Positions 1 to 64,000 of a stretch of DNA of 64,000 nucleotides are shown here, in pieces; position 1 is the stretch's first letter, and the number at the start of each line of letters is the position of its first letter. The stretch comes from a virus. Position numbers and translations under genes: made by a program. The notes under the pieces are model-generated. The model was not told where the DNA came from. It did not search any database and saw nothing but the letters and a program-made list of their open reading frames with translations. The stretch is from positions 1 through 64,000 of IMG/VR virus record IMGVR_UViG_3300032073_000022; one strand, 5' to 3'.

Positions 1-727
1 CACTATAAAGCGGGTTGCCACCGGTGCTTCTGTTTTCAGTGTAGCTTTGCAGTATACCACCAAACGTGAAGTGAGCAAAACCACGCCACTTAGTTTCATG
101 GTTTAATAAAACGCTTTTGTCTATCCACTTTGCGACACCGGCAGCATTATTCTTTTCCATCAGGTAATAACCATCTGGACGCTGCGTGACGGGCAGAGGA
201 GCAAAAACAATTGGGAAAGGATCTGGTGGTATATTGAGTGTATCTATTTTTTTCTCTGGGGTGCTATAGATTTGATCAAAATCTTTTCTAAATGCCTGTT
301 CCACATCTGCATGGTTTTTCCCAAACTTAAAGAATACAGGTGCTCCAACGACCGGAGGTCTAAACTTGTCGTGAACACCATTGTGATACACATCGTCACC
401 TACACCAAAGGGTCGGCCATCGGACCTATTGTATTCATCGTTTACAAGCTCTACACCCATAGTAGAACTAGAATCTCCAAAACCAGCACTCACATTAAAA
501 GATCTAATTGACGCACCAAGAAAAGTTTGTTGCGGGTAGCCCTCGTTACCATTTTTAGTAACGGTTCCGTCTAGGTTGCCGGAAGTCCAACCGGCGACAG
601 ACAACGCACCCCTAAACCCCTGCGTTATATTGGGGTAACTAGGCCAAGATCCTTGTGGAAAACCGTTTTCTGGCACGTAGTATCCACTTGGGGGCACTAC
701 GGAATATTTATGAGTTTTATTCGCCAT
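1..727 (-). CDS. Partial tail-tip / baseplate hub-like protein (C-terminus off window)
   Basis: The frame stays open from an ATG at 727 to the window edge, giving 242 residues without a stop; the C-terminus lies outside. The start overlaps the end of the upstream gene by 11 bases. The protein begins MANKTHKYS and has a segment around residues 75-135 (SFNVSAGFGDSSS, then PVVGAPVFFKFGK). The last visible part reads FAHFTFGGILQSYTEN. A beta-rich start followed by a 'FxFGGILQS' segment recalls the hub proteins that come after the tape measure in tailed phages. That reading rests on remembered family style and position, not on a match. The CDS is certain; the function is a guess. Confidence 0.6.
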   Translation of the reverse strand, partial: MANKTHKYSVVPPSGYYVPENGFPQGSWPSYPNITQGFRGALSVAGWTSGNLDGTVTKNGNEGYPQQTFLGASIRSFNVSAGFGDSSSTMGVELVNDEYNRSDGRPFGVGDDVYHNGVHDKFRPPVVGAPVFFKFGKNHADVEQAFRKDFDQIYSTPEKKIDTLNIPPDPFPIVFAPLPVTQRPDGYYLMEKNNAAGVAKWIDKSVLLNHETKWRGFAHFTFGGILQSYTENRSTGGNPLYS

Positions 728-1565
728 TATCATCGTCCTTTTTTGCGTACCTGTCCCACAAAGCTGTGGTCGGAACTAAGTCGGCAACAAAATTTTGGTG
801 TACGACTATATCATTCTGACCCCTAATTTGCGGAATTGGCATTGGTCTAACATTCTCCTCGTCAAAAGGTAGGTGATGCACATATGGATTAAAGATTGAA
901 AAGTCATCTATTCCGGCTGCACCAGTGATCAACTTGCTTTGCACAGCGTTTGACGCATGACCATTTAGTCTCGGTTCGGCTGTGTTTACTTGCGAATCAC
1001 CAAACCTGTTTAGATTTGACAAAAATCCCTTAAAATTAAACAAGCCAGTTCCCGCTGACCCATTATAAGTACTGTACTCTGGATGTGTACTTGAATCAGT
1101 ATAACCAGTTTTATAATTATAGGCAGGGGGATAACTAATAAAAAGACCTGAAGGACCAAATAGCTTATCGCCAACGTTTCCGTATCTATAACTTTCGGGC
1201 GATGTATATCGCTTGTTAATACCCTTGCCTAAGAACCCATTGAGAGGCTTTCCTGCCTTATATTCTTCTACCAAAAACCCCTGATTAAAATCTCTGTCTT
1301 GTCTATAATCAAAAAAGTTTCCGGTAAACAATCCTTTACCCTGTTGTAGTAAAAGATATTTTTCCAAATAGTCGGTGTATCCAGTGCTGTGGCCAACCAC
1401 CACTTGGTCGGGACGAGTGTAAACGCCCGATATAGCAAGCAGGGGAAGTATTGAGCTTGGTTTTATAGAGTCATCGCCAACTACGACTTGTAGAGCATAA
1501 GGCTCCAAGCCAAATCTAGAGGGGTCTTGCGGACCCACAGCCGTATTCATCGTTGGTAAGTTCAT
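717..1565 (-). CDS. Uncharacterised tail-tip region protein (282 aa)
   Basis: I do not recognise a family. The protein is 282 residues, rich in Gly, Tyr, Asn and Phe, with no signal peptide or membrane segment. It contains several YNYKTGY / GTGLFNFKG type Gly-aromatic stretches, as in beta-rich virion proteins. It lies between two structural genes in a chain of close or overlapping genes (10-base gap upstream, 11-base overlap downstream), so it is probably made together with the tail-tip proteins. A role in the tail tip or baseplate is inferred from position only. Confidence 0.55.
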   Translation of the reverse strand: MNLPTMNTAVGPQDPSRFGLEPYALQVVVGDDSIKPSSILPLLAISGVYTRPDQVVVGHSTGYTDYLEKYLLLQQGKGLFTGNFFDYRQDRDFNQGFLVEEYKAGKPLNGFLGKGINKRYTSPESYRYGNVGDKLFGPSGLFISYPPAYNYKTGYTDSSTHPEYSTYNGSAGTGLFNFKGFLSNLNRFGDSQVNTAEPRLNGHASNAVQSKLITGAAGIDDFSIFNPYVHHLPFDEENVRPMPIPQIRGQNDIVVHQNFVADLVPTTALWDRYAKKDDDNGE

Positions 1566-1575
1566 CTCTGGGTCT

Positions 1576-3588
1576 CTATCTGTTTAGCTCATAAGTAAAA
1601 GAAAGATTAAAGGAATAGCTGCCGGTCTTTGGTTCCCAGCTTTCTGAAGGTGGACCAATGAAATACTTTCTGATTCCCGGCTCATTAGCGGGACTTAGGC
1701 TTTCTAAAAGGTGGGCCAACTCTGTTGCTGTCGGCTCGTTGACGCTAGGCTTCATCAGTAGAAGCGAAGGTCTTCCAGAGCCATAAGGTATTCTTGTATA
1801 GTCCATTATCAAATTAATTGATACATCTCTCTTGTACTCAGTTCTTCCCCCTATATACTGTAACACGGGTCCAGTTGCTCTACCTATTACCGGTATAGTT
1901 GCAAATACATCTCCGGGATAAGTATCGTTAACTTGGATTTGTTCACTAGCTACGTTTGATAGTATATTAGTCGGACGGTTATCAAATTCCAATGAATAAG
2001 TTACTTCTCCAGCATTTTTATTTGAACCTAACGAGATAGACAGTGGTTCAGAGTTTAAAGTTACCTGTGTTTGATTATTCGCCCTCTTGTATATTAAACT
2101 ACCAATACCAAATAGCTGATTATTAGAAATTTTATTGTAATAATTTAGTGCTGACTCATATTTTGTTTTGAATACAGTTGCGGGTTGAACCCCGCCAGTG
2201 ACAGTGTCTGGACCCTTTTCATAGCTCATTGCTGGATCGGCGTAGTTTCTTTTAGTATTATTCTTACCGCCATATGTAGTTGAATTTGGCTCTAACTTAG
2301 AAAGACCTTTAATATTACCATTTATACTAACTTTCATAAATGGCTGTCCTACAGAGCTTGAGATACTCATGTTGTAAGTTTCATAAGCATCTTGCCTAGC
2401 TAAAAGCCAAGTTTCAGTCACGCTGTAGCTTCCGGCGGTTTCGTCTATGTTTTCTGTTCTTACGTGATTATATCCGCCGTAATCCTCTAAAAGATCTACT
2501 GTCCCAGCACCAATCTTGCCGAAGAAATTAGGCAGGGGGTGAGCATTTGGATCTGCTAGTGTATCAGGATGACGACTGGAAAAATCATAAACTCCAGTTT
2601 GATTTGGATAACCCTGTCCCGTGCCAATGTTTTTGGCAAGCCTTGAATCACCGTGAGGCACAGCGGTATCCCTCATGCCTCCATCGTTATTGGCTTGTTC
2701 TGGCTCGTAAGTCAATCTAGCTTGCACAAACTTCTTGGCAGACTCCCAAGCTTTCAATCTGTCAACTGCATCTTTAGCTGTGTTTGGTGCGTAGTGATCT
2801 TTACCTGTTGCCGAAATATTATGTGTAATTCTATAGGCTATATCAATACTATCGTCGTTTAAGTTATATATTTCACCCTGAGATTCATCGACCTCCAGAG
2901 ACCAAGTTTCTGAAAATTCTTTTATGAAAGCATTGCCATAAATATCAAGAAAATCTTTGTCTAACTTTGAGAGTGGAATAAGGGCATCTTCAGTGTTAAA
3001 ATGTTGACCATCAATTGTTGACTGGTGACGCATAGCGTCGGTGTCGGCCTTGCTTTGCCCAGACTTACTGTATAACAAGTCCGCCTCTAGTTCAATAGTA
3101 TAATCGCAAGAAGTTACGTATTGACCTTCTGGAAAGTTGATGGATAACACTCTGGGGAACAAGACGATGGAAGCGTCGTTTTCTTTAACGTCTGTAATCT
3201 CCAGTCTTTGGCCGTGATTAGCAAACAGCTCCCTAAGAGATCTTTGCTTCATAAAGATGGCATGAGCTGATTGATCTACGGGGACGGCCTGTCCTTTTGG
3301 TTTTTTTCCAGCCTTGTGGCTTGTAGCACCATCAAATGTTAGGTATGGTCCAGTGCCCGTTGGGTTGAATGAGGGGTCTTTGAAATCATATCTAGTACCA
3401 TCTGGCTTTAGGGCGTACGGAGTACCCTCATCCGGCAAAATTTTACCGGTTAAAGTTATTTTATATGTTATACCAAGGATATCTCCAGCCGCCGTCTGGT
3501 TCATCTCGGACGAAATTGAAACCAGAGGAGTGGGCCGTAGAACGCACTCGTGAGCACTATTGTTTTTGTATCTTACGTTTATTGGCAT
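1576..3588 (-). CDS. Large uncharacterised tail-tip structural protein (670 aa)
   Basis: A 670-residue protein whose start codon shares one base with the stop of the giant gene before it (TAATG), a translational coupling arrangement. The N-terminus has LVSISSEMNQTAAGDILGI, and further beta-rich segments occur near residue 235 (DIAYRITHNISATGK) and at the end (SFNLSFTYELN). These alternating hydrophobic strands suggest repeated beta domains. No catalytic motif or membrane segment is visible. Following the tape measure and the giant propeller protein, it would be a distal tail or baseplate component; this is position-based inference. It could equally be a tail-side adaptor. Confidence 0.6.
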   Translation of the reverse strand: MPINVRYKNNSAHECVLRPTPLVSISSEMNQTAAGDILGITYKITLTGKILPDEGTPYALKPDGTRYDFKDPSFNPTGTGPYLTFDGATSHKAGKKPKGQAVPVDQSAHAIFMKQRSLRELFANHGQRLEITDVKENDASIVLFPRVLSINFPEGQYVTSCDYTIELEADLLYSKSGQSKADTDAMRHQSTIDGQHFNTEDALIPLSKLDKDFLDIYGNAFIKEFSETWSLEVDESQGEIYNLNDDSIDIAYRITHNISATGKDHYAPNTAKDAVDRLKAWESAKKFVQARLTYEPEQANNDGGMRDTAVPHGDSRLAKNIGTGQGYPNQTGVYDFSSRHPDTLADPNAHPLPNFFGKIGAGTVDLLEDYGGYNHVRTENIDETAGSYSVTETWLLARQDAYETYNMSISSSVGQPFMKVSINGNIKGLSKLEPNSTTYGGKNNTKRNYADPAMSYEKGPDTVTGGVQPATVFKTKYESALNYYNKISNNQLFGIGSLIYKRANNQTQVTLNSEPLSISLGSNKNAGEVTYSLEFDNRPTNILSNVASEQIQVNDTYPGDVFATIPVIGRATGPVLQYIGGRTEYKRDVSINLIMDYTRIPYGSGRPSLLLMKPSVNEPTATELAHLLESLSPANEPGIRKYFIGPPSESWEPKTGSYSFNLSFTYELNR

Positions 3589-6500
3589 TACCCACCTCTA
3601 ATATTCAGATCTAAATCATTCTTAGGAGGACCAGAGTTTATATTTAATTTGAATCCGCTGCTACTCAAAGGTTCTCCAGACGGATTAAAGCAAGTCAACC
3701 ACAACCCTGAAGGTTCACCGCTAGCAAGTCCTAATACACCTTGTATGTTCAAGTTGAACGGAACGAGATTTCCGCCACTTTCATTGAACTGTGTTATATT
3801 ACCAAAATCGTTAAGAAGTTGGTATCCTACCCCATTATTATACACATTTACAGCAGATGGACCCGGAATAAACAGGCTCATCCCAGAAGGACGATTATAA
3901 AGCTGTCTATTCAAGAAACCTTCATTAAACGGTGTATTATATCCACCCTCGAAGGAACCAGAGCCGTTGATCAGTTGTGGCCAAGCGTTGTCTAACGAGT
4001 TTGGTTTACCAAATATGTTGAGGTTCATGGAGTTAAATACGCCAGTTCCATCTATGGCGGTAGCTATCACCGATTCAACAAATGGTCTGTGTGCTATGAA
4101 TCCCTTCTCGGAGGGGTCATGTCCAGATACTTCAATATATATGCTTCCATGCTGATTGGCAAAAATTAATCCACTTACAGAAACCTGTTTTGGTTCACCC
4201 TGTGTAGGTTGGTAAACTCTAGTTTTTATTAGGTCTGCCTCTCCCTTGTCTCCAAACACAGTTACATCTATCCAGCCGCCTTCATTTGGTACCGTTGGAA
4301 GTTGTCTTCTCAACATCGCATCAAATGTGTACGATGCTCCAGCGGCTTCTAGACCGTTAACGGGGGTCGCGTCGTTAGAGCTTTGAGGGTGATCGCCGCT
4401 AGTAGCAAAGTCGTGGAAAGGAGCACCAGCCACAAGCGTATAATCGCTATCACCTCTCTTGGATCTATGGAGTGCGACAGACCATCCGAAGTGATCATTT
4501 TCACATCCGCTAACCAATTCAGCTATAAACTTGTTGGCTTTCGTTCTATCTTTGTAACCTTGAGGATAAAGCTTTTCTGCATGTACCCATTCTTTTGTTC
4601 TTAATCCCCAGTTTGTTAACTTATTTCTAAATGTGAATACGGCACCATTATTTAAAACCATGTCTCCACTAGCGTTAGCAAATTTGCCCCCTCTGACACC
4701 AGAAGAACCCAAATCATGAACTACATGGTGAGGTATTACAAATGCACCGTTAAACTCTTTACGTATAAATTCTCCACTATTGTAAATACTATGGTCGTGT
4801 AAAGATTCAAAATCGTGATTTGGTGCCCCAACAGCTATCATGTCTGCGTCAACAGATACAGAGTATCCGAACTGGTCTGGCTTCTTACCGTAATCAGAGA
4901 CGAATGTAGCGTTTAAGTTATGATCACCAAAGTTTGATAGGGTGGAAATTGATGGTTCAACCATTCCAACATTTATGCTGCTAGGTTTAATTTTCTGTTT
5001 CCACTGCCAAGGTAAAAATTCGCTAACAATATCTTTTCCACTTCCAGTTCTTTCAAAGTAGAAGGCGGCTCCAGCACCACCCTGTTGGCAAAGTTCTATG
5101 CCTGAGAAGTGTGGACTATTTGCTATCTTACCAAAGCCGTTTTGTATTTCGTGCCACTGTACTATTCCGCTTATTCCACTAGCGGCGGTTTCAGCTCTAA
5201 AGGCGTTAAATGGAGTACCTACAATTAACTTCTCGTTTGTTATATCCACTGAGAAGCCAAACAGGTCACCCGGACAACCGGAGTTATAATGTTCAAAATC
5301 AAGATAGTCGTGACCTGTAAGCTTCATAAGCTCAGGTATACCGCCCATATTATCTGCGTCTAACAAGAAATCCTTCTCTGTACCATCTATCTCATAAAGA
5401 CCTTGATTTAAGAAGTCACCGCTAAATCTTGGATATATACCCCATTCTGGAACGACATCTTCTCCAAACCTTTTTATTTCCTGTTCTATTTCTGATGGGA
5501 AAATCGGATCTGCTTGTCTTTCAAATCCGGGGTTAGCAGGATGATATGTATCTTCATTGTCATAATATTGATAGAGCTTATTGTTTACTCCGCCTAATTG
5601 ATATAGTGGGTGTATGGTATTTTGTATGCCTGAGATAGCATAGTACTTGGCGGCACTACCTCTTTCGGGGGCACGTAATTTCTGCACAAACCTAAACGCT
5701 CGACCTTCAGTATCTCTGCTTATACCTAATCCGCCACCACCTACTGGGCCACCAGCATTTCCACCGTCGCCTTCTCTAGATGCAGAAGATGGATAAAGAC
5801 TTCTGATGAAATCTTGGTTCTCACCCGTGGAATCAGATCTATATTGAGGGCACTGCCCTTGTATCATAGTGGAGTCAGTTATTAGAACGATTCTAGACCT
5901 AGAGTCTCCATTGACACCTTGTGAGAAGTGCTCAAACTCCTCGGCTGCTATGACTGGACCATCCTCTATTTCTGCTATGTCTCTTGGTGGGCAACACTCT
6001 TGGTTTTTAGGTGGAGGACAAGGAGGTGCAAACGGATTACAGTAAGGAGCACTAGGATGTTTGATTGGTCTAAACTCTCCCGGTATAACCCTTCTTTTTT
6101 CTGGTTCAAACCACTTTTCACAGTGAATAGTGAAAGGTGGATCACAAGGAACCTTTTTCTTTTCAATCTTGGTAGTGATCTCTGTTATTATTGGTAGAGG
6201 GCAACCAGAAACACTCATAATTCTTGGTGTGAGAGGTGGAAGACCTCGACCCTCTTCAATTTCTTTTTCGGGTACTAGGTGTGTATGTCCAACATCAAAA
6301 ACAATGGTGACAAAGTCTTTCTTGGCCACAAAGTCAAAGATCTTTTGTGCTCCAGATTTTCCGGTTTTTGTTATATTAAAGAAGCCTTCTTGTCCGGCTC
6401 CTTCTGGGTTATTTGGATCAAACGAAACCTCGTCAAATGTGCAATTAAACGGATGGTGGTCATTGTTGGTTTCAGAAACCCAGTTTACAAATAGTCTGTA

Positions 6501-9500
6501 GCCAGACCCCGGCAAGGTAGGAACAACTAACGCAGACTGTGCCTGTATTTTGTAGAAATCGGGAACGTGCACCCTTTCTTCAAAAATTGGATCGGCGTAA
6601 GATATAATTCTCTTAAAGTCACCACCACCAGAGACTGGTATGTAATCGGTATGTTCAAAGCCACCGCCCTGCTCTTCTCCAAAGAAATCATAACCATGAG
6701 GCCAAAGAGCTACTTTATCAACTTTTGTGTCAACAGGTTCGAGTAAATGAGGTTCATAGAATCCATATCCATTTCTACAACCCGTTGTGGGAATAGTCTC
6801 AGGATTTACTATTTGTATAGCTTCGTCAGCACCTTCTGGTCCAGAGGGTGGATAATCCTGCTCGTTTCCATTTTTAACAAATGTACTTTGTTGAATGAAA
6901 TACTCACCTAAAGATGGGACGTAAAGGGGTCTACTCTTTAGTTTTAGCTCGTTCATTATATAGTCAACGTTCTCAGCAATCTCTTGTGCGTGTGGAGCAT
7001 AGAGTGCTGAATAAGTTATGACTAATTTTTTCCTACCCCTAGATAAGAAGTTTCTTATTTTATTAAGCTGAAGATCATCTGGTTTGCCAAGTGGATTAGC
7101 AATCCATAATGTTGTGACCTCAGTTCCCGTAACCTTATCTGTATCGGGGAAATCTGCTGTTGGATCGGTCTCTACAAAATTCTCTTCCACTTCTATATTG
7201 TAGGCTTCAAACCTTTCTAACAATGCGTGTACTAGCTTATCCTCATCTAATGCTGAGTAAGCATCTTTGAATGAGGTTCTCTTTGTCCAGCCACCTAATT
7301 GTAAAATTTTACCGGTTGCTGAACAATCATCCTTGACCAAGTTTACATAGAAAAGAACGTTTTGATCGTCATTCTTAGAAGGTGTTTCTTCGTCACCAGT
7401 TATACCAAAGCTTCTCTCATTTTCACCTAGCACAGAAGCTATGACAACAACATCTGAATCAGTATCCTCTTGGAAATTACCGTCTTTATCGTAAAGAAGG
7501 AAAGATTCCTCAAGGGCTAAAATGCTATCATCCAACAGCTTGACTCTTGTGCGTACTTCTTTGCCACTATATAGCTCGCCACGCCCCTGCAAGAATGCGT
7601 CTCTTCCATTCTTAGGTTCTGGATCTATAAAGTTACCAAGGCTGAAGCTAGAATACTTACCAGACAACTCGGAATTAGCATCTTCTTCTGCCGAGAAGAA
7701 AACAAAATCCTCGTTTAAACTAGCAAACTTTTTAGTAATAACATTTCTTTCTGTTATTTTGTCTTTGAAGCAAGGTATTTTTTCACAATTCTCTCCGCTT
7801 CTTGCTGGAATTATTATCACTTCGTCTGGTAAAAACTCAGCCGCAGTTAATAAAGGAACAATATCTTCGTTAGGTCTATTTATAAAAGGCTTTGGACTTT
7901 CAGGGTAATTGTCACACGTTCTTGCTGGTACTCCACTGTTAGCAAAATGGAAAGGCCAGTTGCTCTTGTAAGGAACTTTTACCTTTCTGTCACCAACAGT
8001 TTTTATACAGGATGACTGCCACTCTGCTCTAAGATCTCCCATGTGTTTAAGTGGCAGGTTGCATACATCGCTATTAGCTTCATCACATGGTGAATGCTGT
8101 ATAAAATCTTCCAAGTCTATATCTGAAAGATCTATTCTGATATCACCTACGCCCTTAGCAAACATATTAGATCTGCTAATGCTGGTGTCTCTTCCGTATT
8201 CTGGCTTGTGAGCTTTTGTTACATTGTACCTATCATTAAATACACCTTCTGACGATACACAGTCTGGTAGAGATTCATACTGAGTAGCAGCAGGAGTAAT
8301 TCTCATGCGACAACCTAGTTTTTTCAATAGTCTATTGATAATTTTATTAGATTCTGAGTATAATCCATTCTCTTCGTATATAGGATCATTACCAACTAGA
8401 ACCAAGGTTCTATCACCAAGTGCTAACCAATCTTTTATGTTCTGTACTTGCTCGTCACTGTCTGCATCTACTTCAGGTGTTATAACAAACGCCAAGCCTA
8501 CATCCCTAGGAATCTCTATCTCTTCAAACTCAGTTCTTCTAAATGGTAGCTTGGAAGGTTTAAAGTACAAGCCCATTTGATCGTAGAAACCTTGTTCACG
8601 TTCTTTTTCGTGAATACTTCTATCTAGGTTTCCAAACCTTGTAAACTCTACAACGCCGCTGTGAGGGAATATCTTTCTAGACTCAAATATTCTGACAGCT
8701 CCAGCGTGAAGGTATGAAGCCCAAGTGTTTGCACCCTTGTACCAAACGTTGGTGTCCTCGAAAAGATTCATGGAGTCTGTGGGTGCTCCAAAGGCAACCG
8801 TGTTTCCATCGTCACTAGTACTGGTACTGTAACCTAGCCTTGTGGAACCCAAGAATGCTCCGGGTATGAAGGTCCACGTACCCGTTTCACGAACGTTGCG
8901 TTGACCGTAATTGAAGATAGGTTTATAAACTTCAATTTGATATTTTGTTCTTATTTCAAATCTTTGATCTGGGTTCAATTCGTGATAACTGACCCTTCTG
9001 GCTACATCCACGCCGGAGTCTGCCAGTATCATATTGAACTTCTCTACTCCCGAGCCTAAATATTGCAAGTAGTCGAGAACGTTTTTGAACATTCTATCGT
9101 TTTCTTTTTCGTCTCTTTCATAAATCTCACAGGATTGACCAACATAAGGTGAGCCTATTGAAATAATCTCAGCATTTTTACTTATGGATACGGCGTGCCC
9201 ATATCTGTCGTTGTACTTAGCACCTCGTCCAAATACGTTATCATCGCCTATTGGATCGTCACCAACATCGAATGTAGATCTATCTGCATATGATTTTATC
9301 TCTTGGATGCAGTTGAATACGCCGCTTTCTTTTTCAAAGATATAAACTCTACCACCAGAAGATGGAGGGATTTGGAATTCATAAGCATCTTCTTGTGCCC
9401 ATTTTTGACCAACGCCACTAGTGATGTATCTAAGAGCATCTTGTCTAATAAGATTACCAGAGTCCAGCGTTTTGTTTAATAGATCAATAGAGGTTTCGGC

Positions 9501-12500
9501 CCAGTCTTCCGATGCACCTAAGATTTTGTTGAAATAGCCAGACTCTTTGTTGTGAGGCGGACTAATTTCTGGATCAATAACACCGCTTGCGTAGGCGTAG
9601 TCATTATAGAAGTCGATAAAGTCATCTACAATATTGTTATTTGTGTTCTTATTATAGAATGCACCTAATCCGGCACTATTACTTTTCTCTCTGAAGATAC
9701 CCATGATTGGTGGTATACCGCTATGTGGCCCTTTGTAATAAGGGAACATAGATAAGAACTCTTCTTTTACACCGCTTGAAATACGATTATAGGTATGCTG
9801 TATGCCTTCAGCATCAGTTAATTTCTTATCGTCCATTCTAGATATGTATCTGTGACGGAAGAAGTCAGAATCATGATTAACAGGAGGTGTATCCTGACCA
9901 GTCCTAACCAGTTGGAATACAACCAATTTAATATCAAGCTCTGGTTGGAATTCGTAGTCTGTACCAGCAAACCAAGGTGCTGCAAAATATTTATATAATA
10001 TATCCCACTTTCTAGCTCTGGAGGATATCTTCTCTACTTTTTTCTTATTGTAGTTGAACGAGTCAGTAAATACAACCATAGATACCGGTAATCCGGATGT
10101 GGTTATGTCGCCAAACCCTCTTGTCCACTTAGCAAAAGGAGCACCGGCTACAACAACTTCTCTATCGCCGCTTGAGCATATATCTAAGGAATAACCTAGC
10201 TGACGACCTTCTTGACCTATATTCCATTTCTTACCCGATATCGACCACTGGTCATAAGTAATCAGATTTGCAACGGTTCTTTCTACGTAATCTTTTCTGT
10301 AGCCAGAGGGAAGCATGAGCTTATCTTCCATCTTCCAATCAGCCTTTGTTCCGGCTACATCTGGACCTCTTCTGTATAAGAATATTGCTCCAGCGTCGTC
10401 AATCTGAGATTCTTGCCCAGTAAAATAGTCGTTGAACGGAATCTGCAACTTAGGAGAGCTGATAGCCATGAGGTCATCCACAACAGAAACAGCTCTACCG
10501 TATTGATCTCCTAGATTTCTTCCTGAGACAGGCGTTGCGTCTCTTGCGTCAATGGGGTATGTAGAATCAACTAACGGATAATCACCGATGAGTTTTACAC
10601 CAGAGTAAACTAAACTCTTACCATCGCACCCATCGTTACAACAACCGCTATTGCCCCCAGCGTCAACAAAGTGTTCAGGACCACAATGGCCATACTCCCA
10701 ATCTTCAAACTCTCTTGGTACATCAATTGGGTTTGTATGTCCGGTTACTATGTTAAGGGTAGCTTGAAATGGTGACCCCGGAGTTAATCCAGTGTACCTT
10801 CTCATTCCGTAATAATTTCCGCTGTAACCAACAGTGTCACCAAATCCAGCAGCATTTTCATTGCTATAGGTAGCGGTTGCTCTAAATATACCACCCTCTT
10901 CACAAGTCTTAGGTCTCCAGATTGTATCGTGAGTTGCTATTGGTTCTTCAAATGCTTTATCAGGACTATTACCGGTGCAAGAGCCATATCCGAATAGATC
11001 AACAGCCCTTATTTCGTTACCAACAGGAACAGCAGCGTAAGCATTGTCAATCTCGCTTATCGGTGTACCATAATTATTATTATACCACATTATGTAGTCA
11101 GAACCAGTGCCGCCGTAGTTTGCGGTGAATAGGTTTAACCCAGTAATCGTACCGCCGTCTTCGGACGCCAACTCAGTACTTGCCTCTTTCTTGACATTTA
11201 ATATATGCAGAGGCATCGTAACGCTTATATTGTTTGGCGTATCTATGAAGAGAGTCATAGAAGAAGATGGGAATCTGTTTATAGGTGAACTAGTCCCCAA
11301 GATGTTAAGTGGGGCAATACCACTAGAAGATCCATCAATACCACCAGAATGACGACCGGCTATAAAGTTATTAAACGGAATAGCTCTTAATCCAGTTGTA
11401 CCGCTAGCCACGTTTCCTTCAGCCGCATAGACAAATAAGTCTAGGTAGCCTCCAGAAGGCAAATTAGTCTTGTCGCCATTTTCAATATATAAAGGAACTT
11501 TTACATTTTCATGACCAATAACTTTTGGAATGACAAGATTAAATTGATTACTATCGGGACTAATATTCCTTATTTCACCCTTGGTGTATAAGAACATACC
11601 CTTTGGATTCCAAGAGCTATCGGCTGTCGCGGTAGACTCAGAGAACAAGCTAAACTGTTCTTGTATACGATTTGCACCACTCAAGTTTAGGGGCATTACA
11701 CGGTCAGGCTGAGAGAGAGCACCGGAAGCAAAAAGGATTCCAGAGTTAAAGTGCTGTATCCCGCCACCGCTAAGTGCCACGGAGAGGTGCGTATTCAGCA
11801 CATTACCACCACTAGCAAATATATTTAAATTACCAAACTTGCTTTGTTTGTTTATATTTGCATGATCCATTCTAACGTGAGCACTATGTATATTAACTGT
11901 AGACTTGAATGGTGGGCCTGATGGGTAGACAATATCATATTGCAAGAACATGTCATCTACATCGTCTGAGAAATACCTTTCCCCAAAGTCCTTATATCTA
12001 GGCTCATTAGGAAATAATGCCCACTGCTCCGACTCATCAGTAAGTGAATCATAATCAAATTTACTGCTAAACTTGATCATACTGCTTGATGCGGGTATGT
12101 AGTGAATATCTCTATTTATCAATCCCCAGTTAGGTTCGTCAGTGCTCCATCTTGGCTCTTGACGTTTTGTGTAAAGGCTGACAATTAACTTAGGCCCATA
12201 GAAGCTTTCATACGTATGTCTATGCTCGTCGCATATCATTTTTGCTGTAGGTAAGCACTTGCCCCAAGATATAATGTTATCAGTTTCATGTTCTAATATT
12301 GTATCTACAACAAGGGCATCTTCTGTAAACTTATAATCTTGCGGAAGACTCTTGGTGATTCTTCTGTGAACAGAATGAAAATTACTTGGCGTATCTGACA
12401 AGTGGAATCTTAGGAAGTCGTTTTCTATTTGCGTGTGATATGCAACGCCGCTGTCTACATTTGTAGGCATAGCATAGCTTGCACGCTCTATATATCCAGA

Positions 12501-15500
12501 TCCATGATGGCTTATGTGGAAGCTAATAAGATCTCTACCCTTTCTCTTACCTACGGAGCTACCCAATGAAGAGAATGAGTGAGTAAATTCTTTATATTGG
12601 AAATCTCCAAGAGACCAATCTGCGGTAGTATCTTCGTTTACATAATTCCAAAGCTCATAAGTATCTGTGTTGTAATTTTCTCCCGGCTCATAAAACTTAG
12701 ATCTTATACCGTTAAAGAACTCTTCTGCTGTTACTTGTTTATGTGTTCTATCGGGATTTGCTTCAACTATATTCGTTCCGGAGCCATATGGGTAGATAAC
12801 TTCTGCTCCGCTATCGACACCAGACTCCCAAGTGGACATTCCAAAATCAGTAACGAACATATTAAACCCGACACCAGAACCGGGGGACCAACCTATCGTT
12901 ACCTCTGGGGCGGCGGAGCCATCACTAGTTGTTACATGAGCCTTTCTGAATTTTGCTGATTCAGCTCTTAGGTAAACATGTTCACCATCAAAATCATCGC
13001 TAAACGCTTCTGTTAGGGTGTGCTTATTGGCTTCATTGTCAGTATATAATTTTAATCCGCTCTGATTGTTATCATTGTAGGTAAGAAGTATGGACAATGG
13101 ATATTGATACGCGTGGTATTTCAGTGTATCCTGTATCTGTATCACATTTTCTTCAAAGTCTTTAGCGTATGCTGTGAGATAGCCATCTTTGTATCCAAGT
13201 GCCCAATCTAGATCGTTTGCAACCTCCCACTTGGAAAGAAGAACGCCGGAATCAAATAAGTTGTAATTAACACCGCTAACATTTTGGTCTGGAGAAAATC
13301 TTAAGAATACAGAGAATCCGCCAGAAGTATCTATTATACTATCGTCGGAAGAGAGATCAAAATACTTGCCTCCAGCTTGACCGGAGACCCTAACTGCTGT
13401 ATCAAACGCGTCAGCGATCTTACCGTAAAGATCGTCATTTTGGAAGTTATATATACCGGTTGCGTATGATGTCCAGTCTATAGTTTCGTACGAAGTTGTA
13501 TAATCTGGAAGGTGTTTTTCAAATAGTGTTCCAGAGCTAAATCTCCAGCCAATATTTTTAACGATGTCAAACTGGTAGTTGCCATTTCTGAGTTCTAGAG
13601 TAGAATTATTATGGGTGCCAGAACCCATTAGGTTCAAACCCTTATTTCTATTTAAGAAGTTGGTTGGGCCGCTAGATGCGTCTCTATCATTGAAGTCGTA
13701 ATAACCTAGTTTGAATGGGAAAGGCACATGGCGGTTTTCAAACCCAAAGTCAAACATATCCACATCGAATGGGCCGACAACGGTTCCAACTTGACCACGC
13801 CATCTTCTTGAGTAATTGGTCTTTATACTAGACGGTGTTGTGTAGGCATTAGGTATGCCGGATATGAACGAGATAGGGTGATAACCAGAGCCAGCATTGA
13901 GGATAGCATCATCAGATGAACCTCTAGGTATTGGGAATATCTTAGTTTCAGATCTCTCCCTGTTAACCGTTCGGATATGCTCACCACCCTGTATAGACAT
14001 CATGAAGGCGTCTTGAGGTGCGAACCTTACAAGAAGGTGAATATCCGCTATTGTGGCACCGCTTGGAAGTGGGTATATATCTAAATACAAATGCTCAAAC
14101 ATTGAGCTAATATCATATCTTCTCGATAGCCCGACTTTAACCTTGTCGTCAAATATTTTTAGGGGAACCTCGTAGTCTACAAAGTCAGTAGTAGAAACGA
14201 TTGGGTAAGTAGCTAATGAGTAGTGATCTCCCCCAGCGTTCCCGCTAGCTCTAAAGTGTTCATCTTTTTCAGACAAGCTGTCGCCGCCTAGAGCAAAATC
14301 ATTACTATGATGCTTGAACCCTGAAGAGAATGGGTGGTATCCCTCACTGGCGAAGATAACGTTGTTTACTTGAACACCGGAGGGGTTTTGCAAAAATCCA
14401 CTTGGTGCCTTGGTTACGTTTAAGATTTTGTCGTCACTGTAACCTACAACATCTAAGGCAAAGTTTCTAACGTCAGAGTTCTCTTTCTTCGCTTTTACCT
14501 TTAATGTAACAGAGTCTACAGTAAAGTAACCGTTCTTGCCAGCTACACGCTTTTTGTTTTCTGTCTTAAACGCACCGCTGGGTGAGTACCAAGAATTAGC
14601 AAGTGACTGATCAAAACCATAATGGAACGGCCCCTGAGTAACCTCGTTTAGAAGATCATTACTTGGTGTAAACTTTAACGTTAACTTACCAGAGTCTAAA
14701 TGCGGACCAATAGTGTGTAGGGTAGCGTATGTTTCTTTTCTGCCGTCAGAGATATTTTTAACAATGTGTTCTGAACCGCACTCATCTTGATTGGTTGTAG
14801 AGGTAAGATCGTTGGGATACCATATACTACTAACTGAAGGCCAGATACCAGTGTCGAATGTGGCTATAGGCATGAAGTTAGGATAAATCTTTTTCTCTAA
14901 TCTTCTACCCTTTACAGGAACCTGCGTAAACAATCTGAGGTAATTTTCTGGTCTAGGACCATGACCCTCACCAAAAGCGAAGAGACCACTATTGCAAATT
15001 TCTATAGCGGTTATGCGTATATTGTTAGCTGGATTTATTAGGGTGGAGTCCTGAGTGGACATCGGCGTGCCATCTAGGGCAAGATAATCACTACCACTAG
15101 CATGACTGTTAACCAGAAGATGTCTATCTTCAAAACCTCCATCAAAACCTTCTGTAAAAGCCTCGTCAAGTGCTTCAATATTAACATCAAATGTTATTAC
15201 GTAATCTTGTTTTTGATGCATGGAAGGATAGCCGTCCTGCCATTCATAAAGATCTCTGACTAAGTTTTTCTTTGGTGCTGAAGAAAATACGGTAAGGTTA
15301 ACGTCTGTATGTCTTGGTTTTGAAAAAGCCTTACTAAATCTAGACTTTGAGAAATGACCCGGATGAGAGTCCATCTTAGACTGATCACTGTCACCACGAA
15401 ACACAATGTCTTCGTAGTGGACAATGAGTTTGCCGTTGGGATCTAATAATTTAATATTACTAACGGTGTATCTAGGTGGCCTTTCGGAAACATAGTTCGT

Positions 15501-16172
15501 AAGGGGTGCCGACGCACGCATCCTGAATCTTGTTTCATCTGGTCTTATCAATACATTACTGACCTTAGCTTTGTATTGAAAATCACCGTCTGTATCAAAG
15601 GTGAGAGGTTGAATAAAATCTGAGTCGTCTGCAACAACAAGACCTTGACCTAGGTGTTCATCATAGTCTTTTGTAAAAACACCTTCATCTATAAGTGTAT
15701 ATAAGTTTTCAGTCTCTTTGTAAGGACCAACAAACTTTCCAAACTTTACATCTGTGGCGACATCTGAGACAGGGAAAAGTTTTTGAAGGCAATTGTAGTC
15801 ACCAAAATCACCAACATATTTTTCTACATTTGTATTTTTAAGCTCAGTTTCCGCAAATATTTGTTGCCTGTCTGAATAATTTGCTGTCAGACCATGTTTG
15901 TATATATCTCCCTCACCAACTGGGTTGATTGGTAGATTGTATCCAGCACTCAAGTGTTTTCTATGAAGACTGCCTTCAGCAGTAATCACTTGCTTTGCAG
16001 TTCTTACACGGGTGGCATTATCAGAAATTGTTGCTTCCGCAACGAGTTTTGCCCTCAGAGCGGCGGGTTTACAAGTTAATTTACCTGAGAGTGCAGCGGT
16101 GGACGAAAAGGTTTTTGAAGCCTTTTTCACGCATAGACACTCTAAAAATACTAGTTCTTTTCTAGGTTCCAT
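3588..16172 (-). CDS. Giant 4194-residue tail protein with split FG-GAP propeller, LamG-like and Rossmann-like segments
   Basis: One uninterrupted 12.6-kb frame, preceded by an AGG/GGG-type ribosome site, directly after the tape measure. Around residues 930-1060 a segment (starting near YFDLSSDDSIIDTSG) looks like a concanavalin/LamG lectin fold. Seven FG-GAP-type repeats are readable (pattern ..GxSVxxxxxxxxVGAP..): four at about 1888-2466 and three at about 3635-3925. The roughly 1170 residues between hold two Rossmann-like modules (about 2555-2625 and 3012-3080) and a Cys/Pro-rich stretch near 3334-3395. Extensive Ser-Gly dipeptides and strand repeats (MSLFI.G, MPLHI) mark the rest. A distal tail/host-recognition role is likely by position and adhesive domains. 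It is far larger than usual phage tail-tip proteins. The function is inferred. Confidence 0.75.
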   Translation of the reverse strand: MEPRKELVFLECLCVKKASKTFSSTAALSGKLTCKPAALRAKLVAEATISDNATRVRTAKQVITAEGSLHRKHLSAGYNLPINPVGEGDIYKHGLTANYSDRQQIFAETELKNTNVEKYVGDFGDYNCLQKLFPVSDVATDVKFGKFVGPYKETENLYTLIDEGVFTKDYDEHLGQGLVVADDSDFIQPLTFDTDGDFQYKAKVSNVLIRPDETRFRMRASAPLTNYVSERPPRYTVSNIKLLDPNGKLIVHYEDIVFRGDSDQSKMDSHPGHFSKSRFSKAFSKPRHTDVNLTVFSSAPKKNLVRDLYEWQDGYPSMHQKQDYVITFDVNIEALDEAFTEGFDGGFEDRHLLVNSHASGSDYLALDGTPMSTQDSTLINPANNIRITAIEICNSGLFAFGEGHGPRPENYLRLFTQVPVKGRRLEKKIYPNFMPIATFDTGIWPSVSSIWYPNDLTSTTNQDECGSEHIVKNISDGRKETYATLHTIGPHLDSGKLTLKFTPSNDLLNEVTQGPFHYGFDQSLANSWYSPSGAFKTENKKRVAGKNGYFTVDSVTLKVKAKKENSDVRNFALDVVGYSDDKILNVTKAPSGFLQNPSGVQVNNVIFASEGYHPFSSGFKHHSNDFALGGDSLSEKDEHFRASGNAGGDHYSLATYPIVSTTDFVDYEVPLKIFDDKVKVGLSRRYDISSMFEHLYLDIYPLPSGATIADIHLLVRFAPQDAFMMSIQGGEHIRTVNRERSETKIFPIPRGSSDDAILNAGSGYHPISFISGIPNAYTTPSSIKTNYSRRWRGQVGTVVGPFDVDMFDFGFENRHVPFPFKLGYYDFNDRDASSGPTNFLNRNKGLNLMGSGTHNNSTLELRNGNYQFDIVKNIGWRFSSGTLFEKHLPDYTTSYETIDWTSYATGIYNFQNDDLYGKIADAFDTAVRVSGQAGGKYFDLSSDDSIIDTSGGFSVFLRFSPDQNVSGVNYNLFDSGVLLSKWEVANDLDWALGYKDGYLTAYAKDFEENVIQIQDTLKYHAYQYPLSILLTYNDNNQSGLKLYTDNEANKHTLTEAFSDDFDGEHVYLRAESAKFRKAHVTTSDGSAAPEVTIGWSPGSGVGFNMFVTDFGMSTWESGVDSGAEVIYPYGSGTNIVEANPDRTHKQVTAEEFFNGIRSKFYEPGENYNTDTYELWNYVNEDTTADWSLGDFQYKEFTHSFSSLGSSVGKRKGRDLISFHISHHGSGYIERASYAMPTNVDSGVAYHTQIENDFLRFHLSDTPSNFHSVHRRITKSLPQDYKFTEDALVVDTILEHETDNIISWGKCLPTAKMICDEHRHTYESFYGPKLIVSLYTKRQEPRWSTDEPNWGLINRDIHYIPASSSMIKFSSKFDYDSLTDESEQWALFPNEPRYKDFGERYFSDDVDDMFLQYDIVYPSGPPFKSTVNIHSAHVRMDHANINKQSKFGNLNIFASGGNVLNTHLSVALSGGGIQHFNSGILFASGALSQPDRVMPLNLSGANRIQEQFSLFSESTATADSSWNPKGMFLYTKGEIRNISPDSNQFNLVIPKVIGHENVKVPLYIENGDKTNLPSGGYLDLFVYAAEGNVASGTTGLRAIPFNNFIAGRHSGGIDGSSSGIAPLNILGTSSPINRFPSSSMTLFIDTPNNISVTMPLHILNVKKEASTELASEDGGTITGLNLFTANYGGTGSDYIMWYNNNYGTPISEIDNAYAAVPVGNEIRAVDLFGYGSCTGNSPDKAFEEPIATHDTIWRPKTCEEGGIFRATATYSNENAAGFGDTVGYSGNYYGMRRYTGLTPGSPFQATLNIVTGHTNPIDVPREFEDWEYGHCGPEHFVDAGGNSGCCNDGCDGKSLVYSGVKLIGDYPLVDSTYPIDARDATPVSGRNLGDQYGRAVSVVDDLMAISSPKLQIPFNDYFTGQESQIDDAGAIFLYRRGPDVAGTKADWKMEDKLMLPSGYRKDYVERTVANLITYDQWSISGKKWNIGQEGRQLGYSLDICSSGDREVVVAGAPFAKWTRGFGDITTSGLPVSMVVFTDSFNYNKKKVEKISSRARKWDILYKYFAAPWFAGTDYEFQPELDIKLVVFQLVRTGQDTPPVNHDSDFFRHRYISRMDDKKLTDAEGIQHTYNRISSGVKEEFLSMFPYYKGPHSGIPPIMGIFREKSNSAGLGAFYNKNTNNNIVDDFIDFYNDYAYASGVIDPEISPPHNKESGYFNKILGASEDWAETSIDLLNKTLDSGNLIRQDALRYITSGVGQKWAQEDAYEFQIPPSSGGRVYIFEKESGVFNCIQEIKSYADRSTFDVGDDPIGDDNVFGRGAKYNDRYGHAVSISKNAEIISIGSPYVGQSCEIYERDEKENDRMFKNVLDYLQYLGSGVEKFNMILADSGVDVARRVSYHELNPDQRFEIRTKYQIEVYKPIFNYGQRNVRETGTWTFIPGAFLGSTRLGYSTSTSDDGNTVAFGAPTDSMNLFEDTNVWYKGANTWASYLHAGAVRIFESRKIFPHSGVVEFTRFGNLDRSIHEKEREQGFYDQMGLYFKPSKLPFRRTEFEEIEIPRDVGLAFVITPEVDADSDEQVQNIKDWLALGDRTLVLVGNDPIYEENGLYSESNKIINRLLKKLGCRMRITPAATQYESLPDCVSSEGVFNDRYNVTKAHKPEYGRDTSISRSNMFAKGVGDIRIDLSDIDLEDFIQHSPCDEANSDVCNLPLKHMGDLRAEWQSSCIKTVGDRKVKVPYKSNWPFHFANSGVPARTCDNYPESPKPFINRPNEDIVPLLTAAEFLPDEVIIIPARSGENCEKIPCFKDKITERNVITKKFASLNEDFVFFSAEEDANSELSGKYSSFSLGNFIDPEPKNGRDAFLQGRGELYSGKEVRTRVKLLDDSILALEESFLLYDKDGNFQEDTDSDVVVIASVLGENERSFGITGDEETPSKNDDQNVLFYVNLVKDDCSATGKILQLGGWTKRTSFKDAYSALDEDKLVHALLERFEAYNIEVEENFVETDPTADFPDTDKVTGTEVTTLWIANPLGKPDDLQLNKIRNFLSRGRKKLVITYSALYAPHAQEIAENVDYIMNELKLKSRPLYVPSLGEYFIQQSTFVKNGNEQDYPPSGPEGADEAIQIVNPETIPTTGCRNGYGFYEPHLLEPVDTKVDKVALWPHGYDFFGEEQGGGFEHTDYIPVSGGGDFKRIISYADPIFEERVHVPDFYKIQAQSALVVPTLPGSGYRLFVNWVSETNNDHHPFNCTFDEVSFDPNNPEGAGQEGFFNITKTGKSGAQKIFDFVAKKDFVTIVFDVGHTHLVPEKEIEEGRGLPPLTPRIMSVSGCPLPIITEITTKIEKKKVPCDPPFTIHCEKWFEPEKRRVIPGEFRPIKHPSAPYCNPFAPPCPPPKNQECCPPRDIAEIEDGPVIAAEEFEHFSQGVNGDSRSRIVLITDSTMIQGQCPQYRSDSTGENQDFIRSLYPSSASREGDGGNAGGPVGGGGLGISRDTEGRAFRFVQKLRAPERGSAAKYYAISGIQNTIHPLYQLGGVNNKLYQYYDNEDTYHPANPGFERQADPIFPSEIEQEIKRFGEDVVPEWGIYPRFSGDFLNQGLYEIDGTEKDFLLDADNMGGIPELMKLTGHDYLDFEHYNSGCPGDLFGFSVDITNEKLIVGTPFNAFRAETAASGISGIVQWHEIQNGFGKIANSPHFSGIELCQQGGAGAAFYFERTGSGKDIVSEFLPWQWKQKIKPSSINVGMVEPSISTLSNFGDHNLNATFVSDYGKKPDQFGYSVSVDADMIAVGAPNHDFESLHDHSIYNSGEFIRKEFNGAFVIPHHVVHDLGSSGVRGGKFANASGDMVLNNGAVFTFRNKLTNWGLRTKEWVHAEKLYPQGYKDRTKANKFIAELVSGCENDHFGWSVALHRSKRGDSDYTLVAGAPFHDFATSGDHPQSSNDATPVNGLEAAGASYTFDAMLRRQLPTVPNEGGWIDVTVFGDKGEADLIKTRVYQPTQGEPKQVSVSGLIFANQHGSIYIEVSGHDPSEKGFIAHRPFVESVIATAIDGTGVFNSMNLNIFGKPNSLDNAWPQLINGSGSFEGGYNTPFNEGFLNRQLYNRPSGMSLFIPGPSAVNVYNNGVGYQLLNDFGNITQFNESGGNLVPFNLNIQGVLGLASGEPSGLWLTCFNPSGEPLSSSGFKLNINSGPPKNDLDLNIRGG
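4400..10515 (-). repeat. Seven FG-GAP / integrin-type propeller repeats, in groups of four and three
   Basis: Repeats in the translated giant protein: GDQYGRAVSVVDDLMAISSP, GRQLGYSLDI..VVVAGAP, NDRYGHAVSI..IISIGSP, GSTRLGYSTS..TVAFGAP, GDLFGFSVDI..LIVGTP, PDQFGYSVSV..MIAVGAP and NDHFGWSVAL..LVAGAP. Bases 8775-10515 hold the first four; 4400-5275 hold the last three. Seven is the blade number of integrin alpha-chain propellers. Whether these form one propeller is inference. Confidence 0.75.
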
Positions 16173-16184
16173 ATCCCTACCTGA

Positions 16185-19100
16185 TTACATTCCCGTATTT
16201 GTTCTAATTTCACCGGTTTCATCAAATTTAGCATTAGTTAGTTCTTGTTTAACTTTCTCTATTAACTCATTTCTGATGTCATCTTTTAGTCCTTGCAGGA
16301 AGTTTGCACCATTAAAGTTTACATTTACGTTGGTTGGATCAACTTTAACCTGTAATTGGAAGTCAAGTAGCTTATTCACACTTTGATCAAACTGACTAAA
16401 AGCTCCCGCTAATCCGGTTGGATCAGTGATTAACTTTTTCATCGGGTCAATGACGTTTGAAGATATTGCATCGCCAACAGCGTTGACTCCGTCTTCAGCC
16501 ATCTTACCAATATCTGGACCTCCAAGCATCTTAAGGGCAGTTCCACCGGATGCGTTTGCCATAAATTTAGCAACTTTACCAAGGAATCCACCCTCTTTCA
16601 TGTAGACCATTCCACCCGCTGACATACCCATTCCGCCAGCACCCATTCCACCATTCATAGATTTTAATAAGGAAAGATTATTACCCCTTCTAACGGCGGC
16701 GGCATTTACAACAAACTCTCCGGGTGTAAGCATAGCTGGAACAGTGTCTGTGCCGCGAGGTACAAACATTCCTCTGTTTGCATAAACCATTCCACCTCGT
16801 CGGAATCCTGCTGCACCAGCATTCTTGTTTTCAAATTTGTCTATCTCCATATTGGCAGCTTTAATAATAACGTTGGCTGCTGTCACATCCATATTTTCTA
16901 GCTGTGCTGCGTCAGAACCAAGATCACCAAGAACACCTGCTAATTCTCTAGCTTCTGATTTTATCGCTGATTCCTCAGCCGTAGTGCCAGCCATAACTTG
17001 TGCTGCTCTAGGATCAGAAACGCCTACAGAGCCAAGAGTCATAGCAGCCGCTGATTGATAAGCCTGATCACCCATTGTTTTTGGATCAAGAGTTTGGAAT
17101 CCAGCGGCTAAGGCACCAGCACCAAAAGAGCCAGCTAGTGAAGAGTCACCGCTTCTTAGGGCTGCACCAGCAGAAGCTGCCATTTGACCTTCAAGATAAC
17201 CCTCAATGTCTCCAGCTAATAAGCTATCAAGAGCATCTTTCTCTGCCTTGTTCTTTTGTTGTGCTATGGCAAGCTCCTCCCTGAGCAAGCCGACTCTTTG
17301 TTTAGTAAATTCTATGAGTGCTTTGTTTGCTTCTTTTTGCTGAGGTCTTGTGTCTTCATCTAAGCCAGCAGCACCAGCGAAAGCTGCGTCAGCACTAGCT
17401 CCAGTAGCCTGACCCAGCACTGCTGCGTTAGCTCTATCGTTAAGATTTCTTGCGTTCGCTTTTATGGCTTCTGAGGCAGCTCTAATTTCTTTTGCTGAAC
17501 CGGTGTTTAAACCGCCTACACCAGCAGCACCCAAAGATAAATTAGCTTGTGCTGTTCTCGCACCAAGTTTCTGTCCACCAGTAAGTTTTGCTCCACCAAA
17601 TTCTTCAAATATGCCAGCAGCTTCTAGCTGTGTATCAATAGCAGCTTTTTGTGCTTGTAGATATTCTTGCTCTTGTTGTATGCGTTTTTTGGTAGCATTG
17701 ATTAATTGATTTTCTAGCTCACCACGTTTTTTGACAAGGGCGACAGCTTCTTCAGCCGCAGCTTTAGTAATTGGATCTAAGGTTTGCTTCAATACACTGT
17801 CTAAGTTTCCAGCTTTGATCTCTGCACGTACATTTTCATCAATCTTCATGTTGTCAATAGCTGCTTCTAGTTTTTCTGCTGCTGGGCCTTCAATGTTATC
17901 TAAAAGACCTTCTTTCAGTGCGTCTTTAACAGCAGCAGGATCACCGGCACCGCCACTTTTCAAAAGTGCGGCCTGTGCCTTTTCAAGAGCTAAACCGGTG
18001 TTGCCCTGTGCATCTCTTAATCCTCTGACAGTACCCGTGGTTTCCCCTATCTTTTTCTCATCTACGCCAAATGTTCTTAATGAACTTTCTAAGTCGCCCA
18101 GTGCTGCATCCATCTGAGTGTCACTAATGTTTTTACCAGCAGACGTAACAGAGGCTTCAAGGATGGCAGCGGATGCAGTAAAGTTATTGAAACCTGCTTC
18201 ACCGGCTGCAACAATATTATTCATGGTTACGCCCATTGCGTTTGCGGCAGCGGTAGCATCTCTAAGACCAAAGTTTAAAGCTTTGATGTAAGCTATCTGC
18301 CTTTCCATTTCTTGTGCATTTTGCTCAAACCTTGTTTTGAGTGTATCTAACTGTTCAGCAGAAAGATAGGCAGCAGTGCCGTTATCTTTTAGAGCTTGTT
18401 CAAAATCTTCTACACTACCTCCGCTCGCTGTAATACTTTTGCCTAGTGAAGTGAAAGCTGGTTGCATACTATCAAACTCTTCCTCAAACTTCTTTTTACT
18501 TTCCTCGCTTTTAGCGACTGTTGCGTCTATTCTCTGATTTCTTTCATCACCAGATTCAAGCCCCGCCATTCCAGCGAGACCAAGGGTTCCCCATCGAGCT
18601 ATGAATCGCCCCGCTTTGCCAAAGGCTCCTGATTTATTTTCTTTACCTCCAGTGGCCGCAAGAGCTTCTTGTTGCTTTTTATTAGCTTCACCAAAGTTTT
18701 TGAAGTTTTTAGATTGTGAATCAAACAGTTTTGAGGCACTGATATTCCCTAGCTCAAAATCTTTTAAGGCGTCGGCGGCATCTCTATTATTTTGAGTAAC
18801 GTTTTTCATTGCCGCAGCCATCATTGCGGCGGCTTGACCAATTTTTCTTGAAGCACTGAAAATATCACCGGAAAGTATGTCAAGTCCTTTAGCGACAAAA
18901 CTTCCAGCGGTGCCCAGTTCATCTGTGCCTTCAATTAGTCCATCGGTTCTTTCTATTTTTGGGTTATCTGTTCCAAATAAGCTATCGATCCCGTTAGCCA
19001 AATATTGAGCACCTTGAGCAAGAGCCTGCTGAAAGTTACCAGTAAGCCAATTATCAAAGTTTTGACTAGCTGCTAATGATCCTGCTTCGGCTGCGGCCCC

Positions 19101-22100
19101 AGCTTCTATAGCATCTTTCTTTCTTCCTTCTGTATCTATAAGTGCTCCAGTGACGTCATTCAGAAGTTTAAGAGCACCCACAACAGCAATAGCTGGCCCA
19201 GCAATAGCAGCGACTCCAGCAGCAGCACCAGCCATACCACCTCCAGCGGCAGCACTTGCACCAATAAACGCAGTAGCACCCTTGCTTACCAGTCCGCCAA
19301 CCATTTTGCCTCCGGGGATCTTCTGAGCAATTCTTCCTAGGCCTCCGCCAAAACCTTTTCCTTTTGGCATAGCTGGACCTTGGACGCCTTTACCTAACCC
19401 TTTAAATTTAAAGCCCTTCGAGAAGTTGTCGCCAAACCCCTTAAACCTTTTAGTAAGACCTTCCATCGTTTTGCTGCCCATTACTCTTTCTTTCATTTTA
19501 GCAGCTATGAGTTTGTAGCTTTCTATTCTTTCTAAAACTTTTGCTGGTATCAACTTTTTAACAGCAGCTTGTGCGTCAGAAAATGCTTTTCCGACCATCT
19601 GTGATTTTCGTGCTAATTCTGAGTCAGCGGCAACTGTCCCAGCTCCAGTGCCTAACGTTTTTTGTTGCATTGGGCCGATGAAACCCTTTGGTCTTTTTTC
19701 TGTAAAGCTAGTTTGATTAGCTTTTGTAAAACCTGTTTTATCCCGCAGCCTGAAGCCTGTAGATTTACCCTGTCTTACGTCTAGACCTTCTTCTCTAAAA
19801 CCTGCTCCACCCGACTTAAATTTACCCTGTTCATCTTTTGGTCTAAATATTTTCTTTCCTTTTTTATCTTTTTTGCCTGTGTCAAATACTTGCGTCTCCT
19901 CGCCGCCCGGACCTTTTTTGAAGTATTCTTTCTCAAAACCCTCTTTGCTCTCAAAACCTTGAGAACCGGCCTTCACATTATCAGCCACCACGGTCGCGGC
20001 TTCACTAATTTTTTCTAACCCTGCTTTAAAGTTTTGTACGGGATTTTTTAATTTGTCAATTACTGTTTGGAAAGTAAGGGTCTTGCCAGTCATCTTGCCC
20101 CAAATAGCTACGGCGGCAACAATTGCTACCGTGTATTTAGTAAGAACGTCTGTTACTCTGCCGAATGCGTTTTTCGTGCCGTCTGCCTCTGTGCCCAAAT
20201 CTTGGAGCGAAGCTGTAACAGTGGAGAACACAGTGGCGGCAATACCAAACATAGCGGTTTGAGCCATGCCACCCTGATTAAACTTTTGAACCCCAACGGC
20301 TCCGCCTCTATTAAATTTGGCTATACCAGATTTATTCATAGAGTTAAGATTACTATACCCTATAGCTTGGGCAGAACTTTTATTTATTACAAACTCACCG
20401 GGAGTTAGAAGGGCTGGTACAGTATCTTGTACTGATCCGCCTTTGGCATATTTTTTCATGCCAGTAAAGACGCCCTTCTCCAAATCCTGTACTATCTTAG
20501 ATTTAATGCCACCTTTAGCATCAGTTGCACCACCGTAACTTCTTTTGACATCAGCCTTTTTTAACTTTGAAGCTGACGCACCAAAAATAGATTTAATACG
20601 TTTTCTGTTTTTACCCGTCATATTTGGAAGGTCAAACGAAGCGTCTTCGCCAGCAAGTTTAGCACCTGTTATAGCCGAAAACAGTCCTTCAAGAATATAA
20701 CCCTCGGTTGTTTGGACTGCACCCTTATCGTCTTTGGCAATAGCGTTTGCAGACTTTCTAATTGAATTACTGTCTATTGTTGTTCCGGGTAATTTACCTT
20801 TGGCAGACATACCAGTGATGGTGTCTGTTACAGCTCTTTTAAGGCCAATTTTTGTTCCAGCTTTTATGGATCTTTGCATGGCCTTATTAGCCGCCAAATT
20901 ACTTTTAGAGGCGGGAAAAGCACCCCAGCTAGATCCACTAAGTAAAAGACCTTTGTTTGCTTTGTCTTTAATTCCATCTTTATACCAAGTTGTCGATGAA
21001 ATACCTGTCTTGCTAGGTTCAGTTTCATTCTGGGTGCCTCCTTTTTTGAATCCCGGTTTAAGGATTAAAGCTCCGATTTTTTGGTAATCTGTGCCATAAA
21101 CACCAGCGGGATTATCTTTATTTTGGTCTGCGTAATATTGACCTCTTGCTTTTTTAAGTATGTCTTTTTTTGCTTTGCCGACTCCGGGTTTACCGGCATG
21201 TGTGGAGTTAAATAACTGTTTGTTTGTAAGGCCTTGCACATTCGACTGTGCGTTAGGGTCTAAACCAGCAAGACCGATAATACCACCGGAAGATCCCCTA
21301 TCATCAAACTTACCGCCTTTAGAATATCTATTGTTGTTCATAGCCGCAAGATTGGAAGCACCCATTTTCTTGACGCTACTCTTACGCATAACAAATTCTC
21401 CCGGCTGAAGCATAGCCGGAACTGTATCTCTGTTGCCCTGACCGGGAACCATTCCACCCCTAGCAAACGCTAGTATCTTACCGCCTTGATTTTTACCGGC
21501 TGCACCACGAAGAGCACCGCCCACACCGGCTGCAAAACCGCCTAGAGATTTTGCTATTTTAAAGGTAGCTAAAGCACCAAGAAGTGGCAGTAAGGGTCTT
21601 ATAGAATCAGCAACCTTAATAAGTGCAGATGCTAGACCAAGAGAAGTTTTAACAAAAGCTTGGAATACAGTAGAGTTAGAGATATTTTGTATAAGCTCTG
21701 AAAACTCTTGTTTAACTTTATTTATCTGGACGGCGAGTGTTTGTTGTGCTTTTGCAGCATCTTCAGAGAGGCTGTTACCACCCTCTATCGCAGCTTGTCT
21801 GGCTCTTTCAGCCAACTCAAACTCTTTGATAAGTGGAATAACTTTACCAATTTGACGGAATCCACCAAGCTCTTCAGCTACTCTAATAAAGGTCAGGTCG
21901 CCCTGTTCAAGACCAGCAAATGCTTGATTTAACCTTCTTACGGCTTCATAAGTTCCAACGAACTGACCGTCAAGGTTTGTAAGCTCTACGCCGTACTGTC
22001 TCAAAAACTCTATCGTTCTAGGACGTTGAATACGTGTAAAGATGGTACGAAGACCGGTAGCAATAGACTCTGAGCTTTCACGGGTCGTAGCACGAATAGA

Positions 22101-22841
22101 CGTGAACAAAGCCAAGAATTCTTCTAGGTCACCGCCAGACTCTTTGAACACACCACCAGTACGACGAATCGCACCAATAAGGTCTCCAGACTCAACGGCA
22201 AACTGTCCAGCTACGGCATTGATAGAACCAAGCTGATTTTCTAAAGCACCAACACCACTCTTAAACTGTGCTAAAATAGCGATAGCACCTTCAGCGGTTT
22301 TCTCTATGTCTTCAAATGTTGGAGCTAGAGTGGTCTTAGCCAAAGCAGCAAGGGCGACCTCTAAATCCCTCGCTCTGATACCAGCCTGAGACAAGATTCT
22401 GGTAGTAGATAGCAACTCTCTATTATTAACACCGAGAGTTTTTGAAAGCCTGAATATAGTTCTTTCAAGACCTTGTAAGTCCTTTACAGCCGTACCGGTA
22501 ACCTGAGAGATTTTTACAATCTCTCTTTGAAAGTCTATAGCTTCATCAATAGCGTTTGCAAGCGTGTTGGTGAACAAGCTAACGGCTCTACTGGCTACTG
22601 TAAATGCAGCAAAACGCTTAAAGGCCAAACCAAAGCTTCTACCCATATCTTGGGCTGCTTTGCTGGCCTGAGCGGTTGATTTTGCTACATTTTGAACCTG
22701 CTTTTGAGCCTTAGCCGCACCAGTAACAGTAACAGGCACATTCAAGCCACCAGCTAACTGGTTGCGTAAATTGTTTATTACCTGTGTCGTATTTCTAGGA
22801 GGCTGAAGCTGTAATTGTGCAGTCAGTACAAATTTTGACAT
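16185..22841 (-). CDS. Tail tape measure protein
   Basis: A 2218-residue protein with the classic tape-measure start: a conserved N-terminal region (about 90-330) of the TP901 type, including FQREIVKISQVTGTAVKDL and ESSESIATGLRTIFTRIQ, then long Ala/Lys/Gln-rich helical and hydrophobic stretches. Hydrophobic segments near residues 880-930 and 1180-1220 may cross membranes during DNA entry. The motif DTVPAMLxPGEFV occurs three times (about residues 470, 800 and 2027), each followed by a NLxxMN segment, as is common in long tape measures. It sits directly after tail-chaperone-position genes. By the usual rule of about 0.15 nm per residue, the tail would be roughly 330 nm, which would be very long; this is an estimate only. 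Confidence 0.93.
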   Translation of the reverse strand: MSKFVLTAQLQLQPPRNTTQVINNLRNQLAGGLNVPVTVTGAAKAQKQVQNVAKSTAQASKAAQDMGRSFGLAFKRFAAFTVASRAVSLFTNTLANAIDEAIDFQREIVKISQVTGTAVKDLQGLERTIFRLSKTLGVNNRELLSTTRILSQAGIRARDLEVALAALAKTTLAPTFEDIEKTAEGAIAILAQFKSGVGALENQLGSINAVAGQFAVESGDLIGAIRRTGGVFKESGGDLEEFLALFTSIRATTRESSESIATGLRTIFTRIQRPRTIEFLRQYGVELTNLDGQFVGTYEAVRRLNQAFAGLEQGDLTFIRVAEELGGFRQIGKVIPLIKEFELAERARQAAIEGGNSLSEDAAKAQQTLAVQINKVKQEFSELIQNISNSTVFQAFVKTSLGLASALIKVADSIRPLLPLLGALATFKIAKSLGGFAAGVGGALRGAAGKNQGGKILAFARGGMVPGQGNRDTVPAMLQPGEFVMRKSSVKKMGASNLAAMNNNRYSKGGKFDDRGSSGGIIGLAGLDPNAQSNVQGLTNKQLFNSTHAGKPGVGKAKKDILKKARGQYYADQNKDNPAGVYGTDYQKIGALILKPGFKKGGTQNETEPSKTGISSTTWYKDGIKDKANKGLLLSGSSWGAFPASKSNLAANKAMQRSIKAGTKIGLKRAVTDTITGMSAKGKLPGTTIDSNSIRKSANAIAKDDKGAVQTTEGYILEGLFSAITGAKLAGEDASFDLPNMTGKNRKRIKSIFGASASKLKKADVKRSYGGATDAKGGIKSKIVQDLEKGVFTGMKKYAKGGSVQDTVPALLTPGEFVINKSSAQAIGYSNLNSMNKSGIAKFNRGGAVGVQKFNQGGMAQTAMFGIAATVFSTVTASLQDLGTEADGTKNAFGRVTDVLTKYTVAIVAAVAIWGKMTGKTLTFQTVIDKLKNPVQNFKAGLEKISEAATVVADNVKAGSQGFESKEGFEKEYFKKGPGGEETQVFDTGKKDKKGKKIFRPKDEQGKFKSGGAGFREEGLDVRQGKSTGFRLRDKTGFTKANQTSFTEKRPKGFIGPMQQKTLGTGAGTVAADSELARKSQMVGKAFSDAQAAVKKLIPAKVLERIESYKLIAAKMKERVMGSKTMEGLTKRFKGFGDNFSKGFKFKGLGKGVQGPAMPKGKGFGGGLGRIAQKIPGGKMVGGLVSKGATAFIGASAAAGGGMAGAAAGVAAIAGPAIAVVGALKLLNDVTGALIDTEGRKKDAIEAGAAAEAGSLAASQNFDNWLTGNFQQALAQGAQYLANGIDSLFGTDNPKIERTDGLIEGTDELGTAGSFVAKGLDILSGDIFSASRKIGQAAAMMAAAMKNVTQNNRDAADALKDFELGNISASKLFDSQSKNFKNFGEANKKQQEALAATGGKENKSGAFGKAGRFIARWGTLGLAGMAGLESGDERNQRIDATVAKSEESKKKFEEEFDSMQPAFTSLGKSITASGGSVEDFEQALKDNGTAAYLSAEQLDTLKTRFEQNAQEMERQIAYIKALNFGLRDATAAANAMGVTMNNIVAAGEAGFNNFTASAAILEASVTSAGKNISDTQMDAALGDLESSLRTFGVDEKKIGETTGTVRGLRDAQGNTGLALEKAQAALLKSGGAGDPAAVKDALKEGLLDNIEGPAAEKLEAAIDNMKIDENVRAEIKAGNLDSVLKQTLDPITKAAAEEAVALVKKRGELENQLINATKKRIQQEQEYLQAQKAAIDTQLEAAGIFEEFGGAKLTGGQKLGARTAQANLSLGAAGVGGLNTGSAKEIRAASEAIKANARNLNDRANAAVLGQATGASADAAFAGAAGLDEDTRPQQKEANKALIEFTKQRVGLLREELAIAQQKNKAEKDALDSLLAGDIEGYLEGQMAASAGAALRSGDSSLAGSFGAGALAAGFQTLDPKTMGDQAYQSAAAMTLGSVGVSDPRAAQVMAGTTAEESAIKSEARELAGVLGDLGSDAAQLENMDVTAANVIIKAANMEIDKFENKNAGAAGFRRGGMVYANRGMFVPRGTDTVPAMLTPGEFVVNAAAVRRGNNLSLLKSMNGGMGAGGMGMSAGGMVYMKEGGFLGKVAKFMANASGGTALKMLGGPDIGKMAEDGVNAVGDAISSNVIDPMKKLITDPTGLAGAFSQFDQSVNKLLDFQLQVKVDPTNVNVNFNGANFLQGLKDDIRNELIEKVKQELTNAKFDETGEIRTNTGM

Positions 22842-22877
22842 TTTATTTCTCTGTAGTGGTGACTACACTATCTATAA

Positions 22878-23768
22878 CTATCCGTTGTTACTGGTTTCTT
22901 TTTCTACTTGTGTATCTTCTTTCTTAGCTGTTTTTTTAGGTGTTCTTTTTTTAGGTGCTCTTTTTGGTTTTGGTTTCTCAAAAAGATCGTCCTCATATTC
23001 TACTCTTTCATAGAGACCGTCTTCGTCAATAGGGTTTCCATCTATATCTACACGGTTTCCGTCTTCATCTACATAGTGTCCTAGTTTGTTTATTCTTCTT
23101 CCTTCTGGGTCGATAAGCTCTTTGGTTTTTGGATCTATTAGATCTCCAGATTCATCAACAAGATTAAAATCTTTCAAGAATTGATTTTCTGGAAGTCTGT
23201 CTTCAAAACCATTATCTAAATCATACATCATTCTTGCTAGTAGTTGTGCTGAAGTAATGGCAATCAAGCTACTACCTTTATTGCTATAGTCTTGAAATGA
23301 TTCAAAGAGTCTTTCGCCTGTTTGTTCATTAAAACTACATGCAAACACCAAGTAATCAAATCTAGCATTATCTGCTAATGACTCAGCAGTGTTTTCGTCA
23401 AAGGAGATTCTTTCCTGAATAAGGTCTCTCAGTTCTGATCTACACTGTCTCATCTCTATAGCAATGTCTCTACCCTTAGAAAGTTTTGGCTTGCCTTTTC
23501 CATCGCCTCTATAAAGCTTTCTTTCCAACTGCAATATTTGTGTAGTTAGAAAAGCTTCTCTTTCTGACTTTTGATCTGTCCAAACCCCACGCTTTCGCAT
23601 GACTTTCTCTACCTCAGCTTTAGTCATAACGCCCTCTTTAAACGCTATGTTCCAAGCTTTAGCACGTTCGATATCTGCTGCTTTTATGTCTTCATTAGTT
23701 GGTTTGTTGACGGTTACTACGATTGTATTTCCGTCTTGGTCTATTACTGTTTGTGTAAAATTACTCAT
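22878..23768 (-). CDS. Tail assembly chaperone-position protein, paralogue of the gene at 24141 (296 aa)
   Basis: The start overlaps the preceding gene by 8 bases (ATGAGTAA) behind a strong GGGAGGAG purine stretch. The N-terminal part includes GVMTKAEVEKVMRKRGVWTD followed by charged helices. The same arrangement (GFLTSEDLLDSLRERGLWSE) occurs in the 350-residue protein two genes upstream, so the two look homologous. The C-terminal third has an acidic DEDGNRVDIDGNPIDEDG run and ends in a Lys/Pro-rich basic tail (KPKPKRAPKKRTPKK). Position immediately before the tape measure suggests a tail assembly chaperone role. No catalytic motifs. The homology is seen by eye; the function is inferred from synteny. 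Confidence 0.6.
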   Translation of the reverse strand: MSNFTQTVIDQDGNTIVVTVNKPTNEDIKAADIERAKAWNIAFKEGVMTKAEVEKVMRKRGVWTDQKSEREAFLTTQILQLERKLYRGDGKGKPKLSKGRDIAIEMRQCRSELRDLIQERISFDENTAESLADNARFDYLVFACSFNEQTGERLFESFQDYSNKGSSLIAITSAQLLARMMYDLDNGFEDRLPENQFLKDFNLVDESGDLIDPKTKELIDPEGRRINKLGHYVDEDGNRVDIDGNPIDEDGLYERVEYEDDLFEKPKPKRAPKKRTPKKTAKKEDTQVEKETSNNG

Positions 23769-24135
23769 CTTCCTTATCTCCTCCCAAGTTCGTTTTCACT
23801 GGTATATCCATGCTGTACCTTAACCATTTGACCTCATATTGATTAAGTTCAGCGTCTACGTTTCTTGCTTGTGTATTACCTTTGTCTAATATCTCAGATC
23901 TAACCTTTTGAAAAAGTTCATACATAAACTTCTTCTCTTCAGTCATTTGCGAATCTTCGGCAGTCCAAAGAAAAGCAAAGTGGTCCTCTAGTGAGGATAT
24001 AGCCCCAATCATAGTAGTCTCAACTTTCTTTCTTAGTATTTTAGAAAGTCTGTCTTTTGAGTCGTACTTGTATTTTTCTGTGCGGGCTTCTCTGTACTGA
24101 GATTTATTTCTTATAAATTCATCGAAATTTTCCAT
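23761..24135 (-). CDS. Small chaperone-position protein (124 aa)
   Basis: A charged, mostly helical 124-residue protein (starting MENFDEFIRNKSQYREARTE) with AGGAG just upstream, overlapping the stop region of the previous gene (5-base gap). It ends with 8 bases of overlap into the next gene. I recognise no domain. It lies in the middle of a three-gene block between the tail tube and the tape measure, where siphoviruses encode tail assembly chaperones. Each frame here has its own ribosome site, so separate translation, rather than a programmed frameshift, is the simplest reading. Confidence 0.6.
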   Translation of the reverse strand: MENFDEFIRNKSQYREARTEKYKYDSKDRLSKILRKKVETTMIGAISSLEDHFAFLWTAEDSQMTEEKKFMYELFQKVRSEILDKGNTQARNVDAELNQYEVKWLRYSMDIPVKTNLGGDKEDE

Positions 24136-24140
24136 CTTTC

Positions 24141-25193
24141 TTAACTCCTAAATTTATTTTTGTACATTTGGTTTTGCTGTTGTCTGACCTTGAGTTGTTG
24201 ATCTTGGAAGTCAAGGTCTTTGGCTTCTCCTTGTTTATTAATGGTAACTTGCCGTTGTTTCTTTACATGTTGAACATGTACACTGTTTGCTTGGTTAATC
24301 TTATCGGCACGCTCCTGAGTGTCAGCCATGACAAATATTTCTTCTGAGTTTGCTATCTTTGAATTTCCTGTGACTTGTTCTATTTCTGCTTCCAATTTCT
24401 CTTGCTCTCTTTTCTTTCTCTGTACTATAAACCATCCGTCTAGCATATCGTCGTCTTCTATAACTTCTTCCGGAGGAGAATCCATTGACTCGTGAACACT
24501 GTCGTACATCTTAGACCAAACAAGTAAACTTGCCTGTTCTTGTGTCATTTTCTCATTATTGGAAAACAACTTGTATGCCTGTGTTTCGTTGAGCATCCAG
24601 TTACTCCTCCACGGCTCCGTTCTCGCTAACTCCCTTAGTGATTGCTCAGTTAACATCTGCATAGAATACATCTTAACTACCACCTCTACGGGAACCTCTT
24701 TGAAGTCGTAGAGTTCCAAACTTCCATCTTTTAGTCTTTTGTGGCAGGCTAACTGCATCATCTTTTTAACTTTGCTTATCTGTGACATTCCCTCGCAAGA
24801 TGTTTCAAAGTACTGAGACTTCTTTTCTAATAATTCTACTTGTGCATTTCTTGCGGCATCTAAATATTTCCTTGCTGTATCTACTACTTTTTGCTTATGT
24901 CTATTCTTAAATAGTTGGACTTTAAGTTTATCTATATCTTCTTCTATTGTCTTTAATTTTTCGTCCTCCTCTTCTGACCACAAACCTCTTTCTCTAAGAG
25001 AATCTAAAAGATCCTCAGAGGTAAGAAATCCATCTTTCTTGGCTTCGGCGTAGGCTGTAAGGGTGTGTTCTTGAAGATAAAAATCCTGCTCAAGCGTAAG
25101 TGGTTTAATAACCAAATTTAAATCTTCTAAGTCTACCTTTATAAGTCCAGACCTTATCCTAGATGTAAAATACTCCCGCTCATGTTGTTTCAT
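24141..25193 (-). CDS. Tail assembly chaperone-position protein (350 aa)
   Basis: A soluble, highly charged, helical protein beginning MKQHEREYFTSRIR. Residues 35-100 contain LTLEQDFYLQEHTLTAYAEA, then GFLTSEDLLDSLRERGLW and a long acidic/basic coiled-coil-like stretch. The segment LTSEDLLDSLRERGLW matches the pattern in the protein encoded at 22878-23768. It is the first gene after the tail tube, so a chaperone or tape-measure coating function fits established siphovirus gene order. The start and its weak ribosome site (AGG) lie in the loop of a long hairpin, suggesting translational control. The Gln/Lys-rich C-terminus (QQLKVRQQQNQMYK) is low complexity. Confidence 0.6.
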   Translation of the reverse strand: MKQHEREYFTSRIRSGLIKVDLEDLNLVIKPLTLEQDFYLQEHTLTAYAEAKKDGFLTSEDLLDSLRERGLWSEEEDEKLKTIEEDIDKLKVQLFKNRHKQKVVDTARKYLDAARNAQVELLEKKSQYFETSCEGMSQISKVKKMMQLACHKRLKDGSLELYDFKEVPVEVVVKMYSMQMLTEQSLRELARTEPWRSNWMLNETQAYKLFSNNEKMTQEQASLLVWSKMYDSVHESMDSPPEEVIEDDDMLDGWFIVQRKKREQEKLEAEIEQVTGNSKIANSEEIFVMADTQERADKINQANSVHVQHVKKQRQVTINKQGEAKDLDFQDQQLKVRQQQNQMYKNKFRS

Positions 25194-25216
25194 ATTACAA
25201 ACCTCATGGCGGGAGT
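25172..25216 (-). promoter_or_regulatory. Hairpin enclosing the start of the 350-residue chaperone-position gene
   Basis: ACTCCCGC (25172-25179) and GCGGGAGT (25209-25216) are perfect inverted repeats, and the pairing extends through CATG with one bulged base. In the mRNA the loop holds the AGG ribosome site and the ATG at 25193. The arm is followed on the minus strand by UAUUUU. It could hide the start codon or act as an attenuator after the tail tube gene. The structure is seen; the role is inferred. Confidence 0.5.
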
Positions 25217-25306
25217 TTTTATATTGTGCATCAAAATCCTTCCAAAACTACAACTCCACTTGCCTTTCCTAAAAATTTAGCTATCGCAAAAGTCGTAATC
25301 AAGTCC

Positions 25307-25331
25307 ACTAGTGAGCAAACCCCCCACTAGT
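25307..25331 (-). other. Stem-loop directly after the tail tube stop codon
   Basis: ACTAGTG (25307-25313) and CACTAGT (25325-25331) form a 7-base-pair stem with an 11-base loop, beginning one base after the TAA of the tail tube gene. No T-run follows on the minus strand, so it is not a standard terminator. It may stabilise the abundant tube message or mark an RNA processing point. Confidence 0.4.
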
Positions 25332-25332
25332 A

Positions 25333-26505
25333 TTATAGGTCGGCTGGGAATGGACCACCTTCTGCATCCGTAGATTTATGAGGTGCAGTACCACCACCCT
25401 TCTTAACAGCTTCAAAACCAATGTAACCATTTGCTCTCATTTGAACATCAAGGTCATTGTAGGTTACATAGCTGTAAGTACTAGAGGCATTACCTCCGCC
25501 AGCGTCACCCCCTCCATAACTAACACTAGTAAGTCTGTTTTTAGATCCAAGGTCAAGACCTAGACCGTTTCTAGTGTAGATGAAGATACATTCGTCTGGA
25601 GTATTGTTACCAGATGCTGTAGTAGTATAGAGGTCGTAATCGCCATCTTCAGTAGCTTGTACAAAGTCACCCGAAACAGAGATGACCTCAATATCACACG
25701 TTACTTCAATTGGGAACGAAGCTGGACGAGCGTAAGGCGTTTTCTTTCCGAGTTCAAAAATATCTTCACGAGAGAAGTCGGTGCTAACGCTAATGCTTTG
25801 TGCGTGAAGTTTGTCTATAGCGTTACCATAGCCACTTCCAGCCAGACCTAAACCAAAGATACTTCTTGGGAAGATGCATCCTGAAATTATGACATCTTCT
25901 TTTTGTGAAATACCACCAGAAGGATTAGTGTCGCTACCAAGACCTGCTGGAGTATCGCTACCATTAAATGCGTCTGCGGATAGAGCTACCATCTTACCGT
26001 TGGCGTTGTCGAACCATTTCTTGTTGTTACCAACTAAGGTGACAGACTCAGTATGACTACCGTCAACACCAAGACTATAAGAAATACTACTGACATACAT
26101 ACCAGACATGTATACTTCTACCGGTGCTGGATTATTATGTCCACCAATATTGTTGATAGCGTCTGGGAAAATACCCAGTCTAACATCACATCGCTGCTTG
26201 GATCTATTAACAAGGCCTGAGCCTTCTGCTGACGCTGTTACGCCAGTAGTAGCCAAGTGGTAAATTAGTGGATCACCATCGAGAACCTTTTCTAGGGTAA
26301 CTTCAATATCTGGAGTACCTTCGATGTTCTCGTAAATTTCGATTTGTCCAAGCTCAAAAGCTTGCTCTAGACTAAAATTCGTAGTTATACCCACGCTTTG
26401 TAGACCATGCACCATCTCTGTGGCGTCTATATTTGCCACCTTAGCATGGTTTTGGATACCTACACCTTGACAGGCGTAGAAAATTCTATCATTTGCTTGA
26501 GCCAT
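25333..26505 (-). CDS. Major tail tube protein with duplicated domain
   Basis: A 390-residue protein preceded by a strong AAAGGAG site and a promoter-like GTGTATAAT 40 bases upstream. It contains two similar halves: residues about 38-75 (GITTNFSLEQAFELGQIEIYE, then PDIEVTLEKVLDGD) and about 235-275 (SVSTDFSREDIFELGKKTPYA, then PIEVTCDIEVISVSGD). This 'FS.E..FELG.......P.IEVT' pattern is typical of tail tube beta-sandwiches, and two copies suggest a tube subunit with two linked domains. Position just before chaperone and tape measure genes supports the call. Its strong expression signals match a major virion protein. A tube rather than a sheath is inferred from size and motif. Confidence 0.8.
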   Translation of the reverse strand: MAQANDRIFYACQGVGIQNHAKVANIDATEMVHGLQSVGITTNFSLEQAFELGQIEIYENIEGTPDIEVTLEKVLDGDPLIYHLATTGVTASAEGSGLVNRSKQRCDVRLGIFPDAINNIGGHNNPAPVEVYMSGMYVSSISYSLGVDGSHTESVTLVGNNKKWFDNANGKMVALSADAFNGSDTPAGLGSDTNPSGGISQKEDVIISGCIFPRSIFGLGLAGSGYGNAIDKLHAQSISVSTDFSREDIFELGKKTPYARPASFPIEVTCDIEVISVSGDFVQATEDGDYDLYTTTASGNNTPDECIFIYTRNGLGLDLGSKNRLTSVSYGGGDAGGGNASSTYSYVTYNDLDVQMRANGYIGFEAVKKGGGTAPHKSTDAEGGPFPADL

Positions 26506-26545
26506 TATTTCTCTCCTTTAGATTTATAAAGAGGTTTTCTATTGA

Positions 26546-26554
26546 ATTATACAC
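26546..26554 (-). promoter_or_regulatory. Promoter-like motif GTGTATAAT upstream of the tail tube gene
   Basis: An exact copy of the nine-base motif also found at 38256, 56392, 59550 and 61667. It holds a perfect TATAAT preceded by a T6 tract. At 17 bases upstream the hexamer is ACGAAT, so there is no sigma70 -35 box. It lies 40 bases before the ATG. Regulation by a phage-modified polymerase is possible; that is inferred. Confidence 0.65.
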
Positions 26555-26580
26555 AAAAAACGTTAAATATTCGTTTTAAC
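26555..26580 (-). terminator. Weak terminator-like AT-rich hairpin plus T-run
   Basis: GTTAAA (arms 26562-26567 and 26575-26580) pairs across the stop codon of the 326-residue gene and is followed on the minus strand by T6. The stem is short and AT-rich, so termination would be weak. The T-run touches the following promoter-like motif. Confidence 0.35.
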
Positions 26581-27543
26581 TCCCTCAGTTGTCATCCTCA
26601 CTATTCCTCCAAAGAAATTAGTATTGTGCATAACCATTTCTTGGACCACAGTCTTTGTGAGACGTAACTTTCCGCCATTATACTGGCTTATTAGGTCTGG
26701 ATACCTGAGAGCACCAGCAACTGGAACACCCCTATAATCTAGCGGAAAATCACCATTTGTATTTATTTTATTGCTATTTAATAAGTGGATAACCTTATCA
26801 TTTTGCAATGAAACTATATCTACCAACTTATTTCTAGTCATTTCATCTTCAGCTATACAGTGAAAAAGTATATCTGTATAAACGAACTGACCTCCTCCAA
26901 GTTGATATCCTTTAAAAGTCCTAGTGGGAACAACCTCTACAGCAATGAGCGGTAATTGTGCTCTACTCTCTGGCGGTACGTTCCAAGGGCCATCATCTGT
27001 ATCCAAAAAAGCCTTTGAAGGCTGTAGTGTATTTGCTTGTAATTGCTTATACCAAGGTATGTTATTAGCGTATAATACGTTTATATACTTGTAACTATAT
27101 TCTGCTTTGACAACTGAACCAGTTGGAATGGGGTTGTCAAATATAACTTGGCCATTGAAGTAGTCTACATGATGCGAGTAACCCCCCGTCGTCGTTGTTG
27201 GATAAAAAGATCCGTCTACATAAACTCCTGAAATTCCGGGTTTTGCGTTGTTATCTCCAACTAGAGGTGAATCAAAACCATTCACTGATACACCACTCTG
27301 CCACACCCAGTTCTTCCTGAAGCCTTCCCATACTCTACCTTTAGCATAATAATCGCTTGAGGACATTCTTAAACGACTCATATCTTCGCCGTTGTTAGCA
27401 GTCTCATTAGCAGTTACGTTAAAGTAATTGCCTTTAGCAAGTAATGCCCAGTCAAAGTATTCTATAAGGCCATCCTGAATGTCGTTATTCAGTGTAGAGT
27501 CAAATACTCCACTTATTCCTTTTAGCGGTTGAAAAGTTGACAT
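26563..27543 (-). CDS. Tail completion / neck-type virion protein (326 aa)
   Basis: The start shares one base with the preceding stop (TAATG). The middle has GVYVDGSFYP and HHVDYFNGQVIFDNPIPTGS, beta-strand-rich and hydrophobic, then YSYKYINVLYAN and, near residue 218, GGGQFVYTDILFHCIAEDE. I do not identify a database family. The gene is the last before the tail tube, the position of tail terminator or completion proteins in siphoviruses, although at 326 residues it is larger than a typical terminator. Function is from position only. Confidence 0.55.
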   Translation of the reverse strand: MSTFQPLKGISGVFDSTLNNDIQDGLIEYFDWALLAKGNYFNVTANETANNGEDMSRLRMSSSDYYAKGRVWEGFRKNWVWQSGVSVNGFDSPLVGDNNAKPGISGVYVDGSFYPTTTTGGYSHHVDYFNGQVIFDNPIPTGSVVKAEYSYKYINVLYANNIPWYKQLQANTLQPSKAFLDTDDGPWNVPPESRAQLPLIAVEVVPTRTFKGYQLGGGQFVYTDILFHCIAEDEMTRNKLVDIVSLQNDKVIHLLNSNKINTNGDFPLDYRGVPVAGALRYPDLISQYNGGKLRLTKTVVQEMVMHNTNFFGGIVRMTTEGVKTNI

Positions 27544-28181
27544 TATAAAAACAAGCCTTTTAGTATGTTAGAGATTTCTGACTCCTTACCGTCAAAAGAT
27601 CTCGTTATAAAGTTATTGTCGTTAGTTCCGGAGAACTCAGGGGGAACTCTCCAAATTCCACCAATATTCATTTCTCCGCCTCCGGATCTACCAAGCGGTC
27701 CTGCTATATAGTTATATCCCACTACTATTGTCTTGTCACCCTCTTGTAATAACCAGTTCAGCCAGTGTAAGTCCGCTCCCTTTTCTGTTACAACATGACC
27801 TTCTGGTAATGTTAATAAGTTTTGAAAGTCTTTGGTTTGGAAGTTAAACTGTAAATTGCCTTTTAGGTTTTTTTTAAAGGGTTTTATATCTATTGTTATT
27901 GCTTTGGAGACAGCATCGACTATTTGGTTTATGATGCCATCTGAGGTTCCTGCTGGTATTCCAAATTGAGCACTAAGTGAACCCGGAACACCATTTGCTA
28001 ACAAGCTGGAAACTTCCGGCTGTCCATAAACCCAAGTTTTTATAGCTGCTCTAAGTTTCTCCGTAGTCTTTTTTTTATTTTTTATTATGCTACTGTTTAC
28101 TTCCTCTGCTATTGCTTTATATATCTTATCCTGAATTTGTCTGTTTGTTTCGAGTAGTTTTAATGAAATTGAACCTGTCAC
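27543..28181 (-). CDS. Neck-type protein, GTG start (212 aa)
   Basis: The start codon is GTG at 28181, overlapping the upstream TAG by one base (TAGTG), with AAAGG eight bases before it. The N-terminal helix (LLETNRQIQDKIYKAIAEEVN) is followed by a Lys-rich helix, and the C-terminal half holds GGGEMNIGGIWRVPPEFSG. The shape, an N-terminal helical part and a beta C-terminal part of about 200 residues, resembles HK97 gp10-like neck proteins, but I see no decisive motif. Location between other connector genes and the tail tube supports a head-tail joining role. Confidence 0.55.
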   Translation of the reverse strand: MTGSISLKLLETNRQIQDKIYKAIAEEVNSSIIKNKKKTTEKLRAAIKTWVYGQPEVSSLLANGVPGSLSAQFGIPAGTSDGIINQIVDAVSKAITIDIKPFKKNLKGNLQFNFQTKDFQNLLTLPEGHVVTEKGADLHWLNWLLQEGDKTIVVGYNYIAGPLGRSGGGEMNIGGIWRVPPEFSGTNDNNFITRSFDGKESEISNILKGLFL

Positions 28182-28663
28182 TATGACGACCTTTCCCAGA
28201 AGCAGCCAAAGTATCTGTTCTGCCTCAGCCCCATTGGGAACGGTTCGCCAAACTTTTTAAATCTCATCTCTTTTAAATCTTTAATATCTTTATGAACTAT
28301 AAGTTCTTTTGCTCTCATTATCTTTCCATGATCTGTAGCAAAGAAAATTGTCTGGATAGAATTATCGGGTATAACCATGTCGGCACCAACCTTTGTCCAG
28401 CTTTTGCTGTCCCAATAAACCTTTATTTTTATGTCTTCAATTTTTTCAACCTCTTTTACTACTTTATTGTTTCTAGTATATTGAGGTTGCGTCCTTCTGT
28501 GTGCGTTAACGGATCTGTTGTCGGGTATATTATCTGTTGTGGAAACTATTTGCTCGACTTGTTCTACGTATACTAATTGACATGTAACTCCAAATATATT
28601 AAATGTGGAGTCAACTACGTCGTAGTATTTATCGAAAACGCTTTCTGGAATATTAACCGGCAT
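28181..28663 (-). CDS. Head-tail connector / stopper-type protein (160 aa)
   Basis: A 160-residue protein starting MPVNIPESVFDKYYDVVDST with a beta-rich core (FGVTCQLVYVEQVEQIV, IKIKVYWD, MVIPDNSIQTIFFATD). Small beta-barrel proteins of this size directly before gp10-like and tail genes are usually stoppers (head completion). No specific motif proves it. It starts 10 bases after the previous gene with AAGG as ribosome site and overlaps the next start by one base. Confidence 0.5.
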   Translation of the reverse strand: MPVNIPESVFDKYYDVVDSTFNIFGVTCQLVYVEQVEQIVSTTDNIPDNRSVNAHRRTQPQYTRNNKVVKEVEKIEDIKIKVYWDSKSWTKVGADMVIPDNSIQTIFFATDHGKIMRAKELIVHKDIKDLKEMRFKKFGEPFPMGLRQNRYFGCFWERSS

Positions 28664-28673
28664 ATTTACAACC

Positions 28674-29483
28674 TTATATTGTTATTTCTAATTGTGGAGC
28701 GTCATCTCCTGAGTCATCATAAAATTCAATGTATGGCATAGCATGTCCACCGCTATATGCAGTTTTTGTGTAGAACATAAGCACTATGCTGTTGCCCGAA
28801 GACCATCCTGACCTGTCTAATATCTCTTGAATTACAGTTTTAATATCGGGAGAGCTTAAGACAGTTCCATCAGCTGCACTTCTAAGTGTTCCATTCCCGG
28901 TGTCTGTATTGTTACCCCAAGCGACTTCGGCTGTAGTGAAGTTGCTGTGGTTAAGATGACTTGCGGCTGTTGGAGCAGCTTGATTATCTGCATCAAGAGC
29001 AGCTACATAGAAATCATGATTACTCGAACCACCTGCATATCCTCTCTTATTTAACTTCAAGTAAGCACTCTGAACGGTAGCTCCTTGTGCTGCAACAATA
29101 CTATTAAACCTAAAGTATCCTGCTATGTAATCGTATTCTCCCTCTTCATCATCAAACTGCGTACCAAGGTATGCTTTAGTCGAATTATGTGCAAATTGTG
29201 TGTTATAGGTTGAAACACTGGTAGCACTAGTCCCCCTTCTAGCTGCTTTACCATCGTCTGCACCAGCAGCTATGGTATAAGTATTAGTGCTTTGTAGTCC
29301 GGTTTCGTCGCCAGTGTAAAACCTGTACACGTCAGCCCTGTCTTGTATAACGCCAGAATGTTTAATACTATTAAGTGAGATATTTGCAGGCAAAATTTCA
29401 GAATTTCCAAGCTGATCGGTAAAAGTCACGGCAGAACCGTGTTTTATATCATTAGCACTAATTATTTTTAAAAAGGTGGTCAT
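28674..29483 (-). CDS. DNRLRE / CBM96-like fibre protein (269 aa)
   Basis: The N-terminus (FLKIISANDIKHGSAVTF) resembles that of the small 75-residue protein just upstream (IVIKAKSSTDIKNGSVIV), suggesting a shared attachment domain. From about residue 80 the protein looks like the DNRLRE beta-sandwich: GYFRFNSIVAAQGATVQSAYLKL, then many polar strands, SPDIKTVIQEILDRSGW, SIVLMFYTKTA and a final IEFYDDSGDDAPQLEI. This fold is known in bacterial and phage surface proteins that bind carbohydrate or serve as structural spacers. A receptor-binding or decoration function on the virion is inferred. Recognition is by eye only. Confidence 0.6.
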   Translation of the reverse strand: MTTFLKIISANDIKHGSAVTFTDQLGNSEILPANISLNSIKHSGVIQDRADVYRFYTGDETGLQSTNTYTIAAGADDGKAARRGTSATSVSTYNTQFAHNSTKAYLGTQFDDEEGEYDYIAGYFRFNSIVAAQGATVQSAYLKLNKRGYAGGSSNHDFYVAALDADNQAAPTAASHLNHSNFTTAEVAWGNNTDTGNGTLRSAADGTVLSSPDIKTVIQEILDRSGWSSGNSIVLMFYTKTAYSGGHAMPYIEFYDDSGDDAPQLEITI

Positions 29484-29498
29484 AGTCTATTATAGCCT

Positions 29499-29726
29499 CT
29501 AGTTGTTGGTGTCGCCGCTGTAATATCTAACATCGTCAAAACGAGTGTTATAGCGGGAGAACATAGTACCAGAGGGAACAAATTGATTGACCGTAGGATG
29601 AATTCTAAGCCCACTAGCTGGTGCTCCGTTTTCATCTAATGCAGGTATTTCGCCAATAGAGACAATGACACTGCCATTTTTTATATCAGTGCTGCTTTTT
29701 GCTTTAATGACTATCTCGTCAGACAT
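29499..29726 (-). CDS. Small protein sharing the N-terminal domain of the DNRLRE-like protein (75 aa)
   Basis: A 75-residue protein with IVIKAKSSTDIKNGSVIV at its N-terminus, a near match in pattern to FLKIISANDIKHGSAVTF of the next gene. It lacks the long C-terminal domain and ends with YNTRFDDVRYYSGDTNN. It has a CGGAG ribosome site. It could be a plug or an attachment subunit for the larger partner. Function unknown; paralogy is seen in the sequence. Confidence 0.55.
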   Translation of the reverse strand: MSDEIVIKAKSSTDIKNGSVIVSIGEIPALDENGAPASGLRIHPTVNQFVPSGTMFSRYNTRFDDVRYYSGDTNN

Positions 29727-29791
29727 GTTATATATCTCCGTTTAAAGATTTATTTAAGTTATTCTATCCTAAAGTTGATTAATCTGGTACG

Positions 29792-32700
29792 TTAGCTTGG
29801 TACGTTAGAAAATACTGAGTACTTCCACTGACCATCGCTTCTGACAGCAAACCCTTTTATGCCATGCAAGCGAGTATGACTTCCAAAGTCATTGTTTGCT
29901 TTTGAGTAATTATACATGTTAAGCACACACACAACCCCGTCCGTGTTTGGTATTTTTTGTCCAGTCTCATCATAAAGGTTTCCGCTCTTACTGTATCTAG
30001 CGACCGGCATTTGCAAATAACCATATTTGTTGATGATCGTCTGCTTTGTATCACCAGCAAAACCCACATTAAATCCATCGTTTTGGATGTCTGCTTGTAG
30101 CATATCGGAGGTGTGAGATAACGTTCTGTTTAACTTTAATACTATTTTAGAAGTTATTTCAGGTTTAATTGTAACTGTCGCCTCTTGTAGTTCAAACAAG
30201 CTTCCCGGTTGTTTACCAAGCATAAGGTGTCTAGCAATACTTGAGTGAGAATCATTGTACCTCATAGCGGTACTATAGCCATGTATTATACTACCAATAC
30301 TTACAATATAATCGTCATAGTCGCCAGCCCATATGTCAGCTCTTTCTTCTGCTGAGTCTGGTTCAAGTATCAGGTTCCAACTTCCTAATCTTCTTCTTGA
30401 TGTGCTACCTCCGGTAGTGCCGCCAACGGCAAAGCCAAGTGCTATGGTATTTTGTATGGTCGAAGTTTGGGTGTTATCTGTTACACCTTCCTCCCACCTC
30501 ATAGCGTTCGCACCTAGAATTATAGAGTCGTCAACACCTGAAGATCTAGCACCCGCGTTTAATCCAGCGAAGAATGATTGGTCGGCATCAAAAGATGTTT
30601 TTCCAGCTTCACGACCTATAAACACTGACTCATTAACACCAGATGACTGACATCCAGCCTCTGTACCAATAAAATTAGCGTAATCCACTTCGGCAGAAGA
30701 AGCACCAGCTTGATAGCCAATGGCGTTGGCAACCGTCACTCTGTTTGCATTATTAAAGGAGTGGGAACCAACCCCCGCTGTGTAGATTAATGTCCGACCA
30801 TTGGTAAGGGCACCAAAACCCAAGGCAATGCTTCTAGTGGACGTTTTTAAACCAGTTGCTGCCGAGTGACCAACCATCACAGTGTCCGAAATACCACTAG
30901 AAGCTTGAGCGGCGTACGAACCCAAAGTAACAGAATTAGTGTGTCTGAAAGAATCTTTTGCTGAAGCATCACCAATAGCCACACTTTGCTGAAACAGGTA
31001 AGAATTACGAGCTGAATTTCTTCCCATAGAAACCGTTCCATAGTGTCTCCAGCCGCTAGAAGCAGCGTTGACGCCTATGAATACATTGCCACCGATATGA
31101 TCTCCATAGCCAAGCAATTGACTAGCGGCTGTACCATCGACACCAGCACGATAACCAATCATCACTTCGTTCTGACCGTTTTTCAAACCAGACCCAGCAC
31201 TTCGACCTATAAAGATACTTTTTCTAATACCAGATGTGGCATGACCAGCTCTTACACCAATTGCTATAATATCTTCTGCTCCAGAGGCTCCAATAAGTGC
31301 TCCTCGACCGATCCCAATAGCTGTACTAAGACCACTAGCATCAAGACCGGCATTTGTACCCAAGAACAAGCCGTTGTCTACTTTAATAGTTTCTCTACCT
31401 GCATTATAACCTATACCAATATTTTTATGGGTTTGGCTTCCAGCAATACCGCCCGCAACAGACTGAAGACCAGCTCTGTGACCAATGAAAACGGAGTCTT
31501 GAAGACCACTAGTCGAAGCACCAGCTAGGAATCCTATATAAGTACCGGAAGTATTATATAGATTGTTGCAACCAGAAAGAGCTTGATAACCTACTATAAC
31601 ATTTTCAGATAGTTCTGTTACTTTATTACTTCGTACTCCAGCACCATCTCCAAGTCTAACCGCTTGATGGAATCTAAGATGTTTAAGGGTTCCGCTGCCA
31701 TCATGTCTAAAGTCAATAACTCTAGCCTGTCTTGTTAAGCCACTTCCAACAAAGTCAGAGAAGGCGGCGTCAGCGTATCCACTAACTTGCAGATGTAAAC
31801 CTAAATTGTAGCCACTCAATGCTACGCCGCTTATATCTGAGTAAAGCTTCGCATCGTACAAGGCGTTTCCACTAGATACTGAAGTATGAGTGTTTACCCA
31901 TCCACTAATAGCTACTCCGCTCACGTCGGAGTAAAGTTTTGACTCGTGAACAGCGTTTCCGCTAGTTACTGAAGTATGAGTATCCACCCAACCACTGATA
32001 GCCACACCACTCACATCGGAATAAAGCTTTGCGTCGAAGACTGCGTTTCCACTGATAGCTACACCGCTTACATCTGAGTAAAGCTTTGCATCGTAAAGAG
32101 CGTTTCCGCTAGCAACTGAGGTGTGAGTATTCACCCACCCACTGAGGGCTACACCACTCACATCAGAGTAAAGTTTTGACTCCTGAACAGCGTTTCCGCT
32201 AGCTACCGAGGTGTGGGTGTCTACCCAACCGCTGATAACTACACCGCTCACGTCAGAATAGAGCTTCGCGTCGTAGAGTGCATTTCCACTAGCTACTGAA
32301 ACGTGGGTGTTTACCCATCCACTACCGGGAGAAAAGTCAATTGAAATTGTGTCTGTGGCATTTCTATGAGTTCTGATACCCGTTGCACCAAGTATGTTAA
32401 GGGCTTCACTATCTGTTATAGTGTCAGCACTTCCAGCGTCGGCAGCTATATTAAAGCTATTCATAGTACCGCCACCAGCAGCAGTAATGGCATCTATTTG
32501 ATCTTGGAATGACTTACCACTAACAGCATGATCTATCAGGTGATATGCCGCCCAACCACTAATACGCACGCCGCTCACATCGGAGTAAAGCTTTGCATCG
32601 TAAAGAGCGTTTCCGCTAGCAACTGAGGTGTGAGTATTCACCCACCCACTGAGGGCTACACCACTCACGTCAGAATAGAGCTTCGCGTCGTAGAGTGCAT

Positions 32701-35650
32701 TTCCACTAGCGACGGAGGTGTGAGTATTTACCCAGCCGCTGATAACTACACCGCTTACATCGGAATAAAGCTTTGCATCGTGCAAGGCGTTTCCGCTAGC
32801 GACGGAGGTGTGAGTATTTACCCAGCCGCTGATAACTACACCGCTTACATCGGAATAAAGCTTTGCATCGTGCAAGGCGTTTCCGCTAGCAACTGATACG
32901 TGAGTTTCTACCCATCCACTACCGGGGGAGAAGTCAATTGAAATTGTGTCTGTAGCACTACCTTTCGTGGTTATGCCTGTTACCCCAGCTATGGTTAAAG
33001 TGTTTCCATCTGAGATTGTTTGATTCGCTCCAGTGTCTCCAGCAAGAGTAAATGTGGTCGATCCACCCCCCATGCCGCCACCGGTTCCGTTAGCTGCCGA
33101 TGTAATTCTTCCCTGAGCATCAACGGTAATATCTGCATTTGTGTAACTCCCAGCGGTTACCGTTGTGTGAGCAAGGTGAGAAGCTCCGATGCCGTCTGCC
33201 TTAACTCTTAGTGTATCAGAATCTATTTCTATAGTTGAATCGTCAACATTTACAGAGAAAGAACGATTAGCAGAAAGGTCACCACCCCCAGCTAAACCAT
33301 CTCCAGCGGTCAAAGTTCGGGCGTGAAGTGCTTCAACCGCAAATCCACTAGCAACAACTTGTGCTCTATTACCAGAAGCTATGGCAAAGGTTTTGGCGGC
33401 TTCATAAGCAAAACCACTAGCGACAACTTGTGCTCTATTACCAGAAGCTATAGCAAAGGTTTTAGCTGCCTCATAAGCAAAACCACTAGCAACAACCTGT
33501 GCCCTGTTACCAGAAGCTATGATGATTGGATGTAGCACATTATGAGCAAACCCACTAGCGACCACCTGTGCTCTATTGCCAGAAGCTATAGCAAAGGTTT
33601 TTGCAGCTTCATAAGCAAATCCGCTGGCAACAACTTGTGCCCTGTTTCCAGACGCGATTATAATTGGGTGTAGTACGCCGTAAGCAAATCCACTAGCAAC
33701 AACTTGTGCTCTATTACCAGAGGCTATAACATTAGCCATAGTTGCAGCTCCGCCACCACCAGTTGCCATATTAGCAACATCGTCTACGTAACCGCTAACC
33801 TGATTATATTTACCAACAGTATAACCACTATGTGCAGTAAGTGCATAAGTAGGATCTATAACTAATTGACCACTATTACCTGCTGAATGCTCAAAGAAGT
33901 TTGCATGTATACCGCTAACACCACTAACAATAAATAGATGGTCTTGATGAACGTGTCCGGTATGAATATCCCAATTGCCAGACACTCTAAACATGTCGCC
34001 AATAGCAAATGTCATATCTCTATTAATAAGGGATAATCCACTACCAGCTTGATAAGCACCACTAATTACACTAAGGTCATCAAATATAACGCCACTAACG
34101 TCAATTTTTTCTGTTGTCGTCCAAGCATCTGTAGCGTTACGCCATGTCCATTTCTTATCATAGTTTTTACTTTTGATAATAACACCGGCATCGTCAATTT
34201 GTGCATCGGTGTTTATAGGATCTCCACTTTGAGAAGCAAGCTCAATGTTTATATCCTTCATGGTAACGACTGTACTATCTAAGAAAGTCTTAGAACCACT
34301 GACGATCAGGTTACCTACAGCGTGAATATCTCCACCAAAATGTGCATCTCCACTAACATGAAGTAAGCCGCTAACGCCAACAGAACTGCCGACATCTAGA
34401 CCGTAAGAAGGGGCGACAGGTATTCCAATACCAAGTTGGTTTGTCCCCTTTTCGTAGCGAAGCTCTTTATCAAACTCTATTTTTCCGCTAGCGGTTGTAA
34501 ACGCAACGGCACCTGCTGGAATCTCTGAAGTGTAGTCCACATAGTTTTGTTGAACTACATATAAAGAAGAAAGATCTGGAACGTCTTCTAACTCCAAATA
34601 CCTAAACACTGGCGGGTTTTCTGGACAGGTCGCAGAAGATTCGTCGCAACCACTGGCCGGTCCAGCAAAAACTTGACCCTTAAGCTGTTTCTTGAAAAGC
34701 AGTCTCTGATCAACAAGTCCACTAAGTGAGAACACCTGATCTGTGTGCGTTTGGTTATCAAGTTCAGTTCTGAAAAACGGTTCTAGCTGCCTACCGCCAG
34801 AAGCCGTCTTAAGGAGAGATTGGGGCAACGCTTGCCCGCCTGAGAATTGAACACCAGAGCCACCACCAATAAAACCAGAAGCTCTAACTAATGAGTAAGA
34901 TACTTTACCACCTACATCAACTGCAAATTTAGGGTTGGGCTGAGAGACGCCAATCGAATTAGTTCCGGTTGACCAAACAATGTCTACATCGTAGTCTAAA
35001 GTTTGCTCATTTCCCCAGAATGCAATTCCAGCTTTCTTTGGTTCGCTAAACCCACTTACGCCACCAGCAGAAAATACTGAGTACTTTCCGGGATAGGTAA
35101 CAAACACCTCAGTAACACCCTGAAAATCTACGGGTGCTCCAGATACAGCATAATTAACACCGCTAACGCCTGCATGATAAGCCCCTGCAACTCCAGCATA
35201 ATGCCCCTGATGATTATTAGGCATATAGAAAGTAACGCCCGGATAACCAGAGAATTTATGCTCATGAACAGAGGTTGGAACATCGGCTAGAGTTGGGGTT
35301 GCGTAACCTCTCAAGCCACTAGCGGCAGATTTTGTCAAATACAAAGGGTAAAAGAATCCTTCACGACCCCTAGTGGGGCCGCTAGCACTCTCGTCGTTTA
35401 CGAAGTAAGGGCCAGAAGAGATGTTATTACTACGAAGAGGGTATCTGGTTAAAGTATTTGAATTGTACTCTCCAGAACCAACCTCGTACCTCGTTCCGTC
35501 AGTAGCAGCGTAGAATACAACGTCGCCATCCTCATAGAAATCTCTAAAAGGACTAAACCCAGTAGCTACACTGTCTAATGCAAAGGCATTAGTTGATGGA
35601 TCAAATGATAACTGTTTTACTCTATCTGAAAGTCTAACTTCTCTTGACAT
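29792..35650 (-). CDS. Giant tail fibre/appendage protein with SG-rich repeats and beta-roll (1952 aa)
   Basis: The N-terminus (LSDRVKQLSFDPS..., WEVG-like YEVGSGEY) shares a domain with the 2257-residue fibre at 40805-47578, probably for virion attachment. About residues 640-775 carry six copies of a 23-residue repeat (IASGNRAQVVASGFAYEAAK). About 910-1275 contain ten copies of a 30-residue repeat (ASGNALYDAKLYSDVSGV). About 1333-1720 hold some twenty 'VFIGxxAGxxSSG' units like YadA-head/beta-roll turns. The C-terminal 180 residues are non-repetitive and may be a receptor-binding tip. AAGGG precedes the ATG. Such repeat-built trimeric fibres are well known in phages; the receptor is unknown. 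Confidence 0.8.
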   Translation of the reverse strand: MSREVRLSDRVKQLSFDPSTNAFALDSVATGFSPFRDFYEDGDVVFYAATDGTRYEVGSGEYNSNTLTRYPLRSNNISSGPYFVNDESASGPTRGREGFFYPLYLTKSAASGLRGYATPTLADVPTSVHEHKFSGYPGVTFYMPNNHQGHYAGVAGAYHAGVSGVNYAVSGAPVDFQGVTEVFVTYPGKYSVFSAGGVSGFSEPKKAGIAFWGNEQTLDYDVDIVWSTGTNSIGVSQPNPKFAVDVGGKVSYSLVRASGFIGGGSGVQFSGGQALPQSLLKTASGGRQLEPFFRTELDNQTHTDQVFSLSGLVDQRLLFKKQLKGQVFAGPASGCDESSATCPENPPVFRYLELEDVPDLSSLYVVQQNYVDYTSEIPAGAVAFTTASGKIEFDKELRYEKGTNQLGIGIPVAPSYGLDVGSSVGVSGLLHVSGDAHFGGDIHAVGNLIVSGSKTFLDSTVVTMKDINIELASQSGDPINTDAQIDDAGVIIKSKNYDKKWTWRNATDAWTTTEKIDVSGVIFDDLSVISGAYQAGSGLSLINRDMTFAIGDMFRVSGNWDIHTGHVHQDHLFIVSGVSGIHANFFEHSAGNSGQLVIDPTYALTAHSGYTVGKYNQVSGYVDDVANMATGGGGAATMANVIASGNRAQVVASGFAYGVLHPIIIASGNRAQVVASGFAYEAAKTFAIASGNRAQVVASGFAHNVLHPIIIASGNRAQVVASGFAYEAAKTFAIASGNRAQVVASGFAYEAAKTFAIASGNRAQVVASGFAVEALHARTLTAGDGLAGGGDLSANRSFSVNVDDSTIEIDSDTLRVKADGIGASHLAHTTVTAGSYTNADITVDAQGRITSAANGTGGGMGGGSTTFTLAGDTGANQTISDGNTLTIAGVTGITTKGSATDTISIDFSPGSGWVETHVSVASGNALHDAKLYSDVSGVVISGWVNTHTSVASGNALHDAKLYSDVSGVVISGWVNTHTSVASGNALYDAKLYSDVSGVALSGWVNTHTSVASGNALYDAKLYSDVSGVRISGWAAYHLIDHAVSGKSFQDQIDAITAAGGGTMNSFNIAADAGSADTITDSEALNILGATGIRTHRNATDTISIDFSPGSGWVNTHVSVASGNALYDAKLYSDVSGVVISGWVDTHTSVASGNAVQESKLYSDVSGVALSGWVNTHTSVASGNALYDAKLYSDVSGVAISGNAVFDAKLYSDVSGVAISGWVDTHTSVTSGNAVHESKLYSDVSGVAISGWVNTHTSVSSGNALYDAKLYSDISGVALSGYNLGLHLQVSGYADAAFSDFVGSGLTRQARVIDFRHDGSGTLKHLRFHQAVRLGDGAGVRSNKVTELSENVIVGYQALSGCNNLYNTSGTYIGFLAGASTSGLQDSVFIGHRAGLQSVAGGIAGSQTHKNIGIGYNAGRETIKVDNGLFLGTNAGLDASGLSTAIGIGRGALIGASGAEDIIAIGVRAGHATSGIRKSIFIGRSAGSGLKNGQNEVMIGYRAGVDGTAASQLLGYGDHIGGNVFIGVNAASSGWRHYGTVSMGRNSARNSYLFQQSVAIGDASAKDSFRHTNSVTLGSYAAQASSGISDTVMVGHSAATGLKTSTRSIALGFGALTNGRTLIYTAGVGSHSFNNANRVTVANAIGYQAGASSAEVDYANFIGTEAGCQSSGVNESVFIGREAGKTSFDADQSFFAGLNAGARSSGVDDSIILGANAMRWEEGVTDNTQTSTIQNTIALGFAVGGTTGGSTSRRRLGSWNLILEPDSAEERADIWAGDYDDYIVSIGSIIHGYSTAMRYNDSHSSIARHLMLGKQPGSLFELQEATVTIKPEITSKIVLKLNRTLSHTSDMLQADIQNDGFNVGFAGDTKQTIINKYGYLQMPVARYSKSGNLYDETGQKIPNTDGVVCVLNMYNYSKANNDFGSHTRLHGIKGFAVRSDGQWKYSVFSNVPS
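31820..32325 (-). repeat. 30-residue fibre repeats, second block (six copies, one truncated)
   Basis: In-frame repeats of about 90 bases encoding ASGNALYDAKLYSDVSGVxISGW; one copy lacks the GWVNTHTSV part. Copies differ mainly at third codon positions, so the protein pattern is under selection. Confidence 0.8.
32560..32920 (-). repeat. 30-residue fibre repeats, first block (four copies), including an exact 90-bp duplication
   Basis: Four in-frame 90-base repeats. Bases 32711-32800 and 32801-32890 are identical over the full 90 bases, so this duplication is recent or kept by gene conversion. Confidence 0.85.
33325..33735 (-). repeat. 23-residue fibre repeats (six copies)
   Basis: Six in-frame 69-base units encoding IASGNRAQVVASGFAYEAAKTFA or the variant FAxxVLHPI. 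The two variants alternate in part, suggesting unequal crossing-over between units. Confidence 0.8.
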
Positions 35651-35693
35651 TTATGTTACCCTTGAATTGGTTTGATATTCACAAAAAATTAAT

Positions 35694-36737
35694 TTAGAAT
35701 GAGTCTTGCGAAACACTTGCTGTTACAGGAGGGCTACCAGAGGCAACATTTTTACCTAGACCATAGAATACTATATCAATTAACTCTGAATCAACATAGT
35801 CACCGGTCTCAGATCTAACCACAACAGAGCACATATGTCTATCTTTGTTGTTGTCTACACGCTGTCTCATGGTTGTTAACACGGTGTTGACTACACCGTC
35901 TTCTATACTACCTGAAGCTGTAGTGGCATTCGCATGACCTATGGCAATAAAGTGTGGGAAGCTTGCTCCACCATCATCTCTGAAAATTCCAGATGCCAAG
36001 TGAATTTCATACTTACCTTCTGCCGATCTATAAATTCCACTGACATTATGGAAGCTTCTTACGGACGGTACTCCAGCACCACCGTTTCCATCAAACTGAA
36101 CCCATGCTTGAGCAACACCTTTGGCGGTATTTGGAATAACAGATTGATCGCTAAACCTCATGTTACCAGAAACGTAGATTTCTTGGTCGTGACCTTGAAC
36201 CGTCTCGCCATAACCAGATGGTCCGACTGGAACAAACTTAAGGCCAATTCTTTCATAACCCGATGCGTTTATCCAATTGTTGCCAAGTTTAAAATCATCA
36301 GTACAAGGATTGGTACCATCAACATGATAGTATTGTGTATGTGGATTTCCAACATCTTTGTTGGCTAGGTCATTATGGTTTATATTATTTATTCCGGGGA
36401 ATGGTTGAATTTGAGTATTACTTGTAATACCCGCAACCGTAATCGGCCAGTTTGGAAATGCTATGCCTGACTCAGCAATGAAAATACCCTGAGAAGCATC
36501 ACCGGCAGACGTTTGCCTAGCTCTAACGTTCTTGTAGAACGGGAATCCATGTCCAGTCTGAGTGCCGATATCGCTACCGCCATCTGTATTTCCACTACAA
36601 ATAATTTTATTGATGGAGTACGCAAGGTCTTCCATATTGTGACGAACATCTTCTGCTGAAATTAATCCAGCGTTGTTGTCCGCTAAGTCGGTGCTGATAC
36701 TTGTAATCAGGTCACCAGAGTTCTTCATAGTAGGCAT
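35694..36737 (-). CDS. Fibre/collar-type structural protein (347 aa)
   Basis: The N-terminal 45 residues (TDLADNNAGLISAEDVRHNMEDLAYSI) form the helical 'DN..G.ISA.DVR' domain found at the start of many phage fibres; the 555-residue protein at 54165-55832 starts with a similar one. Near residue 120 is NDLANKDVGNPHTQYYHVDG, a known phage fibre/collar motif. The C-terminal half is beta-rich and has Ser-Gly pairs. A strong AAAGGAG site precedes the ATG. It lies next to the neck protein gene, so collar or whisker placement is plausible. Confidence 0.65.
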   Translation of the reverse strand: MPTMKNSGDLITSISTDLADNNAGLISAEDVRHNMEDLAYSINKIICSGNTDGGSDIGTQTGHGFPFYKNVRARQTSAGDASQGIFIAESGIAFPNWPITVAGITSNTQIQPFPGINNINHNDLANKDVGNPHTQYYHVDGTNPCTDDFKLGNNWINASGYERIGLKFVPVGPSGYGETVQGHDQEIYVSGNMRFSDQSVIPNTAKGVAQAWVQFDGNGGAGVPSVRSFHNVSGIYRSAEGKYEIHLASGIFRDDGGASFPHFIAIGHANATTASGSIEDGVVNTVLTTMRQRVDNNKDRHMCSVVVRSETGDYVDSELIDIVFYGLGKNVASGSPPVTASVSQDSF

Positions 36738-36750
36738 TTAAAGTTCTCCT

Positions 36751-37272
36751 TTAATAATTGAAATATCCACCAGATCTATTGTCTGAATACATTCCTCTTC
36801 TTACATAATCCGAGCCGGGACTATAAGGTCCGAGGATAGACTGGCCACTAACACTGTTGCCAGCCCTATAATCTATTAACGCTTCGTCGTATTTTTTGCA
36901 CAAATCCTGATATAAAACGGTAAGTGTGGAGGTTACACCTCTTAGGTCTATGGCGGAAGGGCCATCTTTGATACTTATCGCATTACCAGATTCTTTTCTT
37001 ATCTCGCTACCCACTATTATGCAGGAGGCTCTGAGACAAGCAAGTGCTATAAATGGGTCATCTTTTGTTCCAGAATCGGTGGGGTCTGGAGACAAGGTTG
37101 ATGCTTCTACATTTATATCGTAGGTATTATTAAAATCTACGTTCATGATTAAAAGTTGTGCGGCCACCAAAATAGTGGTTTCAACCCTGTCAGTAGAAAA
37201 AGTGTAATTTGAGGAGTCAACATCGTTAATAAGATGTCTAACTACGGTTGTCATTTGGCCTTGCCACGACAT
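36751..37272 (-). CDS. Head-tail adaptor-like neck protein (173 aa)
   Basis: A helical protein: MSWQGQMTTVVRHLINDVDSS, then a central helix pair (DPFIALACLRASCIIVGSEIRKES), ISIKDGPSAIDLRG and VLYQDLCKKYDEALIDYR. This order, a helix bundle followed by 'I.DG..AID' and another helix, is typical of gp6-like head-tail adaptors that dock below the portal. The C-terminal 35 residues are Gly/Tyr/Ser-rich. Ribosome site AGG, seven-base gap to the next gene. The family call is by pattern recognition and position. Confidence 0.6.
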   Translation of the reverse strand: MSWQGQMTTVVRHLINDVDSSNYTFSTDRVETTILVAAQLLIMNVDFNNTYDINVEASTLSPDPTDSGTKDDPFIALACLRASCIIVGSEIRKESGNAISIKDGPSAIDLRGVTSTLTVLYQDLCKKYDEALIDYRAGNSVSGQSILGPYSPGSDYVRRGMYSDNRSGGYFNY

Positions 37273-37279
37273 GTTTCAC

Positions 37280-37594
37280 CTATATATTGCTATGTACTTT
37301 GAATGTGTAAATGTCTGTAAAAAATGTTCCGCTTGGTATAATAACTCTTGCTTGCAATTTATAAACACCAGCTTCATCCAAGTCTCCAGCCACTGTGTCG
37401 TAAAACATGACACCTGAAATACCGTAGTCTTTAAGTGTTGCGTTTCTGTCTATAACAGAGTCGCTAGGCTTCCTAAAACTAAGTTGGTGAATTGATCCAC
37501 CATCAATGCCGGATATATTAACAATATTACCGTCATCTTTGATGGTTATCTCAAATCTAGTTCCAACATCGTTTTGATGTATTTCACTCGCCAT
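37280..37594 (-). CDS. Small conserved phage beta-sandwich protein (104 aa)
   Basis: The 104 residues begin MASEIHQNDVGTRFEITIKDD and contain GSIHQLSFRKPSD, GVMFYDTVAGDLDEAGVYKL and a final TFFTDIYTFKVHSNI. This arrangement ('D.GT.f..ti.d.g..vdis', 'f.KP', 'Y.t..gdLd..G.y.lqa.v') recurs as a small hypothetical protein beside neck or tail genes in many phages and resembles the N-terminal sandwich of baseplate upper proteins. AAGG lies seven bases before the ATG. Likely structural; exact role unknown. Confidence 0.6.
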   Translation of the reverse strand: MASEIHQNDVGTRFEITIKDDGNIVNISGIDGGSIHQLSFRKPSDSVIDRNATLKDYGISGVMFYDTVAGDLDEAGVYKLQARVIIPSGTFFTDIYTFKVHSNI

Positions 37595-37598
37595 TGCA

Positions 37599-37721
37599 TT
37601 ACCTTATTAAGATTATCGGATCTTTTTGTTTAATATTCATGTCAAACTTAAAAAGTGCCCCCTCGATCAAGAGGATGGGCTGTTTAGACATTTGTATGTT
37701 TAATACTAGATCTATCTTCAT
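37599..37721 (-). CDS. Very small coupled gene (40 aa)
   Basis: The frame from ATG 37721 to TAA 37599 encodes a beta-rich 40-residue peptide starting MKIDLVLNIQMSKQPILLIE. Its ATG overlaps the upstream TGA (ATGA) and lies one base into the -1 frame directly after an A6 run. No independent ribosome site is visible, so translation would depend on coupling or a -1 frameshift from the 45-residue frame. The stretch would otherwise be an odd 260-base gap in a compact region. Small proteins of this strand-rich type occur beside neck genes in other phages; the role is unknown. Confidence 0.5.
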   Translation of the reverse strand: MKIDLVLNIQMSKQPILLIEGALFKFDMNIKQKDPIILIR

Positions 37722-37855
37722 TTTTTAAGCACTAACGTAATATTTATACACGGTTGTAGCGATAAGGTCACCAAAAAAACCTCTCCATTGGATTTCTTTT
37801 CCATGCTGGATGAAGATCCGGAGGGAACATCGCTAAATGGGAATTCGCCAAACAT
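37718..37855 (-). CDS. Very small coupled gene, MFGEFPF type (45 aa)
   Basis: The frame from ATG 37855 to TGA 37718 encodes 45 residues starting MFGEFPFSDVPSGSSSS. The ATG shares a base with the stop of the 119-residue gene (TAATG). 'FGxFPFxxxPxSG' starts are familiar from short phage structural proteins. It ends in CTTAAAAAATGA, where the next frame begins. With its partner it may form one product of about 86 residues through frameshifting at A6. Evidence is the full use of the gap by coupled frames and the recognisable start; no direct proof of expression. Confidence 0.5.
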   Translation of the reverse strand: MFGEFPFSDVPSGSSSSMEKKSNGEVFLVTLSLQPCINITLVLKK

Positions 37856-38214
37856 TATAGCTGAGGATCACTAATAACAATGGTGGTGTCCAAACCTTGA
37901 GCCGCCTGATCTTTAGCAATCTGGGTCTCATAAGCTCTGACGTGTTCAGCCAAAAACTGTCTCACGATTCTATTGCAAAATTGTGCTGTAGTTTCCGGGT
38001 TGTCAATTAATGCAACCTGATTTGGGTCAGGTATTGTAGATGGATTGGTAAGTAGATCTTCTGGAATGGTATCATCGTAGTCCGGATTGGCGATGGTGGC
38101 ATCCTCGTCATAGTCTGGATTAGCAATCTGTTGTGGCCTGTTATAGTTAACAGCTACAGCCGTCAAGACTCTCGCTACATCAGCGTCGTCTATTTCTACT
38201 GAAAAAACTGCCAT
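37855..38214 (-). CDS. Small conserved phage protein with IANPDYD repeat (119 aa)
   Basis: The start has a strong CAGGAG site and lies 42 bases after a GTGTATAAT motif. N-terminal FSVEIDDADVARVLTAVAVNY and C-terminal FCNRIVRQFLAEHVRAYETQIAKDQA match the layout of a common small phage protein near neck/tail genes ('v.D.dv.Rvl.A...y' and 'r...e.Va.YE...A'). Between them is a Pro/Asp-rich insertion with IANPDYD twice. Helical and soluble. First gene of a unit leading into the neck genes. Function unknown. Confidence 0.6.
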   Translation of the reverse strand: MAVFSVEIDDADVARVLTAVAVNYNRPQQIANPDYDEDATIANPDYDDTIPEDLLTNPSTIPDPNQVALIDNPETTAQFCNRIVRQFLAEHVRAYETQIAKDQAAQGLDTTIVISDPQL

Positions 38215-38255
38215 TGTTTCTCTCCTGTAAAACTAAAGTTATGTGTACACAATGA

Positions 38256-38264
38256 ATTATACAC
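38256..38264 (-). promoter_or_regulatory. Promoter-like motif GTGTATAAT upstream of the 119-residue gene
   Basis: An exact copy of the shared nine-base motif, preceded by A6. Here a good -35-like hexamer, TTAACA, lies exactly 17 bases upstream of TATAAT, making this the most sigma70-like of the five. It sits in the spacer after the sulfotransferase hairpin, so it probably starts a new unit. Confidence 0.7.
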
Positions 38265-38288
38265 TTTTTTCTGTAAAATGTTAATAAA

Positions 38289-38822
38289 TCAACTCCCCTT
38301 GTTCAAATGGGGGAGTTCGCACCTAGGAATTTGGCATTTATCGCATATTTCATGCCATCTGTCTGGTAAATCTTCAAATTTGTAAACTTCTACGCCAAGA
38401 TCTTCACCGTAGTGACCCTGTGTAAAGAATTGAGTGGTATGCTCCATCCAGTTATCTTCAAAAAATTTCATATGATCTTCAATCGCTAGAAAGTCTTTTA
38501 TCTCGTCAGCAATTGGCTCTAGTATCTTGTGTTGATTTGATTTTAATCTTTGTACCCAATTGTTCATGCTGACAAATCTATCTTTAATAGGCCTGTGGAT
38601 AGCAAACCTGTATATATCGTTCCAATCTTTAATGTACCCCTTAAGGACTGCTGCCGTTTGATGGCCCTGACATCTTTCAAACTCTCTGACAAACATGGGA
38701 ACCGTACTGATCAAGGACGGTACTCCATGTCCAACACAAGTAGATGCGATAGCGTTTTTTATGGAATTACCACCAGTTCTGGGGATGTGAATAAAAACTG
38801 CTCTTTTAGGTAGGTATATCAT
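38289..38822 (-). CDS. P-loop sulfotransferase
   Basis: A 177-residue protein with the phosphosulfate-binding loop at residues 11-20 (IHIPRTGGNS), as in Sulfotransfer_2-type enzymes, a GHQ motif near 53-55, and a second PAPS-binding segment near 73-89 (FAIHRPIKDRFVSMNNW). Such enzymes move sulfate from PAPS to a hydroxyl or amine on a carbohydrate or small molecule. It is shorter than most full-length members but keeps both cofactor motifs. The start overlaps the methyltransferase stop (ATGA). With the neighbouring methyltransferase, PRTase-HAD and nearby glycosyltransferase it may modify a virion or cell-surface glycan; the substrate is unknown. Confidence 0.8.
   Translation of the reverse strand: MIYLPKRAVFIHIPRTGGNSIKNAIASTCVGHGVPSLISTVPMFVREFERCQGHQTAAVLKGYIKDWNDIYRFAIHRPIKDRFVSMNNWVQRLKSNQHKILEPIADEIKDFLAIEDHMKFFEDNWMEHTTQFFTQGHYGEDLGVEVYKFEDLPDRWHEICDKCQIPRCELPHLNKGS
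38291..38317 (-). terminator. GC-rich hairpin at the end of the sulfotransferase gene
   Basis: AACTCCCC (38291-38298) and GGGGAGTT (38310-38317) form a perfect 8-base-pair stem covering the last codons and part of the TGA. The sequence after it (GATTTATTAACATTTT) is T-rich but lacks a clean T-run, so it may be a weak terminator or an RNA-stabilising stem. Confidence 0.45.
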
Positions 38823-39379
38823 AGCACTTCACACATATAGCTAGGGTATTTTTCTAAACTTATTCCAATCATCTTCATTTTGCCAGCCTGAATGTTCTCG
38901 TTAACAGCTCTTATTACACCCGCTTTCCAAACTTGACAGTTTGTCACATAATCATGTCCCATTATTAGACCTCCCTTTTTAACTTTCAATAATGCGGATT
39001 CAATCTCTATTGATACAGATTTGTAATCATGGCAGGCATCTATGTATATCCAGTCTAGATAATTATCTTCTAGCGAATACAAAAAATTACCACCGTATTC
39101 TCTATGTAGCTCAACTTTGTAGGCTTCTATTTCTCTTTGAAAAAGTTTTCCTACTAAACGTCTGTGGTCGTCTTCCCACAAGGACGGGGCATCTATTAGG
39201 CAGGCGTTGGGATGTCTTTCCCTCCAAATGTCACATAGGTGCAGTTTTTTAGGTTTAGCTACATGATACAGAGATACAGAATTGCGACCTTTGCAAACGC
39301 CTATCTCTGCACCAATACCATCCTTCGGGATATCTAAATATAGTTCGTTAACTGTTTCGTATTCTTTTATTTTATCCAT
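38819..39379 (-). CDS. Class I SAM-dependent methyltransferase
   Basis: I choose ATG 39379 rather than the longer ATG 39403 because GAGGAG lies just before it and it overlaps the upstream stop by 8 bases, giving 186 residues. Motif I is GIGAEIGVCKGRNS near residues 21-34; later DWIYIDACHDYKSV and a GGLIMGHDY segment match Methyltransf_24-type enzymes that often act on sugars or small molecules. It lies between PRTase-HAD and sulfotransferase genes with coupled starts, so it is probably part of the same modification step. The acceptor is unknown. Confidence 0.8.
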   Translation of the reverse strand: MDKIKEYETVNELYLDIPKDGIGAEIGVCKGRNSVSLYHVAKPKKLHLCDIWRERHPNACLIDAPSLWEDDHRRLVGKLFQREIEAYKVELHREYGGNFLYSLEDNYLDWIYIDACHDYKSVSIEIESALLKVKKGGLIMGHDYVTNCQVWKAGVIRAVNENIQAGKMKMIGISLEKYPSYMCEVL

Positions 39380-40394
39380 CTTTCTCCTCTGGGCAGATGA
39401 CAAACTTGCCGCTTTTCTTTCTTATCCTAACCGCTTCTGCGATTTCACTTTCTATAAAAAACTTAGCGTCTGACTGGGAAAATATTTTAGCTTTAAAAGT
39501 AGAAGCTTCTTCTACATGATTTTTATCTCTCTTGGCTTCATCTTCTGTTGGGTACATTTGAAGGAAGCCATACTTAATGCCATGTCGTCTCAGCCAATCT
39601 TCTGTGATTGAACGGTATTTCTCTAGACGTGCGGTTACAATTCCTTTGCAGTGTGTTTTGGGGATTCTATGAAGAAAGGGCTTTACATTTTTTATATATT
39701 CAACATATCTTTCTTCGTCTATACATATTTCATAGGGGACATTGGGAGAAAATATTCCATCAAAATCTAGTAATGCGTGTTCTATATATGTGCAATTAAA
39801 AAGATTCCACTCTAATAAATGAGGAGGGCTTAAGTCTCTAGCATAGAAATCCGGTTTAAACTCTGACGCTGGCCTACAGTAGACAGAGCAAAAGTAGGCG
39901 TCTTCCATAAGCCTGCTCTTAACATTGTTCATGGCAGTTCCTGCGTATACCGTGTCGTCTACCACTAATAGGCTACCGTTACAACCTTTGTAATTGAGCA
40001 TTCTTATTCCGCCAAACTTGCTGACTCCAGAAAGGGGAATTAAATTGTTTTGGGGGTCTAAAAAGTAAAGTGGTAAGTTGAGCCACATGGCAATCATGCT
40101 GGCTGGAAGCATTCCCGATCTAGGGATGCCAACTACTCCCTTTAGTTTTAACCCTGCGAGCTGGGGTAATAATAAGTTTTTACAATCTCTTATAAGCTGT
40201 GCGGTTGTGATGTACTCACCGGCAAGAAAAGCTTTTCTTCTCTCGTGTTTTTTATCACAGTCAATTTTATACCTAGCTCTCTCTTCCTCGCTGGCCTTTT
40301 GACACCACTGCCAGTTCGGTGGGTCGTATGTCATTTCCTGTTTAAAATATTCGCAATACCCAGCTTGAGGGCATTTACATTTTTCCAATCCCAT
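39372..40394 (-). CDS. Fusion of Cys-rich domain, phosphoribosyltransferase and HAD-type phosphatase
   Basis: A 340-residue protein in three parts. Residues 1-50: a Cys-rich segment (CKCPQAGYC, WCQ), possibly metal-binding. Residues about 85-165: type I phosphoribosyltransferase with VVGIPRSGMLPA and the PRPP loop VVDDTVYAGTAM (144-155). Residues 205-320: HAD-like domain with LLDFDGIF (D210, D212), IVTARLEKY (T254) and later FIESEIAEA. PRTases move a phosphoribosyl group to or from a base; HAD enzymes remove phosphates. The fusion suggests coupled steps in making or salvaging a nucleotide or activated sugar. The start has GGAG six bases upstream. Motifs are intact; the substrate cannot be told. 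Confidence 0.8.
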   Translation of the reverse strand: MGLEKCKCPQAGYCEYFKQEMTYDPPNWQWCQKASEEERARYKIDCDKKHERRKAFLAGEYITTAQLIRDCKNLLLPQLAGLKLKGVVGIPRSGMLPASMIAMWLNLPLYFLDPQNNLIPLSGVSKFGGIRMLNYKGCNGSLLVVDDTVYAGTAMNNVKSRLMEDAYFCSVYCRPASEFKPDFYARDLSPPHLLEWNLFNCTYIEHALLDFDGIFSPNVPYEICIDEERYVEYIKNVKPFLHRIPKTHCKGIVTARLEKYRSITEDWLRRHGIKYGFLQMYPTEDEAKRDKNHVEEASTFKAKIFSQSDAKFFIESEIAEAVRIRKKSGKFVICPEEKDG

Positions 40395-40397
40395 TTT

Positions 40398-40805
40398 TTA
40401 CTCCATAAACATCTCAAAACCCGTTCCTAATATCATTACTATATCATGAGTGGCTTTATTGGGTGATCCAGAACTACCTGTACCTGAAGGTAAGTCACAG
40501 GGAGAGTCGTCGCCAGTACCAGCGGTATCATAAAGATACTTAATTGTTAATTGGGTTTGTCCTGCTCCCATTTCCATTCCACCACCGCCACCGCCACCAA
40601 CTGCGGTCACAACGTATACGTATGTAGATAGAACAGTACTGCTACCACCGTCGCCAGCTCCTCTTTTTTCAACATAGACATAATGGCCAATTTTAGCGTT
40701 GGCGTACTCATCATCATAAGTGATGGTATAGCTTGGTCCAGAGCCACTACAGGAGTCAACCCCTGCATTGTCGTGAATTACAACATGATTTCTTAGGTTA
40801 GCCAT
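40398..40805 (-). CDS. Small Gly-rich structural protein after the giant fibre (135 aa)
   Basis: The start shares a base with the fibre stop (TAATG). The protein has MANLRNHVVIHDNAGVDSC, a strand-rich first half (YTITYDDEYANAKIGHYVYVE), a glycine run (seven Gly) and Ser/Gly/Asp-rich second half. It could be a fibre chaperone, an accessory tip or a small structural protein, judging only by its place and coupling to the fibre gene. No motif is known to me. Confidence 0.5.
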   Translation of the reverse strand: MANLRNHVVIHDNAGVDSCSGSGPSYTITYDDEYANAKIGHYVYVEKRGAGDGGSSTVLSTYVYVVTAVGGGGGGGMEMGAGQTQLTIKYLYDTAGTGDDSPCDLPSGTGSSGSPNKATHDIVMILGTGFEMFME

Positions 40806-43800
40806 TAGTTTGGTATATCTTGTCCTATGATGAAGCCATCAAATTTAGTGTCGTTTGCACTACCTCCGGTCGCCGTGCATAAAAATCCATATACATCTTT
40901 ATGTCCCTGATGGGAAGTTCCGTCGTTTCCAGTCATTGTTGGTGAAATATTTCCAGCCCATTTTAATTCAGCGGCGGTACTTCCATCTATTCTCACTGTT
41001 GACCAACTTATTCCGTGTCCAGTACCGCTAGTGGCTTGGATAAATCGAATAACAAACTTTTGCCCTATTGTGGCATTTTCAAACTGTACGGCTGTGATAT
41101 CGGCACCCAAGAGTATGTTGAAATAATTACCTTTGCTTAGGTCTATCTGCAATGTAGCGTCTTCTGTTGTGGTTCCGGTGGCTGGAACTGGCTGATTAAC
41201 ATATGCTCCTTGTACTAAGTGGAGTCTGTTTTCGCTTTCATCCCATTCTACATAAGAGCCGCTTCTAGCACCAAAGAACTTAACATCTTTACCTGTGTCA
41301 TCAACACCAACCGTAAGGGTTCCATCTAACTGAACATTACCATCAATGTCTACAGCATCTAGATTTGTTGTGCCGTCTACATCTAAATCACCGTCAACAT
41401 CAGTATTTCCTGTAACAGTTATGCTATCGACATAAGCATCTTTCCATCTTTTTGCACTAGTACCAAGATCTACATCGCTGTCGGCTTCTGGCCCAAACAC
41501 GTTGTCAATTAAGCTAACTTGGTCAACGTTATTTGCTCTAAGTATAATCTTATTGTTTGTCGTAGCAAAGTCAATTAAGTTCTCAGTGCCTCTACCCATC
41601 TTGAGGGAGGCGTTGTATACAGAAGTAATTGTAGTTTGTGCGGCAGTAATTGCTATGTCGTTAGCGTTCGCTGTAATGCCATCGCCACCAACAACGTTTA
41701 GTGTTGCGTCTCCAGTAGTGGCTCCGCCTGTTAAACCGTCACCAGCAACTACAGATGTGATATCTCCTCCGCCTCCTCCACCAGAAGCATCCTCCCATTG
41801 AGGTGCGTTTCCAGCATCGTTGACAGTTAAGACTTGACCATCACTACCTATTCCCAATCTAACGTAGTCAGTACCATTGTAGTACATTATATCGCCCGCA
41901 GCATCAGAGCCAAGGGCTATCTTTGCACCAGTAATTCCATTGTCTGCAATATAAGCACTGGCAATTGCAGTGCCATTCCAAACTCCAGTGTCGATAGTGC
42001 CTACCGTAGTGATTGCTAACCCGTTGATATCAGCTTTAGTTTGGTCTGCTGTAGCATTGGCTTCAATAGCATCTAATTTGCTTTCTTGAGCGTCTGTCAT
42101 AAACCTTTTATTTGAGGCGTCTGACATATTGGCTGTTGTGAAGTTTGGAGAAGAGCCAGATATTACAGACTGATCTAAAGCTTTCACGTCTGCTATGCTC
42201 GCTAGCTCACTATCCATTAATGCTCCAGCCGCTGTCACGTTAGTAGTGTCTGTCACATCTGCACTAGCCTCTATAGCATCTAGCTTGGTTTTGTCCCCAT
42301 CTGCAAATGCTCCTTCAGAAGGTTTGACTTGTAGAGTAGAAATGGTGACCCCTTTGACGCCAGCTAGGTCAGTCAGCTCACTGTCCATCAAGGCTCCAGC
42401 CGCAGTAACATTGGTGGCATCCGTAACATCCGCACCGTCTTCAACATTCAGTGCTGTTCGTACTTCGGTTGCTGTTAAACCCTCTACTTCTGTACCATTG
42501 ATTCTAAGGAAGTCATTGTCTGCTACTGCATCGTTAGCTGTTAGAACGTTTCCGTCTGAAATACCCTTTGTTAAGGCTTTTACAAATGCGAGATTTGTTA
42601 CCTCTGAATCCATCAAGGCTCCAGCAGCAGTTACATTGGTCGCATCAGTCACATCGGCATTTGCTTCAATACCATCTAGTTTGGTATGATCAGCGTTTGT
42701 AAAATCATTAGTTGTTAACCCACCGTCACCTACGGAATAAGTAGTATTAGTATCAACAGCCGAACCATTAAATTTAAGGGTTCCGCCGTCGTTGTAGAGC
42801 TTGTTTGTAGTAGAGGAAGGAGCATTATCTGGTAAGACTACACCACCATCTGGACCAACAGCTACGACCTCGGTGCCATCACTTTTTTGGAAAGTTTGCA
42901 TGTTAGCAGATTGAGAAGCGTGAGCCTTTACTTTAATCCCAATATCGGAGGCTGTATGCATATTTACATCCATAGCGGCGGAGTAAACATCTGCCCATCT
43001 TAGCGTACTTGCTCCAAGGGATCTTCCATTGTCGTTGTTTGGGTAAAGGGCGGCGTGTACTCTCCAAGTATTGGAACTTGCGTGGAACTGGAGCCTATCT
43101 GTTCCTCCGTTTTGGAACATTATGTCGCGGGCTGTTCCGTCTCCAGCGGTGGTATTTATTACAAATTCATTAGCTTTCCAACCCATCTTCAGGGTTTCAT
43201 TGTCTGTGTTAGCCGAGTTTATAAAATGAATGTTAGGAGGAGTGTCATTATCTCCACTGTTCATTATAATGTTAGAAAGACTAGTTAACTGGCCTCTATT
43301 TAGATCTCCAGCGAAAAACGATAAACCGGAGGGGACGCCAGTAGACAGGGCTACATCGTTAGCGTTGACAGTTATGCCATTACCAGCTCCGACAGCAAAA
43401 CTTCTGTTGGAAGAAATGTCTCCACCACCTGTTAATCCATCACCAGCAGTTAGGGTTACAGAAGTGTGGTCTATGTGTTCATTAGCTACAAAATTACTAG
43501 CCGTGTCATGGTCAACAACAAAGTCCATGTCACCGTTAGTATCATCATAGGTTATTGCGATCCCTGTCTTTGTTCCCCCGGTTGCCACTAGCGGGCCTGC
43601 AATATCCTGAACTTCTTCTGTTGTAAGGGTAGCTGTAATGAAAGCAGAAGACGAGTTATCGTAGTTAGATAGGTCGTTATCAACCGTCAAGTCGATTGCA
43701 CCATCGCCAGCGTCATCGTAAGCTGCTGTAATGAGGGTGTGACTACCATTAGTGACAAATTGAGCACCGACGATATCTTGGGCTTCTTCTGATGTTAAAC

Positions 43801-46800
43801 CACCTCCACCACCACCAGCGGTCCAAGGTACGTTTACAACCAGCTTGTCACTGCTATCCACCTGTACGGCGTAAGTTCTAGACGCGGTAGTTGTGCGACT
43901 CTCAGCGGCTGTTGTTTGAACAGTATAGTCTACTAAGTTTGCATTAAATTTAGTACCTTGTAATATAACTCCGCTATCACTAGTGTAGGTAGTATTGGTA
44001 TCGCTATTAACAGCAGAACCGTTAAACTTCAGTGTACCCCCGTCATTATAAAGTCTATTAGTGGTAGAAGAGGGTACATGATTTGCTAACTCAACGCCAC
44101 TAGCAGTTAATCCACTAGCAAGTATTTGGCCTAGTTTTGCTCTGTCGTCGGTAACGGCAGATCCATGAACAGCAATTATACCAGCAGAATATCTTTTAAG
44201 GTTAGTATCTGTGCCGTCTTGTGCTTCACCAACAGAGCTGCTAGACCAACCAATATAACTGGCATTACCAACTTGAAGGCGGTCATCGCCTATGATAAGT
44301 CTATTTCTTCCACCGGCACAAAATGCTATTTGTTGATCGCTAAACTTTTCGTAAAATCCAACACGTCTATTGCTAGAGCCTGTAAAACAAAGAGTTGGGG
44401 CGGAAGTGCCTCCTCCTCCGGGTAAGAATATTTGACCACTAGCAGAAGTGATATCACCACTGGTTAAAATATGTCCTTGGCTAGATATCTCAGCCTTAAT
44501 CGTACCGGCACTATCTTGCCACTCGGTTAGATTCGCAGACTGAGCAGCTTTCCCTTTTATAACTACACCTTTATAAGCAGCAGCCAACGGATATGCGGTA
44601 AATCCCCTGTTAAAGTGAGGTACAGAGCTTCCAATCTCACCATCGGGACTCTGCCTTGAATCAAAGACCTCAGTAACTCCAACATATAATTTAGTTCTAT
44701 AATAACTTTTTAGTTCTTGTATATTACCATCTACATGTAAACTATGATCTCCACCATTTGTTGTCATGGTAATTCCACCACAGTCGGTAACTGCACTGCT
44801 TGTAGAACCGTCAAGTGTTATACCTCTGGTGGCACTAGCGTATATAAACCCATCACCACTAGTTAGAACCCCGTCATCTCCGAAAAACGCAACACCAGAT
44901 GGACCGCCAACCCCGCTAGCTGAATTGGCGAGTATGTCGGCGGCGTGATTAGCTCCGCTAGCAGCAAGACGAATTATGTCATTGGCGTGATTAACACCAC
45001 TAGCAGATTCAGTTCTAAGCTCTGTTGTCAGATTGGTGACGGATGTGTTGGTGGCTGTACCGCTGGCAGCGTTGCGGATAATATCAGCGGCATGGTTTGT
45101 ACCGCTAGTAGCAAGATGGGTAATGTCGGCGGCGTGGTTCGTTCCACTGGCGGCTAACCTGATTATATCGTTAGCATGATTTACACCACTTGCAGACTCT
45201 GTCCTTAACTCAGTAGTTAAATTTGTCACAGAAGTGTTGGTGGCTGTACCGCTGGCAGCGTTGCGGATAATATCAGCAGCATGATTGGTTCCACTGGCGG
45301 CTAATCTGATTATGTCATTAGCGTGGTTTACACCGCTAGCCGACTCTGTTCTCAACTCAGTGGTTAAATTTGTTACAGACGTATTGGTTGCAGTTCCACT
45401 CGCTGAATTCCTAATAATATCAGCGGCGTGGTTTGTGCCGCTAGTAGCGAGACGAATAATGTCGGCGGCGTGATTCGTTCCGCTGGCGGCAAGCCGGATT
45501 ATGTCATTAGCATGGTTGACACCGCTAGCTGACTCTGTTCTTAGTTCGGCGGTTAAATTAGTTATAGAAGTGTTGGTTGCGGTGCCGCTCGCAGAATTTC
45601 TGATAATGTCCGCAGCGTGATTGGTTCCGCTTGAAGCTAGTCTTGTGATATCATTAGCATTATTAAGACCGCTAGCAGAATTTGTGCGGATTTCAGTAGT
45701 GTTTGCAGTTATTAAATTAGTAAGTGTAGTGGAGATGTTTGCATCGTCATTAATAGCAGCCGCTAGCTCATTTAGCGTGTTCAGTGTAGCGGGAGCACTA
45801 TCTACTAAGGCTGCTACTTTAATATCTGTATAAGATTGATTGTATCCAGAGACTGCATTGCCAGAACCAAAGTCTAGGTGAAACTTATTATTCTGTAGAA
45901 TTAAACCGCTTCCCGCTGTATATGTTGTGCCTCCGCCGCCGCCGCCAGCAGTGGTTTGAGTGGTACCATCATTAAACCTTAAACCGCTAAGACCAATGTT
46001 AATACCGCTAGCTGAAAGTATTGAACTAGTGTAGCTTGGGACATTGGAGTCTGTGTAATGCTCTGCCCAACCACTAACAGCAGCAATATAATCTTTATTG
46101 GATTGGCCGGAGGCGTTGAGTTTATTAGTGTTTTGATTTATATTAATTTGTAAGGTAGATGTTTTGTTATCTATTCTATCTTGAAGATAACCGCTAACAT
46201 TATCAATTTTAGTTCTATTAAAATTACCAGAACTCATAAATGTGTAGTGGTCATTTGTTATACTTGTTGAGTTTGCAGATATCAGTGCTAAGTTTGCATT
46301 ACCTGAAGCTATTGCTGTAGTAGCTCCCGTGTGATCGTCAGAGGCCAAGTGACTAGCAACATGACCAATTACCCAACCACTAATAGAGCTATCACCCTGT
46401 GAAGATTTTTGTGTTGATATATCCAAAGCCCAGCCGCTAATGGATGCCGAATAGTCTTTATTAGCATTTCCTGAAGCGTTTAAAGCAGATAAGTTGGAGG
46501 TTATTTGTGGCTGTAGATAGCCACTAACTGCTGTAGCGTCTGCTATGCCATCAATAACAGACTGGAAGTACCCACTAACTGCTGTTCCAGATAGATCGCT
46601 ATCAACGTAATATTTTGCCCATCCACTAATATCTACGCCGCTCGCAGAATTACTTCTAATGTCGTCTAATACGTCTGTTCCAGCTAAGACTAAAGATCCA
46701 TCGCTCTTTATTTTTGCCAGAACTGTGTCTGAGCTATTTCTCCACTCTTGTATGTTAGCGGCTTGTGCTGGTGCAGACTTTAGTATTAATGCTGGGTAAG

Positions 46801-47578
46801 CGGCAGTTTTTCCAATTATGGAAGTACCGGTTGTGCTAGCTGCACTAAAAATAACATTAGATTTATTGGTGACTTGAAAGCCAGCACCGTGAGTGAGATT
46901 AAGGCTGTTTTGACTATTGGCGTATAAACCAACATTTCCATCAGCACCAAAAACGTAAGCGTATGTGGGTGCAGAAGTAGGGCTGCTTGGCCCAGATTTT
47001 AAGCCAAGCTTCCACTCTGGAGAAGAAGAACCATCGGTATGGAGTGAAACAGTTTTATTAATACCGTCATCAAGGTACGCTTGAAAGAAATTACCGGCAT
47101 TTGGTCTACTCAGTGTTAGCATCCCACTGCTGATCATACCGCTAGAGGATGTAATAAAGTTAGCCCCTGCAAAGCTAGATGCTGTTAGATTATTTGTTGT
47201 TATGTCGCCATTGGTTGTTGAAAGGCTACCGCTGCCTAAAATTATATCACCGCTTATGACAACGTTACCGTCAAGATTTTTGAATACGCTTTTTTCCGAC
47301 GACAGTGCTATAAAAACAAAGGAGACGCCACTCAAAGATATTTTGGAGCCGCCTGAAGAGCTAGATATAACGGTATCTCTAGAAAGCGAACCAGCGGAGT
47401 AAGTACCAATACCCACTTCCCATCTGGTATCATTTTCTATCACGTAATAAGTCTGGTTACCTTCTCCAACGGCGGAGCCAAACGAAACAAAGCCACCAAT
47501 AGCACCACCTAGAGTTAAGGTGCCGGTACCCGCTGTGATTGTTGTTTCTTTGACTCTATCTGATAGTATTAACGACAT
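40805..47578 (-). CDS. Giant tail fibre protein (2257 aa)
   Basis: The N-terminal 100 residues (LSDRVKETTITAGTGTLTLGGA..., RWEVGIGTYSAGSLSRDTV) form the attachment-type domain frequent in phage fibres, shared with the 1952-residue fibre. A shaft of SG-rich helical/strand repeats follows; residues about 630-885 have 14-residue units (ASGVNHANDIIRLA). Later there are several units of the marine-phage type (KLDAIEASADVTD, NVTAAGALMDSEL) and DVDGDLDVDGTTNLD runs, then a GWxSxR-free beta C-terminal part. Ribosome site GAGAGA. It directly follows the glycosyltransferase gene. Trimeric fibre by analogy; receptor unknown. Confidence 0.85.
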   Translation of the reverse strand: MSLILSDRVKETTITAGTGTLTLGGAIGGFVSFGSAVGEGNQTYYVIENDTRWEVGIGTYSAGSLSRDTVISSSSGGSKISLSGVSFVFIALSSEKSVFKNLDGNVVISGDIILGSGSLSTTNGDITTNNLTASSFAGANFITSSSGMISSGMLTLSRPNAGNFFQAYLDDGINKTVSLHTDGSSSPEWKLGLKSGPSSPTSAPTYAYVFGADGNVGLYANSQNSLNLTHGAGFQVTNKSNVIFSAASTTGTSIIGKTAAYPALILKSAPAQAANIQEWRNSSDTVLAKIKSDGSLVLAGTDVLDDIRSNSASGVDISGWAKYYVDSDLSGTAVSGYFQSVIDGIADATAVSGYLQPQITSNLSALNASGNANKDYSASISGWALDISTQKSSQGDSSISGWVIGHVASHLASDDHTGATTAIASGNANLALISANSTSITNDHYTFMSSGNFNRTKIDNVSGYLQDRIDNKTSTLQININQNTNKLNASGQSNKDYIAAVSGWAEHYTDSNVPSYTSSILSASGINIGLSGLRFNDGTTQTTAGGGGGGTTYTAGSGLILQNNKFHLDFGSGNAVSGYNQSYTDIKVAALVDSAPATLNTLNELAAAINDDANISTTLTNLITANTTEIRTNSASGLNNANDITRLASSGTNHAADIIRNSASGTATNTSITNLTAELRTESASGVNHANDIIRLAASGTNHAADIIRLATSGTNHAADIIRNSASGTATNTSVTNLTTELRTESASGVNHANDIIRLAASGTNHAADIIRNAASGTATNTSVTNLTTELRTESASGVNHANDIIRLAASGTNHAADITHLATSGTNHAADIIRNAASGTATNTSVTNLTTELRTESASGVNHANDIIRLAASGANHAADILANSASGVGGPSGVAFFGDDGVLTSGDGFIYASATRGITLDGSTSSAVTDCGGITMTTNGGDHSLHVDGNIQELKSYYRTKLYVGVTEVFDSRQSPDGEIGSSVPHFNRGFTAYPLAAAYKGVVIKGKAAQSANLTEWQDSAGTIKAEISSQGHILTSGDITSASGQIFLPGGGGTSAPTLCFTGSSNRRVGFYEKFSDQQIAFCAGGRNRLIIGDDRLQVGNASYIGWSSSSVGEAQDGTDTNLKRYSAGIIAVHGSAVTDDRAKLGQILASGLTASGVELANHVPSSTTNRLYNDGGTLKFNGSAVNSDTNTTYTSDSGVILQGTKFNANLVDYTVQTTAAESRTTTASRTYAVQVDSSDKLVVNVPWTAGGGGGGLTSEEAQDIVGAQFVTNGSHTLITAAYDDAGDGAIDLTVDNDLSNYDNSSSAFITATLTTEEVQDIAGPLVATGGTKTGIAITYDDTNGDMDFVVDHDTASNFVANEHIDHTSVTLTAGDGLTGGGDISSNRSFAVGAGNGITVNANDVALSTGVPSGLSFFAGDLNRGQLTSLSNIIMNSGDNDTPPNIHFINSANTDNETLKMGWKANEFVINTTAGDGTARDIMFQNGGTDRLQFHASSNTWRVHAALYPNNDNGRSLGASTLRWADVYSAAMDVNMHTASDIGIKVKAHASQSANMQTFQKSDGTEVVAVGPDGGVVLPDNAPSSTTNKLYNDGGTLKFNGSAVDTNTTYSVGDGGLTTNDFTNADHTKLDGIEANADVTDATNVTAAGALMDSEVTNLAFVKALTKGISDGNVLTANDAVADNDFLRINGTEVEGLTATEVRTALNVEDGADVTDATNVTAAGALMDSELTDLAGVKGVTISTLQVKPSEGAFADGDKTKLDAIEASADVTDTTNVTAAGALMDSELASIADVKALDQSVISGSSPNFTTANMSDASNKRFMTDAQESKLDAIEANATADQTKADINGLAITTVGTIDTGVWNGTAIASAYIADNGITGAKIALGSDAAGDIMYYNGTDYVRLGIGSDGQVLTVNDAGNAPQWEDASGGGGGGDITSVVAGDGLTGGATTGDATLNVVGGDGITANANDIAITAAQTTITSVYNASLKMGRGTENLIDFATTNNKIILRANNVDQVSLIDNVFGPEADSDVDLGTSAKRWKDAYVDSITVTGNTDVDGDLDVDGTTNLDAVDIDGNVQLDGTLTVGVDDTGKDVKFFGARSGSYVEWDESENRLHLVQGAYVNQPVPATGTTTEDATLQIDLSKGNYFNILLGADITAVQFENATIGQKFVIRFIQATSGTGHGISWSTVRIDGSTAAELKWAGNISPTMTGNDGTSHQGHKDVYGFLCTATGGSANDTKFDGFIIGQDIPN
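44920..45690 (-). repeat. 14-residue ASGxNHAxDIIR repeats within the giant fibre
   Basis: Higher-order units of ASGVNHANDIIRLA, ASGTNHAADIIR and ASGTATNTSVTNLTTELRTE recur about four times. Codons differ between copies although the residues are nearly identical, showing selection on the protein rather than only recent duplication. Confidence 0.8.
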
Positions 47579-47589
47579 AATATCTCTCT

Positions 47590-48750
47590 TTATTTACATC
47601 TTTTTTTACAGCATTTCCCAGTTTTTGAGTTAGCCTTCGACTGAAGTTGTTTTAATTTTAATTTTAATTGATCTATCTCACTTAGCACTTCGGGGTCTAT
47701 AGTTGATTCACCCCTGTATATACTCCTACATTCATCTACGATTCGATTGTAATCATCAAGGTCGAGATTTTGCTCTTCCACAAAATGTTTTTTGATTGGA
47801 GACAAATCCATGTTAAGCTCTAAGAACTCTAATACGTAATTTCTAACTTTGTTACCTAGTGTTAAGGGGTAAGAAACTCCATCCGGTCTATCAAACCTAT
47901 GAAGCCATCTTAAAAATGGAAGATAAATAACTTTTCTGTCATTCATTCTATACTTTTCATGTATGTAGCATTCTTCTCCACCAAAACCCTCGGCATATTC
48001 ATTAAATCCAAGCCAAGCATTTTTTCTAGTAAAAAAGCAGCCTAACCCTTGAGCAAAAACCTCAAATGGTTTTTCACTTGCATTTCTGCCGACTAAGCTG
48101 TAACCTTGGCTATTAAGTGTCTGATTTATAAGTTTCCATTCCACATCTTTAGGAAACTCTCTATTACAATATACACATTTATCAATACTTTCCCCTGTAT
48201 CCAACTTAGAAAAGGCGGCTTTGCCATTTACGTTTTTTATTGAAAAATTAAATGACTCACAAACACACTGCCAAGCGTTGGCCCATTGACCCCACATGCC
48301 ACTACCCCACGTATCTTTAAAGTGAGTGGAGATAGCAAGGCAATTATCGTGGACTAAAGGGCCGCAAAATAAGTCGTTGGAATCTGCATTGTATTCCATG
48401 TAGGTAAATAATCTGTCTAGAGTGTCAACAACTGGACAGAGTAGTACATGACAATCCAGAACTAAAACAAAGTTGGTTCTAGCTTCCTCTATTACTTTAT
48501 TTCTAGTGGCCGAAGTACCTTTTTTATCAGTAAAATCTACTACTCTTAATGAGTTTATTTTTTTCTCTAGAGATTTTACCGATTTTCCATGTTTACTATT
48601 TGGATTATTCTCTACTACTAAAAACTCTATCTTTTGCAATAGATCTTGTCTATTGTTAAAAGTAAGCTCTTTTATAATATCTTGAATTGTAAAATACACA
48701 CCATTAAAATCATCGTGATGTGCCATTCCTATTGTTAGTGTTTGTTCCAT
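47590..48750 (-). CDS. GT-A fold glycosyltransferase
   Basis: A 386-residue protein with a GT2/GT27-like layout: LTIGMAHHDDFNGVYFTI start, FLVVENNPNS, a GTSATRNKVIEEA segment, then VLVLDCHVLL with a DxH metal-type motif at 99-101, GFGGEECYIHEKYR at 255-268 and WLHRF at 282-286. These resemble polypeptide GalNAc-transferase-like catalytic regions. CVYC near 192 and a final CCKKRCK may bind metal. Strong AGGAG site. It sits between the poly-Thr/Cys-rich protein and a giant SG-rich fibre, which makes virion protein glycosylation an attractive inference; it may also act on the host surface. Confidence 0.75.
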   Translation of the reverse strand: MEQTLTIGMAHHDDFNGVYFTIQDIIKELTFNNRQDLLQKIEFLVVENNPNSKHGKSVKSLEKKINSLRVVDFTDKKGTSATRNKVIEEARTNFVLVLDCHVLLCPVVDTLDRLFTYMEYNADSNDLFCGPLVHDNCLAISTHFKDTWGSGMWGQWANAWQCVCESFNFSIKNVNGKAAFSKLDTGESIDKCVYCNREFPKDVEWKLINQTLNSQGYSLVGRNASEKPFEVFAQGLGCFFTRKNAWLGFNEYAEGFGGEECYIHEKYRMNDRKVIYLPFLRWLHRFDRPDGVSYPLTLGNKVRNYVLEFLELNMDLSPIKKHFVEEQNLDLDDYNRIVDECRSIYRGESTIDPEVLSEIDQLKLKLKQLQSKANSKTGKCCKKRCK

Positions 48751-48773
48751 CTTTTTTCTCCTAAAGTTAAAAA

Positions 48774-51317
48774 TTAATATGGTCCACTTGGATCTCCACC
48801 TCCGGGGCTATCTCCATCGCCTTCGCCATCCGGACTTGATCCTCCTCCGGGGTCGTCGCCATCTCCGTCGCCGTCGCCATCCGGACTTGATCCTCCGCCG
48901 GGGTCGTCGCCATCTCCGTCGCCATCGCTAGGGCTTTCATCGGGGTCGTCGCCATCTCCGTCGCCGCCGCCGGTTGGGTCATCGTCAGGAACGTCAGGGT
49001 TGTCAGGATCGTCACCCGGTCCATCTGGACCATCTGGATCATCTGGATCATCTGGATCATCTGGATCTTCGGTGGTCGTAGTAGTGCAATTTTCTGGGCG
49101 GTCTTCTGGGTTTTTTTCCCACCACGGTTGTTGCTCCCATTCTGCACAACAGTCAATACCAGTGCTATCAGTGTCTGCCCCCGATGCCGTCTCAGAATTA
49201 GTTTTACAAGAAGCTGGGTCCATTGGGTAGAAATTACGTCCGAAACGAGCAATTGATTGGGTGGGGCAGTTCCCGAGACAGTCTATTCCCGTAGTATGTC
49301 CTAAGTAGGGGTGCGTATCCCCGCATTGACTATGGTTTACCCCAGCGTTTGCGGCTTCGCAATTGTGTTCTCTCATAGGATAACCGGGATTTGGGCCTCC
49401 ACCGGGATTAGCTAACCATCTATCTGTACACACGAGGTATACTTTTAAAACGTTGCTCCCAACCGTTTCGTCGAACTCACAACGCTTCTCTGTGAAGCAA
49501 CATATACCAACAGGACCATCTGTAGTCGTTGTTGTTGAAGTGCATGGTTCTGGTGGGTTAGCATGACTCTGACCTTCTTTTCTGCCTCCCGATTTTCTAT
49601 CATCGAACCATTGACCACAGCAAGAAATTTCCTCAATCAGGTCTTCCAGATCATCACCTTCGCTTCCCGGACAAACTTTAAATTTTCCTTCGAGTGGTTT
49701 ACCTGCTCTTGTGTATATACCCTCGTTCACACCGAGGAAATCGCACTGAGCTTGGGTTACCCAATCATGGCACGTTAATTCCTCAGTGTGCGGATGCATA
49801 TAGCAACACATACCAACTGGCTCTTCCGTGGTTGATGTTGTTGTTCCATCGCAAGCCCCCAACGTTCCGTTGAAGTCTTCACAGTAAACACAGCATCCCG
49901 GAGTGCCGTCAATTATAAGAGTTGATCCGTTAACACAGCAAGTAGCAGTTCCGCATTCACCGACTGTTCCATCTGCGGCTATACAGTCGCTATCACCGAA
50001 GCAAGTTTGACATGGCCTCTCTGTTGTGGTTGTCGTACCTTCTAGCGTTGTGGTTGTTGTTGGTTCCAATGTGGTTGTGGTTGTGGTTGTTGGTTCATCA
50101 CCACAGCTTCCATTGACTGTTGCCCCAATCGAATACGCCCAGCAAAAGTCATTATGCCTAATGGTTTCGCCCCATGCCGTAATGTGCTCACATGGACACT
50201 CACTTTTACAAGGAGGAGATGCTACCCAAGTCTTGCCAACAAAGCCAGAAATACAAGTCAAAACACAGTCACTGCCACAGGGTGACGGCGTTGTGGTTGT
50301 TGTAGTGGTAGGGTCGCTACAAGGATCTACCCCTTGGCAACCATTTGGTAAAAATCTTCCCCCTAAATTATTGCATTGATTCTCGGTGGTCGGGAAACAA
50401 AAGGAACCAAAGCAACATCCGCCTAGCGGATTGTCCGTGGTTGTTGTGGTTGTTGTTGGTTCCAATGTTGTTGTTGTTGTTGTTGGAACGGGACACTCAT
50501 CGCAAAAACTGCGGTCTAGACCTGAGTAGTTTGTCTTTCCGGGAAATTGGTTTTCACAGCAATTAGCCATGCGAGATGTTGAATTTGGAGGTCCACATAT
50601 GGTTTCAGGTGCATTCGCCGCACAACCTAAAAACTCTGTGTTGCCTGAAGAATTGTCTGCATAACAGCAAATTACACCATACCTACAGTTATGAAAAACA
50701 AACCCGTTAACAAAGTAAAGATGATTGCCATCTAAGGATAGATCATAAAGTATAGTGTCAGGACTGTAATATCCTAAACTAATTTGGTCAACCTTTACTT
50801 CTCCGTCCTCACTGTATATGATATCTCCAACGGAGAGATTTTCAACAAAATTAATCTCAGGATACAGATTTCTAGATAGTTCAACATCAAAAGATTTGAA
50901 GCCTTCTTTCGTGAGAACGGGATGGTCATAACTAAAAAACATTGGCTTGTTGTTAATAGAAGCCATCTTCCTGTCACCAAGATGGACTTTCTCTATTTCA
51001 ACAACCTCGTTGACTAGACCATTTATAGATCTGACTTTTTCGCCAATAGAGATCTCTGATATTTTTTTATGACTACCATTCTCCATCAAGACTAATGAGT
51101 TAGGGAGAAAGCATGAGGGAGGGAGGTCTAGGCAGTTGTTTCGTTGGGCACATGTCAGAGTAGAAAATGAACCGTCTAATCTTACTTCACAATCATTAAC
51201 TGTAACATTGTCTTCGCACACTTTATGTGTTAAAGATTGAGCTGGATCAATATAGCAACAAGACCCCACTGGAGGTGGTGGTGGCGTAACACCGTCACAT
51301 TGACAGCAATTGGTCAT
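48774..51317 (-). CDS. Cys/Thr-rich modular virion protein with mini-intein (847 aa precursor)
   Basis: A strong AAGGAGG site precedes the ATG. The precursor has 68 N-terminal residues rich in Cys and Pro, a 142-residue intein (69-210), then Cys-rich modules with a recurrent P[VL]GxCC[YF] start (for example PVGSCCY, PLGGCCF, PVGMCCY, PVGICCF) separated by six poly-Thr linkers (TTTTTTLEPTTTT). The C-terminal 110 residues carry DPD repeats and DGDGDGDD/GGGSSPDG repeats that resemble calcium-binding acidic loops. Splicing would leave 705 residues. Mucin-like linkers and paired cysteines suggest an extracellular, disulfide-bonded appendage. Function is unknown. Confidence 0.7.
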   Translation of the reverse strand: MTNCCQCDGVTPPPPPVGSCCYIDPAQSLTHKVCEDNVTVNDCEVRLDGSFSTLTCAQRNNCLDLPPSCFLPNSLVLMENGSHKKISEISIGEKVRSINGLVNEVVEIEKVHLGDRKMASINNKPMFFSYDHPVLTKEGFKSFDVELSRNLYPEINFVENLSVGDIIYSEDGEVKVDQISLGYYSPDTILYDLSLDGNHLYFVNGFVFHNCRYGVICCYADNSSGNTEFLGCAANAPETICGPPNSTSRMANCCENQFPGKTNYSGLDRSFCDECPVPTTTTTTLEPTTTTTTTDNPLGGCCFGSFCFPTTENQCNNLGGRFLPNGCQGVDPCSDPTTTTTTTPSPCGSDCVLTCISGFVGKTWVASPPCKSECPCEHITAWGETIRHNDFCWAYSIGATVNGSCGDEPTTTTTTTLEPTTTTTLEGTTTTTERPCQTCFGDSDCIAADGTVGECGTATCCVNGSTLIIDGTPGCCVYCEDFNGTLGACDGTTTSTTEEPVGMCCYMHPHTEELTCHDWVTQAQCDFLGVNEGIYTRAGKPLEGKFKVCPGSEGDDLEDLIEEISCCGQWFDDRKSGGRKEGQSHANPPEPCTSTTTTTDGPVGICCFTEKRCEFDETVGSNVLKVYLVCTDRWLANPGGGPNPGYPMREHNCEAANAGVNHSQCGDTHPYLGHTTGIDCLGNCPTQSIARFGRNFYPMDPASCKTNSETASGADTDSTGIDCCAEWEQQPWWEKNPEDRPENCTTTTTEDPDDPDDPDDPDGPDGPGDDPDNPDVPDDDPTGGGDGDGDDPDESPSDGDGDGDDPGGGSSPDGDGDGDGDDPGGGSSPDGEGDGDSPGGGDPSGPY
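48790..49070 (-). repeat. Acidic Asp/Gly/Pro repeat tract at the C-terminus of the Cys/Thr-rich protein
   Basis: The triplet-based repeats encode DPD units (a 9-base repeat five times near 49026-49065) and longer DGDGDGDDPGGGSSPDG units. This tract is more GC-rich than its surroundings, and its regularity also opens a spurious overlapping frame. Confidence 0.7.
50688..51113 (-). other. Mini-intein (142 residues, no homing endonuclease)
   Basis: The intein begins with Cys at residue 69 (CFLPNSLVLMENG), has the block B-like FFSYDHPVLTKEGF, the block F-like ILYDLSLDGNHLYFVNG and block G FVFHN, followed by Cys+1 (CRYG). All terminal splicing residues (Cys1, His-Asn, Cys+1) are present. At about 142 residues it is near the minimum for a Hint domain and has no endonuclease. 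Activity is inferred from intact residues. Confidence 0.85.
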
Positions 51318-51327
51318 AAAAACCTCC

Positions 51328-54153
51328 TTAGCTACCGTCGCCAGAGCAACTTATGTATATAGGTCTGTGTTCACCGTTTACTAAATTAGTTACAACAAAA
51401 GCTGTTCCACCAACAGCACCGGGGCCATGAATATCCATTCTAGTGTCTCTATTTACTACTAGTATTCTTCTATCTGTACCAAACCCTTTTTCATATGTAC
51501 GGGTTACCATCCAGCCGCTAGTTGGATTAGTGTAGCTTGTTGGAGCATAAATGTATTCTTCCATAAAGCCTTCGTTATTTCCAAACCAAGCATCGCAAGT
51601 ATCATTTGGCTCAGAGTCGTGATTTACAGATACAACCCTATTAACGAAATGACCAGAATTATTTACTCTGGCAATATTAATGGTTGATGGATTTATAGTA
51701 GTATCGGCAACCACAAAACTTTGTAAGTCAACACCGTGTTCATGTCCGGAATGATTATACGTGCTCGTAGTACTTTTTCTAACCTCAAGGATTCCGGTTG
51801 GAGTGTGATGTGCTACGCCAACAGAAATCTTGGCGGCACTAGTATCCCCAGCAATAGTATTTTGTATATTAAGTCTGTTAGATAGGTCACCACGGGTATA
51901 AAGAATTCTATCATTGTCGTCTAAGCCAGCAACGATCTCTATGTTTCTAGAACCACCTTCGTTCTCGGAAATTTCACCCTCAAGTGCGTGAGCACCGATA
52001 CCAATAGAGTTTGCATTTGTACTGTTTTGTCCAGCACCGGGACCAATAAATATTGACTTTATAGAGTTGTCTGCGTTTTTACCAGCACCATTACCTATAA
52101 AGATAGCGTTGTCAGTATTTGAAGCCGTATGTCCAGCCTGAAGACCCATGTATATACAAGCGGTGTCAACACTAAGACTTGGGTTTGATGTTGTCGAATC
52201 TTTACCAGCCTCTGTGCCTATGAAAATACCGTGTTTCCAACCAGTAGCACTAGAGGCTACGTCGCATCCTATGAAAACAGAACTTTCATTCTTAGCCGTA
52301 TTGACACTTGAGAAGTTATCAGGATTTGTAAATACAGCGTTACATTTATCAGCGAAAGTAGCTGTTCCGCTGGTGATGTAGGCACCCATAGCAGTCAAGC
52401 TCATTTTGCCAAGTGCGTTACTGTTGCTTAAATCGACGGCGACGAAAGACTCATCTGGATTTACTTCCGCTACCTGATTTTCAGCTAGAGGTACACCGTC
52501 ATAATCTAGACCGTAGTAATGAATACCATTTAGTATGGTTCGTTTGAGACCGGAAACACTAAACGGTCTTACTTCAAGAGGAGAAGTGTTTAGGGTTGTT
52601 CCGTCTGCAAATCTAAAATCACCTAAAAGTCTAAGATCGCCACTGATCGAAACTGTAGGTCTCTTAAATGTAGGATTTGCAAAACTTGGCGTTACATTTA
52701 TAGTCCCGCTTGGGTCAAAATCCATCAGTGTCTGTTGATAGTTTGAATTGTTCCTAAGTCCAAACCTCATGGACATCATCGACTTTGCTTGGTTGCCAGC
52801 TACGGAGTTAGTGACAAGGTCTTGACTACCAAATGTTACTATATTTCTATTGTTCTCTTCTACAATGCCAACGTTATAATCAAAGTTGCCCTGCTTAACT
52901 TTAAACTTTGCTGGATTGGATGGGGAGGACATTAAGGTTAAGTGTGAGCCTGCACCCTTCATTTTGCCTAATAAAAACGGGTCTGCATCAGTACCAATCG
53001 CTAGAGTGTTATCTGAAGGAACTTCGTCGGTAAAAAGCTTGTTACCTATAATGATTGCGTCGTGTATGTCAAAGTCGGGGTCGTCTAGTGGATCGTTAGT
53101 TTTTAGATTATCATAACCTATAACAATATTACCATCACTTCCATCTAATTTTTGGAAGGAGTTAGAGCCTATTATTGTATTGCCTTTAGGTCTAACACAA
53201 CCGCTACCAGCTTGAAAACCTATAATCGTGTTGTCAATTTCACTGGTGGTACCAGCCATGATAAGATCTATGCCATAGCCATACAGTGTGTTTCTTTTAA
53301 CAGTAGAGCTTGAGGTTCTACTTCTAGGTGTATACCAACCTCCATAGGCGGCACCATATTGATCACCAAAGATATGACCACCTATAGAGTCACTATCTGA
53401 AGCTGTGATGTTATGTTCATTTCCTCCATCATCAAGGAAATATAATGATTGAGTTTGATTTGGTTTATCGTAAGGCTTTACGTATATCTTACCAAAGTTA
53501 TTAGATGTAGCTGGGGTGATAGGTTGCTCTCTAAGAGCTACTGTCCCGCTGTGACTAACTCCCGAACTAGAAACGGCAAGAACAGTGTGTGTAATTGATT
53601 CGGAATAGCCGTGAGAATGGTTATGCGAGATATCATTATCAATTTTAGACGTACCTATAATGGTTACTCTGTCTTCCGCTCGATATCTAAAGAAAGAGCT
53701 AAAAAAGCCGTGACCAGTGCTGTCATTTATAATGGGTTCGTCGGAGGAATCTCTATGGGTTTCAGCGAGAAGAAAATCTCCCCTTAATCCTTCGTATCCA
53801 TCCCTTATTATACTAAACCTTCTATCTTCAGAACCCGCCGTTTTTAACTCAATGAAAGCACGATCTTCAGTTCTTACGATGCCGCCGAGACTATTGTGTC
53901 TGGCGTTGAATACGTTTTCTACTCTAAGTCTCGCTCGACGATCTGGCCAGCCGCCGGTGGCTCCACCACCAGAACCCATGACATGAAGGGCAATCTCTGG
54001 TAGATATGCTGTATCTGAAGGTTGAGCAAAATTAACGATACCAACGTGCCCACTAGGACTGCTTATAACGAGAGATTCATGTCTCATATCCGCTGATTGA
54101 TTGTCTGGATCAACGTGTATTGATAATCTGTTTGTATTAGGTCTATTTGACAT
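51328..54153 (-). CDS. Fibre-type structural protein with beta-roll repeats (941 aa)
   Basis: Ribosome site AGAGGAA. N-terminal strands (NRLSIHVDPDNQSADMRHESL) are followed by a beta-rich segment. Two clusters of 'NTIIGxQAG/VFIGxxAG' units (about residues 305-375 and 620-730) form the same beta-roll pattern as in the 1952- and 555-residue proteins. The C-terminal part has INIARVNNSGHFVNRVV and RTYEKGFGTDRRILVVNRDT. It seems to be a shaft-and-tip fibre or collar protein. It lies in a row of appendage genes with short gaps. Receptor unknown. Confidence 0.7.
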   Translation of the reverse strand: MSNRPNTNRLSIHVDPDNQSADMRHESLVISSPSGHVGIVNFAQPSDTAYLPEIALHVMGSGGGATGGWPDRRARLRVENVFNARHNSLGGIVRTEDRAFIELKTAGSEDRRFSIIRDGYEGLRGDFLLAETHRDSSDEPIINDSTGHGFFSSFFRYRAEDRVTIIGTSKIDNDISHNHSHGYSESITHTVLAVSSSGVSHSGTVALREQPITPATSNNFGKIYVKPYDKPNQTQSLYFLDDGGNEHNITASDSDSIGGHIFGDQYGAAYGGWYTPRSRTSSSTVKRNTLYGYGIDLIMAGTTSEIDNTIIGFQAGSGCVRPKGNTIIGSNSFQKLDGSDGNIVIGYDNLKTNDPLDDPDFDIHDAIIIGNKLFTDEVPSDNTLAIGTDADPFLLGKMKGAGSHLTLMSSPSNPAKFKVKQGNFDYNVGIVEENNRNIVTFGSQDLVTNSVAGNQAKSMMSMRFGLRNNSNYQQTLMDFDPSGTINVTPSFANPTFKRPTVSISGDLRLLGDFRFADGTTLNTSPLEVRPFSVSGLKRTILNGIHYYGLDYDGVPLAENQVAEVNPDESFVAVDLSNSNALGKMSLTAMGAYITSGTATFADKCNAVFTNPDNFSSVNTAKNESSVFIGCDVASSATGWKHGIFIGTEAGKDSTTSNPSLSVDTACIYMGLQAGHTASNTDNAIFIGNGAGKNADNSIKSIFIGPGAGQNSTNANSIGIGAHALEGEISENEGGSRNIEIVAGLDDNDRILYTRGDLSNRLNIQNTIAGDTSAAKISVGVAHHTPTGILEVRKSTTSTYNHSGHEHGVDLQSFVVADTTINPSTINIARVNNSGHFVNRVVSVNHDSEPNDTCDAWFGNNEGFMEEYIYAPTSYTNPTSGWMVTRTYEKGFGTDRRILVVNRDTRMDIHGPGAVGGTAFVVTNLVNGEHRPIYISCSGDGS

Positions 54154-54164
54154 TATGTTCCTCT

Positions 54165-55832
54165 TTAATTTCCAAACTCGTCATGAAAGACAATGCTGAA
54201 GCCACGTTTGTCATTAGCTTTGTTGATTCTACTAGCAAAATTCTGAATAACCTTAACTCCTGAGTCAACCGTTGCGTATGAAACGCTGTAGTCGTTTCCA
54301 GAAGGGTTTCCTGCTACAAGATGGGTTCCAGAATCTGCTATAAAGCTTACATTGGACTTGTCTGTAAGGGAATAATTATGTTCCAAGTGAGACTCAGATC
54401 CCACAGTCATCCTAGTGCCTGAAGGAGTAGTGTGCTGCCCCAGTTTCACAGACTCCATGAAAATCCCGTAGCAACCACTTTGTTTAACTAGTGCGACACT
54501 TTCGTCAAACAAAACCCTATCTGTCTGTAGGTGGCATCCACTAGCTATTTCCATACTTATATTGGAAACCCAGCGTGTTCTTGAGAATTTAGAGTCATAC
54601 TCTAGGCAGGTTAGCGTTGGATCGGAATTTCTAAATATAAATTCATAATCATGTTGATAATCATAACCGCTTGCGTGGAGAACAAGACCCCCTCCATCGA
54701 CAAGCTCGTCACTCATGTATCCACAAACATTGTCATTATGGAAGCCTGCGTTTTCACCTCCAGCAGACTCGCAAACACCACTAGTCGCTAAGTGTAAAGT
54801 TTTGCAATCGTACAAACACTCATTAATTGTATTGTATTGAAGGTCGTTTATTATGGCGTTACCAGCTACTAGTAAGTCATTAAAATAACCATCCCATAAT
54901 AGTTTATCGGGGTGAGATCCGGGGCCAGTTCCATCTCCAGACCAGCCTATTGAGTAGATAGCATTTTCTTTGGGAACAATGCTTCCATCAATGGTCATTA
55001 AGGCCTGTTTAGGTCCAGCACCAAGAACGCCAGACATCTCGCTTGTTCCAACCCCAATAAAGGTTTTATTGTGCTTACCGCCAGAAAAATAGATAGACTC
55101 GTTTACAGAGTTCCAAGGCGTGTGCGAATTTCCAACATTGAACAATCCGCTGTGAGATGGTGTTATATCACCGGAAACTTGGAGAGTGGCATGACTGTGC
55201 AACTGTTGTATACCAACAGCTAACCTTCTGCTTTGTAGGTCTCCATAAAGAAGAGGTATTGCACCAGAGGTATCAGTATAATCATTACAGTCATAACCAC
55301 TATCAATTGGGTCTATACCTAAGAAAAACTTAAAGTCATGATCTTTAGGGATGTGACTACCAGCACCATGACCTATAGCTATGTTGAAGGAGCCAGTTCT
55401 TAGACTTTGTAGAGAAAGTGAACCAATGGAAGTATTTCCAGATCCAACAGTTATTCCAGCAGAACTATTAAAACCCGCCGCAGTATTGTAAGTACCGTTT
55501 AGATTACACCCAAGAGAGTGTGAGCCTAATGCAGTATTTTGAGACCCTTGAAAGTTAGCCCCAAGTGCATAGTAACCAAATGCAGAGTTATCCACACTGG
55601 TTCTATCTGCGTACTTAAGTTTTGATAGGGCTTTATCACCAGCTAATACACTCCTAGTTTGAGGAGTAGCAAAATTGGTGCTTACTATATTGTGTTCAGA
55701 AGTTAATAAATGCACAGAATCCGCTAGGTCTCTAAGAGAGATTCTTAGATCTAGCGGAGAAATTAATTGCTGTGAATTATCTTTTAATAGAGAGTTAATC
55801 TTCTCTATATACTCAGATTTTGATAGTATCAT
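54165..55832 (-). CDS. Fibre/collar-type structural protein (555 aa)
   Basis: The N-terminus (MILSKSEYIEKINSLLKDNSQQLISPLDLRISLRDLADSV) is the helical 'DN...IS..DLR...DLADS' domain also seen at the start of the 347-residue protein. Residues about 80-160 hold NTALGSHSLG / NTAAGFNSSAG / NIAIGHGAG beta-roll repeats. The rest is beta-rich with several Cys and SG pairs (SGCHLQ, SGCYGIF). Ribosome site weak (AGG); gap of 14 bases from the previous gene, so coupling is likely. Virion appendage; exact place unknown. Confidence 0.65.
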   Translation of the reverse strand: MILSKSEYIEKINSLLKDNSQQLISPLDLRISLRDLADSVHLLTSEHNIVSTNFATPQTRSVLAGDKALSKLKYADRTSVDNSAFGYYALGANFQGSQNTALGSHSLGCNLNGTYNTAAGFNSSAGITVGSGNTSIGSLSLQSLRTGSFNIAIGHGAGSHIPKDHDFKFFLGIDPIDSGYDCNDYTDTSGAIPLLYGDLQSRRLAVGIQQLHSHATLQVSGDITPSHSGLFNVGNSHTPWNSVNESIYFSGGKHNKTFIGVGTSEMSGVLGAGPKQALMTIDGSIVPKENAIYSIGWSGDGTGPGSHPDKLLWDGYFNDLLVAGNAIINDLQYNTINECLYDCKTLHLATSGVCESAGGENAGFHNDNVCGYMSDELVDGGGLVLHASGYDYQHDYEFIFRNSDPTLTCLEYDSKFSRTRWVSNISMEIASGCHLQTDRVLFDESVALVKQSGCYGIFMESVKLGQHTTPSGTRMTVGSESHLEHNYSLTDKSNVSFIADSGTHLVAGNPSGNDYSVSYATVDSGVKVIQNFASRINKANDKRGFSIVFHDEFGN

Positions 55833-55846
55833 AACTGGCCTGTAAA

Positions 55847-56344
55847 CTAATTAAAGCGTATTTGTAACGTGGAAGTATCAAATTTTACAGTATCACCCAG
55901 ATAAATAATTCTTGGATTATCTAGCTGTGCGTACATTAAAAGATTTCCAGTCCCATACTCTCCTGAGTCTACTACGGCTACACCTGAAACCCAACCCCAA
56001 TCAACTAGGGCTGCACTACCTTCACCCTCATCAAAGTTGAATGAACCTGCATTTTTTATTAATCCACTTCCAGCGTTGTGATCGTCTAGGTTGTAATCCC
56101 AGATTTTATTGCCTTTAGAGGAGGGGTCTCCAAGGTTTATTCTGGCATACCCTGTTCTTGTTTGCGTTGTCCCGTCAGTCGGGGAAGTTCCAGAGGGTAA
56201 CTCTGGAATTGTGACACCAGTATCTGATTCTGATGGCACTCCGGAACATAGTGCTATTGCTATGTTTTCTGGCTTTGAAAAACTTTGACCCCTAAAAAGG
56301 TGGTGCAATAGTCCGGATTCTAAGTAATCTGATAAAGAAGCCAT
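55847..56344 (-). CDS. Small conserved phage virion protein, SDYLE...ALCS type (165 aa)
   Basis: A strong AGGAGG site and two tandem TATAAT-like boxes precede the start. MASLSDYLESGLLHHLFRGQSFSKPENIAIALCSG is the recognisable start of a small structural protein found in many phages ('..yle..ll.hlfr...y..P..i.iAL....P'). The rest is a beta-sandwich: RTGYARINL, a YNLDDHNAGSG segment, then GWVSGVAVVDS and TLQIRFN. It may sit at the fibre base or tail; the family's exact role is not settled as far as I know. Confidence 0.65.
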   Translation of the reverse strand: MASLSDYLESGLLHHLFRGQSFSKPENIAIALCSGVPSESDTGVTIPELPSGTSPTDGTTQTRTGYARINLGDPSSKGNKIWDYNLDDHNAGSGLIKNAGSFNFDEGEGSAALVDWGWVSGVAVVDSGEYGTGNLLMYAQLDNPRIIYLGDTVKFDTSTLQIRFN

Positions 56345-56391
56345 TTATAAAACCTCCTAAAAGTCCTGTTTAGACTGTGATTATACATCTT

Positions 56392-56400
56392 ATTATACAC
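56392..56400 (-). promoter_or_regulatory. Promoter-like motif GTGTATAAT after the capsid terminator
   Basis: An exact motif copy touching the T-run of the capsid terminator. A second TATAAT-like box (GATGTATAATC) follows within 12 bases. The hexamer 17 bases upstream is TTGGGG. It lies 48 bases before the appendage gene start. Confidence 0.7.
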
Positions 56401-56438
56401 GAAAAAAGAGCCATCCCCAATAATATGAGAATGACTCT
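56401..56438 (-). terminator. Rho-independent terminator of the capsid gene
   Basis: On the minus strand AGAGTCATTCTC pairs with GGGGATGGCTCT (12 positions with G-T pairs) around an ATATTATT loop, followed by T6 and C. It begins 27 bases after the capsid stop. This is the clearest terminator in the window. Confidence 0.85.
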
Positions 56439-56464
56439 TTCTGATTGGAAAACTAGGAAGGGGA

Positions 56465-57472
56465 TTAGAATGAACCTAAGATAACCCTTCTGTTGTCCAG
56501 AACTGCGAAGCCAAGTTCAGCAAATCCGTAGTATCCAGCACGCTGCTGTCTATGCAGTGCAGGATCTTCAAATACCTGAACCTGTTGCTTCATTGGCATG
56601 ATGAAGCTGTCGTTGGCACCTTGATCTAGGCCAACAACCAACTCAGCGTCGGCTGACTGAACAGCACCGCCAAGACCATCTGTGAAGAAGGACTGGTATT
56701 CCTGACCTTCTCCAAGTTCATCAAGATCATGCAGATTGACCCCAAAGATTCGAGTAATTGGAGCACCGCCTTCAGCAGCAGTGTAAATTTCTCGACGGGT
56801 AACTTCGTCAATCTGATCCAGACCCCAGTTGCGAACGTCTTCCAGAGCTTCTGGAGAAACATAGAGGTCCGTCAAGCGACCGCGATTAGCGGAGCCTGTG
56901 TTACCGCCAGCATTACGACGCATAGTCGTTTGCATGAGAGAGACAAGTCTCTTGCTGAACATACCAGCGGTTGCATCACCGTCGTAAACCAAGATGTTTC
57001 TGTCAACGCCAGCGGCCAACAATGTGTGCCATCCGTCGTCATTCATCTTCTTGGTAAAGCCAGCTTCAAGAGCTTGCATCGCACGACCAACGATATCCCA
57101 ACGTGCTTCACGAGCATAACGGAGCAAGTAATCAATGCTCGATGTAATGCTGTATGTTGGAATCGTTACGTAGTCGCTTTCGACTGCTCGTTCTGGAACA
57201 CGACCGTGACCGGGATTGGTATAAGCAACATGCTCACCTTCAAGCCCCGGAGAAATCAAGTCGAGGGGATACTCAGTGGAAGCTCCCGGCTCAACGTTGA
57301 TAGTTTCAAAAATATCACCAAGGATATTTCCGACAAGAACACCCTTACGCAAAGGAAGTTCTAATGCTTTAGCGAATTCTCGCTGTGCGGCGTAAGCAAC
57401 ATTTTGGTCGCCATCGCCCGATTTTTTCAGAAGTGCGATGAATTCATCGCTAGGTCTTTCTGTATATGACAT
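56465..57472 (-). CDS. Major capsid protein, HK97 fold
   Basis: A 335-residue protein behind a strong AAGGAG site. It shows HK97-type features: an N-terminal arm, an extended E-loop region (YPLDLISPGLEGEHVAYTNPGH), a helix-rich spine (DYLLRYAREARWDIVGRAMQALEAGFTKKMNDDGW), the P-domain (GRLTDLYVSPEALEDVRNWG) and a C-terminal segment (RAGYYGFAELGFAVLDNRRVI). There is no long N-terminal scaffold region, consistent with the separate scaffold upstream. The gene is visibly more GC-rich and codon-biased than neighbours, as expected for the most expressed gene. A strong terminator follows. Position after protease/scaffold and decoration genes is decisive. Confidence 0.9.
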   Translation of the reverse strand: MSYTERPSDEFIALLKKSGDGDQNVAYAAQREFAKALELPLRKGVLVGNILGDIFETINVEPGASTEYPLDLISPGLEGEHVAYTNPGHGRVPERAVESDYVTIPTYSITSSIDYLLRYAREARWDIVGRAMQALEAGFTKKMNDDGWHTLLAAGVDRNILVYDGDATAGMFSKRLVSLMQTTMRRNAGGNTGSANRGRLTDLYVSPEALEDVRNWGLDQIDEVTRREIYTAAEGGAPITRIFGVNLHDLDELGEGQEYQSFFTDGLGGAVQSADAELVVGLDQGANDSFIMPMKQQVQVFEDPALHRQQRAGYYGFAELGFAVLDNRRVILGSF

Positions 57473-57499
57473 TATTAAAGTCTCCTTTAGTTAGGTTGA

Positions 57500-58012
57500 T
57501 CAGTCGGCTTTAGAGGCACCGGCGTTTGGAAGGTTGACGTAAACTTTTGCGTATCCGTCTGCATCCTTACGGGACATGAATCGTCCAATCGCAAGTTCTC
57601 CAGACTGAGCTACAAATTGTGTACCATTACAAATAGCACCTGCCGTTGCGTGGGACGCGTAAGCCGTGTCTCCAGCTTTTGGAGTACCGTCAATATTGCT
57701 TGTTACAACCCAACCACGAGTCATTACAGTGACTTTGCCACCCTTCTGAACTTCGTCTTTGAATTGATTAAGGTGAGTTCTAGTCAAGTCTTTGTTGACA
57801 ACGTCGTTCAACAAAATTCCAACTGGAACATCGGTTGCCGAATCCACGTTAGCGTACTTGACAAGGTTTTCACCCTGATCAAGAGCTGCACCAGAAGCAC
57901 CGGCGAGAGCTGCTGCGTCTAAAACGACAACACCACCCCTAGTTGCAGTACCAGCATTATAGAAAAAGCTGATATCTGTTGATTCTTCATATCTATCTGC
58001 TTTGAGAGCCAT
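57500..58012 (-). CDS. Capsid decoration-like protein (DUF2190 type)
   Basis: A 170-residue protein with AGGAG upstream. It contains GTATRGGVVVLDAAALAG near residue 25, VPVGILLNDVV near 62 and GGKVTVMTRGWVVT near 91, followed by AGDTAYAS and an ending with DADGYAKVYVNLPNAG. This layout fits the small beta-barrel/lambda gpD-like decoration proteins encoded between scaffold and capsid genes. A stabilising cap at capsid three-fold sites is the usual role. Function from motif style and place. Confidence 0.75.
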   Translation of the reverse strand: MALKADRYEESTDISFFYNAGTATRGGVVVLDAAALAGASGAALDQGENLVKYANVDSATDVPVGILLNDVVNKDLTRTHLNQFKDEVQKGGKVTVMTRGWVVTSNIDGTPKAGDTAYASHATAGAICNGTQFVAQSGELAIGRFMSRKDADGYAKVYVNLPNAGASKAD

Positions 58013-58030
58013 AGTTAAATCTCCTATAAA

Positions 58031-58702
58031 TTATTTGTTTGAAAGGACATGGGTTTCGAGCCAATCGGCAACACTAGCACGGGTTGCTTCGATAGGATCA
58101 TGCTCATCAGCTTCGACTAAAGCTGCCTCCGAAGTTTCTACTTCTTCAAAAGCCTCTGGAGTAATTTCTGCTTCAGTTTCTTCTACTTCAGCTTCTTCTA
58201 CTTCAGCTTCTGACTCTTCCGCTTTTGGCTTTTTCATCATAGCTTCTTCGTCTTTTTCTTCCTTTTTGCCTTTCTTTTTCATAAGAGCGACAACGGATTC
58301 AAAAGCTTCATCAGCAAGAGCGTCAAAGCTTGCAAGAGATTCTTCTACATCTTCTTCACTGATACCAGCTTCTACAAGTGCAGCCTTTCTCTTTTCCATT
58401 TTTTCTTTCTTCTTCATCTCTTCCATGTCCTTCATGGCTTCTGCCAATTCGGTTTGAGAAGTTTGAAGAGCATCTTCAAGTTCGGCAATCTTAGCTTGAG
58501 TGGACTTAACGGTTTCGTTAAGCTCATCAATGGTTGCTTGACTTTGTTCTGCATCTTTCTCAAAAGCTTCGATAGTAGAAGCAAACTCTTTGTCTTTTGC
58601 TTCTTCAATCTTTGCTTTGATAGCTTCATTTTCAGTCTTAGCCTCTGTAAGCTGAGTCTGAACTTCTGCCAACTGCTTTTCTAAAAGCGTACTATCTGAC
58701 AT
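58031..58702 (-). CDS. Nested scaffold gene inside the protease gene (223 aa)
   Basis: An in-frame ATG at residue 278 of the protease-scaffold (58702-58700) has the ribosome site AGGAG eight bases upstream (AGGAGAACTTAATATG), as strong as those of independent genes. It would yield a 223-residue free scaffold starting MSDSTLLEKQLAEV. Lambda C/Nu3 is the known precedent of such nested scaffolds. Expression is inferred. Confidence 0.7.
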   Translation of the reverse strand: MSDSTLLEKQLAEVQTQLTEAKTENEAIKAKIEEAKDKEFASTIEAFEKDAEQSQATIDELNETVKSTQAKIAELEDALQTSQTELAEAMKDMEEMKKKEKMEKRKAALVEAGISEEDVEESLASFDALADEAFESVVALMKKKGKKEEKDEEAMMKKPKAEESEAEVEEAEVEETEAEITPEAFEEVETSEAALVEADEHDPIEATRASVADWLETHVLSNK

Positions 58703-59533
58703 ATTAAGTTCTCCTATTGAAAGTTGAGGATCAGATTCTTTTAAATTAAATTTTACACTGGCGGAACTTTTTTGGTCTCTCTTAAGTATAATACTTCTTG
58801 AGTTGGCTGGTTTGGAAACCAAGCCTTTTCCAGAGAAGGATATGTTAGCTAAAGCTCGACCAATCTTATAGCCTTCGTATTCGCCAGTTCCACCATATGC
58901 TCTAAGATGTTTAGTTAGAAAAGAAGATTCCTCATCTCTAGCTAGTATCTTAGCTTCTCCTTTGTCATTTATAACCGCATAATTAAATCCGGCAAACAAA
59001 CATTCCATAGATACATACCACTTATCATCTTCTATCTCGGAGATGATCTTCTGCATACGTTCTCTGTTTTCTTCGTCAGTCCAACTGTTATATAGGACTG
59101 CCTGAGTCACAATGTCAAACTCGTCTGGTCTGGCAACGTCGTCATCTGCAACAGCCTTCCCATCCTTTGTTAAAACATAACTACCAGTTATATGGCCAAT
59201 TATGTCATTTTCATCATGCATGAAATTGAACTGTTTATCTTCTGGGGTGCTTCTAGCGGCCCAAGTAGCCTCTGATAGAAACACATCGTCGTTCTTATTC
59301 CAACCAGTAGAAACCAATACAGATTCGAGATAGTACAGGTCAATCTGATTTTTATTCTCTGCAACAACTTTGTCTAAAACGTCGTCACTACAGTTTCTAG
59401 AAATAACTTCTTTTGCCGCCTCAACTGAGTTTTTATGGACGGTTGCGGGCGAACAATAAGCAACGCTAGCTTGACTTTTTACAAGCTCGCCAACGCCGTC
59501 AGAGATTTCTTTTGGATATATTTTTATTGACAT
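58031..59533 (-). CDS. Prohead protease fused to scaffold protein (500 aa)
   Basis: Residues 1-250 look like a phage prohead protease: VLVSTGWNKNDDVFL, then FNFMHDENDIIGHI (His106 and His114), KWYVSMECLFAGF (Ser175) and GKGLVSKPANSRSII. A His-Ser-His set of this type is known in herpesvirus-assemblin/S78-like proteases. Residues 278-500 are a coiled-coil, Glu/Lys/Ala-rich scaffold with a conserved-looking C-terminal helix (RASVADWLETHVLSNK). Scaffold and protease are cut away during capsid maturation. GAGG precedes the start, which is only 17 bases after a GTGTATAAT motif. Catalytic assignments are by eye. Confidence 0.8.
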   Translation of the reverse strand: MSIKIYPKEISDGVGELVKSQASVAYCSPATVHKNSVEAAKEVISRNCSDDVLDKVVAENKNQIDLYYLESVLVSTGWNKNDDVFLSEATWAARSTPEDKQFNFMHDENDIIGHITGSYVLTKDGKAVADDDVARPDEFDIVTQAVLYNSWTDEENRERMQKIISEIEDDKWYVSMECLFAGFNYAVINDKGEAKILARDEESSFLTKHLRAYGGTGEYEGYKIGRALANISFSGKGLVSKPANSRSIILKRDQKSSASVKFNLKESDPQLSIGELNMSDSTLLEKQLAEVQTQLTEAKTENEAIKAKIEEAKDKEFASTIEAFEKDAEQSQATIDELNETVKSTQAKIAELEDALQTSQTELAEAMKDMEEMKKKEKMEKRKAALVEAGISEEDVEESLASFDALADEAFESVVALMKKKGKKEEKDEEAMMKKPKAEESEAEVEEAEVEETEAEITPEAFEEVETSEAALVEADEHDPIEATRASVADWLETHVLSNK

Positions 59534-59549
59534 ATTTTTACCTCAGAGG

Positions 59550-59558
59550 ATTATACAC
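59550..59558 (-). promoter_or_regulatory. Promoter-like motif GTGTATAAT before the protease-scaffold gene
   Basis: An exact motif copy preceded by T7, only 17 bases before the ATG. The transcript leader would be about ten bases and would just contain the GAGG site. The hexamer 17 bases upstream is TTTATA. Confidence 0.6.
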
Positions 59559-59586
59559 AAAAAAATAAAATTTATAAAAAAACGTG

Positions 59587-61620
59587 TTAAAAACCGCCCG
59601 AAAAATACTCGACGAGTATGGCAACCACCTTTTTCTTGTAGGTATTTATTGGCATATCGGAAACAGAAATACCATCATTGATTAATCTTTCCTTTATTTC
59701 CGAGGGGGTTGTATTACTTGATGATACACATTTAAAGATAGATTTTTCATCTACATCTTCCATTATGTCTAGATTGGCTACAACTTGGACCTTTAGTTTC
59801 TCTAGGTCGCAGATCTCTGATTTTGTTAGTTGTCTGAGGTTTTTCTTGTTATGAGAGCCTAGATAGGCTTTGTTTACCGTTTCTGAAACAAAGTCAAATG
59901 TGTCGCTAGCCCACACGAATAAGTTCGCGAGTCCGGGTTTGGATTTTGGTGTATCAACTCTTCGTTTTCTTGGCCCCTCATCCTTTTTAAAGGGAGGTCT
60001 ACCATTATCCTTTATTTCTGGTTTTTCTTTTTTCTGTGGAAGCTTTGCTTGATCCTGCTTTTCGCTGATATCTGCTTGCTTATCCATTTTTTCTAGGTCT
60101 TGCTTGTGGTTTGCGTTATGGAATGGGCTTGCTTTGTCAGGCATTTTATCTCTATTTCTTTCTTTACCTTCTCTTTGAAGCCTCATTTTTTCAACGCTTG
60201 GTATTTCTTTGAATCTTTCAAGAACGGTTTCATGGCTTATTATGTCTCTATCTGCTAATTGTATTAACAGGTTCTTTTCTGCTGATTCATCAGAAAGGCT
60301 CATTTGGTCAAAAGTTATATGTGCTGGTTTTCTAAAGCCCATTGATTTGCGAACAAATTCTACCTCAGCCTCCCAGAACTTTCTTAGTTGGTCTCTTCCG
60401 TATTGAAGTCGTTCAACCAGAGTTTTTAATGATATAAAGTTATTGGTAAATCCACCGCCGTTGCTAGCCATACCGGTAAGGGTTGGGGGTACGCCTAGTC
60501 CAGCGTATATACTATTTAATACAGACTGGTATTTTTCAGAGCCTAAGAATTTATACACTTGGCTGTTTGACTCTGTGTAGCTAAGTTCTGGACCCCAAAC
60601 AAGCTCCATAGTACCTCCCCCAACATTGCTAGCGAGAATATTTCTTAGCTTATTTATAGCAGATCTATTTGGAAGAATTTTGTGGTCTAGATTACCAAGA
60701 GTCCAAAGCCTAATATTAGAAATAGCCCCATCTAAAGCAGAAAGATCCGCTAGCCTCATTTTTTCCAGCATTATGATATCGTCTAATATAGCATATGTCA
60801 GAGGGTGTGCCCACTGCTGCCAGTCATCTTTCTTATAGAAAAATGTACTTAACCTTTCTTCATCTAGATCTATCTTTTTCTTGCCGTCCTTTATTGCTTG
60901 CCTAACATTTGGAGGCATTGTCTCTAGCATTCTCTTTGGCACACCGCCGTCTTTAAAATTATCAAAGAAAGTATTAGCTGTGAGTTCATAGTTTTTTACG
61001 CCTAGAAACAAACTTATGGCACCATTCTTCATTTCTAAGTTTAGTGGATTTATAAAATTATATCTCCAAGGAACCGTGTTTTTAGATATATCTGGAACTT
61101 CTAGCTTTATATCATTTGCTAATGATTTGATATAAGTGTTTATTTCAGGGGTTATATTTGCATAACTCTTGTATACAAATACTTGTCCGGTTCTGTATAA
61201 ATTGTTTAGGAATCTTTCAGATCTCTCTTTTCCATTACACTTTTTAAACCATTGTTGGTAGAATTTTTCAACGCTTTTGTTTTCATGTACAATATTTATA
61301 CCTTGACACCCAAAATCACCCATCAGGTCTATAACATTTCTTACTATACCAACCTTATCGTACGCGTCCATGCACATCTTAATTATTCGCTTGGCACGTT
61401 TTGGTGTTTGCTCTTCAGGTCTAAATGCATAGTAGTCTCTATTGCTAAATCCCGGCCTTACGGACCTATTTGGTTCTACATCAAGATAATCTCTGTGGTA
61501 AGCTTTAGAGACACCCTCGTACGCATCGAGGCATTCTGAGTGCTGCTCAAAAGCTTTAGCTCTACCAGCTAGATCTGAGTCGTTCCAAGTTATTAGGTGA
61601 TCTGAATTTTCTTTAGTCAT
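59587..61620 (-). CDS. Portal protein
   Basis: A 677-residue protein directly after the terminase. It has the size and portal-type layout: helical wing region (RIIKMCMDAYDKVGIVRNVIDLMGDFG), a long loop/stem region (YKFLGSEKYQSVLNSIYAGLGVPPTLTGMASNGGG) and C-terminal crown-like helices. 'GLGVPPTLTG' is a typical portal stem motif. The last 130 residues are basic and may touch DNA or scaffold. The ATG has AGGA seven bases before it, and a GTGTATAAT motif lies 47 bases upstream. Portal forms the dodecameric DNA gate of the head. Confidence 0.88.
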   Translation of the reverse strand: MTKENSDHLITWNDSDLAGRAKAFEQHSECLDAYEGVSKAYHRDYLDVEPNRSVRPGFSNRDYYAFRPEEQTPKRAKRIIKMCMDAYDKVGIVRNVIDLMGDFGCQGINIVHENKSVEKFYQQWFKKCNGKERSERFLNNLYRTGQVFVYKSYANITPEINTYIKSLANDIKLEVPDISKNTVPWRYNFINPLNLEMKNGAISLFLGVKNYELTANTFFDNFKDGGVPKRMLETMPPNVRQAIKDGKKKIDLDEERLSTFFYKKDDWQQWAHPLTYAILDDIIMLEKMRLADLSALDGAISNIRLWTLGNLDHKILPNRSAINKLRNILASNVGGGTMELVWGPELSYTESNSQVYKFLGSEKYQSVLNSIYAGLGVPPTLTGMASNGGGFTNNFISLKTLVERLQYGRDQLRKFWEAEVEFVRKSMGFRKPAHITFDQMSLSDESAEKNLLIQLADRDIISHETVLERFKEIPSVEKMRLQREGKERNRDKMPDKASPFHNANHKQDLEKMDKQADISEKQDQAKLPQKKEKPEIKDNGRPPFKKDEGPRKRRVDTPKSKPGLANLFVWASDTFDFVSETVNKAYLGSHNKKNLRQLTKSEICDLEKLKVQVVANLDIMEDVDEKSIFKCVSSSNTTPSEIKERLINDGISVSDMPINTYKKKVVAILVEYFSGGF

Positions 61621-61666
61621 TTGGATTCCTATTCAATTAATTGAAATGCATTGTGAATGTCAATAC

Positions 61667-61675
61667 ATTATACAC
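61667..61675 (-). promoter_or_regulatory. Promoter-like motif GTGTATAAT before the portal gene
   Basis: An exact motif copy; no homopolymer run precedes it. The spacer also holds the 10-base palindrome CAATTAATTG between motif and start. A weak TTTACT lies 19 bases upstream of TATAAT. Confidence 0.6.
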
Positions 61676-61689
61676 AATATCTCTCTATT

Positions 61690-63675
61690 TTAGTAAATAT
61701 CCTTCATGGAGTCTGTAAACCAATTTGGTCCGGAATACATATCTCCATTTTTCTCAGTTTTTTCCATTGTAGCGAAGCCTCCATAGAAGTTGTATATCGT
61801 GGCTTCTGGAAGTCTTGCTAGAGTTCTAGCGGCCATGTTAGCCATGATCAAGGAGGAGTAACGGTCTTTTCTTTGTTTACCCTTCTTCCCTGTTCCAATT
61901 ACGGTTTCCGGCGTATCCCATTTATCCCTGCCTGTAGCGGTCTGGGTTATTTGTATCATGGTGAGTTCGTCCTTTAGATCTTCTATTTCTAGAACACATT
62001 GTTCAAGCGTGTCAAACACTCTGCCTTTTAATCCGTCTTCTGCATTAGAAAGCCCTAATGTTATTGCGTCAAATCTAGGAAATAAAATAGCTTTATCTTC
62101 GAGGTCTTTTCTCAAGCCATGATTAGCTTCTGATAGCCAGTCATATTTAGCGAACTGGCACATTTCTAAAATATGGAGACCTCTATTATCATCCGTGTCC
62201 TTTGCTTTGTCTGGATCTATGGTTGGCCATATTGCAACTTCTCCGTCTTGTAGTTTGTCTGAGTCGTGTAGCGACTCCATGACAGCGATTCCACCGCCTT
62301 GTGCATCCATAGCTATATGTACACATGGGTACAATCTCATAAGGTCTCTGATTTTTCTTGCACAATAAGCATAAAAATCTGACTCGCTAGAAAAACCGGT
62401 CTTGACTTTCTTCTTGTGTTGCTCTCTATTTGTAGTCCAGCAATGAACTATACGTCTATGGTCCTCGTTTATTTCTAAAACCACAATACTAAAATTATCA
62501 ACCTCAGATGCTGGGTCAACGCCAAATATATACCTTTTATTTGTATCCCCTCTCAGACTAGCTTCAAATACTATATCTTCACCTTTGTTATTTTTTATTA
62601 TTGTTGAGTCATTAGATCCGTCGTTAGCAACGCAGGACTCAATGAGGGTACGCTTGAAGAACCCCTGAGAATCGCGTGTAAAGCACGCTCCGAACTCCAT
62701 TTGATATATTCCGGCGTGGACGGTTGCCTTCGATCTGGCGACCTGTGAGGCGTCCATAAAGCCTTCTGGCAAAAGCTCGTAGGGAACTCTGATGATTGAG
62801 TAATCTTTCCAGTTAAAGTCTTTTGGTGGATCTTCTCCAAATATCTCCCTAAGTCTATTCTCTTTACCCTGACTTTTGATTATAGTCTTCCATTTTTTCC
62901 AGTATTCAGCAAAATGATTGAAGTCATAATAAGCGGTTCCGGACAATATGATTTGGTTATTTTTTTTCTCTAGTACTGCGTCGGTCTCTTCATCCATTTC
63001 TATGCCAAGCTCTTTTGCCTTTTTCTTGGCTGCTATCTTTTTAACATTTTCTATAGGATCAGAGCTAACAGCAGCAAAGCCAGCGACAACTGTTTCAAAG
63101 ATATCCCTAGGAATGGAAGCGAACTCATCGCTAATAATATCATTAGCTCTCTGACCTCTAATCTTTTGTCCGTCACCCAAAGGGAGGCAAGTGACCCTAG
63201 AGCCATTGATACGCATAACACAACGGTCAACATCTCGTCTTGGTCCACTGTTTGCATCGCACATACTCCTTAGAACCGGTGAATTATTCCAGATTGTTTC
63301 CATATACTCAAAGAGGACTTTTGACTGACGAAAAGCGGCACCAACAACAACAACCTTTCTTTCAGGAAGAAGTAGTGCTCTTATCATAGAGTACAAGGAT
63401 AGGATAAATGACTTACCAAAACCACGGCTAGCTATAAGCATTGGAAAACGTCTATTCCACATCTCGCATAAGAACAACGCTTGAGATGGGAGTATGTTTA
63501 TATTGAAAACCTGTTTACAAAGAAAGGAGAAGTATTCTGGTCTTGTCATAAGCCAGAGCATCTTGTAATGATAATCGTCGTCGTTAAAGTTTACAAAATT
63601 GAATGGGTTAAATAGTTTAGATGTATCAGTATCTAAATTTAGCCAAGCTTCATCTATTTTTTTAAGGTCACTCAT
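61690..63675 (-). CDS. terL: Terminase large subunit
   Basis: A 661-residue protein with all key terminase parts. The ATPase has Walker A ASRGFGKS (82-89), Walker B DIISDE (179-184) and the coupling motif SGT (245-247). The nuclease domain shows RYIFGVDPASE (Asp387), a second acidic segment VHIAMDAQGGG and a later PRFDAITLG. It cuts concatemeric DNA and powers packaging through the portal. It starts directly after the stop of the ClpP-like gene (TAAATG), so translation is coupled. Full length for this family. No small terminase is visible in the window; it would lie to the right. Confidence 0.95.
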   Translation of the reverse strand: MSDLKKIDEAWLNLDTDTSKLFNPFNFVNFNDDDYHYKMLWLMTRPEYFSFLCKQVFNINILPSQALFLCEMWNRRFPMLIASRGFGKSFILSLYSMIRALLLPERKVVVVGAAFRQSKVLFEYMETIWNNSPVLRSMCDANSGPRRDVDRCVMRINGSRVTCLPLGDGQKIRGQRANDIISDEFASIPRDIFETVVAGFAAVSSDPIENVKKIAAKKKAKELGIEMDEETDAVLEKKNNQIILSGTAYYDFNHFAEYWKKWKTIIKSQGKENRLREIFGEDPPKDFNWKDYSIIRVPYELLPEGFMDASQVARSKATVHAGIYQMEFGACFTRDSQGFFKRTLIESCVANDGSNDSTIIKNNKGEDIVFEASLRGDTNKRYIFGVDPASEVDNFSIVVLEINEDHRRIVHCWTTNREQHKKKVKTGFSSESDFYAYCARKIRDLMRLYPCVHIAMDAQGGGIAVMESLHDSDKLQDGEVAIWPTIDPDKAKDTDDNRGLHILEMCQFAKYDWLSEANHGLRKDLEDKAILFPRFDAITLGLSNAEDGLKGRVFDTLEQCVLEIEDLKDELTMIQITQTATGRDKWDTPETVIGTGKKGKQRKDRYSSLIMANMAARTLARLPEATIYNFYGGFATMEKTEKNGDMYSGPNWFTDSMKDIY

Positions 63676-64000
63676 TTATTTTAAACTGTCTATGGAGTTA
63701 AATTTTCTTGTGTTTAGGACTAAGTCTGAAAAACCGTAATAAACTGACTCGTTGGCGTCTAGATACCAGTCGCCATCTTTTAGTTTTCTCTTCAGGTAAT
63801 TTTTGACCTTTTCAAATGTAGGTTCTGTGTATTGCTCTTTAAAGTATTTACCTTTAAGGCAACTTTGAGTGTAAATATCTAGCATTAGTTCTGTTATTCT
63901 TTTTTCAAACGCTGCACCCTTCTGAACGTCTAGGTAATTTCCGGAATAACCGCTAGAGCCAAAGTGACACATGAAATAAGAGTTCGGCATCATAACTCTT
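63676..64000 (-). CDS. ClpP-like serine peptidase, C-terminal part (N-terminus off window)
   Basis: The frame is open past the ATG at 63993 to the window edge, so this ATG is internal and the first visible codons read RVMMPNSYFMCHFGSSG. The pattern 'MPNSxFMxHxG' matches the ClpP block with the catalytic His. WYLDANESVYYGFSDLVL matches the final 'DxxxSAxEAVEYGLVD' block, and the Asp just before it (KDGDW) fits the third catalytic residue. The catalytic Ser would be to the right. Phage-coded ClpP-like proteins occur near terminase/portal genes, some as head proteases. Family call is by eye; role unsure. Confidence 0.72.
   Translation of the reverse strand, partial: RVMMPNSYFMCHFGSSGYSGNYLDVQKGAAFEKRITELMLDIYTQSCLKGKYFKEQYTEPTFEKVKNYLKRKLKDGDWYLDANESVYYGFSDLVLNTRKFNSIDSLK

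What the first reader, a model, noticed from the sequence alone, without database searches (positions are those of the whole stretch)
50688..51113. Minimal intein in a Cys/Thr-rich virion appendage protein
The insert has Cys1, block B-like YDHP, penultimate His, terminal Asn and Cys+1, but no endonuclease. Phage inteins mostly sit in replication or packaging enzymes; one in a disulfide-rich structural protein is odd. The exteins carry many cysteines, so splicing might be tied to redox state or virion assembly.
Basis: partly seen in the sequence, partly recalled or inferred. Interest (0 to 1): 0.75.

Follow-up and report, generated by a model that had tools for sequence, protein, structure and literature searches.

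The report
Mini-intein in a cysteine-rich phage protein
A tailed phage carries, inside a cysteine- and threonine-rich protein that is probably displayed on its particle, a compact domain built like a self-splicing intein; related phages keep it with every key residue intact although the protein around it varies freely, which is unusual because phage inteins normally sit in conserved enzymes.

Summary
Window 50688-51113(-) encodes a 142-residue Hint domain (Cys1, SYDHP, YDL, FHN, Cys+1) inside an 847-aa Cys/Thr-rich ORF (48774-51317). AlphaFold2 plus Foldseek place it in the Hint fold, nearest BIL domains and the gp41-1 intein. I found 11 distinct relatives in IMG/VR. In all 11 proteins of this gene family (window included) Cys1, DHP, His-Asn and Cys+1 are intact; a twelfth Hint sits in a different structural-type gene and has Lys+1. 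The Hint is the best-conserved part; the C-extein is hypervariable. Seven family members lack the Hint, some nested among Hint-bearing ones. Empty sites are only approximate because flanking modules are shuffled. Best reading: a class 1 mini-intein, without endonuclease, that joins the conserved 68-residue cap to variable Cys modules, giving a 705-residue product. Splicing, particle location and redox control are inferred, not shown. It lies between inteins (catalytic residues) and BIL domains (hypervariable host protein). Hint domains in phage structural-type proteins are already annotated elsewhere, so this is a variant, not a new class. In passing: the adjacent GT2 gene is strongly linked to Thr-run proteins.

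The parts
48774..51317 (-). Host ORF, 847 aa: N-terminal cap, Hint, Cys modules joined by Thr runs, Asp/Gly/Pro-rich tail
51114..51317 (-). N-extein: conserved 68-residue cap MTNCCQCDGVTPPPPPVGSCC...PPS
   Evidence: aligned with 11 other family members with and without Hint, 16 invariant columns
50688..51113 (-). Hint (predicted class 1 mini-intein), 142 aa, Cys1 to Asn142
50484..50687 (-). First C-extein module, begins with Cys+1 (CRYGVICCY...CDECPVP), ends at the first Thr linker
   Evidence: same module follows the Hint in the relatives
48777..50483 (-). Remaining hypervariable C-extein: Cys modules, Thr linkers, acidic tail
47590..48750 (-). Neighbouring GT2-type glycosyltransferase, conserved anchor downstream
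   Evidence: PF00535 1.4e-5 above cut-off; homologues in 43 loci
51328..54153 (-). Neighbouring tail-type protein upstream, conserved in the relatives; no family match

Best explanation
The domain is a class 1 mini-intein without homing endonuclease. After translation Cys1 attacks the Ser(-1)-Cys1 bond (N-S shift), the Cys at +1 takes over the N-extein, Asn142 cyclises with help from His141, and the 68-residue cap is joined to the variable Cys/Thr-rich arm, giving a 705-residue protein (calculated 73.7 kDa) and a free 16.1 kDa intein. It is old in this phage group, inherited mostly vertically, kept active because an unspliced protein would be misbuilt, and sporadically lost or relocated when the modular gene recombines. 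Shown: the domain, its residues, fold, conservation and patchy presence. Inferred: splicing itself, particle location, and any benefit to the phage.
For: All class 1 residues are present and invariant in 11 of 11 family members at 43-63% identity, including Cys+1, which only splicing needs. Nearest solved relatives by profile include the splicing gp41-1 intein; Hint fold predicted at high confidence. The Hint is the best conserved segment: 58% mean pairwise identity, cap 52%, rest of C-extein 31% of aligned or 10% of all columns. Hint-free homologues exist, nested among Hint-bearing ones, and L048 joins cap and a C-module-like segment directly. Hint and glycosyltransferase trees show the same clades.
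Against: No biochemical evidence. No exact empty site with both flanks preserved. Host protein is hypervariable, which is typical of BIL domains, and two of the best fold matches are BIL domains. Block B has Ser instead of Thr in several members. Hint-tree support is weak on inner branches.
Confidence: 0.65

Rival explanations
1. BIL-like autocleavage domain: it mainly cuts at one or both of its ends, releasing the cap or exposing a reactive thioester, and so diversifies or cross-links a surface protein instead of restoring one polypeptide.
For: Hypervariable C-extein; top fold matches are BIL domains; in the L018 branch the same domain ends FHN|Lys, and BIL domains lacking a +1 nucleophile mostly cleave (PMC7664689).
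Against: Cys+1 is invariant in all 11 members of the window's own family; A-type BILs typically lack it (PMC5874633, PMC7664689).
Confidence: 0.2
2. Redox-gated intein: a Cys in the N-extein forms a disulfide with Cys1 and holds back splicing until the protein is reduced, or splicing must finish in the reducing cytoplasm before disulfides lock the exteins.
For: A Cys lies at -3 to -7 in all 12 Hints and the Hint itself is nearly Cys-free, 1 of 142 against 62 of 705 in the exteins, p=1.5e-4. Precedent: MoaA intein of Pyrococcus abyssi (PMC10663303).
Against: The spacing varies (-3, -4, -5, -7), and a Cys-rich extein would place one there anyway; the upstream Cys is a conserved Cys of the cap itself.
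Confidence: 0.1
3. Inactive relic of an intein kept as a spacer.
For: No endonuclease; L019 has a frameshift inside the Hint, though near-identical L018 and L020 are intact, so it is probably a sequencing error.
Against: Catalytic residues invariant across divergent Hints, and the Hint is better conserved than its host protein.
Confidence: 0.05

Closest known systems
Class 1 mini-inteins, phage type (gp41-1 intein, PDB 6qaz)
   Same: Cys1, block B His, block F Asp, His-Asn end, Cys/Ser +1 logic, Hint fold, no endonuclease; best profile match
   Different: gp41-1 and most phage inteins sit in conserved replication or packaging proteins; this one is in a hypervariable Cys/Thr-rich structural-region protein
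A-type bacterial intein-like (BIL) domains (C. thermocellum 2lwy; BUBL1 BIL2 6y75)
   Same: Hint fold, His-Asn end, endonuclease-free, host protein hypervariable; best fold matches
   Different: Cys+1 present in every member of this family, absent in typical A-type BILs; the L018 branch (Lys+1) is the exception
Hint domains annotated in phage structural-type proteins (Achromobacter phage JWF gp028; uncultured Caudovirales 'Hint domain containing protein'; Gordonia MuF-like proteins)
   Same: Same superfamily in proteins of the tail/head gene region
   Different: JWF and phage 2-1 Hints lie near the C-terminus and lack the His-Asn end; not the same family or site
Hedgehog C-terminal autoprocessing domain
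   Same: Hint fold, Cys1, similar N-terminal half
   Different: Has His-Asn and a long C-extein, no sterol-recognition region follows

Membership tests
Class 1 intein | Cys or Ser at position 1 | tested here: met
   Cys1 invariant in 12 of 12
Class 1 intein | Block B TxxH | tested here: met
   SYDH in the window; S or T at the first position, His64 invariant in 12 of 12
Class 1 intein | Block F Asp and block G His-Asn end | tested here: met
   YDL in the window, Asp in 11 of 12; His141-Asn142 invariant
Class 1 intein | Cys, Ser or Thr at +1 | tested here: met
   Cys+1 in 11 of 11 family members; Lys in the L018 branch, which is another gene
Class 1 intein | Hint fold | tested here: met
   AlphaFold2 model and Foldseek
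Class 1 intein | Intein-free allele with the same flanks | tested here: inconclusive
   Hint-free homologues exist; flanks only approximately preserved
Class 1 intein | Excision with ligation of the exteins | not testable with these tools
   needs expression or virion proteomics
A-type BIL domain | Lacks a nucleophile at +1 | tested here: not met
   Cys+1 in the window and 10 relatives
A-type BIL domain | Lies in hypervariable regions of non-conserved proteins | tested here: met
   C-extein hypervariable, though the N cap is conserved
Hedgehog Hog domain | Sterol-recognition region after the Hint | tested here: not met
   A Cys module and Thr linkers follow; no Pfam match beyond Hint-type models
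Virion appendage protein | Present in particles | not testable with these tools
   Only gene order: between head/fibre genes and a tail-fibre gene

The most novel reading that the evidence does not exclude
A phage lineage has domesticated an endonuclease-free intein as an assembly joint: splicing couples a conserved anchoring cap to interchangeable Cys/Thr-rich arms, is timed by redox state so that ligation precedes disulfide locking, and the L018 branch (Lys+1) has turned the same domain into a BIL-type cutter, giving a natural intein-to-BIL transition within one viral family.
Probability: 0.15. Interest if true: 0.8.

Novelty: new variant of a known kind. Interest (0 to 1): 0.5.

Why it matters
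Phage inteins are usually seen as parasites of conserved enzymes, while BIL domains live in variable surface proteins. This family has intein chemistry in BIL-like surroundings, with both Cys+1 and Lys+1 versions among related phages. That makes it a tractable case for asking whether an intein can be kept for a function, and how inteins and BIL domains interconvert. A short mini-intein with a single Cys that works between disulfide-rich exteins could also be a useful ligation tool.

Tried and rejected
Hedgehog-type processing: weak sequence hits but the wrong C-terminal end. Split or homing intein: no endonuclease and an uninterrupted ORF. Exact empty site: an HMM of the C module did not find it in Hint-free proteins (two searches were a faulty run); pairwise shuffle tests supported L048 and L011 but not L010 or L013. 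Cellular source: the genome-contig scan gave only one distant spirochaete hit, not followed up. Named relatives: the glycosyltransferase has no match in 50,697 phage records, so the host is unknown. A further viral scan with the N cap found no new members, so IMG/VR looks nearly exhausted for this family at that sensitivity. PHROGs had no match for the whole protein. A Cys1 disulfide 'redox trap' was considered and left as a rival because the Cys-rich background makes a nearby Cys expected. The primary redox-trap paper (Callahan 2011) is not held; a review was used instead.

Full report
What is there. The window is 64,000 of 68,882 bases of an uncultivated virus record. The long genes lie on the minus strand and include terminase large subunit (61690-63675, PF03237), a portal-like protein (59587-61620), minor capsid (57500-58012, PF23982), a podophage GP4 fibre I gp80-like protein (55847-56344, PF23140, 9e-21), a spike/structural protein (54165-55832), a tail fibre (40805-47578) and a tape measure (16185-22841). 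The ORF in question, 48774-51317(-), is 847 aa long, with Cys modules joined by runs of Thr. Its role in the particle is inferred from this setting only.

The domain. 50688-51113(-) runs exactly from Cys1 to Asn142. Single-sequence Pfam hits are real but below the curated cut-offs; NCBIfam intein_Cterm passes its cut-off. A profile of the family finds the gp41-1 intein at 1.4e-8 and the C. thermocellum BIL domain at 5e-7. The AlphaFold2 model of cap-Hint-C module has a confident Hint (most blocks pLDDT 80-97) and uncertain flanks. Foldseek ranks BUBL1 BIL2 (2.1e-10), the C. thermocellum BIL and gp41-1 first, then many inteins.

Relatives. Scans of IMG/VR with the Hint, the whole protein, the N cap and the neighbouring glycosyltransferase give 11 distinct proteins of this gene family with the Hint (window, L001, L004, L008, L009, L014, L015, L045, L066, L067, L070). 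All have Cys1, (S/T)xDHP, His-Asn, Thr or Ser at -1, and Cys at +1. In L014 the Hint sits after residue 215 instead of directly after the cap. In L045 a matrixin-like peptidase (PF00413, 1.6e-11) follows it. A twelfth, in L018/L020/L041 (frameshifted in L019), sits in a different upstream gene and ends FHN|Lys.

Presence and absence. Seven family members lack the Hint (L010, L011, L012, L013, L024, L048, L063). On the glycosyltransferase tree Hint-free L011 and L012 fall within the window/L007/L008/L009 clade, and L024 beside L015/L017. The Hint tree recovers the same clades, with weak inner support. This fits old vertical inheritance with repeated loss or module exchange. Empty sites are blurred: after the cap, Hint-free proteins have a Thr linker or another Cys module. 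L048 continues with a module resembling the post-Hint one (shuffle p=0.004 for the sum over members, 0.026 for the best pair), and L011 has one further on (0.004 and 0.006); L010 and L013 do not pass, and an HMM test was negative. For the second host gene, orthologues without the Hint (L016, L022, L028) align with the L018 trunk up to about 13 residues before the Hint.

Selection. Mean pairwise identity among nine members is 58% in the Hint and 52% in the cap; in the remaining C-extein it is 31% of aligned or 10% of all columns. So the Hint is maintained while what follows it turns over. The Hint has one Cys in 142 residues against 62 in 705 extein residues (Fisher p=1.5e-4).

Mechanism. The residues predict standard class 1 splicing to a 705-aa, 73.7 kDa product (masses calculated). 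The Lys+1 relative predicts cleavage or poor splicing, as reported for BIL domains lacking a +1 nucleophile (PMC7664689, PMC5874633). Redox gating is possible, since Cys residues lie close to both junctions and there is a precedent in MoaA (PMC10663303), but nearby Cys residues are expected from composition and nothing here tests it.

Comparison with the known. By its residues it meets the testable class 1 intein criteria; by its host protein it resembles BIL domains, whose lack of a +1 nucleophile it does not share. Inteins of mycobacteriophages are reported in terminases and non-structural genes (PMC3706429), and other phage examples read here are in terminase, polymerase, ribonucleotide reductase or dCTP deaminase (PMC3556154, PMC7156551, PMC6892783, PMC3322345, PMC6293099). 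Hint domains in phage structural-type proteins are nevertheless already present as annotation, for example Achromobacter phage JWF gp028, several uncultured Caudovirales proteins and Gordonia MuF-like proteins. I found no paper in the open library that describes this family, which does not show that none exists. Verdict: a real, probably active mini-intein in an unusual host protein; a new variant of a known kind.

Noticed in passing
window 47590-48750 and loci L007-L049: The GT2-type glycosyltransferase gene sits directly downstream of a protein with Thr or Ser runs in 34 of 37 loci (related loci included), against 17 of 186 other long ORFs on the same strand. This suggests a dedicated enzyme that glycosylates mucin-like linkers of a phage surface protein.
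   Followed up: partly
L018 8238-8660 (also L020, L041): The same Hint family sits in a different structural-type gene, with Lys at +1 and a Cys at -3; Hint-free orthologues of that gene exist.
   Followed up: partly
L045 3418-8946: An 1843-aa member carries a matrixin-like metallopeptidase domain just after the Hint (PF00413, 1.6e-11).
   Followed up: partly
L019 about 8350: Frameshift inside the Hint in a contig otherwise near-identical to L018; likely a sequencing or assembly error, not tested.
   Followed up: no
window 3588-16172: A 4194-aa ORF with FG-GAP repeats (PF14312, 2.9e-15) and no PHROGs match, in the tail gene region.
   Followed up: no
L077 5092-6789 (Ruminococcus phage NatCom_28775): Hypothetical protein with a Hint ending LVHN|A followed by a further C-terminal region; looks like a pretoxin-type arrangement, not the same family.
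   Followed up: no
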